Shown here: positions 1-39,494 of the stretch, piece after piece | Layout: the number at the start of each line of letters is the position of its first letter | Numbering within the stretch: position 1 is the stretch's first letter | From: a virus | Virus record (IMG/VR): IMGVR_UViG_3300023442_000008 | Location: 1 to 39,494 of that record | Length of the DNA: 39,494 nucleotides | Strand: one strand, 5' to 3' | Translations under genes and position numbers: made by a program | Notes under the pieces: model-generated | Database searches by the model: none | The model's input: only the letters and a program-made list of their open reading frames with translations | What the model was told of the DNA's origin: nothing

Positions 1-1423
1 TATGCAACTTGTTTCTGCTGAAAATAACCGTAGGCAACGACTGTCTGATATTGGGGGCTTCATTAAGGCAGGGGACCGGGTTCTGGACGTGGGATGCGGT
101 AACGGAAAATTTGGCGAGGCCATAGCCGAAAAATACAAAGCAGAGGTCCGTGGTGCGGATGTAGTTGACTATGCAACACGCCGGTATGGCAAAACCGCCC
201 TTTTCTGGGTTCAGTCTTTCCCGCAAAAGCCAGTAAAGCTGGGCCCGTCTGTTTTTGAACGTCGTTCTGGACTCGCCGGTTTCGTCTGCTATGTCGGACG
301 CACTTTCGCCGAAAGCCACGGTACTTACATCATATCCCTGGGCTCTAAGTCTGTCTGCGTGTTCTTTGCCGCCTCCGCCGCGGTCAAAGACAACATACTC
401 CGGGTCTACATCATACTCTTCCATTAGAGCTATCGTGCGCCCGGTTATAACGCTCGTGTCTGGCGTTTTTTGGGATATGAGTTTAATCAAGCCCTTTTCG
501 TCGACTATGGCCCAGCACGTGTCGGCTTCGCCCTCTCCGGTATCGACGCCTATAGCTTTTGCAAACCGCCTCTTCCTCTTGAGTCGCTCCGCTAGTTGTT
601 CGGCTTGATTAAGCCACTCTGGCGGAAACATCAACACTTCCGCGCCTTCATAAAACTCCGCGTCTAGACCAATGCATTGTCGGACTTTGTCCCACGTGCG
701 CCGCCGGTGTAAATACTGGTCCCAGGACAGCAAGCCTGGAATTAAGATTCTGTTGTCTGGTCGAATGCCAAGCCGCTTTTGCGCGAACGCGTATCTAACG
801 TTTGGGCTATCTTCGGCTCTAATGCGGATTACCCTGCGGTAGTAGGTACCGTTGTCTTTTCGGACGTCGCCCTTTTTGACCGAATCGTAAAAGAAGTTTT
901 GGCACGGCATCGGGTTTCCGAATATAAGCTTTTTGGCCGCCCACGTGTCGCCCTGAGTATAAACAACATCATCTACGCCGCTGGCTTCATCTATTACCAG
1001 CAGCGTATGTTTGGCATGGTGCCCGGCCATTCCTTCGCCCTTTTCGGAAACCATGCCGCGCAGATAGCTTATAGGACACCGCTCGCCCTTAACGATTTTG
1101 CGAATGTCGTAGTGATTGCAGACTAAAGGGCCTCCCCTTTCGTCGGTCAATGGAAATTTAGCCTTCCTGATGAACTCGCCTATTTCCCCCCACAGAACCC
1201 TAAGGTGGTCTGCTTTAACCGAAGTCGTTATGACGCGCACCGGGTGGTGCGTGATAAAGAACCATAGAACGATGAACGCGGCAACAAAATCCTTGCCTAG
1301 CTTGTTACCGGCTACAACCACGGTTTCGTCGTTGTACACAACGGAGTATATTATTTCCTCTTGCTGCTTATAAAACTGAACGTCGGGCCATAGAAGCTTT
1401 TTGAACTTCAACGGGTCTATCAT
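1..1423 (-). CDS. terL: Terminase large subunit (packaging ATPase-nuclease), C-terminus lost
   Basis: Motor of DNA packaging: the N-terminal ATPase drives DNA into the prohead and the C-terminal RNase H-like nuclease cuts the concatemer. Read from the ATG at 1423-1421. The Walker A-like loop is at residues 38-45 (AGNKLGKD, with Asp where Ser/Thr is usual), Walker B is LLVIDE at 141-146, and the nuclease domain has IGVDTGEGEADT and VFDRGGGG with acidic metal ligands. Terminase-like sequence ends at GGFAIPA near base 181. The frame stays open to base 1, but the last ~60 codons are the antisense of a methyltransferase, so the natural C-terminal tail is missing. The start overlaps the stop of the upstream zinc-ribbon gene (ATGA), implying translational coupling. 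Family assignment is firm; the real 3' end is not in the window. Confidence 0.9.
   Translation of the reverse strand, partial: MIDPLKFKKLLWPDVQFYKQQEEIIYSVVYNDETVVVAGNKLGKDFVAAFIVLWFFITHHPVRVITTSVKADHLRVLWGEIGEFIRKAKFPLTDERGGPLVCNHYDIRKIVKGERCPISYLRGMVSEKGEGMAGHHAKHTLLVIDEASGVDDVVYTQGDTWAAKKLIFGNPMPCQNFFYDSVKKGDVRKDNGTYYRRVIRIRAEDSPNVRYAFAQKRLGIRPDNRILIPGLLSWDQYLHRRRTWDKVRQCIGLDAEFYEGAEVLMFPPEWLNQAEQLAERLKRKRRFAKAIGVDTGEGEADTCWAIVDEKGLIKLISQKTPDTSVITGRTIALMEEYDVDPEYVVFDRGGGGKEHADRLRAQGYDVSTVAFGESASDIADETGESRTTFKNRRAQLYWLLRERLNPEKGGFAIPACCIVNYIRTTDLCFVFFGYGLAKFSVTASHVQNPVPCLNEAPNIRQSLPTVIFSRNKLH
2..180 (+). pseudogene. Fragment of class I SAM-dependent methyltransferase, cut at a junction
   Basis: The plus frame from the ATG at base 2 encodes about 60 residues with a textbook motif I of class I methyltransferases (VLDVGCGNGKFGEA at residues 27-40) followed by an acidic post-I strand (GADVVDY). 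After about base 180 the frame reads only the reverse of the large terminase gene, so the methyltransferase ends abruptly. Its substrate cannot be told. The minus frame through the same bases is open but gives a low-complexity hydrophobic peptide, so I take the plus strand as the real coding strand here. The true start may lie left of the window. The fragment is either the edge of a real recombination or inversion, or an assembly chimera at a contig end. Confidence 0.6.
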
Positions 1424-1626
1424 AGCGGCTTGTTCGGCTCGAAATAGGCTCGACCAAACGTTCTCAAAATCGGCGCCATTCTTCTTTTACAGTTCCCGCA
1501 TATTCTATTCCAGGGCCCGGAACTTTCAAAAAGCTTTCCGCATTTTAGACATGTCCGCATTCCTGCTTCGGGACCGTCAACCGTAGGTCTGCGTCCAACT
1601 GGCGGTCCAAAACCGTGGTTCGACAT
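1420..1626 (-). CDS. Small zinc-ribbon protein next to terL
   Basis: A 68-residue basic protein with one CxxC...CxxC zinc ribbon (TCLKCGKLF...RICGNCK). I start it at the ATG at 1626 because GGAGGAGGAG lies directly upstream; a longer frame to 1659 adds 11 residues but has no such site. Its stop overlaps the terL start as ATGA, so the two are probably co-translated. Small zinc-ribbon proteins beside terminases are common in phages, with DNA binding or a packaging accessory role suspected. No specific function can be assigned here. Confidence 0.75.
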   Translation of the reverse strand: MSNHGFGPPVGRRPTVDGPEAGMRTCLKCGKLFESSGPWNRICGNCKRRMAPILRTFGRAYFEPNKPL

Positions 1627-1720
1627 GCCACTCCTCCTCCACCTAAACCTTGTCGGCACAACGACTTAAGCCGTCGGTGCTATACCCGTGTCAACCGGCG
1701 CGGTCCTGCCACCGCCGGCT

Positions 1721-2338
1721 TTAATTTCGCGGACATAAACCGTCTGGACAAGCTCCTGGACTGACAGGAGCGGACAACGCGCTTTCAACCCCCGGCCCAT
1801 TCTTCTCTTGTTTCCTTTTTCTCGCCAAAGCATCCTCTATCCAGGGCGGTTCTGGACATTTAGGTTCCGGGCAAAGGTCACCCATTGTCCCCGCGCTGTA
1901 AAAAGAGCTCTGACACTTTGGGCATATGACCCCAGGAGTGCTATGCTGCAAAATCCACCTATGGTGCTCTTCATTCCAATCCAGCTTTTTGATCAGATAG
2001 TTCGTGTACCTAAGCGGGTAAGTCGAAATCGACAGCGCTTGCATGTCATATTCGTACCAAGGCCCATATTTGCTTATGCTCCACTGCGGCAAACATTTAG
2101 GACACCGGAGCCACGGGTCTTCGACGATGACTATCCGCAACAGCACTCGGTCCCGCATAGCGTTGTATTTGGCCAGTTCCGGCTTTTTACCTCCCGCCGT
2201 TACAGTCCAATCCCTGGTCAACTCGGCTTTCAAGAGTCTGCCATACGAGTTATAGGGAATCTTGACGTAAATCCGGCTCTTACCCGGAATCCAAGCCGCC
2301 CATAAAAGCGCGCATAGAAGCGTCAACCCCTTCAGCAT
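1721..2338 (-). CDS. Exported or membrane-anchored Cys-rich protein, unknown function
   Basis: A 205-residue protein not recognised as a known family. The first ~18 residues (MLKGLTLLCALLWAAWIPG) look like a signal peptide or N-terminal anchor. Two CPKC knuckles (LRCPKCLPQW and VICPKCQSSF) and a later CPEPKC could form zinc ribbons or disulfides. The tail is rich in Pro, Gly and Ser and ends in another Cys pair. GAGGAG eight bases before the ATG supports the start. It lies between small structural genes and the terminase on the same strand, so it is probably late-expressed. A signal peptide plus Cys knuckles suggests action at the host envelope, but that is inference. Confidence 0.7.
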   Translation of the reverse strand: MLKGLTLLCALLWAAWIPGKSRIYVKIPYNSYGRLLKAELTRDWTVTAGGKKPELAKYNAMRDRVLLRIVIVEDPWLRCPKCLPQWSISKYGPWYEYDMQALSISTYPLRYTNYLIKKLDWNEEHHRWILQHSTPGVICPKCQSSFYSAGTMGDLCPEPKCPEPPWIEDALARKRKQEKNGPGVESALSAPVSPGACPDGLCPRN

Positions 2339-2351
2339 GACAGCGACTCCT

Positions 2352-3083
2352 CTAGTAATCCGGTAACACTATACACTTCCCTTGAGCCACCAACGTAACG
2401 TTATGACCGTTAGCCAGAGTAGCCTCTACCGCGAACTTATTCGCTCCGTGCCTCAAGTTGTTTGTGTCCGTACTAGACAGCTCAAAACGAACCAGCTTGT
2501 TGGTTGTCGGATTGACTACCGTCCCGGCAACACTCAAAAGCACTTGGCCGTAGTCAGTACTGACCGTCAAAACAACTTGGGCCCCAGTCAAATCGGGCCA
2601 ATCGCCGTCCGTGCTTGGGCGGAACTCTATGGCTCTACCGTCGGCTTCGTAATAGTCGTCTCCAACTACAAGCGTTAAAGTCTGGCCGTCCGTCGATAGA
2701 GGAGCGTTTACGACAACAGTGCCAGACCCTAGAGTATCAGTCTTTGCTTTAATGGCGTCCAACTCGGCATCTAACCGAGCCCCATCCCTCCAGTCTTCGG
2801 ACGGGTCGTCTGGCCCTCGTTCAGTGCAACGGTGCGCAGAAGTTGTGTCGGTTAAATAAACCATATACTTCGCTATTAAATTACCGTCGCCGTCCTTAAT
2901 AGTCGCGTGGTACCAACCCGTGAGCGACTCGGCGACAATGGCTTCATAAGTTCCCTTATTGTTGACCCGTTCCGTCGCCACGTCGCCCCCGGGGTTCGCT
3001 ATTGTGTCGGAACCCCAGGCGTAAAGCTCTAGGGTTAAATTCATACCGGAAGGTGCGTCAAAGACGACTGGTGTGTTGGCCAT
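2352..3083 (-). CDS. Probable tail or baseplate accessory protein, two beta domains
   Basis: A 243-residue protein. The N-terminal ~85 residues read as an Ig-like beta sandwich (PSGMNLTLELYAWG...GWYHATIKDGDGN). A short linker containing RLDAELDAIKAKTDTL, which could be a coiled-coil neck, leads to a second beta domain from about residue 135 with the pattern GxxYxxxxGRAIEF...PDLTGAQVVLTV. That pattern resembles BppU-type N-terminal domains of baseplate and receptor-binding proteins. The Shine-Dalgarno is weak (CAGGA). Position beside a tail fibre gene supports a structural role. The BppU-like assignment is by pattern only. Confidence 0.6.
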   Translation of the reverse strand: MANTPVVFDAPSGMNLTLELYAWGSDTIANPGGDVATERVNNKGTYEAIVAESLTGWYHATIKDGDGNLIAKYMVYLTDTTSAHRCTERGPDDPSEDWRDGARLDAELDAIKAKTDTLGSGTVVVNAPLSTDGQTLTLVVGDDYYEADGRAIEFRPSTDGDWPDLTGAQVVLTVSTDYGQVLLSVAGTVVNPTTNKLVRFELSSTDTNNLRHGANKFAVEATLANGHNVTLVAQGKCIVLPDY

Positions 3084-3086
3084 AGC

Positions 3087-3455
3087 TTAGTCCTGAATAT
3101 CAACCGGATTCAGTTTCTGCACGTCTGGATGACTTTTGACGAATTCGTACAGAGCTGCCTTCATCTGATCGTACAAAGCGCCTTGAGCGGCGATCACCTC
3201 AGAGAACGACGGAATTCGCGGCCGGATCACATTGCCTTGCTCGTCTTTCTCCTCCGGTTGCGCTTCTTTCATGATCGTGATCGATAACTGCTGTGCCGGC
3301 GGCTTGCCTTTTTCGCGAGCCGCTCGGCTCCGGTAGCAGTTGAGCACGATCCGAGCCGTCTCGCTGGCAAAATCGAAAGCGAAAAACACGATGCGAGCGT
3401 ACGATTGGATTTCGCCTTCGTCTTGTGGGTCAGGGATGGTCAGCTCAAGTGCCAT
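3087..3455 (-). CDS. Hypothetical protein next to the tail fibre gene
   Basis: A 122-residue mixed alpha/beta protein with no recognised family. The N-terminal half predicts beta strands (YARIVFFAFDFASETARIVLNCYRS) and the C-terminal half amphipathic helices (SEVIAAQGALYDQMKAALYEFVKSH). GAAGGAGACGCTAG before the ATG is a good ribosome site. The codons look native and it sits 15 bases downstream of the tail fibre stop. A fibre chaperone or small structural protein would fit the position, but nothing in the sequence proves it. Confidence 0.65.
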   Translation of the reverse strand: MALELTIPDPQDEGEIQSYARIVFFAFDFASETARIVLNCYRSRAAREKGKPPAQQLSITIMKEAQPEEKDEQGNVIRPRIPSFSEVIAAQGALYDQMKAALYEFVKSHPDVQKLNPVDIQD

Positions 3456-3470
3456 CTAGCGTCTCCTTCG

Positions 3471-4637
3471 TTAGAACGTTGTCAAAGCCGCTCTCTTCCA
3501 ACCGACCGAAGTCTTGATGTAGATGTAATCGTCATCCCACGCCACGTCGCCCGTGTTGCCGTTGGTATCGGCAGTGCCAGTCGGCGTGTACGGCGTGCGG
3601 AGGCGGAGTTGGGCGTAGCCGTTAGCGGCATTGAGATCAAGAAGACTGGTCGGAGCGTAAACTCCACCAAGACCGAGCTGGTCAGTACCAAAGTCCAGAA
3701 CAAATGGATATGAGCCGTTAGCGTCAATCACGAACTTGTTAGCGCCCACAGGATGGGCAGACGTAGTAGACGTTAGCGAGGCCGTTTTTGATGCCTGGAT
3801 AGTTACGCTCGCTCCCCAGCCGCCACTCCGAATAACGGATATGCCGGAATAAGACGTTATCGTGGAGTTAACGTACAGTGCGCCTGTCTGGTTCCAGCCG
3901 TCGAAACGGGCGATGACGTCGCCAACGCTATTCCGTAGCTCCCACGCATTGGCCGTCTGGCCGGAAGCTAGTTGGATGATTTGGCCAGGCTCGGATGGGT
4001 CGGACAGCGTAATGTGATGGCGGGCTTGAGGGTTTAGCTCGTTGACGCCAGTGCGACCACTGCCTAGCACAACCAAGCGGTCGACCATAGTGGCCCAGTT
4101 AGCAGGGTCTTGCGACGTTTTAATGCGCAGTGCAACATCGCTGGCCAATCCGTTGTACTGATTAGCCTCAAGGGTTATAGCATGCGACCCGTGCGTGCGG
4201 ATGGTAATAGCTTGCGTATTCTCGACGCCAATACTAGAACTGCCGTACACAAGACTGACGCCGGCAGAGCCTCCAATGATTCGATAATGATTTAGTGTTA
4301 GGCCATATCCCACACCTGTTGATGAAACGTAAAGAGTGTTTGCGAATTGTCCTTTCCCGTTTACGTCTAGCTCGCAGCTAGGCGCCGTACCGATGCCAAG
4401 CCACCTGTTCGTAGCATCCCAATACAGCCCACTATTATCCTCCCCCAAATTCCCACTGCCGTCCACGAACAGCACGCTGCCAGCGGTGGCATTCTTGACC
4501 GGCGAGCCGATCGCGACCGGATCGTCAAACGACAGATTGCCGGCACCGTCGGTCTTGAGGTACTGGCCGGATTGCCCTTGATCGGTCGGTCCGAGTAGAA
4601 CCGGTCCCCGCGGAATGATGCCGGGTATCAAACCCAT
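3471..4637 (-). CDS. Tail fibre / receptor-binding appendage protein
   Basis: A 388-residue Gly-, Ser- and Asn-rich beta protein with phage fibre phrasing: SGQYLKTDGAGNLSF near the N-terminus, then GSGNLGEDNSGLYWDATNRWLG... and the IGT..P..ELDVNGKGQF pattern common in trimeric tail fibres. A second weak copy, LGLGGVYAPTSLLDLNAANGYAQLRLRT, sits near the C-terminus. No intramolecular chaperone (peptidase S74) motif is evident, so the C-terminus ends in a short beta region (VAWDDDYIYIKTSVGWKRAAL). GGAGGCGCACT precedes the ATG. It should bind the host surface or form part of the fibre. Its position between the two terminase genes is unusual. Confidence 0.8.
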   Translation of the reverse strand: MGLIPGIIPRGPVLLGPTDQGQSGQYLKTDGAGNLSFDDPVAIGSPVKNATAGSVLFVDGSGNLGEDNSGLYWDATNRWLGIGTAPSCELDVNGKGQFANTLYVSSTGVGYGLTLNHYRIIGGSAGVSLVYGSSSIGVENTQAITIRTHGSHAITLEANQYNGLASDVALRIKTSQDPANWATMVDRLVVLGSGRTGVNELNPQARHHITLSDPSEPGQIIQLASGQTANAWELRNSVGDVIARFDGWNQTGALYVNSTITSYSGISVIRSGGWGASVTIQASKTASLTSTTSAHPVGANKFVIDANGSYPFVLDFGTDQLGLGGVYAPTSLLDLNAANGYAQLRLRTPYTPTGTADTNGNTGDVAWDDDYIYIKTSVGWKRAALTTF

Positions 4638-4658
4638 AGTGCGCCTCCGTCAACAAAC

Positions 4659-5081
4659 TTATTCGCTAAGCCTTCTCCAACGCTTAAAATGGTGCGCTTT
4701 TAACCCAGGACACAGATTCAAAATTAGTTGACCGTGCGAAGCTCCAACGGCGTATATTTCTTCATCGTCTCCCGAGCCAGTAACTACCGCCATAACCAGT
4801 CCCTGGTCATTAACCAACCAACCAGTTATGTCGTCTCCCTTTAACGGTACCTCCGCCTCTTCCCGATCTATAGTATACACAACCGGCTTGTCGGAAACCC
4901 ACCGTTTAATGCAAAAATCTTTATCAGCCAACCAGACTCGAAGCGGTTTTTCTTTAGGCACTACGTAGAAATACTCATAAAGCTTGTCCACAACCGAAAA
5001 AGCTCTTCCGCTGGCCTGTATCCAGTAAAGATGTTTCACAACCTCGCAGACACCCAGTTCCTCGTAGCCCGTACCCTTCAT
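4659..5081 (-). CDS. Hypothetical protein between dam and the tail fibre
   Basis: A 140-residue protein, largely beta by eye (YEYFYVVPKEKPLRVWL, PVVYTIDREEAEVPL, GLVMAVVTGSG), with no domain I recognise. It starts after AAGGAGTAGGCT; this ribosome site includes the final codons and stop of the upstream methylase gene, so the two are probably translationally coupled. Six scattered Cys residues show no zinc-knuckle spacing. Confidence 0.65.
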   Translation of the reverse strand: MKGTGYEELGVCEVVKHLYWIQASGRAFSVVDKLYEYFYVVPKEKPLRVWLADKDFCIKRWVSDKPVVYTIDREEAEVPLKGDDITGWLVNDQGLVMAVVTGSGDDEEIYAVGASHGQLILNLCPGLKAHHFKRWRRLSE

Positions 5082-5084
5082 AGC

Positions 5085-5972
5085 CTACTCCTTTATCCAC
5101 AGTATTTCCCTTCTCTTTAACCGGTCACCAGATAGGCTCTTTCCCTTTAACCCAGAGCCCTTGACCCTACCTACCGCATTACAAGCCATGCCTTTACTGG
5201 TTCGCCGCCAGCCTTCCCGCTCCAGCTCCCTGTAAAGCGGGTGGTCGTACCCGGACACAACGGCTTTGCCTTTTATACCCAGAAGTGTTTCCACCAACCT
5301 TTGGTGGTACTCTTCCGACGTCTCGCAGTCATAATAGTTGCTCGATTTCCTAACGCTTGGCGGGTATGGTGGGTCTATATAGAAAACGGTTGTTGGACCG
5401 TCCCACCGAGTTATGCAGTCAATACCGTCTACACTGTCTATGTAAACGCCAGACAGTCTTTCGTGCCAAAACCGCAGTAGCTGTTTACGTCTGACCCAGC
5501 TTTCCGCGTTTGAACGCTTAGTGCTCCGTCCCCAATCCCCGTCACAAGAGCACCTACCGGAAAACCCTTGGTTATAAGCCACCATAGCGGCCCATGCCTT
5601 GTCCACCGCTGAAGCGTTTTCATCTAGCAGAATTCTGCGCGCTTTCTTGAACTCCCTGTAGCTATACGGGGTCCAAGTCAAACGGTGGGCCAGTTCCCAA
5701 AACGTCTTTGGGTTTTGCATGACTCGGAATAGGTTAATCAAAATACCGTCCCGGTCGTTTATGACTTCAACTGGCCACGGCTCTTTAGCGAATAGTACGG
5801 CGGCACTACCGCAAAAGGGTTCCACGTAAACCTCGCCTTGGGGTAGATAAGACACAATCCATTTGGCGATTCTGTTTTTGGCTCCAAACCACCGAACCAT
5901 CGCAGTAAAGCCTTTGTCTTTCGGCGCGTCTTGCAAGAACTCACACACAAGTTGTTTGCTGCTGACTCGCAT
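5085..5972 (-). CDS. dam: DNA adenine N6-methyltransferase, D12 (Dam) class
   Basis: A SAM-dependent enzyme that methylates adenine N6 in a short DNA target, commonly used by phages to evade host restriction. It has 295 residues, normal for the class. Hallmarks in order: RWFGAKNRIA at 27-36, motif I VEPFCGSAAVLF at 50-61, INDRDG at 71-76, a central target-recognition region with YNQGFSGRCSCDG, catalytic DPPY at 200-203 and the late GYDHPLY strand. The start at 5972 lies five bases after the terS stop and has no strong Shine-Dalgarno, so coupling or a start at Met25 (5900) is possible. No cognate restriction enzyme is nearby. Target specificity (GATC or other) cannot be read. Confidence 0.92.
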   Translation of the reverse strand: MRVSSKQLVCEFLQDAPKDKGFTAMVRWFGAKNRIAKWIVSYLPQGEVYVEPFCGSAAVLFAKEPWPVEVINDRDGILINLFRVMQNPKTFWELAHRLTWTPYSYREFKKARRILLDENASAVDKAWAAMVAYNQGFSGRCSCDGDWGRSTKRSNAESWVRRKQLLRFWHERLSGVYIDSVDGIDCITRWDGPTTVFYIDPPYPPSVRKSSNYYDCETSEEYHQRLVETLLGIKGKAVVSGYDHPLYRELEREGWRRTSKGMACNAVGRVKGSGLKGKSLSGDRLKRREILWIKE

Positions 5973-5977
5973 AACAA

Positions 5978-6685
5978 CTACTGCGGTTCAGTCAACTCAA
6001 TCAGTTCCGATACTGTGTATGTAACGTCTGCTTCTGATCCCCCTTGACCGACCGGGCCTTCCTGATCGGCTTTAAGCTCAAGAGCTTTTATTTCCGCCTC
6101 CACCGGGTTGACTTCCCGCTCCTGCTTGGTCAGATACTCGAACAACCTATCCCAGTCGAACGTGTGGCGCACTTCGTATCTATCAACTCCGAAGTGCTTC
6201 ATAGCCAGACTCAAAGCCGTTGCTTTTGAAACGGTTTTGACGCGAAACCGGTGCTCTATGGTACCGTCGGGCAATTCATGAACCACGACTTGCATTTCCT
6301 CTATGAGTCTGGCCACCTCCTCCGGTAAAACATCTGGATCGGTTATTTCCCAGTGGCCGTCCTTCGTCGGTCGGAAGTATTTGAGCGGGTTGAGCATCAA
6401 GACGTCCCATAGATACTGCAAAACGTTGTCCGCCTTCAGCTCACACCGCTCCAGCCTTTTCTTCAAAGCGTTTCCCAAGGCCCGCTGAACCCGCTTTCTT
6501 TTTAACAAGCGGTTCGCTGCTTGGGCCGGCCGTTTATAGCCGGCTTTGCGCGCGGCCTGGGTGGGATTGAAAAAATCCGAAGCTATAAGCTCGTTGACAA
6601 ACACGCGCTCAGCAGCCGTCAACGGCTTGTCCGGTTTCGTCGTTGTCGGCTTTATAGCCGGACTTCGACTCTGCTTGGAACCCAT
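5978..6685 (-). CDS. terS: Terminase small subunit (Terminase_2 / XtmA type)
   Basis: The DNA-recognition subunit of the packaging terminase. Of its 235 residues, the first ~85 carry the family's helix-turn-helix region: TAAERVFVNELIA, then NPTQAARKAGYKRPAQAANRLLKRKRVQRAL. A middle domain follows with LWDVLMLNPLKYF and VARLIEEMQVVVHE, and then an acidic, Glu-rich tail. It is separated from terL by about 4.5 kb holding a methylase, a fibre and small genes; the two subunits are usually adjacent. AAGGT is the only ribosome site before the ATG. The neighbouring dam gene could mark packaged DNA, though that is speculative. Confidence 0.88.
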   Translation of the reverse strand: MGSKQSRSPAIKPTTTKPDKPLTAAERVFVNELIASDFFNPTQAARKAGYKRPAQAANRLLKRKRVQRALGNALKKRLERCELKADNVLQYLWDVLMLNPLKYFRPTKDGHWEITDPDVLPEEVARLIEEMQVVVHELPDGTIEHRFRVKTVSKATALSLAMKHFGVDRYEVRHTFDWDRLFEYLTKQEREVNPVEAEIKALELKADQEGPVGQGGSEADVTYTVSELIELTEPQ

Positions 6686-6696
6686 TTTGTTCTACC

Positions 6697-6954
6697 TTAG
6701 TCTATGTCTTCGTTGTCCAGTTCCGCCGTCCCGAAGTCAAACGTCTTTTGGTACGGACTTACTTCCCTTCTCTTCGGTTGCACAACCGGGTCTGCTGTTA
6801 CGACTTCCAAAGCCTCAGCAAGCTCTTCAATCGTATTGGCACCCTCTTCAACAACTGCCGGGTGTATACCCAGACTCAACCCGCGCAGTATGGACGCCGT
6901 TTGGTGTAGCTTGGCTACAGTCGATTTCGCCTTTTCAATCAGCTCCTCGTACAT
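6697..6954 (-). CDS. Small helical hypothetical protein
   Basis: An 85-residue acidic protein, helical by eye in its first 50 residues (YEELIEKAKSTVAKLHQTASILRGL, then NTIEELAEALEVV) with a disordered acidic tail. GGGAGGCTTAAA gives a very good start. It lies one base after the primase-helicase stop and just before terS, so it is in the same operon. Function unknown; the amphipathic helices could support a small oligomer. Confidence 0.65.
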   Translation of the reverse strand: MYEELIEKAKSTVAKLHQTASILRGLSLGIHPAVVEEGANTIEELAEALEVVTADPVVQPKRREVSPYQKTFDFGTAELDNEDID

Positions 6955-6955
6955 T

Positions 6956-9124
6956 TTAAGCCTCCCGATCAGCGTAGCGTTTGATCTTCGAGTAAACCGA
7001 CCTTAAAGCCTTTGTCAAAACCCATTTGTCGCCGCACCGCGTAACCGCCCCATTCCTTCTCAGAATAGTAAGCAGTCTATACGTATCCGACGAGTTCAAG
7101 CCAATATCGAAGCTAAGCGTTCTCAGCGTTAGGCCGTGTGGGTGTCTATCCAAGGCCTCTATAACGCTCAGCGCGTAGCCTCTACCGGTATCCAAAGCGA
7201 TTTTAACCACGCGCCGCAAAACTTCATCATCTATTTTATCTTTGCCCAACACGATTGCCAGCGCCACGGCAAGAGCGGCGTGCTGCTCCCCAGGCCGAGT
7301 GCCGGTTTCCATTTCTAAACCAGTATACTCGCCTCTTGGTCTTTTCGAGCCCAAACGCAGCAATGACACGAACAGGCCTATGGCGCACATAAGCTGTTTG
7401 GCTTCGTCCGACAACTCACCAATTCGCCGACGCATTTCGTCAGCGTTCTTTTTTAGATACTCGATATAGCCGCCGGTCAGCTGTTGTGCGTAGACTATGT
7501 CTCGGTTTCTACCGTCGCTCAAAACGCGCCCATTCGTCGACGCCAAATCGCCGCTGACGCGGTTTATAGCGGACATAATAACGTCGAGTCTCTCTGACAA
7601 CGTGCTTTCATCGACAATGATGCAATCAAGAAACCTCTCGCCGAGTTCGGCACTGTCTAGGTCGCGTATCTTCTTTGTACCGCACAAAATCCATGAGAAG
7701 CGAATGCCTTTGTATTCCCTAACCACTCGGTTTCGGTAAAAGACTCGTGAGAACCCGTCGTATAGGTCACGGGCTTCCGCGAATATAACGGCCCTTCTTG
7801 GCGACTGAATGATCGGGTCCGCGTCTTTTACGATCAAAACCTTCCCATCGATTCTGGGCACTATGCTGCTGTCGTCATCATTGCCGTTGCCGTCCGAACC
7901 CCTAAAACCGGAATGGAACCCAGTAAAAGCGCTTTGGGCTATAACGTGCCTTTTGTTGGTACTTAACGCCTCGCACAGCGTTGATTTGCCGCAGCCTGGA
8001 GGGCCCACTATGCGGAGCCAAATAGGCGGGCCTGGGATCGACACGCTAACAACCGAGGCCAACATAGCTGTTAAGGCACAGTCCAGACCATAGGTCCATT
8101 TAAGCGCCCGTTGCCAGGCCGCCCTAAGCCTTTCGTAGCTGTCGCACGGAATAGTCTCAGACGTCCCAGCGTCCAAACCGGCGGCTGTCACCGACGGGTC
8201 TTTGTACCAAGACTCCCGTGCTGGCTTAAACCGCTTCTTAAGGCTCAGCCAGGCTTTTACCCGCTCATCAATCGTTTTGCCGCTTAGCGCGTCTCTTAAA
8301 TCGTAACCGCTTGGGAGCTTCTTTGTGTAGCCTAAGTTGCCCCAAGCCAACCAACTGACCGAGTCAGCTGTGTCTTTTAGCAGAAAACAGACGCGCTTTA
8401 CCCCCGTAAACCCTGCGGGCGGTACTGTCGTCTTGGTTCTCGGGTTTACTTTCGGGTGGTCGTTGTCGAACAGTATGTAGACGTCTTTTCCTTTGAAAAA
8501 GTGCAGCCAGTTCTTTTTAAACGTGCTGCAGCCGGGTACCGCCAGAACATTCACGTCTTCCAATTCCCCAGTTTCTTCCAGCACTTCGTAAAGCGTCATG
8601 GCGTCCCACGGGCCCTCGCATAGATAAACGCGCCTCTTGCTCGGGTCGTATAGGTTTACGCCGAACAAGCCGTGTTCCAGTGTCGGCGTTGCGAGAAGCT
8701 TCCGGCTGCCTTGTACATGGAATGAGTACAACTGTCTTATTCGGTCCTTGTTTTGCGTGTCATATGCCGGCACGAGCCAAAAACCGGTCGATACGCTTTT
8801 CGTCACTCCCCACGCAATCAACGTTTCGTCTGAAAGGAGCCTTCTGTCTTTCCTTATTTCGTCGTAGCTAACCGTTGCTTTATCGCTTTCAATCCATAGT
8901 TGATTCAAAAACGCGATAACTGGGTCACTGGCCTTAATTGTCGGTTTAACTTGGCAAACGTGACACCACCATTTGCCCGTTACGCAATCGACGTAGAATT
9001 TCTCTTCCCTACCGCAGAACGGACAAGCGCCGCATGCCTCTTCTTGCCCGATCCGCGAGAATTCCGTTCCGTGGAATCTATATGGACGTAGAACCACTGG
9101 GATAGAATTAGCTCTTAGTGGCAC
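6956..9124 (-). CDS. Fused DNA primase-helicase (zinc, TOPRIM, ATPase, C-terminal winged helix)
   Basis: Makes RNA primers and probably unwinds DNA at the replication fork. Of 722 residues: a CHC2-like zinc module at about 31-57 (CGACPFCG...CHVC), TOPRIM core with YLCEGPWDA at 167-175 and ILFDND at 217-222, then an ATPase with Walker A GPPGCGKST at 374-382, Walker B-like VLIVKDAD and a downstream LGERFLD that may hold an arginine finger. The ATPase resembles AAA+/superfamily 3-like phage helicases rather than DnaB/gp4. The last ~60 residues predict a winged helix (LTLRTLSFDIGLNSSDTYRLLTILRRNG). It starts with GTG behind GGAAGGGGG. It is the first minus gene left of a divergent intergenic region shared with the HNH gene. 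Confidence 0.9.
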   Translation of the reverse strand: MPLRANSIPVVLRPYRFHGTEFSRIGQEEACGACPFCGREEKFYVDCVTGKWWCHVCQVKPTIKASDPVIAFLNQLWIESDKATVSYDEIRKDRRLLSDETLIAWGVTKSVSTGFWLVPAYDTQNKDRIRQLYSFHVQGSRKLLATPTLEHGLFGVNLYDPSKRRVYLCEGPWDAMTLYEVLEETGELEDVNVLAVPGCSTFKKNWLHFFKGKDVYILFDNDHPKVNPRTKTTVPPAGFTGVKRVCFLLKDTADSVSWLAWGNLGYTKKLPSGYDLRDALSGKTIDERVKAWLSLKKRFKPARESWYKDPSVTAAGLDAGTSETIPCDSYERLRAAWQRALKWTYGLDCALTAMLASVVSVSIPGPPIWLRIVGPPGCGKSTLCEALSTNKRHVIAQSAFTGFHSGFRGSDGNGNDDDSSIVPRIDGKVLIVKDADPIIQSPRRAVIFAEARDLYDGFSRVFYRNRVVREYKGIRFSWILCGTKKIRDLDSAELGERFLDCIIVDESTLSERLDVIMSAINRVSGDLASTNGRVLSDGRNRDIVYAQQLTGGYIEYLKKNADEMRRRIGELSDEAKQLMCAIGLFVSLLRLGSKRPRGEYTGLEMETGTRPGEQHAALAVALAIVLGKDKIDDEVLRRVVKIALDTGRGYALSVIEALDRHPHGLTLRTLSFDIGLNSSDTYRLLTILRRNGAVTRCGDKWVLTKALRSVYSKIKRYADREA

Positions 9125-9152
9125 GGTTCGCCCCCTTCCTGCAGACTTTCGC

Positions 9153-9181
9153 TTGACACAAAAGTCGTGACCCGGTACAAC
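9153..9181 (+). promoter_or_regulatory. Sigma70-type promoter for the plus-strand wHTH/HNH gene
   Basis: A perfect -35 box (TTGACA, 9153-9158), a 17-base spacer and a 4/6 -10 box (TACAAC, 9176-9181) lie 58 bases upstream of the HNH gene's ATG. It is in the only intergenic gap of this block where transcription diverges. Predicted transcript start is near 9188. Confidence 0.6.
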
Positions 9182-9238
9182 GGTAGAAAAGTGCGCCTCA
9201 CTGAAACGTTATGGACAGATTGCGAAAGGAGGAGCCCT

Positions 9239-10048
9239 ATGTCGGGTGAGAAGCTCAATGGTTCGCAAGTGCTGATTCTGAAGGCGTTGGCGAAAGCCGG
9301 TCCAGCGGGAATGACTAGACGGCAGCTGAAAAGAGTAGCGCCGGTCAATAGTGATAACCTTGGACCGGTGCATGTAGAGTCGCTGGAGAATCACCCGAAG
9401 AGCCTTATTGCGCGCGGTTTGGTCGTTGTGGAAGAGGAAGACGACGGCACCAAAAGCGTTCCGGTTTACCGGATTACAGCCAAAGGCTTGGAATATGCGA
9501 AAACCCTTAAAGCGTTGCCCAGGCTGACGCGACTTACCTACGAGAAGATTCCGCCAAAGATTCTTGATCCAGCCATTCGGCAGGTCAAAGAAAAGCGCAC
9601 ATACGGGCTTGAGCAATTTACCGACATGGACTTGCGCGAAATCCTTAAACTCTGCGGACCTAAATACGCCGATGTTCCACTGGACTCGCTGAGACAACAA
9701 ATTGTCAACCGCAGAAAAAGAGGAGCGTTCGCCTCCAAACCGGAAGACGCTTGGCCAAAATGGTACAAAACCTACCGGGCCAGCAAGCCATTCAAAGCTT
9801 TGCAAAGGAAACTGGTCAAGTCCAGGCACTGTGCCATTAACCCCGGTCATATCCTAGACCTTGCCGCTTACCACATCCGCTTTGACAACGTGGGCCGCGA
9901 GTCTGAAACAGACCTGATTGTTTTGTGCTCCAAGTGCTTCAAGAGAAACCACAAGGCCTTGCCGAAACCCCCTGACCAACCCTTATTATACGTCAGTGAA
10001 AACCAAGAAGATCAAGAAAGCCATAAAAACAGCGACGAGAACGTTTAG
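9239..10048 (+). CDS. Winged-helix protein with degenerate C-terminal HNH-like domain
   Basis: A 269-residue protein. The N-terminus (about 5-85) is a winged helix-turn-helix (GSQVLILKALAKAGPAGMTRRQLKR, wing around VPVYRITAKGLEYAK). The last ~80 residues resemble an HNH nuclease: LAAYHIRFDNVGRESETDLIVLCSKCFKRNH keeps one central His, Asn and the C-x2-C...H end, but the usual first zinc pair is reduced to one Cys (SRHCAINPGH). It could be a degenerate or homing-type nuclease, or a DNA-binding regulator that kept the fold. AAAGGAGGAG before 9239 sets the start; the frame upstream to 9167 lies over the promoter. It is the only plus gene in a minus block, and its 3' end overlaps the next minus gene by 63 bases. 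Confidence 0.75.
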   Translation: MSGEKLNGSQVLILKALAKAGPAGMTRRQLKRVAPVNSDNLGPVHVESLENHPKSLIARGLVVVEEEDDGTKSVPVYRITAKGLEYAKTLKALPRLTRLTYEKIPPKILDPAIRQVKEKRTYGLEQFTDMDLREILKLCGPKYADVPLDSLRQQIVNRRKRGAFASKPEDAWPKWYKTYRASKPFKALQRKLVKSRHCAINPGHILDLAAYHIRFDNVGRESETDLIVLCSKCFKRNHKALPKPPDQPLLYVSENQEDQESHKNSDENV

Positions 10049-10213
10049 CGCGCCGGCTAACGCGTAGCCGATAGCCGCCGTCGTTGTAGGCGCCTTAACG
10101 GCGCCTATGATCGTTTTGACGCCGTTGATCAAGAAGAAACCCGCGCCAACCGTGAGCGCGAAACACAAAATCCCGGCCAGCAGCACTTCAACCAAGAATT
10201 CAATTTGGCTCAT
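9986..10213 (-). CDS. Small two-helix membrane protein (holin-like shape)
   Basis: A 75-residue protein with two strongly hydrophobic segments (VEVLLAGILCFALTVGAGFF and YALAGALNVLVAVFMAFLIF) separated by a short linker containing Lys and Thr. Size and topology match class II holins, but many small phage membrane proteins share this shape and no endolysin is nearby. I choose the ATG at 10213, preceded by GAGGGGG; an upstream GTG at 10228 overlaps the polymerase stop (GTGA) but has no ribosome site. The 3' end runs 63 bases into the convergent wHTH/HNH gene. Confidence 0.6.
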   Translation of the reverse strand: MSQIEFLVEVLLAGILCFALTVGAGFFLINGVKTIIGAVKAPTTTAAIGYALAGALNVLVAVFMAFLIFLVFTDV

Positions 10214-10224
10214 GTTTAACCCCC

Positions 10225-12240
10225 TCACTCAATAGTAATGCCTTTGCTCCAATCCTCTGCATGGTACTCAATTTCGACCGGAGTCGGCACTCCTATATCG
10301 TCGCCCCCTTGTTCCATCAGGCGTTTGATCGTTCTTATCTTCGGCAAGTTCGTCAACCACGGCTTTTTGCCCTTTCCCTTTGGAAAGTCAAAAACCAATT
10401 CGTCGTGGACTTGTAGAATCATATAGTAGCCGCGCTTGTCCCTTTTGTTAAGCTCATTTAGATACGCACTGCAGCGTATCATAGCCTTTAGCATCCACCA
10501 ACAGGCCGTTCCCTGGACATGGTAGTTGAGCGGCACTGTCGGCTTGACACCACCGAACTTAGAGCGCGAACATAAAATCGGGTAACCCCTTTCCGGGTTT
10601 ACGGTTTTATCCGGTATAGTCTCTACATAACCGCGTTTGGACGCGAAGGCGATAAGCTTCTTGTTCAATTCGTCGATCTTTCGAAACCGCTCCCTAATCA
10701 TACGCTGGGCCCCGGGAACCCGGTAGGCCCTATCCGCTGTTCCGCTTTCCTCTACTGCCCCGTATTGGACGGCAAAGTTCCCGTTTTTCGTCCATTGGTA
10801 CCAAGTGCTTTTGTAGACTTCCTTGCACTTGGCTCCATACTTTGCCCACTTGTCCGGGTGCAAAATCGAGAAGACCAGCAAATGGTAGCTACCGTAGTAA
10901 GGCGGGTCCTCCGGTCGCTCAAACAGCTCGATCATTTCTTGCTCGCCAGCCTCATAGGCCGGAATGCGCAGCTCTATATTGGCCGCGTCGAGACTCCACC
11001 ATTCTCGGCCTGGAGCGGGACCGAAGCAGTACCGAAGATTAAACCCTTCCTGTTTGCTTATGTTCTGCTCATTTGGGTTTGACGACGACCAACGCAGCGT
11101 ATCCGTCCCAGTTGGGTTTAGCGTCGGGTGTAAAACGTACCAGCCGGCATGGCCGTTAAGCGGCAACCAAAAGCGGGTGTAGCCTTCCATGTAAATCAAA
11201 GCTGTCATACGCTTCCGGCGCTCTTTCAGCGCTTCCAAAAACTTATACGGAAGGCTCTTCTCGTCCAGCTCGCTAAGGTAGGTGTCAATGACTTCTTTGT
11301 CCAGAGACGGCTCACCGGTTTTGTCGCTGTACTTAACCGGTTTTAGTTTCAACACATTGAAGAGGAATTCTCTTAGACTGTTGTTTGTGGAAGACTTGGG
11401 AAGGGATAAGCTGTAGCCGTAACGCTTGGCTATTTTGTAGCATTTGGCTTCTAGCTTTTTGATTTCCGCCTTGTACTCCGATTGCAGCTTGGCCAACCGC
11501 TTGCCGGATACAGTGACGCCGCGCTTTTCCATGCTAAGAGCAATTGGCAAGGCCTTCATACGAGTTTCATAGATACTCCAAAGGCCCTGTCGGTCTATCA
11601 GCACTCTCTGCTTGTCGAAAACCCAGAACGTAGCGTTACTGTCCGTCAAGGCATAGTCGAGACAAACATGAAACCATTCATGGCTTTCTTCGTAGCCTAG
11701 CTCTTCCGCAAGCCGCTTGGGTAGCCAGCTGTCGAATTTCCAAACGCCGGTCTTGGCTGACGGCATATCCTTTAAGCCGGGCGCCGCTATACGCCATTCT
11801 TTGAATGACGACCGGCAAATGTTTCGCGCCTCTTTTACCGCTTTCTCCAAACGGCGCTCAAGGTGTCTGATGCTAACGCTTAAATACTCAACCGATAAAG
11901 CGGAAAGGCTGTGGTCGTGATTAGATGCAAGCAAATGAGCCGCAATTAGCGTATCATGCGTCTTGTGCCAAGGCCATTTTAGCTCTTCACCAAACGCGAA
12001 CTCTAATGCCAGTACGTCAAACTTTGCGTTGTGCAGTATCAGTTCGTCCGCGTCGTTTACAAGCTGCCAGATTTCCTTAAGGTCTTTACGCCTTACAAAG
12101 ACTTTTCTGCTTACCGGGTCTACCGGCCACTCCCAGTATAGGCTTTCATCGCTGCTGCTAATATAGGCTGTAACCAAATACGGCCTTGCTCCGTGCCAAA
12201 AGTCCAGACCGGTCGTTTCGGTGTCGATTGCAACCCGCAT
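10225..12240 (-). CDS. polA: Family A DNA polymerase with 3'-5' proofreading domain
   Basis: The phage replicative polymerase. It has 671 residues and no 5'-3' exonuclease, as usual for phage PolA. The proofreading domain shows DTET (D6, E8), HNAKFD at 70-75 and Y196xxxD200. The polymerase domain shows TGTDTLRWSSSNPNEQNI at 377-394, motif A SLDAANIELRI with D418 and E423, motif B KNGNFAVQYG with K485, F489 and Y493, and motif C QVHDE with H612-E614. All catalytic acids are present. At the O-helix position equivalent to E. coli Arg754 there is Tyr481. Residue 489, equivalent to E. coli F762, is Phe, a state that surveys of viral PolA associate with virulent rather than temperate phages. AGGGGG precedes the ATG, with a GGAGGCACAG motif just upstream. 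Confidence 0.95.
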   Translation of the reverse strand: MRVAIDTETTGLDFWHGARPYLVTAYISSSDESLYWEWPVDPVSRKVFVRRKDLKEIWQLVNDADELILHNAKFDVLALEFAFGEELKWPWHKTHDTLIAAHLLASNHDHSLSALSVEYLSVSIRHLERRLEKAVKEARNICRSSFKEWRIAAPGLKDMPSAKTGVWKFDSWLPKRLAEELGYEESHEWFHVCLDYALTDSNATFWVFDKQRVLIDRQGLWSIYETRMKALPIALSMEKRGVTVSGKRLAKLQSEYKAEIKKLEAKCYKIAKRYGYSLSLPKSSTNNSLREFLFNVLKLKPVKYSDKTGEPSLDKEVIDTYLSELDEKSLPYKFLEALKERRKRMTALIYMEGYTRFWLPLNGHAGWYVLHPTLNPTGTDTLRWSSSNPNEQNISKQEGFNLRYCFGPAPGREWWSLDAANIELRIPAYEAGEQEMIELFERPEDPPYYGSYHLLVFSILHPDKWAKYGAKCKEVYKSTWYQWTKNGNFAVQYGAVEESGTADRAYRVPGAQRMIRERFRKIDELNKKLIAFASKRGYVETIPDKTVNPERGYPILCSRSKFGGVKPTVPLNYHVQGTACWWMLKAMIRCSAYLNELNKRDKRGYYMILQVHDELVFDFPKGKGKKPWLTNLPKIRTIKRLMEQGGDDIGVPTPVEIEYHAEDWSKGITIE

Positions 12241-12280
12241 TCTTGCGCCCCCTAACTGTGCCTCCGGTTCCGTCCGGCAT

Positions 12281-12538
12281 TTAATTTTTAACCGGTTCTT
12301 TGTTTACTTCCTCTTCAACTTCGTCCGCTATTTGCCCGGAAAAGTCTTCGAGCGCGTTTAGGGTTTTCGTTAACGCCTTGCGCGTATCCCTCAGGCAATT
12401 GAGTTGGCTCAGAATATCGCGTTGCATGTCATACAAATAGTCCTCGAACCTAGCGAGTTCGTGGAGAAAATCTTCCCCCTGACAGATCACTTCATTGAGC
12501 CGACCCAGCACACGCATTACATCGTTCTTATCGACCAT
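12281..12538 (-). CDS. Small coiled-coil hypothetical protein
   Basis: An 85-residue, almost fully helical acidic protein with heptad-like spacing (DVMRVLGRLNEVI, FLHELARFEDYLYDMQRDILSQL, LTKTLNALEDFSGQIADEVEEEV). GGGAGGCTGGTC precedes the ATG. It lies between the tRNA and the polymerase gene on the same strand, so it is probably in the replication operon. A dimeric accessory protein is plausible but unproven. Confidence 0.65.
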   Translation of the reverse strand: MVDKNDVMRVLGRLNEVICQGEDFLHELARFEDYLYDMQRDILSQLNCLRDTRKALTKTLNALEDFSGQIADEVEEEVNKEPVKN

Positions 12539-12586
12539 GACCAGCCTCCCTCTTTCCCTCTAAAGGCCGCAACAGAAGCATTTGAT

Positions 12587-12660
12587 TGGGTCGGGAGGGA
12601 CTCGAACCCCCAACCAACGGATTATGAGTCCGCTGCTCTTACCAGTTGAGCTACCGACCC
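12587..12660 (-). tRNA. tRNA with CAU anticodon (elongator Met or Ile2)
   Basis: A 74-base cloverleaf folds perfectly on the minus strand: acceptor GGGTCGG/CCGACCC, D stem GCTC/GAGC, anticodon stem GCGGA/TCCGT with loop CTCATAA, five-base variable loop and T arm GGGGG-TTCGAGT-CCCTC. The discriminator is A and CCA is not encoded. The G1-C72 pair argues against an initiator tRNA. CAU could read Met, or AUA as Ile if TilS modifies it to lysidine; E. coli elongator Met and Ile2 tRNAs share this anticodon loop, so identity stays open. The 5' end shares one base with the TAG stop of the upstream gene. Confidence 0.95.
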
Positions 12661-12938
12661 TAGTAGTCATCGAGGAAGTATGATATACCGCTTGCCATTC
12701 TGTAGAAGCAGTCTGACAGCGCTTTCAATGCTTCCCTCGCTTCTGTCAGAGTTATATTCTCTTCCTCACAGACCCGTTTCAGCTTTTCCTGCAGCCGCGA
12801 CACGTGTCTCTCTAGCACCTCGATCATAGCCTTGCTAGCTACGAGGTCTTCACCGGCATTTAGGTCGCCAGCCGCTTCGATCAGTTCCTTAACCGGCTTG
12901 CTTCTTATCACGCTCTTCTTACCCGACTTCTTAGTCAT
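12660..12938 (-). CDS. Small coiled-coil hypothetical protein upstream of the tRNA
   Basis: A 92-residue basic-then-acidic helical protein (KPVKELIEAAGDL, ASKAMIEVLERHVSRLQEKLKRVCEEENI, TEAREALKALSDCFYRM). I start it at the ATG at 12938; the frame stays open to 13043, but the extra 35 codons lie on a predicted RNA structure and read as non-protein. The ribosome site (AGGGG, nine bases away) is modest. The stop TAG shares its last base with the first base of the tRNA, so the mRNA must be cut inside or at the end of this gene to release the tRNA. Confidence 0.6.
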   Translation of the reverse strand: MTKKSGKKSVIRSKPVKELIEAAGDLNAGEDLVASKAMIEVLERHVSRLQEKLKRVCEEENITLTEAREALKALSDCFYRMASGISYFLDDY

Positions 12939-13261
12939 TTTAACGGCCCCTAAATCCGTTATAGAAAACCTACGGGGCGCGGCTGCCGCAACGCACGGCA
13001 TAGGCCCGGCCTGCGTCGGAAAGTTGGCGGCTCTAAACACCAAACTTTACTGGACATTGACCGCACCCCGTAGGGCTAAACTTCAAGCGCCCGTCCTTGG
13101 GCTCACGTCCTTGCAAGGAGGCACAGCAGGAATGACCGGGTCGACGAACCGCGCCTTATCTTTATACCCACAAACGGAGTCTTCGACTTTCGCGATTTTA
13201 AACCTTTGTCAAAAGGTGCGGCCTCCGTGCCGCGATGACGCATATGGATGGTCACAACCGA
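12939..13261. other. 323-base non-coding gap in the replication operon
   Basis: Besides the predicted RNA at 12969-13074, this gap holds a 12-base palindrome (TCCTTGCAAGGA, 13108-13119) overlapping a plus-strand copy of GGAGGCACAG (13117-13126), and a minus-strand TTGACA (13212-13207) without a -10 box at the right distance. A 50-codon plus-strand frame (13132-13284) follows the motif but its product looks unprotein-like. The gap could serve regulation, RNA production or replication initiation. Confidence 0.5.
12969..13074 (-). ncRNA. Predicted three-way-junction structured RNA
   Basis: Read on the minus strand. Outer stem: 14 pairs between 13074-13061 and 12982-12969 (CCTACGGGGTGCGG with CCGCGCCCCGTAGG, one G-U pair). 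Second helix: 13048-13040 with 13027-13020 (AAAGTTTGG/CCAACTTT, one bulge). Third helix: 13017-13012 with 12995-12990 (GACGCA/TGCGTT, one G-U pair), extended by GGC/GCC across a one-base bulge. Both wobbles are G-U only on the minus strand; on the plus strand they would be C-A mismatches, which sets the orientation. It lies 31 bases upstream of the ATG at 12938, in a 323-base gap with no convincing gene. It could be a leader element or a free small RNA. It matches no class I can name. Confidence 0.55.
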
Positions 13262-14311
13262 TTATTCGACCTCCAATGCTGTAAACGGCACTCCTCTATA
13301 GAGTTTGCCAGACGCAGTAGACCGCACGTTGCACGTTTGCTTTCCGTGAAAGACAGCCGTTACTTCAACCTCAATACGCTTCCGCGCTTTAGGCGGCTTG
13401 TAATAATATGTTTCTCCCTTTTCGGGAATCAACTCTTCCTCCTCTTCGTCTTCCTCTTCATCCCCTGGCTCTTCCTCTTCATCCTCTAGCTCCTCTTCCT
13501 CTTCATCCTCTAGTTCCTCTTCGGGCTCTTCCTCTTCAGCTTTGGCCTCTTTTTCGCGCTCACGTATGGCGTCCGCCACTTCGCTCCAATACATCATTTC
13601 GTCAACTTCCTCTTGACTCAAGCCGGCCTTTTTCGCCCTTTCGACGAGTTCGTCCATAGCTTCCTCGTCCCCGTCGTTGGCTCTATCGGCCAGCATATCC
13701 AGCTCGTCGCCGAACGGAATGTCTTGTTCCTCTTCTGGCTCTTCTGTTTCGTCGACTACAGCCTCCTCTTCTTCTGACTCGTCTGATTCAAAATCGCATC
13801 TACCATTCCATTCGTGTCTAACCGTCGGGTTTGGGAATTGCTCGGTTGGACGACCTTGCCACGTCCTAAACCGGAAATAGGGCCCCTCTTCCCGAAGAGC
13901 CTCAATTGCGTCCTCTAGGTCGTCAAAGGAAAGTTCCGACGTGTCGACACCGAGCTTTCGCAGCTCGTTACATACCCACGAAATATGGTCTTCAACCGTC
14001 TTCCTTGTACGGTTTGGAGTCTCGCATAAAGGCTCCATAATCTGCGTTCTTAATCCTTCAACCGGAACGCCGTTGTGCTCCTTGGGTCGGACAACAACGC
14101 CGGCAGCGTAAAAGTACGGTTTGCCTTTGAAGTTACCTTCTTTATACGTGTCGATTTTGCAGTCAACCAGCTTTGCAATTCCGCCCTCGATCCCTGGCGG
14201 CAGCTGGCCGGTTGACGAATACCTTGTTTCATCGTTTTTGTGACGCTCAAACGCCTTCCGGCCAGCTTCGCCCAAAAGAGCTTTCAGACTACTTTTGGCT
14301 CGCTTTACCAT
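13262..14311 (-). CDS. ssDNA-binding-like recombination protein with long acidic tract
   Basis: A 349-residue protein. The N-terminal ~165 residues form a compact domain (GIAKLVDCKIDTYKEGN, FYAAGVVVRP, RKTVEDHISWVCNELRKLG, YFRFRTWQG) resembling phage ssDNA-binding proteins of the DUF669 kind encoded beside Sak4-type ATPases. Residues ~175-290 are extremely acidic with runs of Glu/Asp, and the last ~55 residues look like a small SH3/KOW-like barrel (ETYYYKPPKARKRIEVEVTA...GVPFTALEV). Acidic tails on SSBs recruit partner proteins. Here the acidic part is internal. AGGAGGAACGGAA gives a secure start, so its first 23 bases truly overlap csrA. SSB function is inferred from context and gross features. 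Confidence 0.6.
   Translation of the reverse strand: MVKRAKSSLKALLGEAGRKAFERHKNDETRYSSTGQLPPGIEGGIAKLVDCKIDTYKEGNFKGKPYFYAAGVVVRPKEHNGVPVEGLRTQIMEPLCETPNRTRKTVEDHISWVCNELRKLGVDTSELSFDDLEDAIEALREEGPYFRFRTWQGRPTEQFPNPTVRHEWNGRCDFESDESEEEEAVVDETEEPEEEQDIPFGDELDMLADRANDGDEEAMDELVERAKKAGLSQEEVDEMMYWSEVADAIREREKEAKAEEEEPEEELEDEEEEELEDEEEEPGDEEEDEEEEELIPEKGETYYYKPPKARKRIEVEVTAVFHGKQTCNVRSTASGKLYRGVPFTALEVE
13474..13521. repeat. Two 24-base tandem repeats inside the acidic tract
   Basis: Units 13474-13497 and 13498-13521 differ at one base and encode repeated Glu/Asp blocks (ELEDEEEE type). The surrounding 13,430-13,550 is a low-complexity pyrimidine-rich run on the plus strand. This is a likely site for replication slippage and for length variation between relatives. 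Confidence 0.8.
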
Positions 14312-14498
14312 TTCCGTTCCTCCTAGATTCCAAAACCTTTTCGTAGATTTCTGTGCGCCAGATTTCCATGTCTTTTGGCGCCTCTATACCCAGACGCACC
14401 CGATTACCGTTATCCCGGATTTCCAGGACCTTTACCGTGACTTCGGCGTTTTCGCCGATTACCACAGACTCACCTGCCCTCCTAGTAATGACCAGCAT
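14289..14498 (-). CDS. csrA: CsrA/RsmA-family post-transcriptional regulator
   Basis: A 69-residue RNA-binding dimer of the CsrA family; members bind GGA motifs in mRNA leaders, usually at the ribosome site, and block or alter translation. The sequence is canonical: MLVITRRAGE at the N-terminus with RNA-contact R6, then VRLGIEAPKDMEIWRTEIYEKV with the second RNA-contact Arg (R48, equivalent to E. coli R44). It follows the Sak4-like gene by one base, with its GGGAGGC ribosome site inside that gene's last codons, and overlaps the next gene by 23 bases. A phage copy could reprogramme host mRNAs or time phage genes. Many leaders here carry GGAGGC. Family certain, targets unknown. Confidence 0.95.
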   Translation of the reverse strand: MLVITRRAGESVVIGENAEVTVKVLEIRDNGNRVRLGIEAPKDMEIWRTEIYEKVLESRRNGNGKASQK

Positions 14499-14499
14499 A

Positions 14500-15312
14500 C
14501 TAGCCTCCCTTAATTAGCTTCACAAGCTTGTCATAGCTGGGGTCCACGATCGCGTCCGGTATATCCCAGCCTTTGGGTGCCCGGAATTTCGTCGTGTAGA
14601 CTGCGTCCGGGCCAACCCGTAAGCAGAATTCAGCGCCCCGTTCTTTGACTTCTTTCTCTATCACTTTGCCTCCAATCTTAACGCGCTTTACGCCCACCTT
14701 GGGCCGAATAAACGTCTGACAAATGTAGTCGCACGCCGGGTTTAGCCAACCCGTCACCGACGGCGTCAGCGCGCTTGCTACATACGGCATTAGCAAATCT
14801 GATGCGTCGGTTTCGACGTTAAACTCGCGCTCTTGGGCCAGAATCACAACGTGACAGTCCAAACCAAGCAGCTGTCGCAACCGCTCTTTGGTTTGCAACG
14901 CACATTGTGACCACTGATCCCTGGTTGCCATACCCCAAGACTTTTGCACTGGCAATTCTTCAAGTCCCAATATTTCTTTGAGTATCAAATCCTGCAACCC
15001 AGTCGCCGTATCAAGCACCACAGTTTTATACTTACTTTTAGAGCAAAAGTCAACAAGCTCGCCGATTTCACCGCTTTCTTCAAGCATCACAAAATCGACA
15101 CCCTTAACGTTTGAAACGCTTTTGGTGCCGTCTTCTGTTCCAATCAATAGCAGAGGCTTTGGAAACGTGCAAGCGAAGGTCGTTTTGCCGGTTCCGCTTC
15201 TACCATAAACGTTGATCTTTAAACCGGTGTCTACAGCGGAAACCGGCGCGATTCTGGCGAGAACGCCACTGGCTTTCGTGTCTGTGCGGCTTTCCTTTCT
15301 TACTTTCGGCAT
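14500..15312 (-). CDS. Sak4-like RecA-fold ATPase (phage single-strand annealing/recombination)
   Basis: A 270-residue protein of the phage nucleotide-binding (AAA_24 / Sak4) group, RecA-core ATPases that work with a phage SSB in strand annealing. Walker A is GRSGTGKTT at 37-45, with the typical LLLIGTEDGTKSV strand after it; Walker B is TVVLDTATG at 97-105; a WNPACD-like YIC region follows near 205. The start is secured by AAAGGAGGG. The neighbours are exactly those expected: an SSB-like acidic protein two genes downstream and a RecB/Cas4-type nuclease immediately upstream, making a compact recombination module. Confidence 0.82.
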   Translation of the reverse strand: MPKVRKESRTDTKASGVLARIAPVSAVDTGLKINVYGRSGTGKTTFACTFPKPLLLIGTEDGTKSVSNVKGVDFVMLEESGEIGELVDFCSKSKYKTVVLDTATGLQDLILKEILGLEELPVQKSWGMATRDQWSQCALQTKERLRQLLGLDCHVVILAQEREFNVETDASDLLMPYVASALTPSVTGWLNPACDYICQTFIRPKVGVKRVKIGGKVIEKEVKERGAEFCLRVGPDAVYTTKFRAPKGWDIPDAIVDPSYDKLVKLIKGG

Positions 15313-15336
15313 GACATTCCCTCCTTTCCTCTTACA

Positions 15337-16392
15337 CTACTCCTCAGCCAACTCCGGGAAAAGATTGTCCGTTCTTTCTAGGCCAAGCTCAGAACCGGTT
15401 TCCAAATATTCGTCGATTTCGGTCATACCGCCTTCGGCTAGGACATTATAAAAACCATAGGGCGTCCTCCAGTGTATGCCGTCGTAATTGCCGAAGTCGC
15501 CAAACGGGTCTGCATCGTAGGTGTTTTGAGCCCAATCCCACCAATTGCAGAGCTGGATAAGTATAGGAGTCAAGAACTCGCGCTTGAACCGTTCAATATC
15601 GTCCCTAGTGACTTCAACAGTCCAACGCATAAAGAAGAACTCAGCATTCTCTTTGATGAGTTCATGCAACCGGTTATAGAACTCTTCTTTCGTCTCGTTC
15701 TTGCGTTGACGGATACTATGTAACCCTCCCGCTAGAGGTCGCCTTACGACGTTATAGCGCACTCCACCGATGGGCAACTTATTGATCGGTCGTCTCGCTT
15801 GCGCTAGCCACTCGGTTAACGCAACCAAGTAAAACATCGTTTGCAAGTCAAACCGTAGCTGTTTCCTCAGTTGTTCTTCTACCACTTCGCCCTTTGTTTT
15901 GTTTTCTTGAAGGTAAACCATTCTGCTTTTCTTCTTGCCTATGATATCAACCGAGTCGAACTTACCCCTCAGTAGGACGGTTCGTTTATCTGGCAGCTGG
16001 TACGGCACACAAAAGACGAACTCTTGCAAGAGCGGCTTTCTGGCTAAAACGTCTGGGTGCTTAGACCAATAACTGATATAAACAGGAAACTGGGCCTTTA
16101 GCACGTTGTACCAGTGCAAGACTTGCTCTTGGCTTTCCTTGTACTGTCGGCACAGCTTTTTAGCGTATTCAAAAGCCGCGCTTTCCCAGTTCTCTCCCTT
16201 CGCAAGCGCCTCTTCGGCCGTGTGCCATAATTGGCCATACTGGATTCTGTGGTTAAAGGTATCGGCTGGTTTCAGTCCATACACAACCAAGAGCCTAAAC
16301 CTTTCCCGGCAACACAAAAACCTGGAAAGCAGCGAAACGGTAATTCCGTCCTTACTGGGACCCTTCCATACGGGTGACCGCCGTTTATCCAT
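15337..16392 (-). CDS. PD-(D/E)XK nuclease of the Cas4/RecB family
   Basis: A 351-residue protein, probably the phage exonuclease that makes single strands for annealing. Family marks in order: SLLSRFLCCRERFRL at 20-34, conserved His in GQLWHTAEEAL (H57), metal-binding D146 in LRGKFDSVD, the catalytic ExK of QENKTKG (E163, K165), and the helix motif DLQTMFYLVAL. Two adjacent N-terminal Cys (C27, C28) exist, but the full four-Cys iron-sulfur set of Cas4 is not evident. GGGGAGGG before the ATG fixes the start. It sits just upstream of the Sak4-like ATPase. Confidence 0.85.
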   Translation of the reverse strand: MDKRRSPVWKGPSKDGITVSLLSRFLCCRERFRLLVVYGLKPADTFNHRIQYGQLWHTAEEALAKGENWESAAFEYAKKLCRQYKESQEQVLHWYNVLKAQFPVYISYWSKHPDVLARKPLLQEFVFCVPYQLPDKRTVLLRGKFDSVDIIGKKKSRMVYLQENKTKGEVVEEQLRKQLRFDLQTMFYLVALTEWLAQARRPINKLPIGGVRYNVVRRPLAGGLHSIRQRKNETKEEFYNRLHELIKENAEFFFMRWTVEVTRDDIERFKREFLTPILIQLCNWWDWAQNTYDADPFGDFGNYDGIHWRTPYGFYNVLAEGGMTEIDEYLETGSELGLERTDNLFPELAEE

Positions 16393-16403
16393 TTTTCCCT
16401 CCC

Positions 16404-16631
16404 CTAATCGCGCCCGAAGGATCGAATCCAGTGATCAATCGAAGCCAGCTCCAGTTCAAGGTCATCCTGTCGCTCTTCAAGCGACTTTACGCGCTGACAC
16501 AGCTCCCGGTATGACTTGGCCGCGGAAATGAGTCTATGACACTCCCACCACCCAAGCGCGAAGCCAAAAGCACAACCGAGCACATTCACAACCCATCCCC
16601 AAAGCGCTGCTAAAGCGGCCAACGTAACCAT
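16404..16631 (-). CDS. Small membrane protein with C-terminal coiled coil
   Basis: A 75-residue protein with one N-terminal hydrophobic segment (ALAALWGWVVNVLGCAFGFALGWW) and a C-terminal coiled coil (CQRVKSLEERQDDLELELASID). This topology is like an inner-membrane spanin (Rz), but it is not next to lysis genes and has no overlapping outer spanin. AGAGGATAGGGAA precedes the ATG. Confidence 0.6.
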   Translation of the reverse strand: MVTLAALAALWGWVVNVLGCAFGFALGWWECHRLISAAKSYRELCQRVKSLEERQDDLELELASIDHWIRSFGRD

Positions 16632-16673
16632 TTCCCTATCCTCTTGGCATTTACCCGCGCTGACCCGATCAGT

Positions 16674-16702
16674 TTGCTACATAACTTGGGCGGAAATGTC
16701 AA
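16674..16702 (-). promoter_or_regulatory. Candidate promoter upstream of the recombination genes
   Basis: On the minus strand a perfect TTGACA (16702-16697) is followed after 17 bases by TAGCAA (16679-16674), only 3/6 to the -10 consensus. It lies in a 98-base gap before the small membrane protein gene, the only sizeable gap in this stretch. Confidence 0.35.
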
Positions 16703-16729
16703 GAGCGATGGGAACAAAAACGCGGCGCA

Positions 16730-17308
16730 CTACTGAAAGCGCCTAGGCTTGTGAGCGTCTTTGATTGCCGCATATAGGTCCGCAATTGCGCTTTGGATTG
16801 CTAACCCGCGCTGGACTACATGCATTCTGAGAATGGCGGCTGGGTGAACAACCTCGTAAAGCGGAACCTTGATTCTCTCGCGCTTAAAAAAATAGCCCAC
16901 CCACTTCTGGGCGAGGGCGCCCACACATACAACGACTCTTGGGCGGCAGATAAGCAGGAATTGCTTTAGCCTAGGCCAACAAGATCGAATGCTTTCCTCA
17001 TTGGGCTCTACCGCTTTTGTCCCGGTGTTTGGATCGACCGGTACGCAACAAACAATATTCGTTATGCAAAAAGACTCGCTTTCGTCGGCTAGGTCGTATG
17101 CGTCTGCGATTATTTGATCAAGTAGTTTGCCCGCGGGGCCGGTAAACGGTTTCCCAAGAATATCTTCGCTTAAACCAGGCGCCTCACCTATGAGCAAAAC
17201 CTTGCACGGTATTTTGCCTCTAGCCAGAACGACGTTTGCCCTATGCTCCGCTAGCGGACAACGTCGACACCGGCTCCATTTTTGCTTAAACGCTTGCCAC
17301 TTAGTCAT
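16730..17308 (-). CDS. udg: Uracil-DNA glycosylase, family 4 type (iron-sulfur)
   Basis: Removes uracil from DNA as the first step of base-excision repair. 192 residues. N-terminal cluster ligands CRRC (C14, C17) and later Cys in TNIVCCVP and SIRSCWPRL fit the four-Cys [4Fe-4S] pattern of family 4. Motif 1 is GEAPGLSEDILGKPFTGPAG from residue 41, and motif 2 is VVHPAAILR. I start at the ATG at 17308, behind GGGAGGCACAGC; a frame to 17323 adds five residues with no site. It lies between the RuvC-like and recombination genes. It argues against a fully uracil-substituted phage genome, since the enzyme would attack it. Confidence 0.9.
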   Translation of the reverse strand: MTKWQAFKQKWSRCRRCPLAEHRANVVLARGKIPCKVLLIGEAPGLSEDILGKPFTGPAGKLLDQIIADAYDLADESESFCITNIVCCVPVDPNTGTKAVEPNEESIRSCWPRLKQFLLICRPRVVVCVGALAQKWVGYFFKRERIKVPLYEVVHPAAILRMHVVQRGLAIQSAIADLYAAIKDAHKPRRFQ

Positions 17309-17342
17309 CGCTGTGCCTCCCAAGATTCGCGCACTTTTGATA

Positions 17343-17861
17343 CTAGCTGTTGGCTCTAAGCTCTTTCGCGTTTGTCAAACCGTAGTGGGCTAGCAGTATA
17401 GCATCACAAGTAGCGAGTGAAATCATGTCGGCATACGATGGGTATAACTGGCATGCGTGGTTCAACAGACGCTTCTTGTGTTGGTACTTCGTTTCTCTGC
17501 CTGATTTTCTACGCACGCCCAAAGCTTTTTGCCACACCGAAGCGGGAACATCTATGAATGGCGTGCTGGTAGCGTACAGACAAGCCTTCAAAAAGCCGTA
17601 GGTTTCTCCAAATGTGAACGTGCTCTTTACTCCTTGCTTCGGCATTGAGTGTGCGCGCTCGATGACGGCAAAGTCAGCTAACTTAGCTAACGCCTCAATT
17701 TCAGAGAGTATAGCGGCTTCCGTGTCCGGCATTTCGCAAAGCGCTTCCACTTCGAACGTGATCGATCCGTGCGGGCTCACTCTCTTAAGACATACGGCTA
17801 GCCCACCGTTTTTCCCTGGGTCGATTCCCAAGCAGCTATTGCTTACGTAAGTCAACCCCAT
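17343..17861 (-). CDS. ruvC: RuvC-like Holliday junction resolvase
   Basis: Cuts four-way junctions and branched replication intermediates before packaging. 172 residues from the ATG at 17861. RNase H-fold marks: first Asp in CLGIDPGKNGGLAV, catalytic Glu in AVIERAHSM, Thr/Phe stretch STFTFGETYG, VWQKALG, and the C-terminal acidic helix TCDAILLAHYG. Where E. coli RuvC has D138 and D141, only the second Asp is clear; the first aligns with Ala, a variation also seen in phage relatives. A GTG at 17885 would add eight residues but lacks a ribosome site, while GGGGA precedes the ATG. An AT-rich stretch upstream probably holds a promoter. Confidence 0.85.
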   Translation of the reverse strand: MGLTYVSNSCLGIDPGKNGGLAVCLKRVSPHGSITFEVEALCEMPDTEAAILSEIEALAKLADFAVIERAHSMPKQGVKSTFTFGETYGFLKACLYATSTPFIDVPASVWQKALGVRRKSGRETKYQHKKRLLNHACQLYPSYADMISLATCDAILLAHYGLTNAKELRANS

Positions 17862-17885
17862 CTGGTTTCCCCAATCAGTTATCAC

Positions 17886-17961
17886 TCTTTTTAACGGTTT
17901 TAAGTATTATTTAAGACTCTTTTAATTAATAGTAGTAACAGAGAGAGGCGCGGTTCGTCAA
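17886..17961 (-). promoter_or_regulatory. AT-rich promoter-like leader upstream of ruvC
   Basis: This short gap is strongly AT-rich compared with its surroundings. On the minus strand TTGACG (17961-17956) is followed by several overlapping -10-like strings (TACTAT, TAATAC). Spacing does not single out one promoter, so I mark the region only. Confidence 0.35.
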
Positions 17962-17973
17962 ATGGTGCGCCAG

Positions 17974-18213
17974 TTAGATGACTCTGACAGACAGCTTTGA
18001 CTCGTCTCTCACTTCGACTTTGACTTTGATTCGTCTCTTAACCGCTGCCCTGCGGACTTGGACAATCATGCTGTGTAGATGACAATCAAAGTGCTTACCT
18101 TTTTCCAGGGTAAACCTATTCCGTGAGAACCACTTATCCCACGGATACTTGGGAGGTCGTCCCATACGCTTCTCCTGGTTCCTCTTCTGGCTCCTCTTTT
18201 GTTTTGTGCGCAT
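17974..18213 (-). CDS. Small basic AT-hook-like DNA-binding protein
   Basis: A 79-residue, very basic protein. After a Lys/Arg/Gln-rich head comes MGRPPKYPWDKWF, whose GRPPK core resembles an AT-hook, then FTLEKGKHFDCHLHSMIVQVRRAAVKRRIKVKVEV, which predicts a small helix-strand unit. GGAGGGAGAAAAG before the ATG at 18213 fixes the start; the frame is open further upstream to 18492 but that part is antisense to the divergent ParB-like gene. As the first minus gene from the central divergent region it is likely expressed early and may be a nucleoid or regulatory protein. Confidence 0.65.
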   Translation of the reverse strand: MRTKQKRSQKRNQEKRMGRPPKYPWDKWFSRNRFTLEKGKHFDCHLHSMIVQVRRAAVKRRIKVKVEVRDESKLSVRVI

Positions 18214-18253
18214 CTTTTCTCCCTCCAACTTCCGGGATTTGATGGAAACACGC

Positions 18254-18282
18254 TTGACACGGACCGCCCGTGTCGTTACGTT
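18254..18282 (+). promoter_or_regulatory. Candidate promoter for the plus-strand early region
   Basis: Perfect TTGACA (18254-18259), 17-base spacer and TACGTT (18277-18282, 3/6 to consensus) lie 88 bases before the ParB-like gene, in the divergent gap. Same -35 and spacing as the promoter at 9153, which suggests a shared early promoter type with a loose -10. Confidence 0.5.
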
Positions 18283-18369
18283 ACTAGTCGAACGATAGTG
18301 AGACCGCGTTTGGTCGTCAATAGCTAAATGGGTCCGGTTTAAGGCGTTTAAGAGGAAAGGAGGAAGAAC

Positions 18370-19833
18370 ATGCCGAAGCGAACGAAGGAACAAAAGCCGA
18401 AGCGGCAAGCGAAAGGCGCGCAGAAGTCGAAGGTTCTTTACCCAACGGTGAAAGTCGAAGTCTGTGACGGCAAAAACGCTTTGACCGCTCAAAGAGCGAA
18501 AGAACTGTTGGGTTGGGAAGAGGAAACCGAAGACAAGGATTTCGGGTCGGACTACTTGCTGCGGGACGAAAACGGAATCAAAGTCCGCTGCAAGAACAAT
18601 GACCGCAATCGACCCCTCTATAAAAGCAATCTAGAAGCCTTGAAGCAGGAGCTATTGCAAGGTCGCTGGAAGCTCAACGGCGAACCTATCATCATCGGGC
18701 GGACTGGCAGAATCCTAAACGGCCAACACTCGCTAATCGCGCTAGTTTTGGCTGATCAGGTCTACCGCAAGAACGAGTTATGGAAGTCTGTCCGCCCCAA
18801 ACCGCCGGTAATGCCCAGAGTGATTGTATATGGCGTCAAAGAGGATGACGCTACCGTCAACACAATGGACACGTGCAAGAGTCGCTCACTCTTCGACGTC
18901 TTGTACCGCTCAACTTACTTTATCAAGTCCGCACCCAAGGAGAGACGGCTCTTCGCTCGTATGACAGACTATGCGGTGAGGCTTTTGTGGGCCCGTACAA
19001 GGGCTATGGAAAATCCATATGCTCCAAGACGGACCCATTCAGAAAGCCTGGATTTCATCGACAGGCACCCAAGGATTTTGAGCGCCGTTGACCACATTTA
19101 CGGGTTAGAGAAAGGGCAAAAAGCGGTTTCCCGTTTTATGTCGCCGGGTTATGCCGCTGGATTGCTCTACCTGATGGGTAGTTCGGCGTCAGAAGGCGAT
19201 TCATATTTCGGCGGAGAAAGGAAAGAGGAGGCATTGGACTGGTCCAACTGGGAAAAGGCTTGCGACTTTTGGTATCAAGTAGCCAGCGGCCAAATTGAAG
19301 CCGTCAAAGAGGCAATCGTTTCGGCTATGGAAGAAGTGGGCAGAAAGCTTACCGCCAGGGAACTTTGCACTATGTTCGTCAAGGCTTGGAACCTATTCGT
19401 TTCCGGGAAAGAATTAAAAGCTACCGCAATTAAACCTGTGTTCCAGAAAGACGAACTGGGATTGCTGCACTTGGATGAAAACCCGACTGTAGGTGGTATT
19501 GACTTGGGCGAAAAGACGAAAGAGGAGTTCCCGCCGATGGAAAGAACACCAGACCCAACGCCAGAAGAAATCAAAGAGCGCGCTGAGAAGGTCCGTAAAG
19601 AGTCACTTAGGAAAACCAGGTCAAAGAAGAAAAAGGAAATCGCTGTGGGAAATAAAGTTTGGGTTGTAGAACCGGACGCCGGAACCGAAGGTGCTTGGGC
19701 CGGAAAGCTGGTTGAGGTCTATGACGGCCCAAATGGCAAGATCGCTCGCGTTAAGGTAGCGCAAGGCTTCGCCGGCGCCGGCAAAGAGTACGAAGTTCCG
19801 TTTGAGTATCTGCAGACTGATCAGCCGGTTTAG
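18370..19833 (+). CDS. ParB/DndB-like phage protein with C-terminal SH3/KOW-like domain
   Basis: A 487-residue protein, first gene of the plus block. Residues ~60-190 match the ParB-like fold common in phages: NRPLYKSNLEALKQELLQGRWKLNGEPI, then GRILNGQHSLIALVLA (usual form DGQHRL), and later NTMDTCKSRSLFDVLY (usual form DTG..RS..DVL). In ParB proteins this fold binds or hydrolyses CTP or acts as a nuclease; in phage relatives the role is unknown, and the Arg of the QHR signature is Ser here. A helical middle is followed by a Lys/Arg-rich linker (~410-425) and a C-terminal barrel (VGNKVWVVEPDAGTEGAW...YEVPFEYL). AAAGGAGGAAGAAC gives a strong start. Basic ends suggest DNA binding. Confidence 0.7.
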   Translation: MPKRTKEQKPKRQAKGAQKSKVLYPTVKVEVCDGKNALTAQRAKELLGWEEETEDKDFGSDYLLRDENGIKVRCKNNDRNRPLYKSNLEALKQELLQGRWKLNGEPIIIGRTGRILNGQHSLIALVLADQVYRKNELWKSVRPKPPVMPRVIVYGVKEDDATVNTMDTCKSRSLFDVLYRSTYFIKSAPKERRLFARMTDYAVRLLWARTRAMENPYAPRRTHSESLDFIDRHPRILSAVDHIYGLEKGQKAVSRFMSPGYAAGLLYLMGSSASEGDSYFGGERKEEALDWSNWEKACDFWYQVASGQIEAVKEAIVSAMEEVGRKLTARELCTMFVKAWNLFVSGKELKATAIKPVFQKDELGLLHLDENPTVGGIDLGEKTKEEFPPMERTPDPTPEEIKERAEKVRKESLRKTRSKKKKEIAVGNKVWVVEPDAGTEGAWAGKLVEVYDGPNGKIARVKVAQGFAGAGKEYEVPFEYLQTDQPV

Positions 19834-19835
19834 AT

Positions 19836-19907
19836 TTAAGTTGCGTTAGGGCCCCCAGCTGCTTCAGTCAGCGGCTGGGGGCCAGTGACGTTCTTAGCGC
19901 AACTTGA
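19836..19907 (+). other. Nested inverted repeats downstream of the ParB-like gene
   Basis: An outer 10-pair stem (19836-19845 with 19898-19907, TTAAGTTGCG/CGCAACTTGA, one G-U pair) encloses an inner perfect 10-pair hairpin (19850-19859 with 19874-19883, GGCCCCCAGC/GCTGGGGGCC). No T-run follows either stem, so it is not a standard intrinsic terminator. It may protect the mRNA 3' end, act as a processing site, or be a small RNA. The rest of the gap to 20,019 contains no convincing gene. Confidence 0.55.
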
Positions 19908-20019
19908 CTAAGCGGATAGACTGGGGCGAAAACCGGTGTCGCTACTTCCGCGTTGGTTGGGCTTGGTCTTAAAGGCTGGTTCGGTGTGGCTATGGAAGCG
20001 GCTGAAAATGGTGGACTAG

Positions 20020-20262
20020 ATGCTAAGTGAGTCCGAATTGACTCGGCTGATCCTTGAATGGGGAACAAGAAGGTTCCCCGGACGGGTTCATTTCATCATA
20101 ACCAATAACAGGAAGCACACTTATGCCATTATCTTCGGGGACGAGGACAGGTGGGCCGCCGTCCATAAAGTGCTTGAGTGGGTGTATAACCGCAGGATGC
20201 GGCTGAAACCAGACGCGGCTCTATTCCTAATTCAGTGCATTTTCTCTGAGCAACCGGATTGA
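20020..20262 (+). CDS. Small hypothetical protein
   Basis: An 80-residue protein with mixed helix and strand (ESELTRLILEWGTRRF, VHFIITNNRKHTYAIIFG, WAAVHKVLEWVYNRRMRL). No family recognised. A weak GGTGGA site precedes the ATG. It begins a run of small early genes and is followed four bases later by a zinc-ribbon gene. Confidence 0.6.
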   Translation: MLSESELTRLILEWGTRRFPGRVHFIITNNRKHTYAIIFGDEDRWAAVHKVLEWVYNRRMRLKPDAALFLIQCIFSEQPD

Positions 20263-20266
20263 TGCT

Positions 20267-20545
20267 ATGACAGACGAACAGAAAAATCCGTTGTATTGCG
20301 AAATCTGCTTCAAAACGAACTCCGAATGGAACCCGGTTCAGCTGTTGTTGGTCCCTAAACGCGTTCCAGAAAGCGAAGCCGGTTCGAAGCGACGTGCCTA
20401 TAAGATGCTTTATGTGTGCAATACATGCGAGCACGGTATGTTGCAGGAACTCCTAAACGACGAAAACGGCGACCAGGGTTTCGCTTTATCGAAACGGATA
20501 GAGCAAGTTATTGCCGGATTGAGAAAGCGCTTTTCGCCGGTTTAG
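20267..20545 (+). CDS. Small zinc-ribbon hypothetical protein
   Basis: A 92-residue protein with paired Cys knuckles CEIC (residue ~11) and CNTC (~51), compatible with one zinc ribbon, then a helical tail (KRIEQVIAGLRKRF). Typical of small early phage proteins that bind host factors or nucleic acid, but no target can be named. It starts four bases after the previous gene. Confidence 0.65.
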   Translation: MTDEQKNPLYCEICFKTNSEWNPVQLLLVPKRVPESEAGSKRRAYKMLYVCNTCEHGMLQELLNDENGDQGFALSKRIEQVIAGLRKRFSPV

Positions 20546-20635
20546 GGTTTGCGGGCGGTCCTGAACGCACGCCAAGCACACTTCCAGTGAACGCAATTCC
20601 ACGTCGGAAGCGGTAGCCCGTACCACAATTCGGCC

Positions 20636-20664
20636 TTGCGTGTCCGGCCGCCGGCAGATATGAT
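20636..20664 (+). promoter_or_regulatory. Moron promoter with overlapping inverted repeat
   Basis: TTGCGT (20636-20641), 17-base spacer and TATGAT (20659-20664, 5/6) form a sigma70-type promoter. A perfect inverted repeat GTAGCAG (20666-20672) / CTGCTAC (20696-20702) straddles the predicted start near 20671 and encloses a GTCGG-AGC-CCGAC hairpin, so it could be an operator or leader structure. The preceding 20,546-20,635 shows no gene. Confidence 0.5.
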
Positions 20665-20744
20665 AGTAGCAGTAGTGGGTCGGAGCCCGACGGACCTGCT
20701 ACGTCGGTGCACGCGGTCGGGCGTGACGAAGAGGAGGCACAGTC

Positions 20745-21026
20745 ATGGAAGTGTGGGTCGAACAAGGCGAAGTCAGGGAGCTCCGGCCGGGCGAACCGTA
20801 CGTCGTCCGGCCAGCGGGTATCGCGGCGAACCCGCCTGTCCGATGGGAGGTGTTGTTCCCGCTGCGGCTCCCGGACGGTCGATACAGGCACGTCGCGGCC
20901 CGCTGGTGGTTCGACGGCCGCGCGGCTCTACTGGTCGAGGTCACGCCAGACGAAGAGCAACTGGTCTGGCGTGGCCAAAGGGAAGCGCGCAGTGGCGGGG
21001 TTCATGCCCTTCGGTTTTATGACTGA
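20745..21026 (+). CDS. GC-rich moron gene, unknown product
   Basis: A 93-residue, strand-rich protein (EVWVEQGEVRELRPGEPYVVR, WEVLFPLRLPDGRYRHVAARWWF, AALLVEVTPDEEQLVW) with no recognised family. Its DNA is about 70% GC in counted 60-base rows, against about 45% in the row just after the block. It has its own promoter, an AGGAGGCACAG ribosome site and its own intrinsic terminator, the defining layout of a moron. Genes of this kind often alter the host or exclude other phages, but nothing in this product proves a role. Other long frames over the block are by-products of high GC. Confidence 0.65.
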   Translation: MEVWVEQGEVRELRPGEPYVVRPAGIAANPPVRWEVLFPLRLPDGRYRHVAARWWFDGRAALLVEVTPDEEQLVWRGQREARSGGVHALRFYD

Positions 21027-21030
21027 GTTT

Positions 21031-21070
21031 ACCCGCGTCCGGTTTATACCGGGCGCGGGTTTTCGTTTTG
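21031..21070 (+). terminator. Intrinsic terminator of the moron
   Basis: A 12-pair stem (21031-21042 with 21049-21060: ACCCGCG-T-CCGG / CCGG-G-CGCGGGT, one G-U pair), loop TTTATA, then a T-rich tail (TTTTCGTTTT). It starts four bases after the moron stop codon. Confidence 0.85.
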
Positions 21071-21109
21071 GGTTGAATAAAAAAGAAACGACTTTAAAGG
21101 AGGTCTAAA

Positions 21110-21385
21110 ATGGAACGCAAAATCAATCTTAAACGGGCTCCCTTCAAAAGCGCGGCTCTTCAATACATTGAGAGTAACCCTGGTCAGACAAAATGGCGTG
21201 TTGTGCATTTAGGGCAGTCGGTGAGACTGCCAAACCAAACCGTCGGCTATCGGTATGCGGCGGTAAACGATTTAATCAGGGAGGGGTTGGTTGAAAACAG
21301 GGGAAGGCCCAATTTCTCGGCTCTTTATTTGACTGAGGCGGGTCAAGAGGTATTGAGGTTTTACTACGAGGAGGTGGAACAATGA
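21110..21385 (+). CDS. Winged-helix DNA-binding protein
   Basis: A 91-residue protein with a winged helix-turn-helix pattern: FKSAALQYIESNPGQTKWRVVHLGQSV, then YRYAAVNDLIREGLVENRGRPNFSALYLTEAGQEVL, where the wing and final helix resemble MarR/ArsR-like folds. AAAGGAGGT seven bases before the ATG is nearly ideal. Probably an early transcription regulator; its ATGA overlap with the next gene suggests joint expression. Confidence 0.7.
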   Translation: MERKINLKRAPFKSAALQYIESNPGQTKWRVVHLGQSVRLPNQTVGYRYAAVNDLIREGLVENRGRPNFSALYLTEAGQEVLRFYYEEVEQ

Positions 21386-21645
21386 CTCCAAAGTTTAAAA
21401 CGGTGGGAGACGCGGTTCAGCGTTTTAAACGGTGCCGGAAGGTCAAAGGGTTTATTTTGGAAGATGACTCGCCAGACTTGGATAGACTCTGCGACCACTG
21501 CGGTAGACCGCTCAAGGAAGGAAAAGGCAACCGTTGCGAGTATCGACCGAATACTAAAAGCGTTTTGTGCTTCCACTATTACTGTGCCTGGGAGGCGTTG
21601 ATGAGCCACATAATTAGGTTGGGACGAGTCGCTTACTACAAGTAA
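21382..21645 (+). CDS. Small Cys/His-rich hypothetical protein
   Basis: An 87-residue basic protein with a CDHC knuckle near residue 37 and later Cys/His (NRCEYRPN, VLCFHYYCAW) that could complete a zinc site. The start overlaps the previous gene's stop (ATGA) and has GGAGGTGGAACA before it. No family recognised. Confidence 0.65.
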   Translation: MTPKFKTVGDAVQRFKRCRKVKGFILEDDSPDLDRLCDHCGRPLKEGKGNRCEYRPNTKSVLCFHYYCAWEALMSHIIRLGRVAYYK

Positions 21646-21667
21646 ACGCTGAGAAGAGGTGTTAGGA

Positions 21668-22324
21668 ATGAAGGTTTGGACGTGTCTATCAGAGTACGAA
21701 CTGGGTGCTATCGGAAAAAGCCTTGGGTTGACCTTTATCGGGTTTAAGCAGGTCGGTCGGGCCTATCAGTTCCGGTTGGGATTGGCTGATAGACAGCCAA
21801 GACCGCAAAGATATAGCCGTGTCAGTCATCGTGGCCGCCGTGTGGCGGCGGTTTGCTGGCACGGCTATTTCCATTTCCTTAGACAGCTGTTTAAGCAGGA
21901 TTCAAAAGCCCGGGTCAAAACGGCGGTTGAAGACTATAACGGCGTCGACGAGTTTATCACAAAAGCCGTTAGGAGCGGGCGTCGAAATGTTGGGCCAACA
22001 GCTGATCCGCTCGCATATGAAAGAGCTTGCGAGTGCTGGGAACTCCCGGATAGCGAAGATGTTATAGCAGGCGCCCTATTCGACAAATTCGTCGTTAAGG
22101 AATATGACGGCGAGTGGGTCAATATTCAAACGGTTTTCAGTTTGAAAGCGGCTCGCCGAATTGCTCAGGAGCGTTGGCTTAAAAACGGAGACCCGGTGGC
22201 TGTCATCGGCGTTTTTAGCGACCCCAATGAGGAATGGTCGCGGTATCTATTCTATAAAAGCAGCACAACCGACTGGAACCGTTTAATCGCGGCTGGCGGG
22301 TTGTGCCAAAGCTATGCGAATTGA
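21668..22324 (+). CDS. Conserved phage hypothetical protein
   Basis: A 218-residue protein. The segment VAAVCWHGYFHFLRQLF...ARVKTAVEDYNGVDEF...RNVGPTADP resembles a hypothetical family seen in many tailed phages, with a Cys/His at CWHG and a later ACECW. No activity is known to me. I use the ATG at 21668; a GTG at 21659 is an alternative with the same AGAGGTG site upstream. It overlaps the next gene's leader. Confidence 0.6.
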   Translation: MKVWTCLSEYELGAIGKSLGLTFIGFKQVGRAYQFRLGLADRQPRPQRYSRVSHRGRRVAAVCWHGYFHFLRQLFKQDSKARVKTAVEDYNGVDEFITKAVRSGRRNVGPTADPLAYERACECWELPDSEDVIAGALFDKFVVKEYDGEWVNIQTVFSLKAARRIAQERWLKNGDPVAVIGVFSDPNEEWSRYLFYKSSTTDWNRLIAAGGLCQSYAN

Positions 22325-22337
22325 AAGGAGGTTTAAA

Positions 22338-22991
22338 ATGGCCAAGACAAAACTTGAAAAACTGGAAGAACAAGCGGCAAGAGTCTCAAGTGCGTCCGAG
22401 CACGCGCAGCGTTTGATTGAAAGCCTGGTTGATTTGACGGCTTGGTCGTTTACGGGGAACGTGATTGACCACGGAGCCGGCGCGACAAACCATCAGAACG
22501 CTCCAAGATGTGTTTGTGGTCACCCAGTCCGCTATCACTACGAAATTAGGGCCGACAGGGACGTCGGCAATTGGAAAGCCGGGGATACGACATACGTCGG
22601 TTCCGTGTGCATCGGCCAAGTGGGCTATTTGAACCCGGGACTGGCTAATGCAATTAAGGAAGCCGAGAAGAAGCTTATGGAAAAGCTCAAAGAGGCGAAG
22701 AAAAAGGCCCATTTGGCCCAAATAGAGGAACGGGTCAAGGCTTTGAGGGAAGAGTACGACGAGTTGCTAGATAGGCTAAACGCTCTTTATGACCACTTCA
22801 GGAATAGAGGTTTGCGGGCGCCTTATGATCTTTGGGCGGCGGTTGCCAGCTACAAATGGCGGCTACCACAAGAGCCCCCCAAATACCAGCGCGCGGGCAA
22901 CTACGTCCGTTGGTACGAGAAGAAGATCAAGGAGGCAAAACGGGTTTTGGACGTCACTAACAAAGCAGCTGAGTATACCCCGGGTGTTTAA
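22338..22991 (+). CDS. Hypothetical protein with Cys/His motif and long coiled coil
   Basis: A 217-residue protein. After a helical start, CVCGHPVRYHYEIRA...YVGSVCIGQVG resembles a small zinc-like motif (C-x-CG-P-RY ... VGS-C-I) found in unrelated phages' early proteins. Residues ~100-160 are a strong coiled coil (AIKEAEKKLMEKLKEAKKKAHLA, then ERVKALREEYDELLDRL). The ATG at 22338 is behind AAAGGAGGT, so the 24-base upstream extension overlapping the previous gene is rejected. Function unknown. Confidence 0.65.
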   Translation: MAKTKLEKLEEQAARVSSASEHAQRLIESLVDLTAWSFTGNVIDHGAGATNHQNAPRCVCGHPVRYHYEIRADRDVGNWKAGDTTYVGSVCIGQVGYLNPGLANAIKEAEKKLMEKLKEAKKKAHLAQIEERVKALREEYDELLDRLNALYDHFRNRGLRAPYDLWAAVASYKWRLPQEPPKYQRAGNYVRWYEKKIKEAKRVLDVTNKAAEYTPGV

Positions 22992-23039
22992 AGGCGGTAA
23001 AGCGGTATTTTGACTCACAGAACAAAGAGGAGGGCTAAA

Positions 23040-24098
23040 ATGAAGGCTGACGTTGTTAGGCTTGACATTGGCCATTGTTGGGTTCCCGTTGTTGTCCCAG
23101 TGAAGTCAAACGGCGATTGGCCTGAGTTGCCGGATTGGGTCGACTTGGAGTGCACGTATGGCTATATCAGGAGCGGTATGTCAGGCTGCCGGTATTACAA
23201 GCACGCGCACCAAACTATGTCCGGTAGCGTCGAGTTGCCCGATTACCCTGTTTTGGCTGTGCCAAAGGAAGGCATGGAGCCAGACGTTGAGCAACTCCCG
23301 GAAGCCACAACCTGGGTGGTACAGCTATATCTGGAAAAACCGCTTCCGGTTTTAGAGGCTGCGGCGGAGCACGGCTATATCGAAAGCAGGGTTTATATTG
23401 ACCGCATCATAGCGCCCCAAAAGGCTTTATGGGCTCTAAGCAACTATATGAAAAAGGGCTCGTACACTCTGCCGAACGCTTGGGCTTACTTCAACTTTGT
23501 CGAATGCTCTTATACAGCGGAGCTGGTGGCACCAGGAGAACCAGATATAGTTCTGGGGACGCTCCCCAAAAGGGTTGCCAACGAAGTTATCCGTTTTTGG
23601 CCGCCAAGCATTCCGTCCGGCTATATGGCCGCTGACGATGAGCACGGCCTAAAAATCGCTGTCCGGTTCGACCAGGACGGTTGCAGAGAGTCATGGTACA
23701 TCCGAACGAACAACCCGTTTTACTGGGAAGAGGGCGACCCCTGTGACTATGTCGGCTGGGAACGATGGGGCGGGGTGTCTCACGCCCCGTGTATCATAAG
23801 GTGTCGTCCAAAGGAGTTATACCGCATTGCGGTCTACCACTTGGGCGACGTGATTGTTTTGCCGACTTACTATGACGACGACCATTCGTTCGAACCGGCT
23901 ACAAATAGGCAGCTGGAGAAACTCAGCTTGACGAACTGTAGCATAAGGTCTGCAGAGGGCGGGTTGGAGGTTATACCGGAAAATAAAGAGGCGCCTGTTG
24001 TGATCAGCCACCCGGAACACGGTTCGATTGTGTTAAACGAGGGAATGGAAGCTCGTCTATATCAGGTGCCATACACCCAGCGGGGCCACGGCGATTAA
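23040..24098 (+). CDS. Large hypothetical protein of the early region
   Basis: A 352-residue protein, mostly beta with many Trp and Tyr (WVPVVVPV, WVVQLYLEKPLPVLEAAAEHGYIE, ESWYIRTNNPFYWEEGDPCDYVGWERW). No domain recognised. AAGAGGAGGGCTAAA before 23040 fixes the start. Cys residues do not form clear knuckles. Confidence 0.6.
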   Translation: MKADVVRLDIGHCWVPVVVPVKSNGDWPELPDWVDLECTYGYIRSGMSGCRYYKHAHQTMSGSVELPDYPVLAVPKEGMEPDVEQLPEATTWVVQLYLEKPLPVLEAAAEHGYIESRVYIDRIIAPQKALWALSNYMKKGSYTLPNAWAYFNFVECSYTAELVAPGEPDIVLGTLPKRVANEVIRFWPPSIPSGYMAADDEHGLKIAVRFDQDGCRESWYIRTNNPFYWEEGDPCDYVGWERWGGVSHAPCIIRCRPKELYRIAVYHLGDVIVLPTYYDDDHSFEPATNRQLEKLSLTNCSIRSAEGGLEVIPENKEAPVVISHPEHGSIVLNEGMEARLYQVPYTQRGHGD

Positions 24099-24124
24099 AC
24101 GGAGAAAGGAAAGGAGGGACTCAT

Positions 24125-24535
24125 ATGAAAGACCCAGAGAAAACGGCTGACACTGTTTCTGCTTTAATTAGCGAAATGGCTAAGAAGCAGGCACCGCTAC
24201 CGGACGGTCATATCGAGTTTTGCAGAAAGGCCGCGTTTGACTCAATGGTGAGTATGGATAGCGGTGACTCCGGCACCAACGTGTATCCAGACAGAGGACT
24301 CATGCTACGCTGCTTTACTGTATGGGCCTTTGGGGTGCTCACTATGTTAGACAGCCAAATAAGGATCGGTAATATGACCCCAGGCCCCAAAAAGGACGAG
24401 GCAGCGGCAGCGTTAAACGACTTGATTGCTAGGGTTTCTGACTGTATGGCATATGTGGTGACAACGGCTTATAGACATGGATATATGGACGGGCGCATGG
24501 ACGCGGTAGAAAAGCATAGCGGCAAGGATAATTAG
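24125..24535 (+). CDS. Helical hypothetical protein, first of a paralogous pair
   Basis: A 136-residue helical protein with a central hydrophobic helix (MLRCFTVWAFGVLTMLDSQI) and a C-terminal AYRHGYMDGRMD segment. Shares order and motifs with the next gene (N-terminal MKD...TVS, central F..W..G..T.LD, C-terminal AY..GY..G). GGAGGGACTCAT precedes the ATG. Function unknown. Confidence 0.65.
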   Translation: MKDPEKTADTVSALISEMAKKQAPLPDGHIEFCRKAAFDSMVSMDSGDSGTNVYPDRGLMLRCFTVWAFGVLTMLDSQIRIGNMTPGPKKDEAAAALNDLIARVSDCMAYVVTTAYRHGYMDGRMDAVEKHSGKDN

Positions 24536-24544
24536 GAGAGACAC

Positions 24545-24946
24545 ATGAAGGATCAAATGACTAAAATCGCTGAAACGGTTTCGACGAACCTGTTAGCCTC
24601 TTTGCTGTCTGAGGAACCGCTGCCTAAGAGGTGCATCGATGACTTAGAAGACTGTGTGTCTTTACCGGCGGCAACGGTTGACCGCTGGTTTGACCTGGTC
24701 AGAAAAGGTAGGGTGGAAGTTGATGAGGAATTCAGCGACGCGGCCTTTTGCATTTGGGGTCTGGGCTTGATCACCCTACTCGACGGTAAAACGGAATATT
24801 TGGTCGGTCCAAGAAAGGGCGACAAGAAGATGCTGTTTGACATTTTGAGGTATATCACGAAAAGTATGTCGTGCTTGCTCAAAGCCGCGTATGTTGCTGG
24901 CTACGTAGCCGGTTCGAAAAACCGCAACAGTAGTACCAACAATTAA
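24545..24946 (+). CDS. Helical hypothetical protein, second of a paralogous pair
   Basis: A 133-residue protein parallel to its upstream neighbour: MKDQMTKIAETVSTNL start, FCIWGLGLITLLDG centre, and AAYVAGYVAGSKN near the end. The similarity suggests tandem duplication followed by strong divergence. GGAGAGACAC precedes the ATG, nine bases after the previous stop. The central helix could be buried in a helical bundle or touch membrane; no function is known. Confidence 0.65.
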   Translation: MKDQMTKIAETVSTNLLASLLSEEPLPKRCIDDLEDCVSLPAATVDRWFDLVRKGRVEVDEEFSDAAFCIWGLGLITLLDGKTEYLVGPRKGDKKMLFDILRYITKSMSCLLKAAYVAGYVAGSKNRNSSTNN

Positions 24947-24963
24947 GAAAGGGAGGCACAGCG

Positions 24964-25509
24964 ATGTCGGCGAAAATCGATTTGACCAAACTGACGTTTG
25001 AAGAGTTGGTGGAACTCAAAACCGAAATCGTTTTGGAACTCAGACGTCGGCGCGGCGAGCCAACCGTTAAACGGGTGCGCCTGCTCGCCAGAGAACGGGA
25101 TTTAAACGCTGCGGGTCGCGGCAGCGAAGAGTATCGGAAAATTGCCATTCCCGACAAAGATGGGTCGTATGGAAAAGCGGAATGGCTAAGCGATTTCGGC
25201 ACCCGGGTTGCAGACTCGTGGACGCAGCGCGGCACTAGAGCCGCGCAAAGGCGGTGCCAAACGGTCGTGGAAGCGGAAGTACCTATAGGCCCAAACGGGG
25301 CTTTGGTCATCAGCATCAATAAGCGTATAGGATATGGCAGCAACAGGCCGCCAGTCATCAACGCCGGCTTCTTGCCTGAAAAACCCGAACAAGAGGGGCT
25401 GACGGAGCCCTTATGGGGCGAAGGGATCGAATCTGTTGGCAGCAAACGGGTTGGCAGCGACTGGGTTACCGTTGTGAGGCTTAAAGACGGTAGGGTTTTA
25501 GAGGTTTGA
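24964..25509 (+). CDS. Hypothetical protein ending the early block
   Basis: A 181-residue, mostly basic protein. The N-terminus is a helical SAP/HTH-like run (LTKLTFEELVELKTEIVLELRRRRG); the rest is mixed, with a beta-rich end (VGSDWVTVVRLKDGRVLEV). Preceded by GGGAGGCACAGCG, one of five copies of that leader. It is the last plus gene before the terminator at 25,534. Confidence 0.65.
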   Translation: MSAKIDLTKLTFEELVELKTEIVLELRRRRGEPTVKRVRLLARERDLNAAGRGSEEYRKIAIPDKDGSYGKAEWLSDFGTRVADSWTQRGTRAAQRRCQTVVEAEVPIGPNGALVISINKRIGYGSNRPPVINAGFLPEKPEQEGLTEPLWGEGIESVGSKRVGSDWVTVVRLKDGRVLEV

Positions 25510-25533
25510 TACTGTACGCGGTGGTTTTACAGA

Positions 25534-25568
25534 CTGGCCGACCGAAATGGTCGGCCGGTTTTTATTTT
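25534..25568 (+). terminator. Strong intrinsic terminator between convergent blocks
   Basis: A 10-pair stem (25534-25543 with 25549-25558, CTGGCCGACC/GGTCGGCCGG, one wobble) with loop GAAAT, then TTTTTATTTT. It ends the plus-strand block. The stop codon of the convergent glycosyltransferase lies within its T-tail, and the A-rich flank could let it act weakly in the other direction. Confidence 0.9.
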
Positions 25569-26497
25569 AGGCCGTTGTCACGCAGAATAGACAGCATTCT
25601 CTCAACCCGCTTCGTGTATGTGTAATCCCTACCGCAGCGGTCAAAGGCCGCGCGCCGGGCCCGTTCTCTTTTTTCGTCGTTTTCGAGCCACTCGTCTATG
25701 GCAGCGAAGAGGCTTCTAAAACTGGTGTACGGCGGGGTGGCTCTTAAAAACAAACCGATTTCAGTTTCTGGTTCGAACTCGGATTCGATACCAGCGATAA
25801 CTGGGTGTAAAAGGAAGCCGCCACGGCCAGTAACCTCATAAACTCGGTTAGACCAGTAGAATGGGCTTGGGTGGCTGTCACCAACGACAATTTTAACTCG
25901 GGAAAGTATACGGTTGAGCTCTAAACCGCGCTTGTTCTGGATCAGTATGAAACGGTGCTTGTACCGCCTGCACAACGCGCATAGCAGCGCAGATCGGTAT
26001 TGCTCGCTTGGGTGCCCTTTCACTGAACCGACGAAGCATACATCGAATTCGTTAGTCGGCTCGTAAAAGACGTGTTCTGGTTCGTGTATGCCCTGTCTTA
26101 AGACGTAGTGCTTTATACCGGCCCGTTCCCATTCCCAGTCGTGACCGCCGTCGGTTGAAAACACGATATGGCACAGCTTAGCTTGTATTGGAAGCCGCCG
26201 TTTAAGCCCAAAGTACAAATCCCAAAGCCAGCAGACGGTTATTACCCCCCGCTCATGACACCAAGGTATGAACTCGGAATAAAGCTGTTCCTCGGGTTTG
26301 CTGAATAAAACGAATTGGGGTTCAGTTTCGCGGACCAGTTTCTGTAAGGCGACTAGCTCCTGTCGGTACGTAGGTCGGGTGATACCGTTAGCCACAACGC
26401 AGTAGCGGAAGACGGTAACGCCGACTTGCTGAAGAGCGTACTCAACATAGGTCTCTGTTGAGTGTGGAATAAACTTACCAAGAAATAAACACCGCAT
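25562..26497 (-). CDS. CgeB-like glycosyltransferase (GT-B fold)
   Basis: A 311-residue protein resembling the CgeB/Glyco_trans_1_2 group. The N-terminal half has a Rossmann start (MRCLFLGKFIPHST) and FVLFSKPEEQLY. The C-terminal nucleotide-sugar domain has the family phrase VVGDSHPSPFYWSNRVYEVTGRGGFLLHPVIAGIE, followed by the acidic EPETEIGLF. It should transfer a sugar from a nucleotide-sugar donor; sugar and acceptor are unknown. It is the last gene of the modification cluster, starting three bases after the FkbM methyltransferase, behind CGGAGCCC. Confidence 0.8.
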   Translation of the reverse strand: MRCLFLGKFIPHSTETYVEYALQQVGVTVFRYCVVANGITRPTYRQELVALQKLVRETEPQFVLFSKPEEQLYSEFIPWCHERGVITVCWLWDLYFGLKRRLPIQAKLCHIVFSTDGGHDWEWERAGIKHYVLRQGIHEPEHVFYEPTNEFDVCFVGSVKGHPSEQYRSALLCALCRRYKHRFILIQNKRGLELNRILSRVKIVVGDSHPSPFYWSNRVYEVTGRGGFLLHPVIAGIESEFEPETEIGLFLRATPPYTSFRSLFAAIDEWLENDEKRERARRAAFDRCGRDYTYTKRVERMLSILRDNGLK

Positions 26498-26499
26498 AG

Positions 26500-27126
26500 C
26501 TAGGGCTCCGATTTGTGCTTGTATATGACGTCACGGTGGGTACCGTGGTTGTTGTACTCACAGCACAAAACGTAGCCGAGACGTTTGAGGTAGTTATCAA
26601 GCTGTCTAAATGTTGTCCAGCCGGGCATAGGGGCTTTGTCTCTGACTTCCAGATTGAGCCATTTGACGCGCCCGCTCGCCATTAGCTGTGGTCCGCTTTG
26701 CAACGCGGGTAGTTCATAACCCTCTATGTCTATCCAAAGCAGTATGCGGGTTGGCTTGCCGGCCCATAAATCAAATTTGTCCAAACTCCATACTTTCGCG
26801 GTGGCGGCGGCCCGCGCCTTTCCGGCTTTAAAAACGCTTGCCGAGCCTAGATTACTTGTTCCCCCTTTTAGATAGAGAGTTACAGAACCAACCCGCTCAG
26901 GACCGATTGCGACTCTTATGAGTTTGCCCGGAAATACATCTTTGAGCTTTCTGTAGGTTTCGGGTAAAGGTTCACAACCAAACAGCTTCATTCTTGGATA
27001 GTGCTTCTTTAGCGTGAGCCACTCTGTTTTCGTCCCGACGCCAATATCATACATTGCGTCTGGGGACCCCGTTATAAAGCGGCATACAACGCTTTCCAAC
27101 TTTTCCCGCTGGGCGGTTCTGTTCAT
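26500..27126 (-). CDS. FkbM-family methyltransferase
   Basis: A 208-residue SAM-dependent O-methyltransferase-like protein. Motif I region MYDIGVGTKTEW, motif II FGCEPLPETYRKL and the family signature LLWIDIEGYELPALQSG are all present. FkbM enzymes methylate hydroxyls of sugars and polyketides and often sit in glycan clusters. The start overlaps the upstream glycosyltransferase stop (ATGA). In context it probably caps or tunes a glycan made by the neighbouring transferases. Confidence 0.85.
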   Translation of the reverse strand: MNRTAQREKLESVVCRFITGSPDAMYDIGVGTKTEWLTLKKHYPRMKLFGCEPLPETYRKLKDVFPGKLIRVAIGPERVGSVTLYLKGGTSNLGSASVFKAGKARAAATAKVWSLDKFDLWAGKPTRILLWIDIEGYELPALQSGPQLMASGRVKWLNLEVRDKAPMPGWTTFRQLDNYLKRLGYVLCCEYNNHGTHRDVIYKHKSEP

Positions 27127-28190
27127 GACCGTCTGTCCGCTTTGGTTAAACCCTTAACCAAGCTGACCTTAGCTGCTTTCGACTTTTCCGGCTTACCGTA
27201 TAGGATCAACTCACGTATGGATTCTGCGTGCCTACACCAAGCCCGTTGTTCGGCCCACCAACGGGCGGACAGACTATCCTGCGTTATGTCCAGACCCAAA
27301 ATGCCTTTGCATATACCCACCAGACTCTCCGCACTTGGTAGGTACCAAGCAACGTTTCTGGCGACCCGCTTGATCGTCATGTTTGCCGGTATGCGTCTTA
27401 TAGCCGGGTACTCATTCCACGGCTGACCGTTCGTCGAAATGACCGGCATACCGGAAGCCATTGCTTCCATAGGCTCAAGGCCGGTTCCGTCAACGCTATG
27501 CGGGCAAATAAGAACGTCTCCGTCATCATAAAGCTTGGTGTTGTCTTCGATTTCGCCCAAGACGACAAGGTTTTCGCCGACCGCCCAATGCAGCGGTACC
27601 TGGGTGCGGACAGTAAGTGGCATTTCCGGCCAGAGCTCTAAAGCGCGCCGTATAACGGAGGCGCCTTTTCTGCCTGCCCAACCGCCGTGACCGTTTATGA
27701 AGAGGAATCGCCCACAGTGGGTGCGTTGCTTGAACTCAAACTTATCGACGTCCACTGGCCACGGGTAATAAACACAGGGAAGCTCATCCCTGTAAAGATT
27801 AAATGATTGCCGCGTCGGGCAGATAAACAAGTCGACATAGTCCAGCCATATGCCGTGCTTCCTTTCGGGGGTCCACTCAAGGCATAAGATGCATACGACG
27901 CGTTTGCCTTTGCCTTTAGCTCGGCGGGGCAGCTCACTGTAGTATGGAGTTTCATCGAACAAGACGACGTCGACGGAATCCAGAAAGTCGTTGATTTTGT
28001 CGAGACTCTCTAAACCGGATTTAGGTCCAAACCGTATTTCCTGGCAGTCTACGTCGTCGGGAACGGGGAGAGTCTTGTAGACGCGGTGTTGGACTATAAG
28101 CCATTTATGAGGCTTTATGTATTTAGCCAGCTGTCTATTCTTCTCGCCCAAGCCCGACGCCGTGTTGAGTCCAATCAACCCGATTTTCAT
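27123..28190 (-). CDS. Glycosyltransferase, GT-B fold (GT4-like)
   Basis: A 355-residue protein. Starts MKIGLIGLNTASGLGEKNRQLAKYI, a usual GT4 acceptor-side Rossmann entry with a Gly-rich loop, and carries FLFINGHGGWAGRKGASV and the donor-site phrase DGTGLEPMEAMASGMPVISTNG, whose E-x7-E-like spacing is seen in retaining GT-B enzymes. I start at the ATG at 28190, behind GGGAGTGGG. It lies between the GT-A-like transferase and the FkbM methyltransferase in one operon. Confidence 0.85.
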   Translation of the reverse strand: MKIGLIGLNTASGLGEKNRQLAKYIKPHKWLIVQHRVYKTLPVPDDVDCQEIRFGPKSGLESLDKINDFLDSVDVVLFDETPYYSELPRRAKGKGKRVVCILCLEWTPERKHGIWLDYVDLFICPTRQSFNLYRDELPCVYYPWPVDVDKFEFKQRTHCGRFLFINGHGGWAGRKGASVIRRALELWPEMPLTVRTQVPLHWAVGENLVVLGEIEDNTKLYDDGDVLICPHSVDGTGLEPMEAMASGMPVISTNGQPWNEYPAIRRIPANMTIKRVARNVAWYLPSAESLVGICKGILGLDITQDSLSARWWAEQRAWCRHAESIRELILYGKPEKSKAAKVSLVKGLTKADRRS

Positions 28191-28191
28191 T

Positions 28192-28902
28192 TTACCCACT
28201 CCCGCCGTTCAGTAGTTTCAAAGCATCAAAATTCTCTCCCGGAAAGCTTGGTGCCAGCGACCGCTTCTTTTTGCCCATAGTGCTTATGCCTACGCCGGTA
28301 TGCTGCACCAAGGACGGCATATGGACATATTCCCTGTAACCAGCGTTTTTAAGGGACACGACAACGGCACCATCAACCGCTTCCCAACCACGGTTCAAAT
28401 CAGTCGGCTTGGTTACCATATGGTCGGAGCTTAACAGGTCTATGACGGCGTCTCTGTCAAACATCAAAGCCAGCGCCCCTAACCCTTTTTGGTTGCTCTG
28501 ATACCAGCCTACATAGTTCGGGCTCGGAACACACTCCTGGTTTTGCGGGTATGTGTATAGGTTAAAGTATGCTTTTCTAGCCGGATAAGAACAACGCTCT
28601 AGGTACTGCCTTAGGTTTCTGCAAGCGAGTATATCGTCTTGAAACAGGATATACCAACGCGAAACCGGGTTTCTAACGTATAGCTCCCATAGGGCCAAAA
28701 CCCAGTTAGCGAAGGTCTTAACGACTGGATACCTGGCCGTTACTTCCAGACCAAACCGTTTTGATATGGATTCGGCACTACGGACTCCGTCGACAAAAAG
28801 GCGCGGTTTGTCGAACCCGGCCCGTTTTAGGGACTCGAGGGTTCGCGGCAGCGTTGTGTTAAGCCTTTGGCTGACAGTTATGACTCCGTAGGCCCAGCTC
28901 AT
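28192..28902 (-). CDS. GT-A-like glycosyltransferase
   Basis: A 236-residue protein: YGVITVSQRLNTTLPRTLESLKRAGFDKPRLFVDG at the N-terminus is a GT-A nucleotide-binding start; YILFQDDILAC at 84-94 holds a QDD in the DxD metal-site position; the later DRGWEAVDGAVVVSLK-like segment is common in GT2/GT25-type enzymes. I start at the ATG at 28902, which overlaps the upstream stop as ATGA; the longer frame to 29025 is antisense-like. Donor and acceptor unknown. Confidence 0.75.
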   Translation of the reverse strand: MSWAYGVITVSQRLNTTLPRTLESLKRAGFDKPRLFVDGVRSAESISKRFGLEVTARYPVVKTFANWVLALWELYVRNPVSRWYILFQDDILACRNLRQYLERCSYPARKAYFNLYTYPQNQECVPSPNYVGWYQSNQKGLGALALMFDRDAVIDLLSSDHMVTKPTDLNRGWEAVDGAVVVSLKNAGYREYVHMPSLVQHTGVGISTMGKKKRSLAPSFPGENFDALKLLNGGSG

Positions 28903-29180
28903 GACCCGCAGGCCCTGTTTATAGCCTCTTCGACTAACTCTCTTGCTGCCTTTTCGGCAAACCGTTTGAACATGGTGGTGAGGGACCAGAGCAAGGTGTC
29001 CTGCTTGGCCCCCTGAACGAGCCACCGGACGATTATGTCTACGTTATCCCGGCACCAGTCGCAGCCGAGGGCGTCCATAACGGTTGCCCTGTTTTTACAG
29101 GCGCAATCATCGGTGGGTTTTATTCCGTAGCGCTCTTCTATGAGTCGTTTGAGTTCGGTACCGGGTTTGCCACTTTTCAT
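28899..29180 (-). CDS. Stand-alone copy of the Cys-rich DWCR module
   Basis: A 93-residue protein whose segment PGTELKRLIEERYGIKPTDDCACKNRATVMDALGCDWCRDNVDIIVRWL closely matches residues ~84-128 of the PRTase-HAD fusion two genes upstream. Shared marks: PGTELK, DCxC, MDALGxDWCRxN. The four Cys (C-x-C and later Cys) could bind metal. The start overlaps the sulfotransferase stop (ATGA). Function unknown; it may be a docking or carrier module shared by the cluster. Confidence 0.75.
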   Translation of the reverse strand: MKSGKPGTELKRLIEERYGIKPTDDCACKNRATVMDALGCDWCRDNVDIIVRWLVQGAKQDTLLWSLTTMFKRFAEKAARELVEEAINRACGS

Positions 29181-29815
29181 TCGGCCGGCTCCGTCGGATA
29201 GCCAAATCTACGTATGTCGTCTGCAAAGTGGTCCTGAACCCAACGAACGCATTTGGAGGTCCACTCCACTTTGCCGGACCTTTTCGCCGCATTGATTTTC
29301 GGCAGTTGGGCGTCTTCCGGCAAGCCTAATATGCCTCTTATTTTAGACCAGTTTTCATTTAGCTGTTCGAACTTAAACGGTTCAATGCCCAAGTCGCCCC
29401 CGCCCGGGCTGAGACAGAAGTGGTACCACAGACCTTCGCCGTCGGACAAAAAGCCGAAATGCAGCGGCACCCAGTCACAAAAGGGGTTTCTCATAGCCGC
29501 TTCCGCCTCCTTGCGTATGGGTAGTGGGACGGCGTTCCCGGCTTCCTGGTAAAGCTGTCTCCAAAAGAAGTAGGTACTCGGTATAACGGTCCAGGGGCTT
29601 CTGATGACGGCAAACTTCTTTACCGCATACCAATCTGGGATCATCGGGAAGACGTCGACGGCTCGGGTATGTCGGCGCCACCGGTATGGTCGGTCGCACA
29701 TTTGAATCAAATAGACGTCGTTGGGTCTTCGGTGTCGCATGTAGACAGTTTTTATAGAAACGCCCGCCGTGCGCGGGATATGAATAAACAAGTGCTGTCC
29801 AGGAGCGTAGATCAT
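29177..29815 (-). CDS. Sulfotransferase (PAPS-dependent, Sulfotransfer_2-like)
   Basis: A 212-residue protein. The 5'-phosphosulfate-binding loop is HIPRTAGVS at 12-20 (family form HIPKTAG), the 3'-phosphate site is VIRSPWTVIPSTYFF with R72 and S80, and H49 in RRHTRAVDVF is a candidate catalytic His. Enzymes of this group sulfate hydroxyls of sugars using PAPS. I start at the ATG at 29815 behind GGGAGG; the frame upstream overlaps the PRTase-HAD gene. A sulfotransferase in a phage late operon is unusual and points to sulfated glycan on virion or host. Confidence 0.82.
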   Translation of the reverse strand: MIYAPGQHLFIHIPRTAGVSIKTVYMRHRRPNDVYLIQMCDRPYRWRRHTRAVDVFPMIPDWYAVKKFAVIRSPWTVIPSTYFFWRQLYQEAGNAVPLPIRKEAEAAMRNPFCDWVPLHFGFLSDGEGLWYHFCLSPGGGDLGIEPFKFEQLNENWSKIRGILGLPEDAQLPKINAAKRSGKVEWTSKCVRWVQDHFADDIRRFGYPTEPAE

Positions 29816-31239
29816 GTTGGCCTCCCGTAACACTTGCCGGTTGTCGGACAAACCACTAAGCCTCCGGACAAGTCAGCTATCCGTTGAGCCTGGTAGTCGT
29901 CGCTTTCTATAAATATATGGGGAGGAGGGTTTACTGGTCTATGCAAAAACTGCCTATAGGTTTCGGCTTTTATCTGCACAACACGGTCAAAAGACCGTTG
30001 AGCCTTGTTTGGTGCGTCGTACATAACGAGCATCCCGTATGACACACCCCACCGCCTTAGCCACTCGTCGGTTTCTTTTCTGTATTTCTCCAGCCTGGCT
30101 GTTACTATGATGGGAACCCTCCCGCGCCTAACCAGGTACTTCGGTTTGACCGTTTTGAGCCACTCCATATAGGCCGGCCCATCATCGTCTTTGTCGGGCG
30201 GACAGTCTTGGCAAAGAACGCCGTCCATATCGGTGACGATTGACGGTAGCAGGACCGAATTAAAAAGGTTCCACTCAAGCAAGTGCGGCCACGGGAGTTC
30301 CGTGACAAACAAGTCCGGTTTGCTACCGGCGGCTGGATTGCAGTAGATAGAGGCGTGTATGACGGTATAACCGGACTTCCTATACGGCGTCAAGGCTTCT
30401 CGGGCCGCGCGAACGCTGTTACCGGTCATGGTAGTGTCGTCAATGACGACCAGGGAGCCCTTTTTTGGCAACGGGTTTGTCGACGTCTCAAGTCTCCAGC
30501 CGGCTCCTGGGTTGTATATTTGACGCCTTTTTGGGTCAAGGATGTAAAGCGGTCTATGTAACAGCATGGCAACCAAAGACGCTGGTAGCACCCCGGACCG
30601 CGCTACGCCTACGACGATCGAGACGTCTGGCGGCAGCAACTGGACCAGCGCAGAAGCGTTTCGGATTAGCTCCTCGGTTTTTATAAAGCGTATACCAGCG
30701 ACGGCACCGACACGAAACCAACCGGCGTTAACCAGCTTTGGCTGGCTCCTTCTGTGCTTTCTTTCCGCTTTTGCTATGGCTATTAGGACTATGCGTTTGG
30801 CAACGGCCCGGACAAACGGTATATGACGCTTCTTGGCTTCTACATGCATTACGTCAAGGATTTGTTCTATGTTCTGTCGACACCAATCTGGGCCCAGCGC
30901 GTCCATTCTGGCGGCCATATCCCGACAGCCGCAGTCGGAAGTGGCGTGTATACCGAACTTGGCCAGCAGATTTTTCAACTCGGTACCTGGGAGCGGCTGT
31001 GTTTGGTGGATTGTGTCCGGTAGTTCCGGCTGCCAGCGTTCGGGTGTATGAGGTATGTTCGGTTTGACGACGGGACTTGGGTGTTCCGCTAAAATCAAAT
31101 CTATTTCCCCGTCAGAGTAGCCCCATCGCTTTAGATAGGTACGGCGTATTTCCGGCGGTATGGGTCTACCACGTTCGTCAAAACCCATACACATTGCCCG
31201 CTGAACGCCGACCAGTTTGTTGCAGTCTATACCCTTCAT
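29812..31239 (-). CDS. Fusion: Cys module + phosphoribosyltransferase + HAD hydrolase
   Basis: A 475-residue multidomain protein. Residues 1-65: small domain with C6 and C17 (GIDCNKLVGVQRAMCMG). Residues ~84-160: the DCGC...MDALGPDWCR module. Residues ~178-318: type I phosphoribosyltransferase, with VVGVARSGVLPASLVAMLL and PRPP loop LVVIDDTTMTGNS (263-275). Residues ~333-460: HAD phosphatase-like domain with D337 and D339 in VTDMDGVL, motif II T380 in IIVTAR, K424, and motif IV ESDD at 445-448. All key residues of both enzymes are present. Chemistry: transfer of phosphoribose from PRPP, then removal of a phosphate. Substrate unknown. It follows the four-module structural gene and is closely coupled to the sulfotransferase. 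Confidence 0.82.
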   Translation of the reverse strand: MKGIDCNKLVGVQRAMCMGFDERGRPIPPEIRRTYLKRWGYSDGEIDLILAEHPSPVVKPNIPHTPERWQPELPDTIHQTQPLPGTELKNLLAKFGIHATSDCGCRDMAARMDALGPDWCRQNIEQILDVMHVEAKKRHIPFVRAVAKRIVLIAIAKAERKHRRSQPKLVNAGWFRVGAVAGIRFIKTEELIRNASALVQLLPPDVSIVVGVARSGVLPASLVAMLLHRPLYILDPKRRQIYNPGAGWRLETSTNPLPKKGSLVVIDDTTMTGNSVRAAREALTPYRKSGYTVIHASIYCNPAAGSKPDLFVTELPWPHLLEWNLFNSVLLPSIVTDMDGVLCQDCPPDKDDDGPAYMEWLKTVKPKYLVRRGRVPIIVTARLEKYRKETDEWLRRWGVSYGMLVMYDAPNKAQRSFDRVVQIKAETYRQFLHRPVNPPPHIFIESDDYQAQRIADLSGGLVVCPTTGKCYGRPT

Positions 31240-34200
31240 TTACGGATACCTATGCAACCGTGGGTAACCTTCGGGAGGCAATCTGTCGCAAGGAATTGTA
31301 AAGTACGGGCTAAACTCAGAACAGCAGGTCCAATGCCGACATACGTCTCCGGGTCTTGGGGGAGCACACTGCAAACAGTTGTCTCCCTGACTTACCAAAA
31401 CCCAACTCCCGTCTTTTTGTTGTTCCCATTGACAGTCTTTTAGAGAAAGATCGGCCGCAAACCGAACACCCGTTTTCCTGCCAGCCTTTCCCTTTATGAC
31501 TAGCTTGAGTCTATTCTCCCCTTGGACGAAGCCTTCACATATTTCTATTCCGTGCGTCAATGACGACGTCCACGTTGGGACGAGAAACATTGATTCCAAT
31601 ACTTGTATGCCAGTCGATATACCGTTTATTTCAATGTCCAACAGCTCTGAATCAACAGACAAACAACCGAAAAGCTTAACATCTTGGGGCCGTTTATTGA
31701 TCCAAAACGTCGTTTCGGCTGTCCATATAGTATCTTCCGTGAGTTCCATGTTTGAACAATCGGGCGCCGGTTTTATCGGAGTTATCCAGTCTTGGCCAAA
31801 CCCCGGACCGAAGCGGACGCCATACCAGTCTATATCGGCGCACTGAGAACCGGCTACGTAGTTGCCCCAGGCAACATCGTACAGCGCGCTGTCGTACGGA
31901 CCGGTTCCCTCAGTGCGCGTTATTTCCCCGGTATAGAACAGGCCCCAATAGCGCGTCTCGTCTAACAGAGGTATGTAAGGTCCGTGGTCGCAACAAGTAA
32001 ACGCTATAGAAACTCCTATACGACCCCAGTGGCTGCAGTAAAGAAGACAATCGTTAGTACCGTCGCAATTGACCACGCTGACGTCTATACGGTTGACGTC
32101 GTCGTCTTTTAGAACGGTAATCGGTATCTTTAAAACGACGGGCCACTCAATCCACGGCGGCAGACCTTGTGTGCTCCGCGTTTTCAAGCACCTTGGCGGG
32201 ACGCCTGGCGGTACCAAAGGCCTTGGGAGGAATTCCTGACCGTTGACTTTAAAAGACGTCAAACGGCCGTCTGCGTGGATTAGAGCGTAAAAGAACGGGT
32301 TTGACGCTCGACATAGTTGCTCTTCGCTCACGTACCACTCTACTTCAAAGGTGTGCTCCTCAATCTTGTCAAACATCGGGTCTACCGGGTCGCATACTAG
32401 GCTTATCCAACGCGAACCCGGTAATGGCGTCCAATAGCGGTCGATGCAAACGTCATCCCACTCAGTCGGGGCCCAAGCTGGGTTTCCGCCGTCCGACGTC
32501 CAGTAGTAGTCCATTAAGCATTGGCATTTGTCAGCATTTTCCGGGTGTTGTCTAGGCAGCTGACTCTCGGGTATATTAACGGGGCGTACCAAATACACAC
32601 CTGTGTTTGGCGGAGCTACGCAACACTCTGCGGTTTGAAGTTCGTCCGGGCAGCAGTAAAACTCGAACCGCAGACCAGTCGGACCTGCGGAACCGCAGTC
32701 GAATTTGCGGTTTAACACCGTGATTTCTATCGTGTTTATGCCTTGCTTAAAAATGCCGGACACAACGCTCGGAGGCAAAGCAAAGTAGTGCCAGCCAGTG
32801 AAACCGCTATCTGTAGAGTCGCATAAAGCCCCGTCCGGGTAAACCAGGGATACCGGCAGAATCTGATCGTTGATTTTGAGAGTCTGCAGCTCGCCGTCTA
32901 CCAGGAACCGACCGCCAAACGCTACCCGGTCTAAACCGCTTGGGTCTACTGGAATGTTCCACTGGGCCCTATAGACATAGGAGCCTTCCGGTTGGTCGGT
33001 ATAACCGCCGTCTGGAGCGCTCGTTATCCAGTTCGAGTCCGGGCTAGCACCATTGGGCAGCCAGTTCGCGCTGTGGGTCCAAGCGATGTAGGCTTTTGAG
33101 CCGTTGACGGTCCAACTGGCGTCAAGTGAGGAATCACTTGGGTCGGGTTGCCCAGTATTTGGCGGTGTCGGGAGGCAGAGTTCGTTGCGTTTGTGCCATA
33201 CGGTCGGCGGGTTTGTTTTGACCAGCTTAAGCGGGCAGGCGAATTCCATACGCAAGCCGACGGGCCCGCCTCGGTTGCGAACAGCGACGACCAACGTATT
33301 GTCGTTTGGATAAGGCTCAAAAACCGTGGTAGGAGGTGAGACACCGGCTATAGTAAAGTTCTCAACGTCTGCAATAAAGTAATGCCAGTCCTCGTATAGG
33401 TCCCGAGGGTCTTCGGCGGATTCGCCCCTTGGGCAAGCAGCGTCTAAAGCCTCTTGTATAACCGGCATATCAAAGCCGTTGATCGATAGAGAAACAATGT
33501 CTCCATCGACGACGAACCGACCGTGCATATCCGTAATAGACCCAACTTCGTCGTTCGGGTCTAGGTTGGGCATTTTCCATTTGCAACGGAAATAGTAAGT
33601 GCCGGCCGGTTTTCCAACCCGAAGAGCGTCTTCGCTAATTGTGATCCAGTGTGAATAAGGCGAAGCATCTGGAGCTAAATGGTCGCGCTGGACTTCAGCG
33701 CGGCGCGTCATGACATAGGCTTGTTCCCATTTGCCGGTTTCCGGGTTGTAGAACTCCCAGTATAGGTCGCGGTGGTACTTGTCTGGGTCAAGGTTGGCGC
33801 CTGTATTTGGAGGCAAGTCAAAGCACGGCGCGGCCCGAACGGCCTTATAGCCGGTAAACGTGGCGTCTAGAGTTAAAACTCCTTGCCAGCAACATTCATC
33901 GAACGGCGTTAAATCGATTTCCCATTTCCAGTCTTCTATGCAACAGCGATTGTTTGGAATGGGGAGCTTTAGAATCTTGTCTCCTACCCAGCCCATTGCG
34001 GGCCAGGCTATCTTTAGGTAGCACCGACTCTCTTGCTCGTACAGGCCGGTGCTTTCTCGAACGAACCACGCCGTTATACGGTCTTCTGGCAGCTCACCGG
34101 GCCGCGCGTAGACGCCAAAGTAGCAGTCCCAGTAAAGATAGGTCGTTATAGGCTCAAAGATGCAGGGTTGGGTCTTGGCAATATCTGGGTATAGGAAGTC

Positions 34201-34299
34201 CACATTGACACACAAGACGTCTGGGACTTCCTTGCAGCATTTACAGTCAACCCTGTCATAGCAGGGTTTTGTGGCTCGAAGCCTATCCGACGTTGTCAT
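31240..34299 (-). CDS. Large structural protein with four repeated beta modules
   Basis: A 1,019-residue Cys-rich protein, probably a tail-tip or appendage component. After a ~150-residue head come four diverged copies of one module: residues ~162-356, ~378-550, ~563-770 and ~775-955. Each has a PPNTG entry (first three copies), a W-I-T/S strand, a GRFxVDGExxxLxING strand pair, NTIxVxVxN and a closing GLRxEFxC. The pattern resembles the galactose-binding-like jelly roll of sugar-binding modules in glycosidases. The C-terminus is a Cys cluster (CLQC...CRHWTCC). Weak ribosome site. Glycan binding is inferred from fold resemblance only. Confidence 0.75.
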   Translation of the reverse strand: MTTSDRLRATKPCYDRVDCKCCKEVPDVLCVNVDFLYPDIAKTQPCIFEPITTYLYWDCYFGVYARPGELPEDRITAWFVRESTGLYEQESRCYLKIAWPAMGWVGDKILKLPIPNNRCCIEDWKWEIDLTPFDECCWQGVLTLDATFTGYKAVRAAPCFDLPPNTGANLDPDKYHRDLYWEFYNPETGKWEQAYVMTRRAEVQRDHLAPDASPYSHWITISEDALRVGKPAGTYYFRCKWKMPNLDPNDEVGSITDMHGRFVVDGDIVSLSINGFDMPVIQEALDAACPRGESAEDPRDLYEDWHYFIADVENFTIAGVSPPTTVFEPYPNDNTLVVAVRNRGGPVGLRMEFACPLKLVKTNPPTVWHKRNELCLPTPPNTGQPDPSDSSLDASWTVNGSKAYIAWTHSANWLPNGASPDSNWITSAPDGGYTDQPEGSYVYRAQWNIPVDPSGLDRVAFGGRFLVDGELQTLKINDQILPVSLVYPDGALCDSTDSGFTGWHYFALPPSVVSGIFKQGINTIEITVLNRKFDCGSAGPTGLRFEFYCCPDELQTAECCVAPPNTGVYLVRPVNIPESQLPRQHPENADKCQCLMDYYWTSDGGNPAWAPTEWDDVCIDRYWTPLPGSRWISLVCDPVDPMFDKIEEHTFEVEWYVSEEQLCRASNPFFYALIHADGRLTSFKVNGQEFLPRPLVPPGVPPRCLKTRSTQGLPPWIEWPVVLKIPITVLKDDDVNRIDVSVVNCDGTNDCLLYCSHWGRIGVSIAFTCCDHGPYIPLLDETRYWGLFYTGEITRTEGTGPYDSALYDVAWGNYVAGSQCADIDWYGVRFGPGFGQDWITPIKPAPDCSNMELTEDTIWTAETTFWINKRPQDVKLFGCLSVDSELLDIEINGISTGIQVLESMFLVPTWTSSLTHGIEICEGFVQGENRLKLVIKGKAGRKTGVRFAADLSLKDCQWEQQKDGSWVLVSQGDNCLQCAPPRPGDVCRHWTCCSEFSPYFTIPCDRLPPEGYPRLHRYP

Positions 34300-34322
34300 G
34301 GCTTTATCGTCTGGGTTTTGCT

Positions 34323-35087
34323 TTAAACCCTAATTGTCGTCTGACACGGGTCATAGACACAGAAGGACGTAACCACCCAACAGCAACCGGCGCAACATTC
34401 ATGCGTTTGGAAACCGTATAGCGTTAGGGTGTCATCGTCAATACACTCGTCTGGATCAACTAAGTCGTATACGTTGGTGACGGCCGTCATATAGGTGGCC
34501 ACGCCTCTTCTGTTTATAAGCAGTTCTGGAGGGACATTGAAGAAACAGCCGAGCCTATCGTAAATCTTTAAAGGACTTTCCGGCGTAGCTCCGCCGCAAG
34601 TTACGTATAAAGCGTTTCCCCAAACCCATTTGCAGGAGGAACCGCCGGACGGAACGTCAACCACTTCAAAGATTATCTGCTTGGCGTCAGCCGTAGATGT
34701 TTCGGCAACCCAACGGCCGAACTTGTCCCGCTTTATGACAATAAAGGTGTTGCCTGGTATGCTGGACGGAGTTGGGTTAAAGACGCGAACGCCGGAAACG
34801 GGAAGTTTGGCCAGTCTAAGCCGGCTCATGCTGTCGTAAACGGCTTGGTATAGGTCGCAGATTGCACTGTGCATGTAGTAGACTGACCCGGACGACTCAA
34901 TACCCTGAATGCCGTTTTCCGGCGTCCGGGCCAAATAGACTTCCGGCGCTTGGTGGTCTTCTCTATCGAGCCAGCCGAGTTCGGTCGGGACTTTTGCGCT
35001 AATATTGAGCCTACCCTGCTTGAACTGATCCAGCAGGTCCCTCAGTAGTTGCGCGTCATCTTCGCTTAACGCTATTAACCTCGGCAT
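34323..35087 (-). CDS. Structural protein with Cys-rich C-terminus
   Basis: A 254-residue protein in the tail operon. The N-terminus is helical (LSEDDAQLLRDLLDQFKQG), then a beta region, and the last ~50 residues hold a Cys cluster (ECCAGCCWVVTSFCVYDPC) echoing the Cys-rich ends of the downstream four-module protein. It also shares the PPELLINRRG-like beta phrasing of virion proteins. A tail-tip partner of the next gene is the simplest reading; no family recognised. Confidence 0.6.
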   Translation of the reverse strand: MPRLIALSEDDAQLLRDLLDQFKQGRLNISAKVPTELGWLDREDHQAPEVYLARTPENGIQGIESSGSVYYMHSAICDLYQAVYDSMSRLRLAKLPVSGVRVFNPTPSSIPGNTFIVIKRDKFGRWVAETSTADAKQIIFEVVDVPSGGSSCKWVWGNALYVTCGGATPESPLKIYDRLGCFFNVPPELLINRRGVATYMTAVTNVYDLVDPDECIDDDTLTLYGFQTHECCAGCCWVVTSFCVYDPCQTTIRV

Positions 35088-35133
35088 AGCTCTTTTGGTG
35101 GCAGCGCGCCGCCTTTCGCTTTAATCAAGGCCT

Positions 35134-35544
35134 TCACCTCGGGAAAACGACCAAGGTATAAGCAACCGGTTGGGTCATAGCTTGAATCTGAAGCAGGTCT
35201 GGGTAGGTCGGGGTAGCAATAAAACACTCGCCCGGCCGTATGGAAAAGCCTTTATTGGGTGAGTCGTAAAAGATGCATAGCTCTAGGTGTTTTATGGCTT
35301 CGCGCTCTTGGTCGGTAGGAACCCTATCGTGAAAGCCCCCCTCGTCGTTTCGTATGAAGATCAAACCGACGTCGTTTGGGCTGATCCAACCGAACTGTAC
35401 CTTCTCGGCTTTGGTAGGCGCGATAAGCTGTCGGTAGTATGGCTGCGTTGGCGCCTCCAAAAGTCTGGAGTAACGGGCTTCAAACGAGTCTGTTCTTCCC
35501 AAAGCCTGGGAGACAACCGACTGGATCAGCGTCAAACGGTTCAT
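35134..35544 (-). CDS. Hypothetical tail-region protein
   Basis: A 136-residue protein: helical N-terminus (LTLIQSVVSQALGRTDSFEARYSRLLEAP) and a beta C-terminal half (VGLIFIRNDEGG, LELCIFYDSPNKGFSIRPGECFIATPTYP) that could be a small jelly roll. AGGAGACAAAAAG gives a good start. Position in the tail operon suggests a virion or assembly role. Confidence 0.6.
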   Translation of the reverse strand: MNRLTLIQSVVSQALGRTDSFEARYSRLLEAPTQPYYRQLIAPTKAEKVQFGWISPNDVGLIFIRNDEGGFHDRVPTDQEREAIKHLELCIFYDSPNKGFSIRPGECFIATPTYPDLLQIQAMTQPVAYTLVVFPR

Positions 35545-35555
35545 CTTTTTGTCTC

Positions 35556-36551
35556 CTATAGCTGTGTTGGTATGCCGAGCAGCAGAAAGTTCGACTCTTT
35601 ATAGTACTCTACCTTTATTTTGCCGGCGCTACCAGTCTCCTGACCGGTTCCTTGTCCGGTTCCGGTTACAACAGTCGACTCCGCCGGCAAACCGGCTCCG
35701 TTTAATATGACGCGCGCGTTCTCGCCACGCCTGTCTTTGTACCGGATAAAGTGGGCCGGGTTATCCGGGTCCGGCCATATCGGGGTCCCGCCGTAGCTTT
35801 CGCCGACTGGGTCCAAAACCCAAGCCCCGGTTTGCTCGTCCCAGTGACCGTTTAGGACTTTCGTCCCCTCATCGAGCAAATAGCGGTCAAAGGTGTTGTA
35901 GTTTATGTCGAACTCATAGGTCACCGTATAGTATTTGTAACACGTACCGTAATACTTCCTTTCCCAAGAGACATTGGACAGTTTAATGCAACGTTTAGGC
36001 AAACCCCAAAGAGGCGAGTCGTTCACTGTGTCAACCATAGAAGTGATGAGCCCCAAGTCGAGGTTCGCCACGTTCATTTGGATTTTAACATTGGGCCTGT
36101 TGGCGTCGAACTCGACTTGTTGGCCCCTAAACATTTCGTGAGCCGAGTTCTCGATTGGTTCGCCGTGGCGGTCGAAAACGGCTTCCTTTGTGTACTTGAC
36201 GTAAGAGCCGCTTACTTTAGGTGGGATGAGAAGCGGGTCTTCTATTTGGTCGTTTGAGCATATGCGTAAAGGCTTGGTGGTGAATGTAAACTCTACCGTC
36301 CAATACTTTCCTTTCTCATTTTCGACTCGGGGCTCAACCCTAGCGTCTGGCGTGCAAAAAGCCCAAGGGTCATTGTCGTTAAAGAACGACCAAGTGCTGC
36401 CAACTGTCGGCAGTCCGGGGGTCGCCAATACGGTTAGTGGACCGTCTCCTGGGTCGTCGGTCCATACACCGAAAATGGCCTTGTAGGTTCTATGGCCCTC
36501 TTCGTCCCGAACCATAGACCACTTTTTCAAACCGTCGAAATGACCGGCCAT
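35556..36551 (-). CDS. Tail / baseplate structural protein
   Basis: A 331-residue, beta-rich protein directly after the tape measure gene, the usual place of distal tail or baseplate proteins. Phrases such as RTYKAIFGVWTDDPGDGPLTVLATPGLPTVGSTW and KCIKLSNVSWERKYYGTCYKYYTVTYEFD look like a tail-tip beta sandwich. The C-terminus has a Gly/Thr run (TGTGQGTGQETG). GGGAG precedes the ATG. It resembles unnamed proteins after tape measure genes; the exact role is unknown. Confidence 0.7.
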   Translation of the reverse strand: MAGHFDGLKKWSMVRDEEGHRTYKAIFGVWTDDPGDGPLTVLATPGLPTVGSTWSFFNDNDPWAFCTPDARVEPRVENEKGKYWTVEFTFTTKPLRICSNDQIEDPLLIPPKVSGSYVKYTKEAVFDRHGEPIENSAHEMFRGQQVEFDANRPNVKIQMNVANLDLGLITSMVDTVNDSPLWGLPKRCIKLSNVSWERKYYGTCYKYYTVTYEFDINYNTFDRYLLDEGTKVLNGHWDEQTGAWVLDPVGESYGGTPIWPDPDNPAHFIRYKDRRGENARVILNGAGLPAESTVVTGTGQGTGQETGSAGKIKVEYYKESNFLLLGIPTQL

Positions 36552-36552
36552 A

Positions 36553-39494
36553 TCACGCCACTCCCAACACGTCGAGTTCGACGGTAGGTTTCTTTACTTG
36601 CTCGGTTTGCAGCTCTATAAGCTGTTGCAACCGTTGGTTTATGTTTTTCAGCTCATTCGTGCTTTGTTTGAGCAGCGCGGCACCTTCGGCGGCGGCAACG
36701 GCTTGGCCTGGTATTAGCGGTTGACCCGGGGCGACAGAACCGGGCAGCTGCGGACCCGGGGCGCCGGTATCGACGGGCCCTATGACGCCTTCCGGCTTCT
36801 TTTCGGGCCTGACTGGGAACGGCGGCACTTCCGGTATTTCTTCCGGCTCCACCGGTTTTAGCTTGACGCGCACAACCCGTTTTGCTTCGCGGAACTCTCG
36901 AAGTCTGGCTAGAGCTTCCGCCGTTCCGGCTTCGACCGCTTCAACGCCGCGCACGCTTAATTCAAGCGTATAGTCTTTGTTAAGCTGGTCTTCGAGTTCC
37001 TTAAGCGCCTTTTTGTATGTCTCTTGGCTTATGTAACCGGCTTTAAAGGCAGCCGCGAGTTTCTTTTGCTCTTCCCTGATCTTGTCCATTGGGTCCCTAA
37101 ACCGTTCCGTGACTCGTTGGGCGTACTTGAATAGGTCCACGTGTTTTTGCACGGCCGTTACATAGGCCACTTGCTCGGCGGTGGCGCCTTTCATATACAG
37201 CTTGTATTCGAGCAATTCGGTTTTGTTGAGCCCGAGCGTTTCATATTGCTCCCTGTAGGTTTCAAGCGTTCTTTCTATTTCCTCCCGGGCCCTTTCAGCC
37301 TCTTGGGCGGCTTTCTTTTGGGCCTCGGCCTCTTCAAGCTTCATACGGCGCCACTCCGCGGCGGCCTGCAGTTCTTTAAGTTTCTCCTCTGAAAGCCCCT
37401 GTAGCTTCAGCTTATATATTTCGGCCTCCTCGGCACTCATGCCAGCCGTTTCGGCTTCCAACTTCCATTTCTTTATCAGCTCGTCGGCTTGGATAATCAG
37501 GTCTTCGGCAACCTTTTCTGGTTTGACCTTTTCTAGAGCCTCGTCGACTTGCTCCAATTGTTGCTCAAGCACTTCGAGCCGCTTTTTGGCCTCGTCGAAT
37601 TCTTGCTGGGCTATGGCTCTGTCGGCCGTGAACCACCAGGACTTTTGCAGCCGCTCTTTAGCCGACCTAAACTGCGCCTCGACCCCGGCTATTTCTTTTG
37701 TCAGCATATCGCGCAGCTCTTTTAGCTCGCGCCGCCGTTTCGGTATGTCTTTGATTTCAATTATTTCCGAGAACTCCCTCCTAAACCGACGGTCCAACAC
37801 CTTAGATATTTCTTCAGTTAGCTCGGTACCGCGCTCGACTTCTCTGTTGTATTGCCTCCAGTATTTGACAAGTTTGTAGCCGAGGTAGCCAGCAACTAAA
37901 GCCAAAACTGCGGCCAAAGCGCCTAAAGCCACCGTAAGAGCGCCTGCGGCTCCGCCGGCGGCCACAAGACTGCTGACACTGGAGCCCAAAACGGTCTTTA
38001 AAGCCCCAAAGCCTCCAAGCAAGCCCAATATTTTAGCTGCCAACCCGGATATACCCGTACTGGCAGCCGCAGCCCCTACCGCCGTTTCGCCAGCCAAAGC
38101 GGCGCCGGCGGCGGTGGCCGTTTTTGCGACGCGCGCTTGGGCAGCAGCTAGAGCGTTTGTCGCTACAGCCGCCTGTGTGGTGGCCGCCGTATAAGCTTCC
38201 GTCGCAAACGTCGCTTGGGCTTCGGCTAGGGTTTCGGCTTTCGTGGCTGCGGTCGCTTGCACAGTAGCGGCTGCTTTGGCTTCCGTAGCTATGGCTGACG
38301 CGGTAATAGTCGCAGTATGGGTCGCCAAAGCGACAGTTTGTTTGCCGATGAGCGACAGAAGCCTGACGAAGCCCGCTATAGCATTTTTAACGGCAACGGC
38401 ACCAAGCCGGATAAAGCCCGCTATGACTGCTTTTAGGTTAATACCGAGTGCCTGGAAGCCGGCCGATATGGAGGCAATCTTAAACATAAAGCCTCCTAGG
38501 CCTCCTATAACGCTTCCGGCCACGGTTCCGAACCCAAGAAAAGCCGCTGCGGCCTTTTTGACCGGTTCGGGTAGTGTCTCGAAGTTTTCCATTAGTCTGA
38601 TCAAGAACTTAAGGAACTTCGAGACAACCGGAACGGCTTCCTGGCCTATTTGCCTCATCAAAATGTTGAAGTTGTCCGTAACCGTAGACCAAAGGCCTAA
38701 GAGCGAGCGCGATTGTCTTTCCGTCATGTTGTAAAACCGCTCGCCCTCTGAAGACAACATTTTAAGCGTGCCGCGCAAGTGCTCGAAGGTGACCTTACCT
38801 TCGGACATAAGTCGTTTGAACTCCGCCACCGAGACACCCATAAACTTGGCTATATCCTTTTCGGTGACGATCATGCGAGTGCTCAACTGGCGGAAGTCTT
38901 GCATCAAAAGACGACCGGCACCTCGGACTTGGTTGTAAATCAGTGCCAATAAACCGAAGTCTGTGCTGGTGGCGGCAGCCGCATTGCCGAGCATTTTGAG
39001 CGTTTTGATCAGCTCACGCCCGCGCTCACCGGCCTGCATCAATTGGCCGGCTGCCGCGAGAATCTGCGGCATTGTAAAGGGTGTCTCCGCAGCGTAGCGG
39101 GTTAGATCGGAAAGGGTTCTTCTAGCCTCTTCGGCCGAGCCGAGGAATGTCTCGAACGCTATGGTAGTTTGCTCGAAACGCCCGGCCGATTGAAGAGCCA
39201 TATAGCCTATACCGCCGAAGACGCCGGAAATAATGGCGCCGACAGCCATTAAATTGTTGCCTATGGTAGACAGCTTTTGGCTTAAATCCGTTGTTGCCTG
39301 GGAAGCGGTCAGAATCTGTTGTTTGGCCTTGCTGACGGCCCGGTTGAATGTTTCTTGCGATATGGCCCCGGCTTCGAGAAGCCTCTTGAGGTAGGCTACG
39401 CGTTCGTTATACCGTTCTGTCTCTGTCATAACGGAGCGGGTTATAGCCGCTCCTTCCCGCATAATCTTTTCGCGCTCGGCTTCGGCTTTGGCGA
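36553..39494 (-). CDS. Tape measure protein (partial, runs off the window)
   Basis: Sets tail length and helps DNA entry. At least 969 residues from the first in-window Met at 39462, but codons upstream (AKAEAEREKI) stay open to the edge, so the N-terminus is cut off. The N-terminal domain has the tape measure signature FEQTTIAFETFLGSAEEARRTLSDL and the FRQLSTRMIVTEKDIAKFMG region. Hydrophobic helices occur near residues 72-92, 310-335 and 505-535. An Ala/Thr-rich run and long Lys/Glu coiled coils follow. A motif near the start (LEAGAISQETFNRAV) recurs near the C-terminus (FKAGYISQETYKKAL). It is the most upstream late gene seen. Confidence 0.93.
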   Translation of the reverse strand, partial: AKAEAEREKIMREGAAITRSVMTETERYNERVAYLKRLLEAGAISQETFNRAVSKAKQQILTASQATTDLSQKLSTIGNNLMAVGAIISGVFGGIGYMALQSAGRFEQTTIAFETFLGSAEEARRTLSDLTRYAAETPFTMPQILAAAGQLMQAGERGRELIKTLKMLGNAAAATSTDFGLLALIYNQVRGAGRLLMQDFRQLSTRMIVTEKDIAKFMGVSVAEFKRLMSEGKVTFEHLRGTLKMLSSEGERFYNMTERQSRSLLGLWSTVTDNFNILMRQIGQEAVPVVSKFLKFLIRLMENFETLPEPVKKAAAAFLGFGTVAGSVIGGLGGFMFKIASISAGFQALGINLKAVIAGFIRLGAVAVKNAIAGFVRLLSLIGKQTVALATHTATITASAIATEAKAAATVQATAATKAETLAEAQATFATEAYTAATTQAAVATNALAAAQARVAKTATAAGAALAGETAVGAAAASTGISGLAAKILGLLGGFGALKTVLGSSVSSLVAAGGAAGALTVALGALAAVLALVAGYLGYKLVKYWRQYNREVERGTELTEEISKVLDRRFRREFSEIIEIKDIPKRRRELKELRDMLTKEIAGVEAQFRSAKERLQKSWWFTADRAIAQQEFDEAKKRLEVLEQQLEQVDEALEKVKPEKVAEDLIIQADELIKKWKLEAETAGMSAEEAEIYKLKLQGLSEEKLKELQAAAEWRRMKLEEAEAQKKAAQEAERAREEIERTLETYREQYETLGLNKTELLEYKLYMKGATAEQVAYVTAVQKHVDLFKYAQRVTERFRDPMDKIREEQKKLAAAFKAGYISQETYKKALKELEDQLNKDYTLELSVRGVEAVEAGTAEALARLREFREAKRVVRVKLKPVEPEEIPEVPPFPVRPEKKPEGVIGPVDTGAPGPQLPGSVAPGQPLIPGQAVAAAEGAALLKQSTNELKNINQRLQQLIELQTEQVKKPTVELDVLGVA

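Follow-up and report, generated by a model that had tools for sequence, protein, structure and literature searches.

A GC-rich unit made up of a non-coding leader, one gene and a terminator spans positions 20545–21070 on the + strand of the window, which is the whole 39,494-base stretch of DNA analyzed here (IMG/VR virus record IMGVR_UViG_3300023442_000008, a metagenomic contig and a fragment). There is about an even chance that this unit is a single-gene accessory transcription unit, that is, a moron in the broad sense, which was acquired into a variable rightward cassette behind a ParB-like gene and whose product might bind a host or defence protein. Morons are defined by control signals of their own and by a deviating GC content (PMC2920897), and the term is used for SPP1 (PMC6316719).

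The source is an uncultivated siphovirus-like tailed phage. Its contig encodes a PolA-type polymerase, a primase/helicase, a PD-(D/E)XK exonuclease, a uracil-DNA-glycosylase-like (UDG-like) protein and a Dam-type methylase, in addition to a small terminase and a tape measure; genes of the glycosyltransferase, FkbM-methyltransferase and sulfotransferase-like kinds form a cluster. The genes of this fragment include none recognised as an integrase or repressor, so that a lysogenic role is unsupported. The region from 18.4 to 25.5 kb is the sole long rightward block of the contig. It opens with the ParB-like gene (18370–19833, + strand, 487 aa), which is conserved in the phage family and anchors the upstream side of the accessory cassette, and continues with small orphan ORFs. 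The protein is called ParB-like for its motif NGQHT, by comparison with the DGQHR-type motif. Everything in the cassette 3′ of this gene is accessory. The unit itself lies between an orphan ORF of 92 aa and 48% GC (20267–20545, + strand) and a winged-helix-like ORF of 91 aa and 49% GC (21110–21385, + strand). Two further features of the region were noted. Right after the ParB-like gene, at 19834–20019, there is a structured non-coding stretch (z about -4) without a T run, which contains a long GC-rich hairpin, GGGCCCCCAGC...GCTGGGGGCC, within AAGTTGCG/CGCAACTT. The cassette is separated from the tail genes by a leftward block (25562–29851), perhaps responsible for decoration of the virion or host surface, in which glycosyltransferase genes are joined by those for an FkbM-type methyltransferase and a sulfotransferase-like protein.

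The unit was delimited by its GC profile. In 60-nt windows, GC is 0.58–0.72 within the gene, 0.60–0.67 immediately upstream, from 20520, and 0.35–0.45 downstream, from 21040, which bears out the initial annotation, where a GC-rich gene with high GC upstream and a drop downstream had been described. The coding sequence has a GC content of 66.3% versus 52.0% for the contig; its neighbours are at 48–49%, the remaining cassette is at 48–55% and the highest value in any other 280-bp window of the contig is 0.654. The comparison was extended to 22 relatives, in which 114 ORFs led by a Shine-Dalgarno (SD) sequence follow the ParB-like gene. Here, the unit deviates from its local average by +0.143 versus a mean of +0.005 (sd 0.035) for the cassette ORFs of the relatives, none of which (0/114) is as high. 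As the GC content lies above that of all neighbours and its deviation above that of all 114 of these ORFs, the outlier is real and specific to the unit. The 8 bp CCGGTTTA occur as a direct repeat on either side of the unit, at 20537–20544, where the preceding gene has its stop codon, and at 21039–21046; this could be a chance match.

Positions 20745–21026 (+ strand, stop codon included) probably code for a protein of 93 codons, P0001 (10.8 kDa, pI 6.1). GC at the three codon positions is 0.78, 0.49 and 0.72, with G at the first position at 0.46, and the product contains 13 arginines and no lysine among its 93 residues. The 3-periodicity of the coding sequence was matched in only 2 of 2000 dinucleotide shuffles (P 0.001), whereas that of four non-coding RNA controls from relatives was reached in 110–327 of 1000. 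In addition, the amino-acid log-odds of the gene frame are +3.5, versus -15.5 and -18.8 for the other two + frames; one antisense frame, which is broken by a stop, has +5.7. An ATG ORF of at least 93 codons arises in 17.5% of shuffles and, at such a GC content, ORF length is weak evidence. The single 93-residue gene that had been annotated is thus present as a frame with both an SD sequence and codon periodicity. P0001 is hydrophilic (gravy -0.45), and no hydrophobic stretch of membrane-segment length was seen in its sequence. An AlphaFold model made without an alignment is all beta and of low confidence (pLDDT 48.5), and a Foldseek search of the PDB with this model gave no match below E 0.5.

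The signals around the gene differ in strength. The strong ones are the SD sequence AGGAGG (20732–20737, + strand), which is located 7 nt before the ATG (shuffle P 0.041), and an intrinsic terminator (21031–21060, + strand; fold z -5.4) with a 13-bp stem that contains 10 G-C pairs and is followed by TTTTCGTTTT. The strong terminator proposed from the sequence was therefore confirmed. The promoter had been called near-consensus, which was an overstatement: the site, TTGCGT-N17-TATGAT (20636–20664, + strand), is weak, agreeing at 8/12 positions (3/6 and 5/6), and was missed by the scan, which required 9/12. Its spacing is optimal, and an equal or better site occurs in 8% of shuffled 199-nt leaders (P 0.08). 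Around the presumed start point there is a 7-bp inverted repeat, GTAGCAG...CTGCTAC (20666–20702, + strand), with 23 nt between its arms, an inner hairpin of GTCGG-AGC-CCGAC and a local fold of z -0.2. The operator-like repeat thus exists over the start point as described, but it is near chance (P about 0.05): the count of 7-bp inverted repeats in the leader is equalled in 5% of shuffles and another nearby repeat of 7 bp is equally good.

Searches with P0001 found no match in Pfam, PHROGs, NCBIfam, PADLOC or PDB and no relative in phage and plasmid collections, IMG/VR or genome contigs, where the contig scans would pick up only close relatives. It has no credible match in 53 related or other phage records and, with regard to anti-phage defence, fits no PADLOC model. 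Consequently, the statement that the product resembles nothing known holds for the profile and collection searches. Two candidate homologs were discarded: the match to G023/L027 (E 0.011) is antisense with an internal TGA and is spurious, and the matches to Sinorhizobium plasmids (E 0.4) are noise. Scans of genome contigs for the host, in which P0001 and the ParB-like alignment served as queries, gave no match.

The ParB-like protein and PolA served to identify relatives of the phage. These share gene order with the window on the upstream side of the cassette, namely for the replication genes, the UDG-like gene and the ParB-like gene. None of the genes of the window cassette at 20020–25509 is shared by the relatives, and this includes scans with two neighbours. 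A check of whether relatives are missing exactly this segment had been proposed. The unit is indeed absent from them, but an exact empty site was not found because the relatives are also without the flanking orphan genes. GC-rich pockets in L019, L006 and L014 were considered as homologs of the unit and rejected, as there is neither DNA nor protein similarity; the pocket of L006 is an HNH-like gene. Positions 6255–6585 of L014, behind the ParB-like gene, are GC-rich and RNA-like (z -2.7), with no good ORFs and no Rfam family. The accessory cassette of another relative encodes a compact nuclease of 549 aa with a Cas12f1-like TNB domain (PF07282, E 1e-11) at L030:6811–8457, on the same contig as L004.

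Relatives carry RNAs in the corresponding place. A descriptor scan located type III hammerhead ribozymes directly behind the ParB-like gene at L006:6770, L008:6738, L011:7020 and L040:5636, those of L008 and L011 sitting just before the SD sequence of the next gene; the same scan found no hammerhead in the window. When the four are aligned, stem I and the loop I–loop II contact covary, with 97.7% of cells paired versus 36–52% in slid controls. Seven of 11 pairs are changed on both sides (n=4), and the Watson-Crick contact between the loops shows a compensatory change from GGUA/UACC to CGCA/UGCG. Hammerheads of this type also turned up in a pattern scan, in 56 IMG/VR stretches (L069–L124), many of them directly before an SD sequence and start codon, with the SD sequence often overlapping stem III; a few of these matches lack the remaining ribozyme core and were set aside as chance. 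From this arrangement, self-cleavage could alter access to the overlapping SD sequence. Hammerheads with such a pseudoknot are already known, including from phages and prophages (PMC3088659). Separately, L015 has two Rfam type II hammerheads (3657–3725 and 8779–8839), about 5 kb apart, which flank its ParB-like gene.

In L008 (6290–6738) and L011 (6645–7020), the hammerhead terminates an ORF-free RNA of about 380–460 nt, which opens with the boxA-like motif GCTCTTTGATAAC. The motif is also present in L019 (motif and RNA together from 2665 down to about 2390, - strand) and L002 (6873), and in L006 it is found about 90 nt before the hammerhead. In L008, L011, L019 and L002, the boxA-like motif CTCTTTGA.AAC lies behind a promoter-like stretch, and a structured RNA without ORFs comes after it, in the region behind the ParB-like gene. 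Boxes of this kind accompany only 4 of the 42 distinct IMG/VR hammerhead cases. The boxA-led RNA may be an antiterminated phage ncRNA. The hammerhead cassette of the relatives is better supported than the moron reading of the unit in the window.

Folding of the unit raised the question of whether it, too, is an RNA. Against dinucleotide shuffles, 20740–21030 folds at -150 kcal/mol with a z of -4.1 to -4.6, and 20660–21065 with a z of -4.7. The first fold contains an 11-bp stem between start and stop, in which CAGUCAU and AUGACUG could pair the start with the stop codon over a long range (20740–21025, + strand), although this is only about 2 sd past synonymous-codon shuffles; a hairpin at 20939–20976 is complementary over 92% of 13 nt. 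In L019, the closest relative, the same cassette includes a structured RNA that is GC-rich and lacks ORFs (dinucleotide-shuffle z -4.9), and the unit is without protein relatives. The dinucleotide scores prompted a non-coding RNA as the main reading, which was weakened by the codon periodicity, missing from the ncRNA controls, and by shuffles in which the protein and codon usage were fixed and only synonymous codons were moved. In the latter, z is -1.2 for the coding sequence alone and -1.8 or -2.0 with its flanks, whereas two genes of this phage that look undisputed, and in which no RNA is suspected, fold as well, at -3.0 and -3.5. The RNA of L019 scores -6.0 in this test, and those of L008 and L011 only -2.0 and -1.5. 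As the latter two score weakly while two plain genes score strongly, the synonymous-shuffle test has limited power. The unit also matches no Rfam family. Overall, it is unlikely that the unit is a terminator-ended structured non-coding RNA gene or dual-function RNA, with a 93-codon frame that is incidental to high GC. A more specific version is distinctly improbable: in it, the place of the boxA-like/hammerhead RNA that relatives have behind the ParB-like gene would be taken by a structured RNA of the phage, or by an mRNA with a dual function and a frame closed by the start–stop stem.

A different objection is that the gene is an ordinary orphan of the cassette, GC-rich by chance, long resident and co-transcribed with its neighbours, rather than a recent and independent acquisition. 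All of the neighbours are likewise orphans, the promoter is weak and the strand is that of the cassette; however, the neighbours are at 48–55% GC and the terminator separates the unit from the downstream genes. We consider long residence doubtful on balance. The metagenomic contig and the abrupt step in composition, together with the 8-bp repeat on both sides, would also fit a foreign GC-rich stretch joined in during assembly. Such a chimera is very improbable, as the gene and terminator are complete and in the orientation of the cassette, the same cassette continues on both flanks and the 8-bp match is weak.

The moron reading draws on the deviating GC (0.66 versus 0.52), the single gene, the good SD sequence and the terminator, which together fit the published criteria (PMC2920897), and to this extent the independently acquired unit of the initial annotation is partly supported. 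None of the observations links the product to the suggested roles in host takeover, anti-defence or superinfection exclusion. As regards transcription control of its own, the terminator is strong, and the promoter-like site (8/12, P 0.08) and the operator-like repeat (P 0.05) are weak. This weakness and the missing empty site count against the claim, as do the RNA folding beyond dinucleotide shuffles, the ease with which so long an ORF arises at this GC content, and the absence of a homolog that would reveal selection on the protein or a donor. As in the morons of temperate and lytic phages, the gene is placed between phage genes, deviates in GC and has its own terminator and possibly promoter, and the product is under 100 aa and unlike known proteins. 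The unit differs from morons in being without a homolog in another phage class, a demonstrated empty site or evidence of lysogeny, and in its weak promoter. It resembles the structured ncRNAs of L008, L011 and L019 in its strong folding and its place in the cassette behind the ParB-like gene, but has neither a boxA-like motif nor a hammerhead and has instead codon periodicity, an SD sequence and an intrinsic terminator.

If the unit is indeed an acquired accessory gene, it would have come from a GC-rich source. Both the excess of GC1 over GC3 and the lack of lysine, alongside 13 arginines, would be compatible with an origin in a high-GC genome, the third codon positions being the first to drift towards phage composition. 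Transcription would probably start at the modest promoter of the unit or arrive by read-through, and translation would yield a small, soluble protein with no membrane segment. Binding to host or defence proteins is a common mode of action of small orphan accessory proteins in phages, and P0001 might, with low confidence, act in this way in the infected cell. Membrane-type superinfection exclusion appears less likely for a soluble, hydrophilic protein without a membrane stretch.

If this reading is true, the gene is one more orphan accessory gene for a phage group whose post-ParB cassette resembles an insertion hot spot. Its cargo here consists of small orphan ORFs; in this place relatives carry RNAs with ribozymes, an HNH protein and a Cas12f/TnpB-like nuclease. 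By itself, this gene alters no concept; the post-ParB cassette is a reasonable place in which to seek host-takeover or anti-defence proteins.

Follow-up and report, generated by a model that had tools for sequence, protein, structure and literature searches.

What does a tailed phage, so far seen only in metagenomes, make with a set of sugar-modifying enzymes encoded right behind its tail genes, and is the product placed on its own virion or on the surface of its host? The question arises from seven minus-strand genes (25562-31239) in a 39,494-base virus sequence, the whole of which we refer to as the window. They come after the tail genes for the tape measure and a Cys-rich protein, and are transcribed in the order PRTase-HAD, sulfotransferase-like, 93-aa gene, GT-A-like, GT-B, FkbM methyltransferase, GT-B. 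We propose, with a probability of about 0.5, that they form a late operon that puts a short glycan on the phage's own tail protein in the host cytoplasm. The features concerned are as follows, in order of transcription.

36553-39462, minus strand: tape measure protein (PHROG 9959, E 4.3e-50)
34323-35087, minus strand: tail-region protein encoded ahead of the Cys-rich gene, with homologues in L002, L003 and L008/L009
31240-34299, minus strand: Cys-rich tail-region protein, 1019 aa with 45 Cys (4.4%), candidate acceptor
29812-31239, minus strand: PRTase-HAD fusion with N-terminal Cys modules, 475 aa (PF00156; PHROG 415 for HAD; PDB PRTases by sequence and fold)
30757-30993, minus strand: four-helix 'PGTELK/CxC/MD..G..WC' domain within PRTase-HAD (residues 83-161), aligned with the standalone copy and relatives
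30250-30693, minus strand: type I PRTase core (about residues 183-330), PRPP loop VVIDDTTMTGNS
29824-30249, minus strand: HAD phosphatase domain (about residues 331-472), with DxDG, T, K and ES motifs
29177-29815, minus strand: sulfotransferase-like protein, 212 aa (PHROG 3347, E 5.7e-6; Pfam Sulfotransfer_2, 0.073)
28899-29180, minus strand: standalone four-helix Cys domain, 93 aa, a second copy of the domain inside PRTase-HAD
28192-28902, minus strand: probable GT-A-type glycosyltransferase, 236 aa, FQDD kept; relatives in glycan islands (L009, L093, L094)
27123-28190, minus strand: GT-B glycosyltransferase (Pfam PF13692, E 1.6e-9, and PF00534; weak WbaZ match in PDB)
26500-27126, minus strand: FkbM-type O-methyltransferase (Pfam PF05050, E 3.7e-13)
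25562-26497, minus strand: GT-B glycosyltransferase, Glyco_trans_1_2 (Pfam PF13524, E 1.6e-15; PHROG 28745)
25531-25561, no strand assigned: hairpin directly 3' of the last stop codon (z = -4.4 to -5.0 against shuffles)

Elsewhere the window encodes a DNA methyltransferase (5085-5972; PHROG 56, E 1.5e-57) and a tRNA-Met gene (12587-12660).

The tight minus-strand coupling behind the tail genes that was originally predicted is confirmed from the DNA, with ATGA overlaps at four of the seven junctions: PRTase-HAD/sulfotransferase at 29815, sulfotransferase/93-aa gene at 29180, 93-aa gene/GT-A at 28902 and GT-B/FkbM at 27126. At the other junctions, the TAA of the Cys-rich gene (31240-31242) abuts the ATG of PRTase-HAD (31239) with 0 nt between them, FkbM and the last glycosyltransferase gene are 2 nt apart, and the GT-A and GT-B genes are either separated by 1 nt, if ATG 28190 is the start, or overlap, if it is GTG 28199. 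Overlaps of this kind suggest co-expression. The hairpin, which was scored on the plus strand in the scan and is followed by a T-run on that strand, is a probable transcription terminator. The overlaps and terminal hairpin, taken with the enzyme families and gene neighbourhoods described below, support a late, co-transcribed, glycan-decorating cluster.

The families assigned to the cluster hold to differing degrees. Profile matches recover both GT-B enzymes and the FkbM methyltransferase strongly (PF13524, PF13692 and PF05050) and the PRTase and HAD domains moderately; the sulfotransferase match is weak, and the third glycosyltransferase named in the original prediction matches no family. The sulfotransferase-like protein has no PDB match; PAPS-site-like motifs, HIPRTAGVSI and VIRSPWTVIPSTY, can be picked out by eye. 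No match to the 28192-28902 protein was found in Pfam, PHROG or NCBIfam, and its probable GT-A type is read only from the gene context of four relatives and an FQDD motif conserved among them. Adjoining one relative is a phage island (L093:9711-18119) with genes that by eye are GmhA-like, heptose-kinase-like, nucleotidyltransferase, UDP-glucose-dehydrogenase-like and FkbM (GDP-heptose-type). At L094:7057-9708, after a Cys-rich tail gene, lies a chimera in which an N-terminal module resembling the one on the window PRTase-HAD is combined with a GLGD module; a 2OG-Fe oxygenase-like gene and then the GT-A relative follow.

The composition of the first enzyme in the cluster points to its likely activity. 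Its PRTase domain matches PF00156 with E 5.9e-6 (26.1 bits, just under the curated cut-off of 26.3), and its HAD domain is matched through a polynucleotide-kinase PHROG (E 2.8e-7). In alignments of the phage proteins with bacterial PRTase-HAD sequences, D268 and G273 of the PRTase and D337, D339, T380, K424 and E445 of the HAD domain are invariant; the PRPP loop DDTxMTGNS is kept in all six aligned phage members (DDTTMTGNS in the window) and is degenerate in some bacterial relatives. The AlphaFold model of the full-length protein is poor (pLDDT 60). A PRTase joined to a HAD phosphatase is a known ribofuranosyltransferase design: bacterial gPRT-PRP enzymes transfer ribose-5-phosphate from PRPP, after which the HAD domain removes the phosphate (PMC11127046), and Bcs3 of Hib is a ribofuranosyltransferase with both a PRTase and a HAD phosphatase domain (PMC10299916). 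The phosphoribosyl step, which the original prediction did not know in this combination as a described phage system, thus has bacterial precedents. Our best prediction for the phage protein is a PRPP-dependent ribofuranosyltransferase that would place ribose on a glycan, an assignment drawn from domain logic and context rather than from detected homology to a characterised enzyme; in a PRTase-HAD profile search of the PDB, the characterised Bcs3 enzymes were not among the best 60 chains listed, which are mainly nucleobase PRTases. The best of these matches are to purine, xanthine and orotate PRTases, as would be expected if the protein made a nucleoside-like small molecule or salvaged a base, unrelated to any glycan and adjacent to sugar genes only incidentally. 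Such fold matches are nevertheless expected for any type I PRTase, and in many phage loci, as well as in the bacterial loci examined, the neighbouring genes are those of sugar and methyl transfer and not of nucleotide metabolism; we regard a nucleoside or salvage role as improbable.

The phage neighbourhoods were drawn from 52 viral loci at which a widened profile found PRTase-HAD, accompanied variously by Methyltransf_24, CTP_transf_3, sulfotransferases, GT8, GLF, UDP-Glc dehydrogenase and FkbM. The viral proteins fall into two groups, one with N-terminal Cys modules, of at least four kinds, and one without; the genes of the module-less group are embedded in broader glycan islands that also carry GT8, GLF, UDP-glucose dehydrogenase, sulfotransferase and FkbM genes. 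In the N-extended group, 20 of the 23 loci that could be evaluated have a Cys-rich gene immediately upstream, against a background of 44/593 (about 4-7% for other genes; binomial 4e-20 to 4e-25, with shared ancestry ignored), and sugar or methyl enzyme genes follow in 16 loci. To this extent the grouping is conserved in other phages, as the original prediction required, while no other locus was found with precisely these seven genes. In the tree, whose inner forks are only partly resolved and in which the window branch is long, the window protein belongs to a supported 18-member group; all 18 carry N-terminal modules, and the module types are interspersed, so that repeated changes of module type are needed. 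At five loci (L103, L108, L109, L115 and L123) PRTase-HAD is followed by a GPSA-motif protein and a CMP-sugar-synthetase-like gene, a pair that possibly serves nonulosonic-acid transfer.

The partner genes differ strongly from phage to phage, and the fetched loci contain no relatives of the window's two GT-B genes, both of which would fit a loose collection of accessory genes without a single product. Against this, the position of PRTase-HAD is conserved, only a few kinds of gene occur downstream (Methyltransf_24 in 11 loci, the CMP-sugar-synthetase-like CTP_transf_3 in 5), and the gene overlaps speak for co-expression, making a loose collection very unlikely. PRTase-HAD itself may not always be part of a glycan pathway: no modification genes were detected downstream of the module-bearing L124 and L129, nor of L121, L122 and L125, the last three lying near contig ends.

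Outside these viral loci, relatives covering both domains are encoded on alphaproteobacterial plasmids (tblastn, query L091). In Rhodobacter and Bosea the bacterial PRTase-HAD lies among LPS/EPS genes, and in Rhizobium its neighbours are a glycosyltransferase gene and the gene for a T6SS VgrG. On the Rhizobium plasmids L097, L101 and L102, a caspase-like gene, PRTase-HAD and a glycosyltransferase stand upstream of the gene for the VgrG tip, which may be a parallel case in a machine resembling a phage tail. Sequenced phages gave no DNA-level match to the window and no tblastn match for the window PRTase-HAD or the 93-aa protein, and scans of GTDB genomes with the phage PRTase-HAD alignments, which rely on exact short peptide patterns, found none.

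A probable link between the sugar enzymes and the tail is provided by the 93-aa protein, the seventh gene of the cluster, which was missing from the title and description of the original prediction. It consists of a four-helix domain of about 78 aa that is also present within PRTase-HAD and was found at 257 viral loci in one scan; 51 aligned members have P-G-T, L-K, C-x-C and further residues in common. AlphaFold2 predicts four helices (pLDDT 83), with no fold match in the PDB (best E 3.1), and no convincing Pfam or PHROG model was found among the 51 members (best E 0.0013). With one member as a tblastn query, there were 0 matches in 50,697 sequenced phages and 72,556 plasmids. A bacteriocin identity for the 93-aa gene was rejected, the NCBIfam aureocin match (E 0.02) lying under the cut-off. 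The domain is mostly a small separate protein, and a Cys-rich gene lies no more than two genes upstream in 36/58 cases, against 36/566 for other genes. In L010, L024 and L027 it is joined to a stretch of protein with about 15% Cys. On the enzyme side it occurs as a fusion with PRTase-HAD, with a GT-B whose gene comes immediately behind a Cys-rich one (L131) and with a GT2-type protein (L154). At L127:3690-5789, a poly-Ser protein stands beside a glycosyltransferase-like protein with a weak four-helix copy, followed by GLF and PRTase-HAD. In the cultured Nonlabens phage P12024L, the related GLGD-CxxC module (L099:5971-6330) adjoins terminase and not tail genes, so that tail docking may not extend to all modules.

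By its position, the 1019-aa Cys-rich protein is the candidate glycan acceptor. It has no Pfam or PHROG match, and no homologue was detected in the relatives' loci, though a Cys-rich gene holds the same place there. It had been described as four-module: similarity between modules 1 and 2 is clear (191 against 32 +/- 6 for shuffles), that between 2 and 3 is weak (73 against a shuffle maximum of 62), and a fourth module is unsupported.

In the scheme that we consider most probable, the two GT-B enzymes and the probable GT-A enzyme, all cytosolic, would assemble a chain out of nucleotide sugars supplied by the host. Onto this chain the PRTase domain would move 5-phosphoribose from PRPP, and the fused HAD domain would take off the 5-phosphate to leave ribofuranose, with the product O-methylated by FkbM and sulfated by the sulfotransferase. 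The four-helix Cys domain, carried on PRTase-HAD and also encoded alone, would bring the enzyme to the tail. Between the two targets first suggested, the virion or the host surface, we infer the virion, mainly because one domain is common to tail-region proteins and sugar enzymes. Alteration of the host surface polysaccharide, in serotype conversion or superinfection exclusion, would be in keeping with the bacterial relatives in LPS/EPS loci, with the well-known serotype-conversion glycosyltransferase cassettes of phages, and with a phage-borne pentofuranose system proposed for seroconversion (PMC11127046). However, the cluster encodes neither a membrane flippase nor a polymerase nor a lipid-carrier enzyme, its genes are joined to the tail genes and not placed apart, and PRTase-HAD carries the domain common to tail-region proteins. 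Nor do any of the cluster proteins have predicted transmembrane segments (PRTase-HAD peaks at 1.88, within the PRTase core), which fits cytoplasmic protein glycosylation and speaks against a gtr-type surface pathway. We therefore consider a host-surface target rather unlikely and tail glycosylation the favoured reading.

More broadly, and more tentatively, many uncultivated tailed phages may direct PRPP-based ribofuranosylation, together with other sugar, sulfate and methyl transfer, to the tail through an uncatalogued Cys-containing docking domain common to Cys-rich tail proteins and glycan enzymes, with modules repeatedly exchanged around a constant core. The four-helix Cys domain would be a new family to name.

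To our knowledge, glycosylation of phage virion proteins is known in only a few systems. Among these are the mycobacteriophages Che8 and Rita (Freeman et al. 2023, as cited in PMC11256854); the cluster resembles what is cited of them in its phage glycosyltransferases, predicted here to act on virion proteins and grouped in the window with structural (tail) genes, and differs by PRTase-HAD, the sulfotransferase, FkbM and the shared tail-region domain. With gtr serotype-conversion cassettes it has phage-encoded sugar transfer in common, whereas the membrane flippase and membrane glycosyltransferase that define those cassettes are absent, with 0 predicted transmembrane segments. Three-component pentofuranose systems comprise a UbiA-type synthase, a MATE flippase and a GT-C, with one phage example reported (PMC11127046); they are alike in deriving ribofuranose from PRPP with a HAD phosphatase, as predicted here, whereas the window enzyme is soluble and has a type I PRTase, not a UbiA-type one. 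The literature searched yielded no description of a soluble, PRTase-HAD-type ribofuranosyltransferase from a phage. There is also a likeness to the bipartite enzymes of gPRT and HAD phosphoribose phosphatase, which also include CriT-CrpP of the H. influenzae type b Bcs3: here, too, PRTase-like and HAD domains occur together, the catalytic residues of both are intact, and relatives lie in glycan-building loci. The phage form differs in its exchangeable Cys modules and its placement after tail genes, and no sequence link to the characterised enzymes was detected among the PDB chains listed. The cluster is a variant of phage glycosylation gene sets in which a shared domain makes the target testable. 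It offers a testable tag-and-enzyme model of how sugars could be targeted to a phage tail, for which 52 loci of PRTase-HAD and over 200 of the domain are available.
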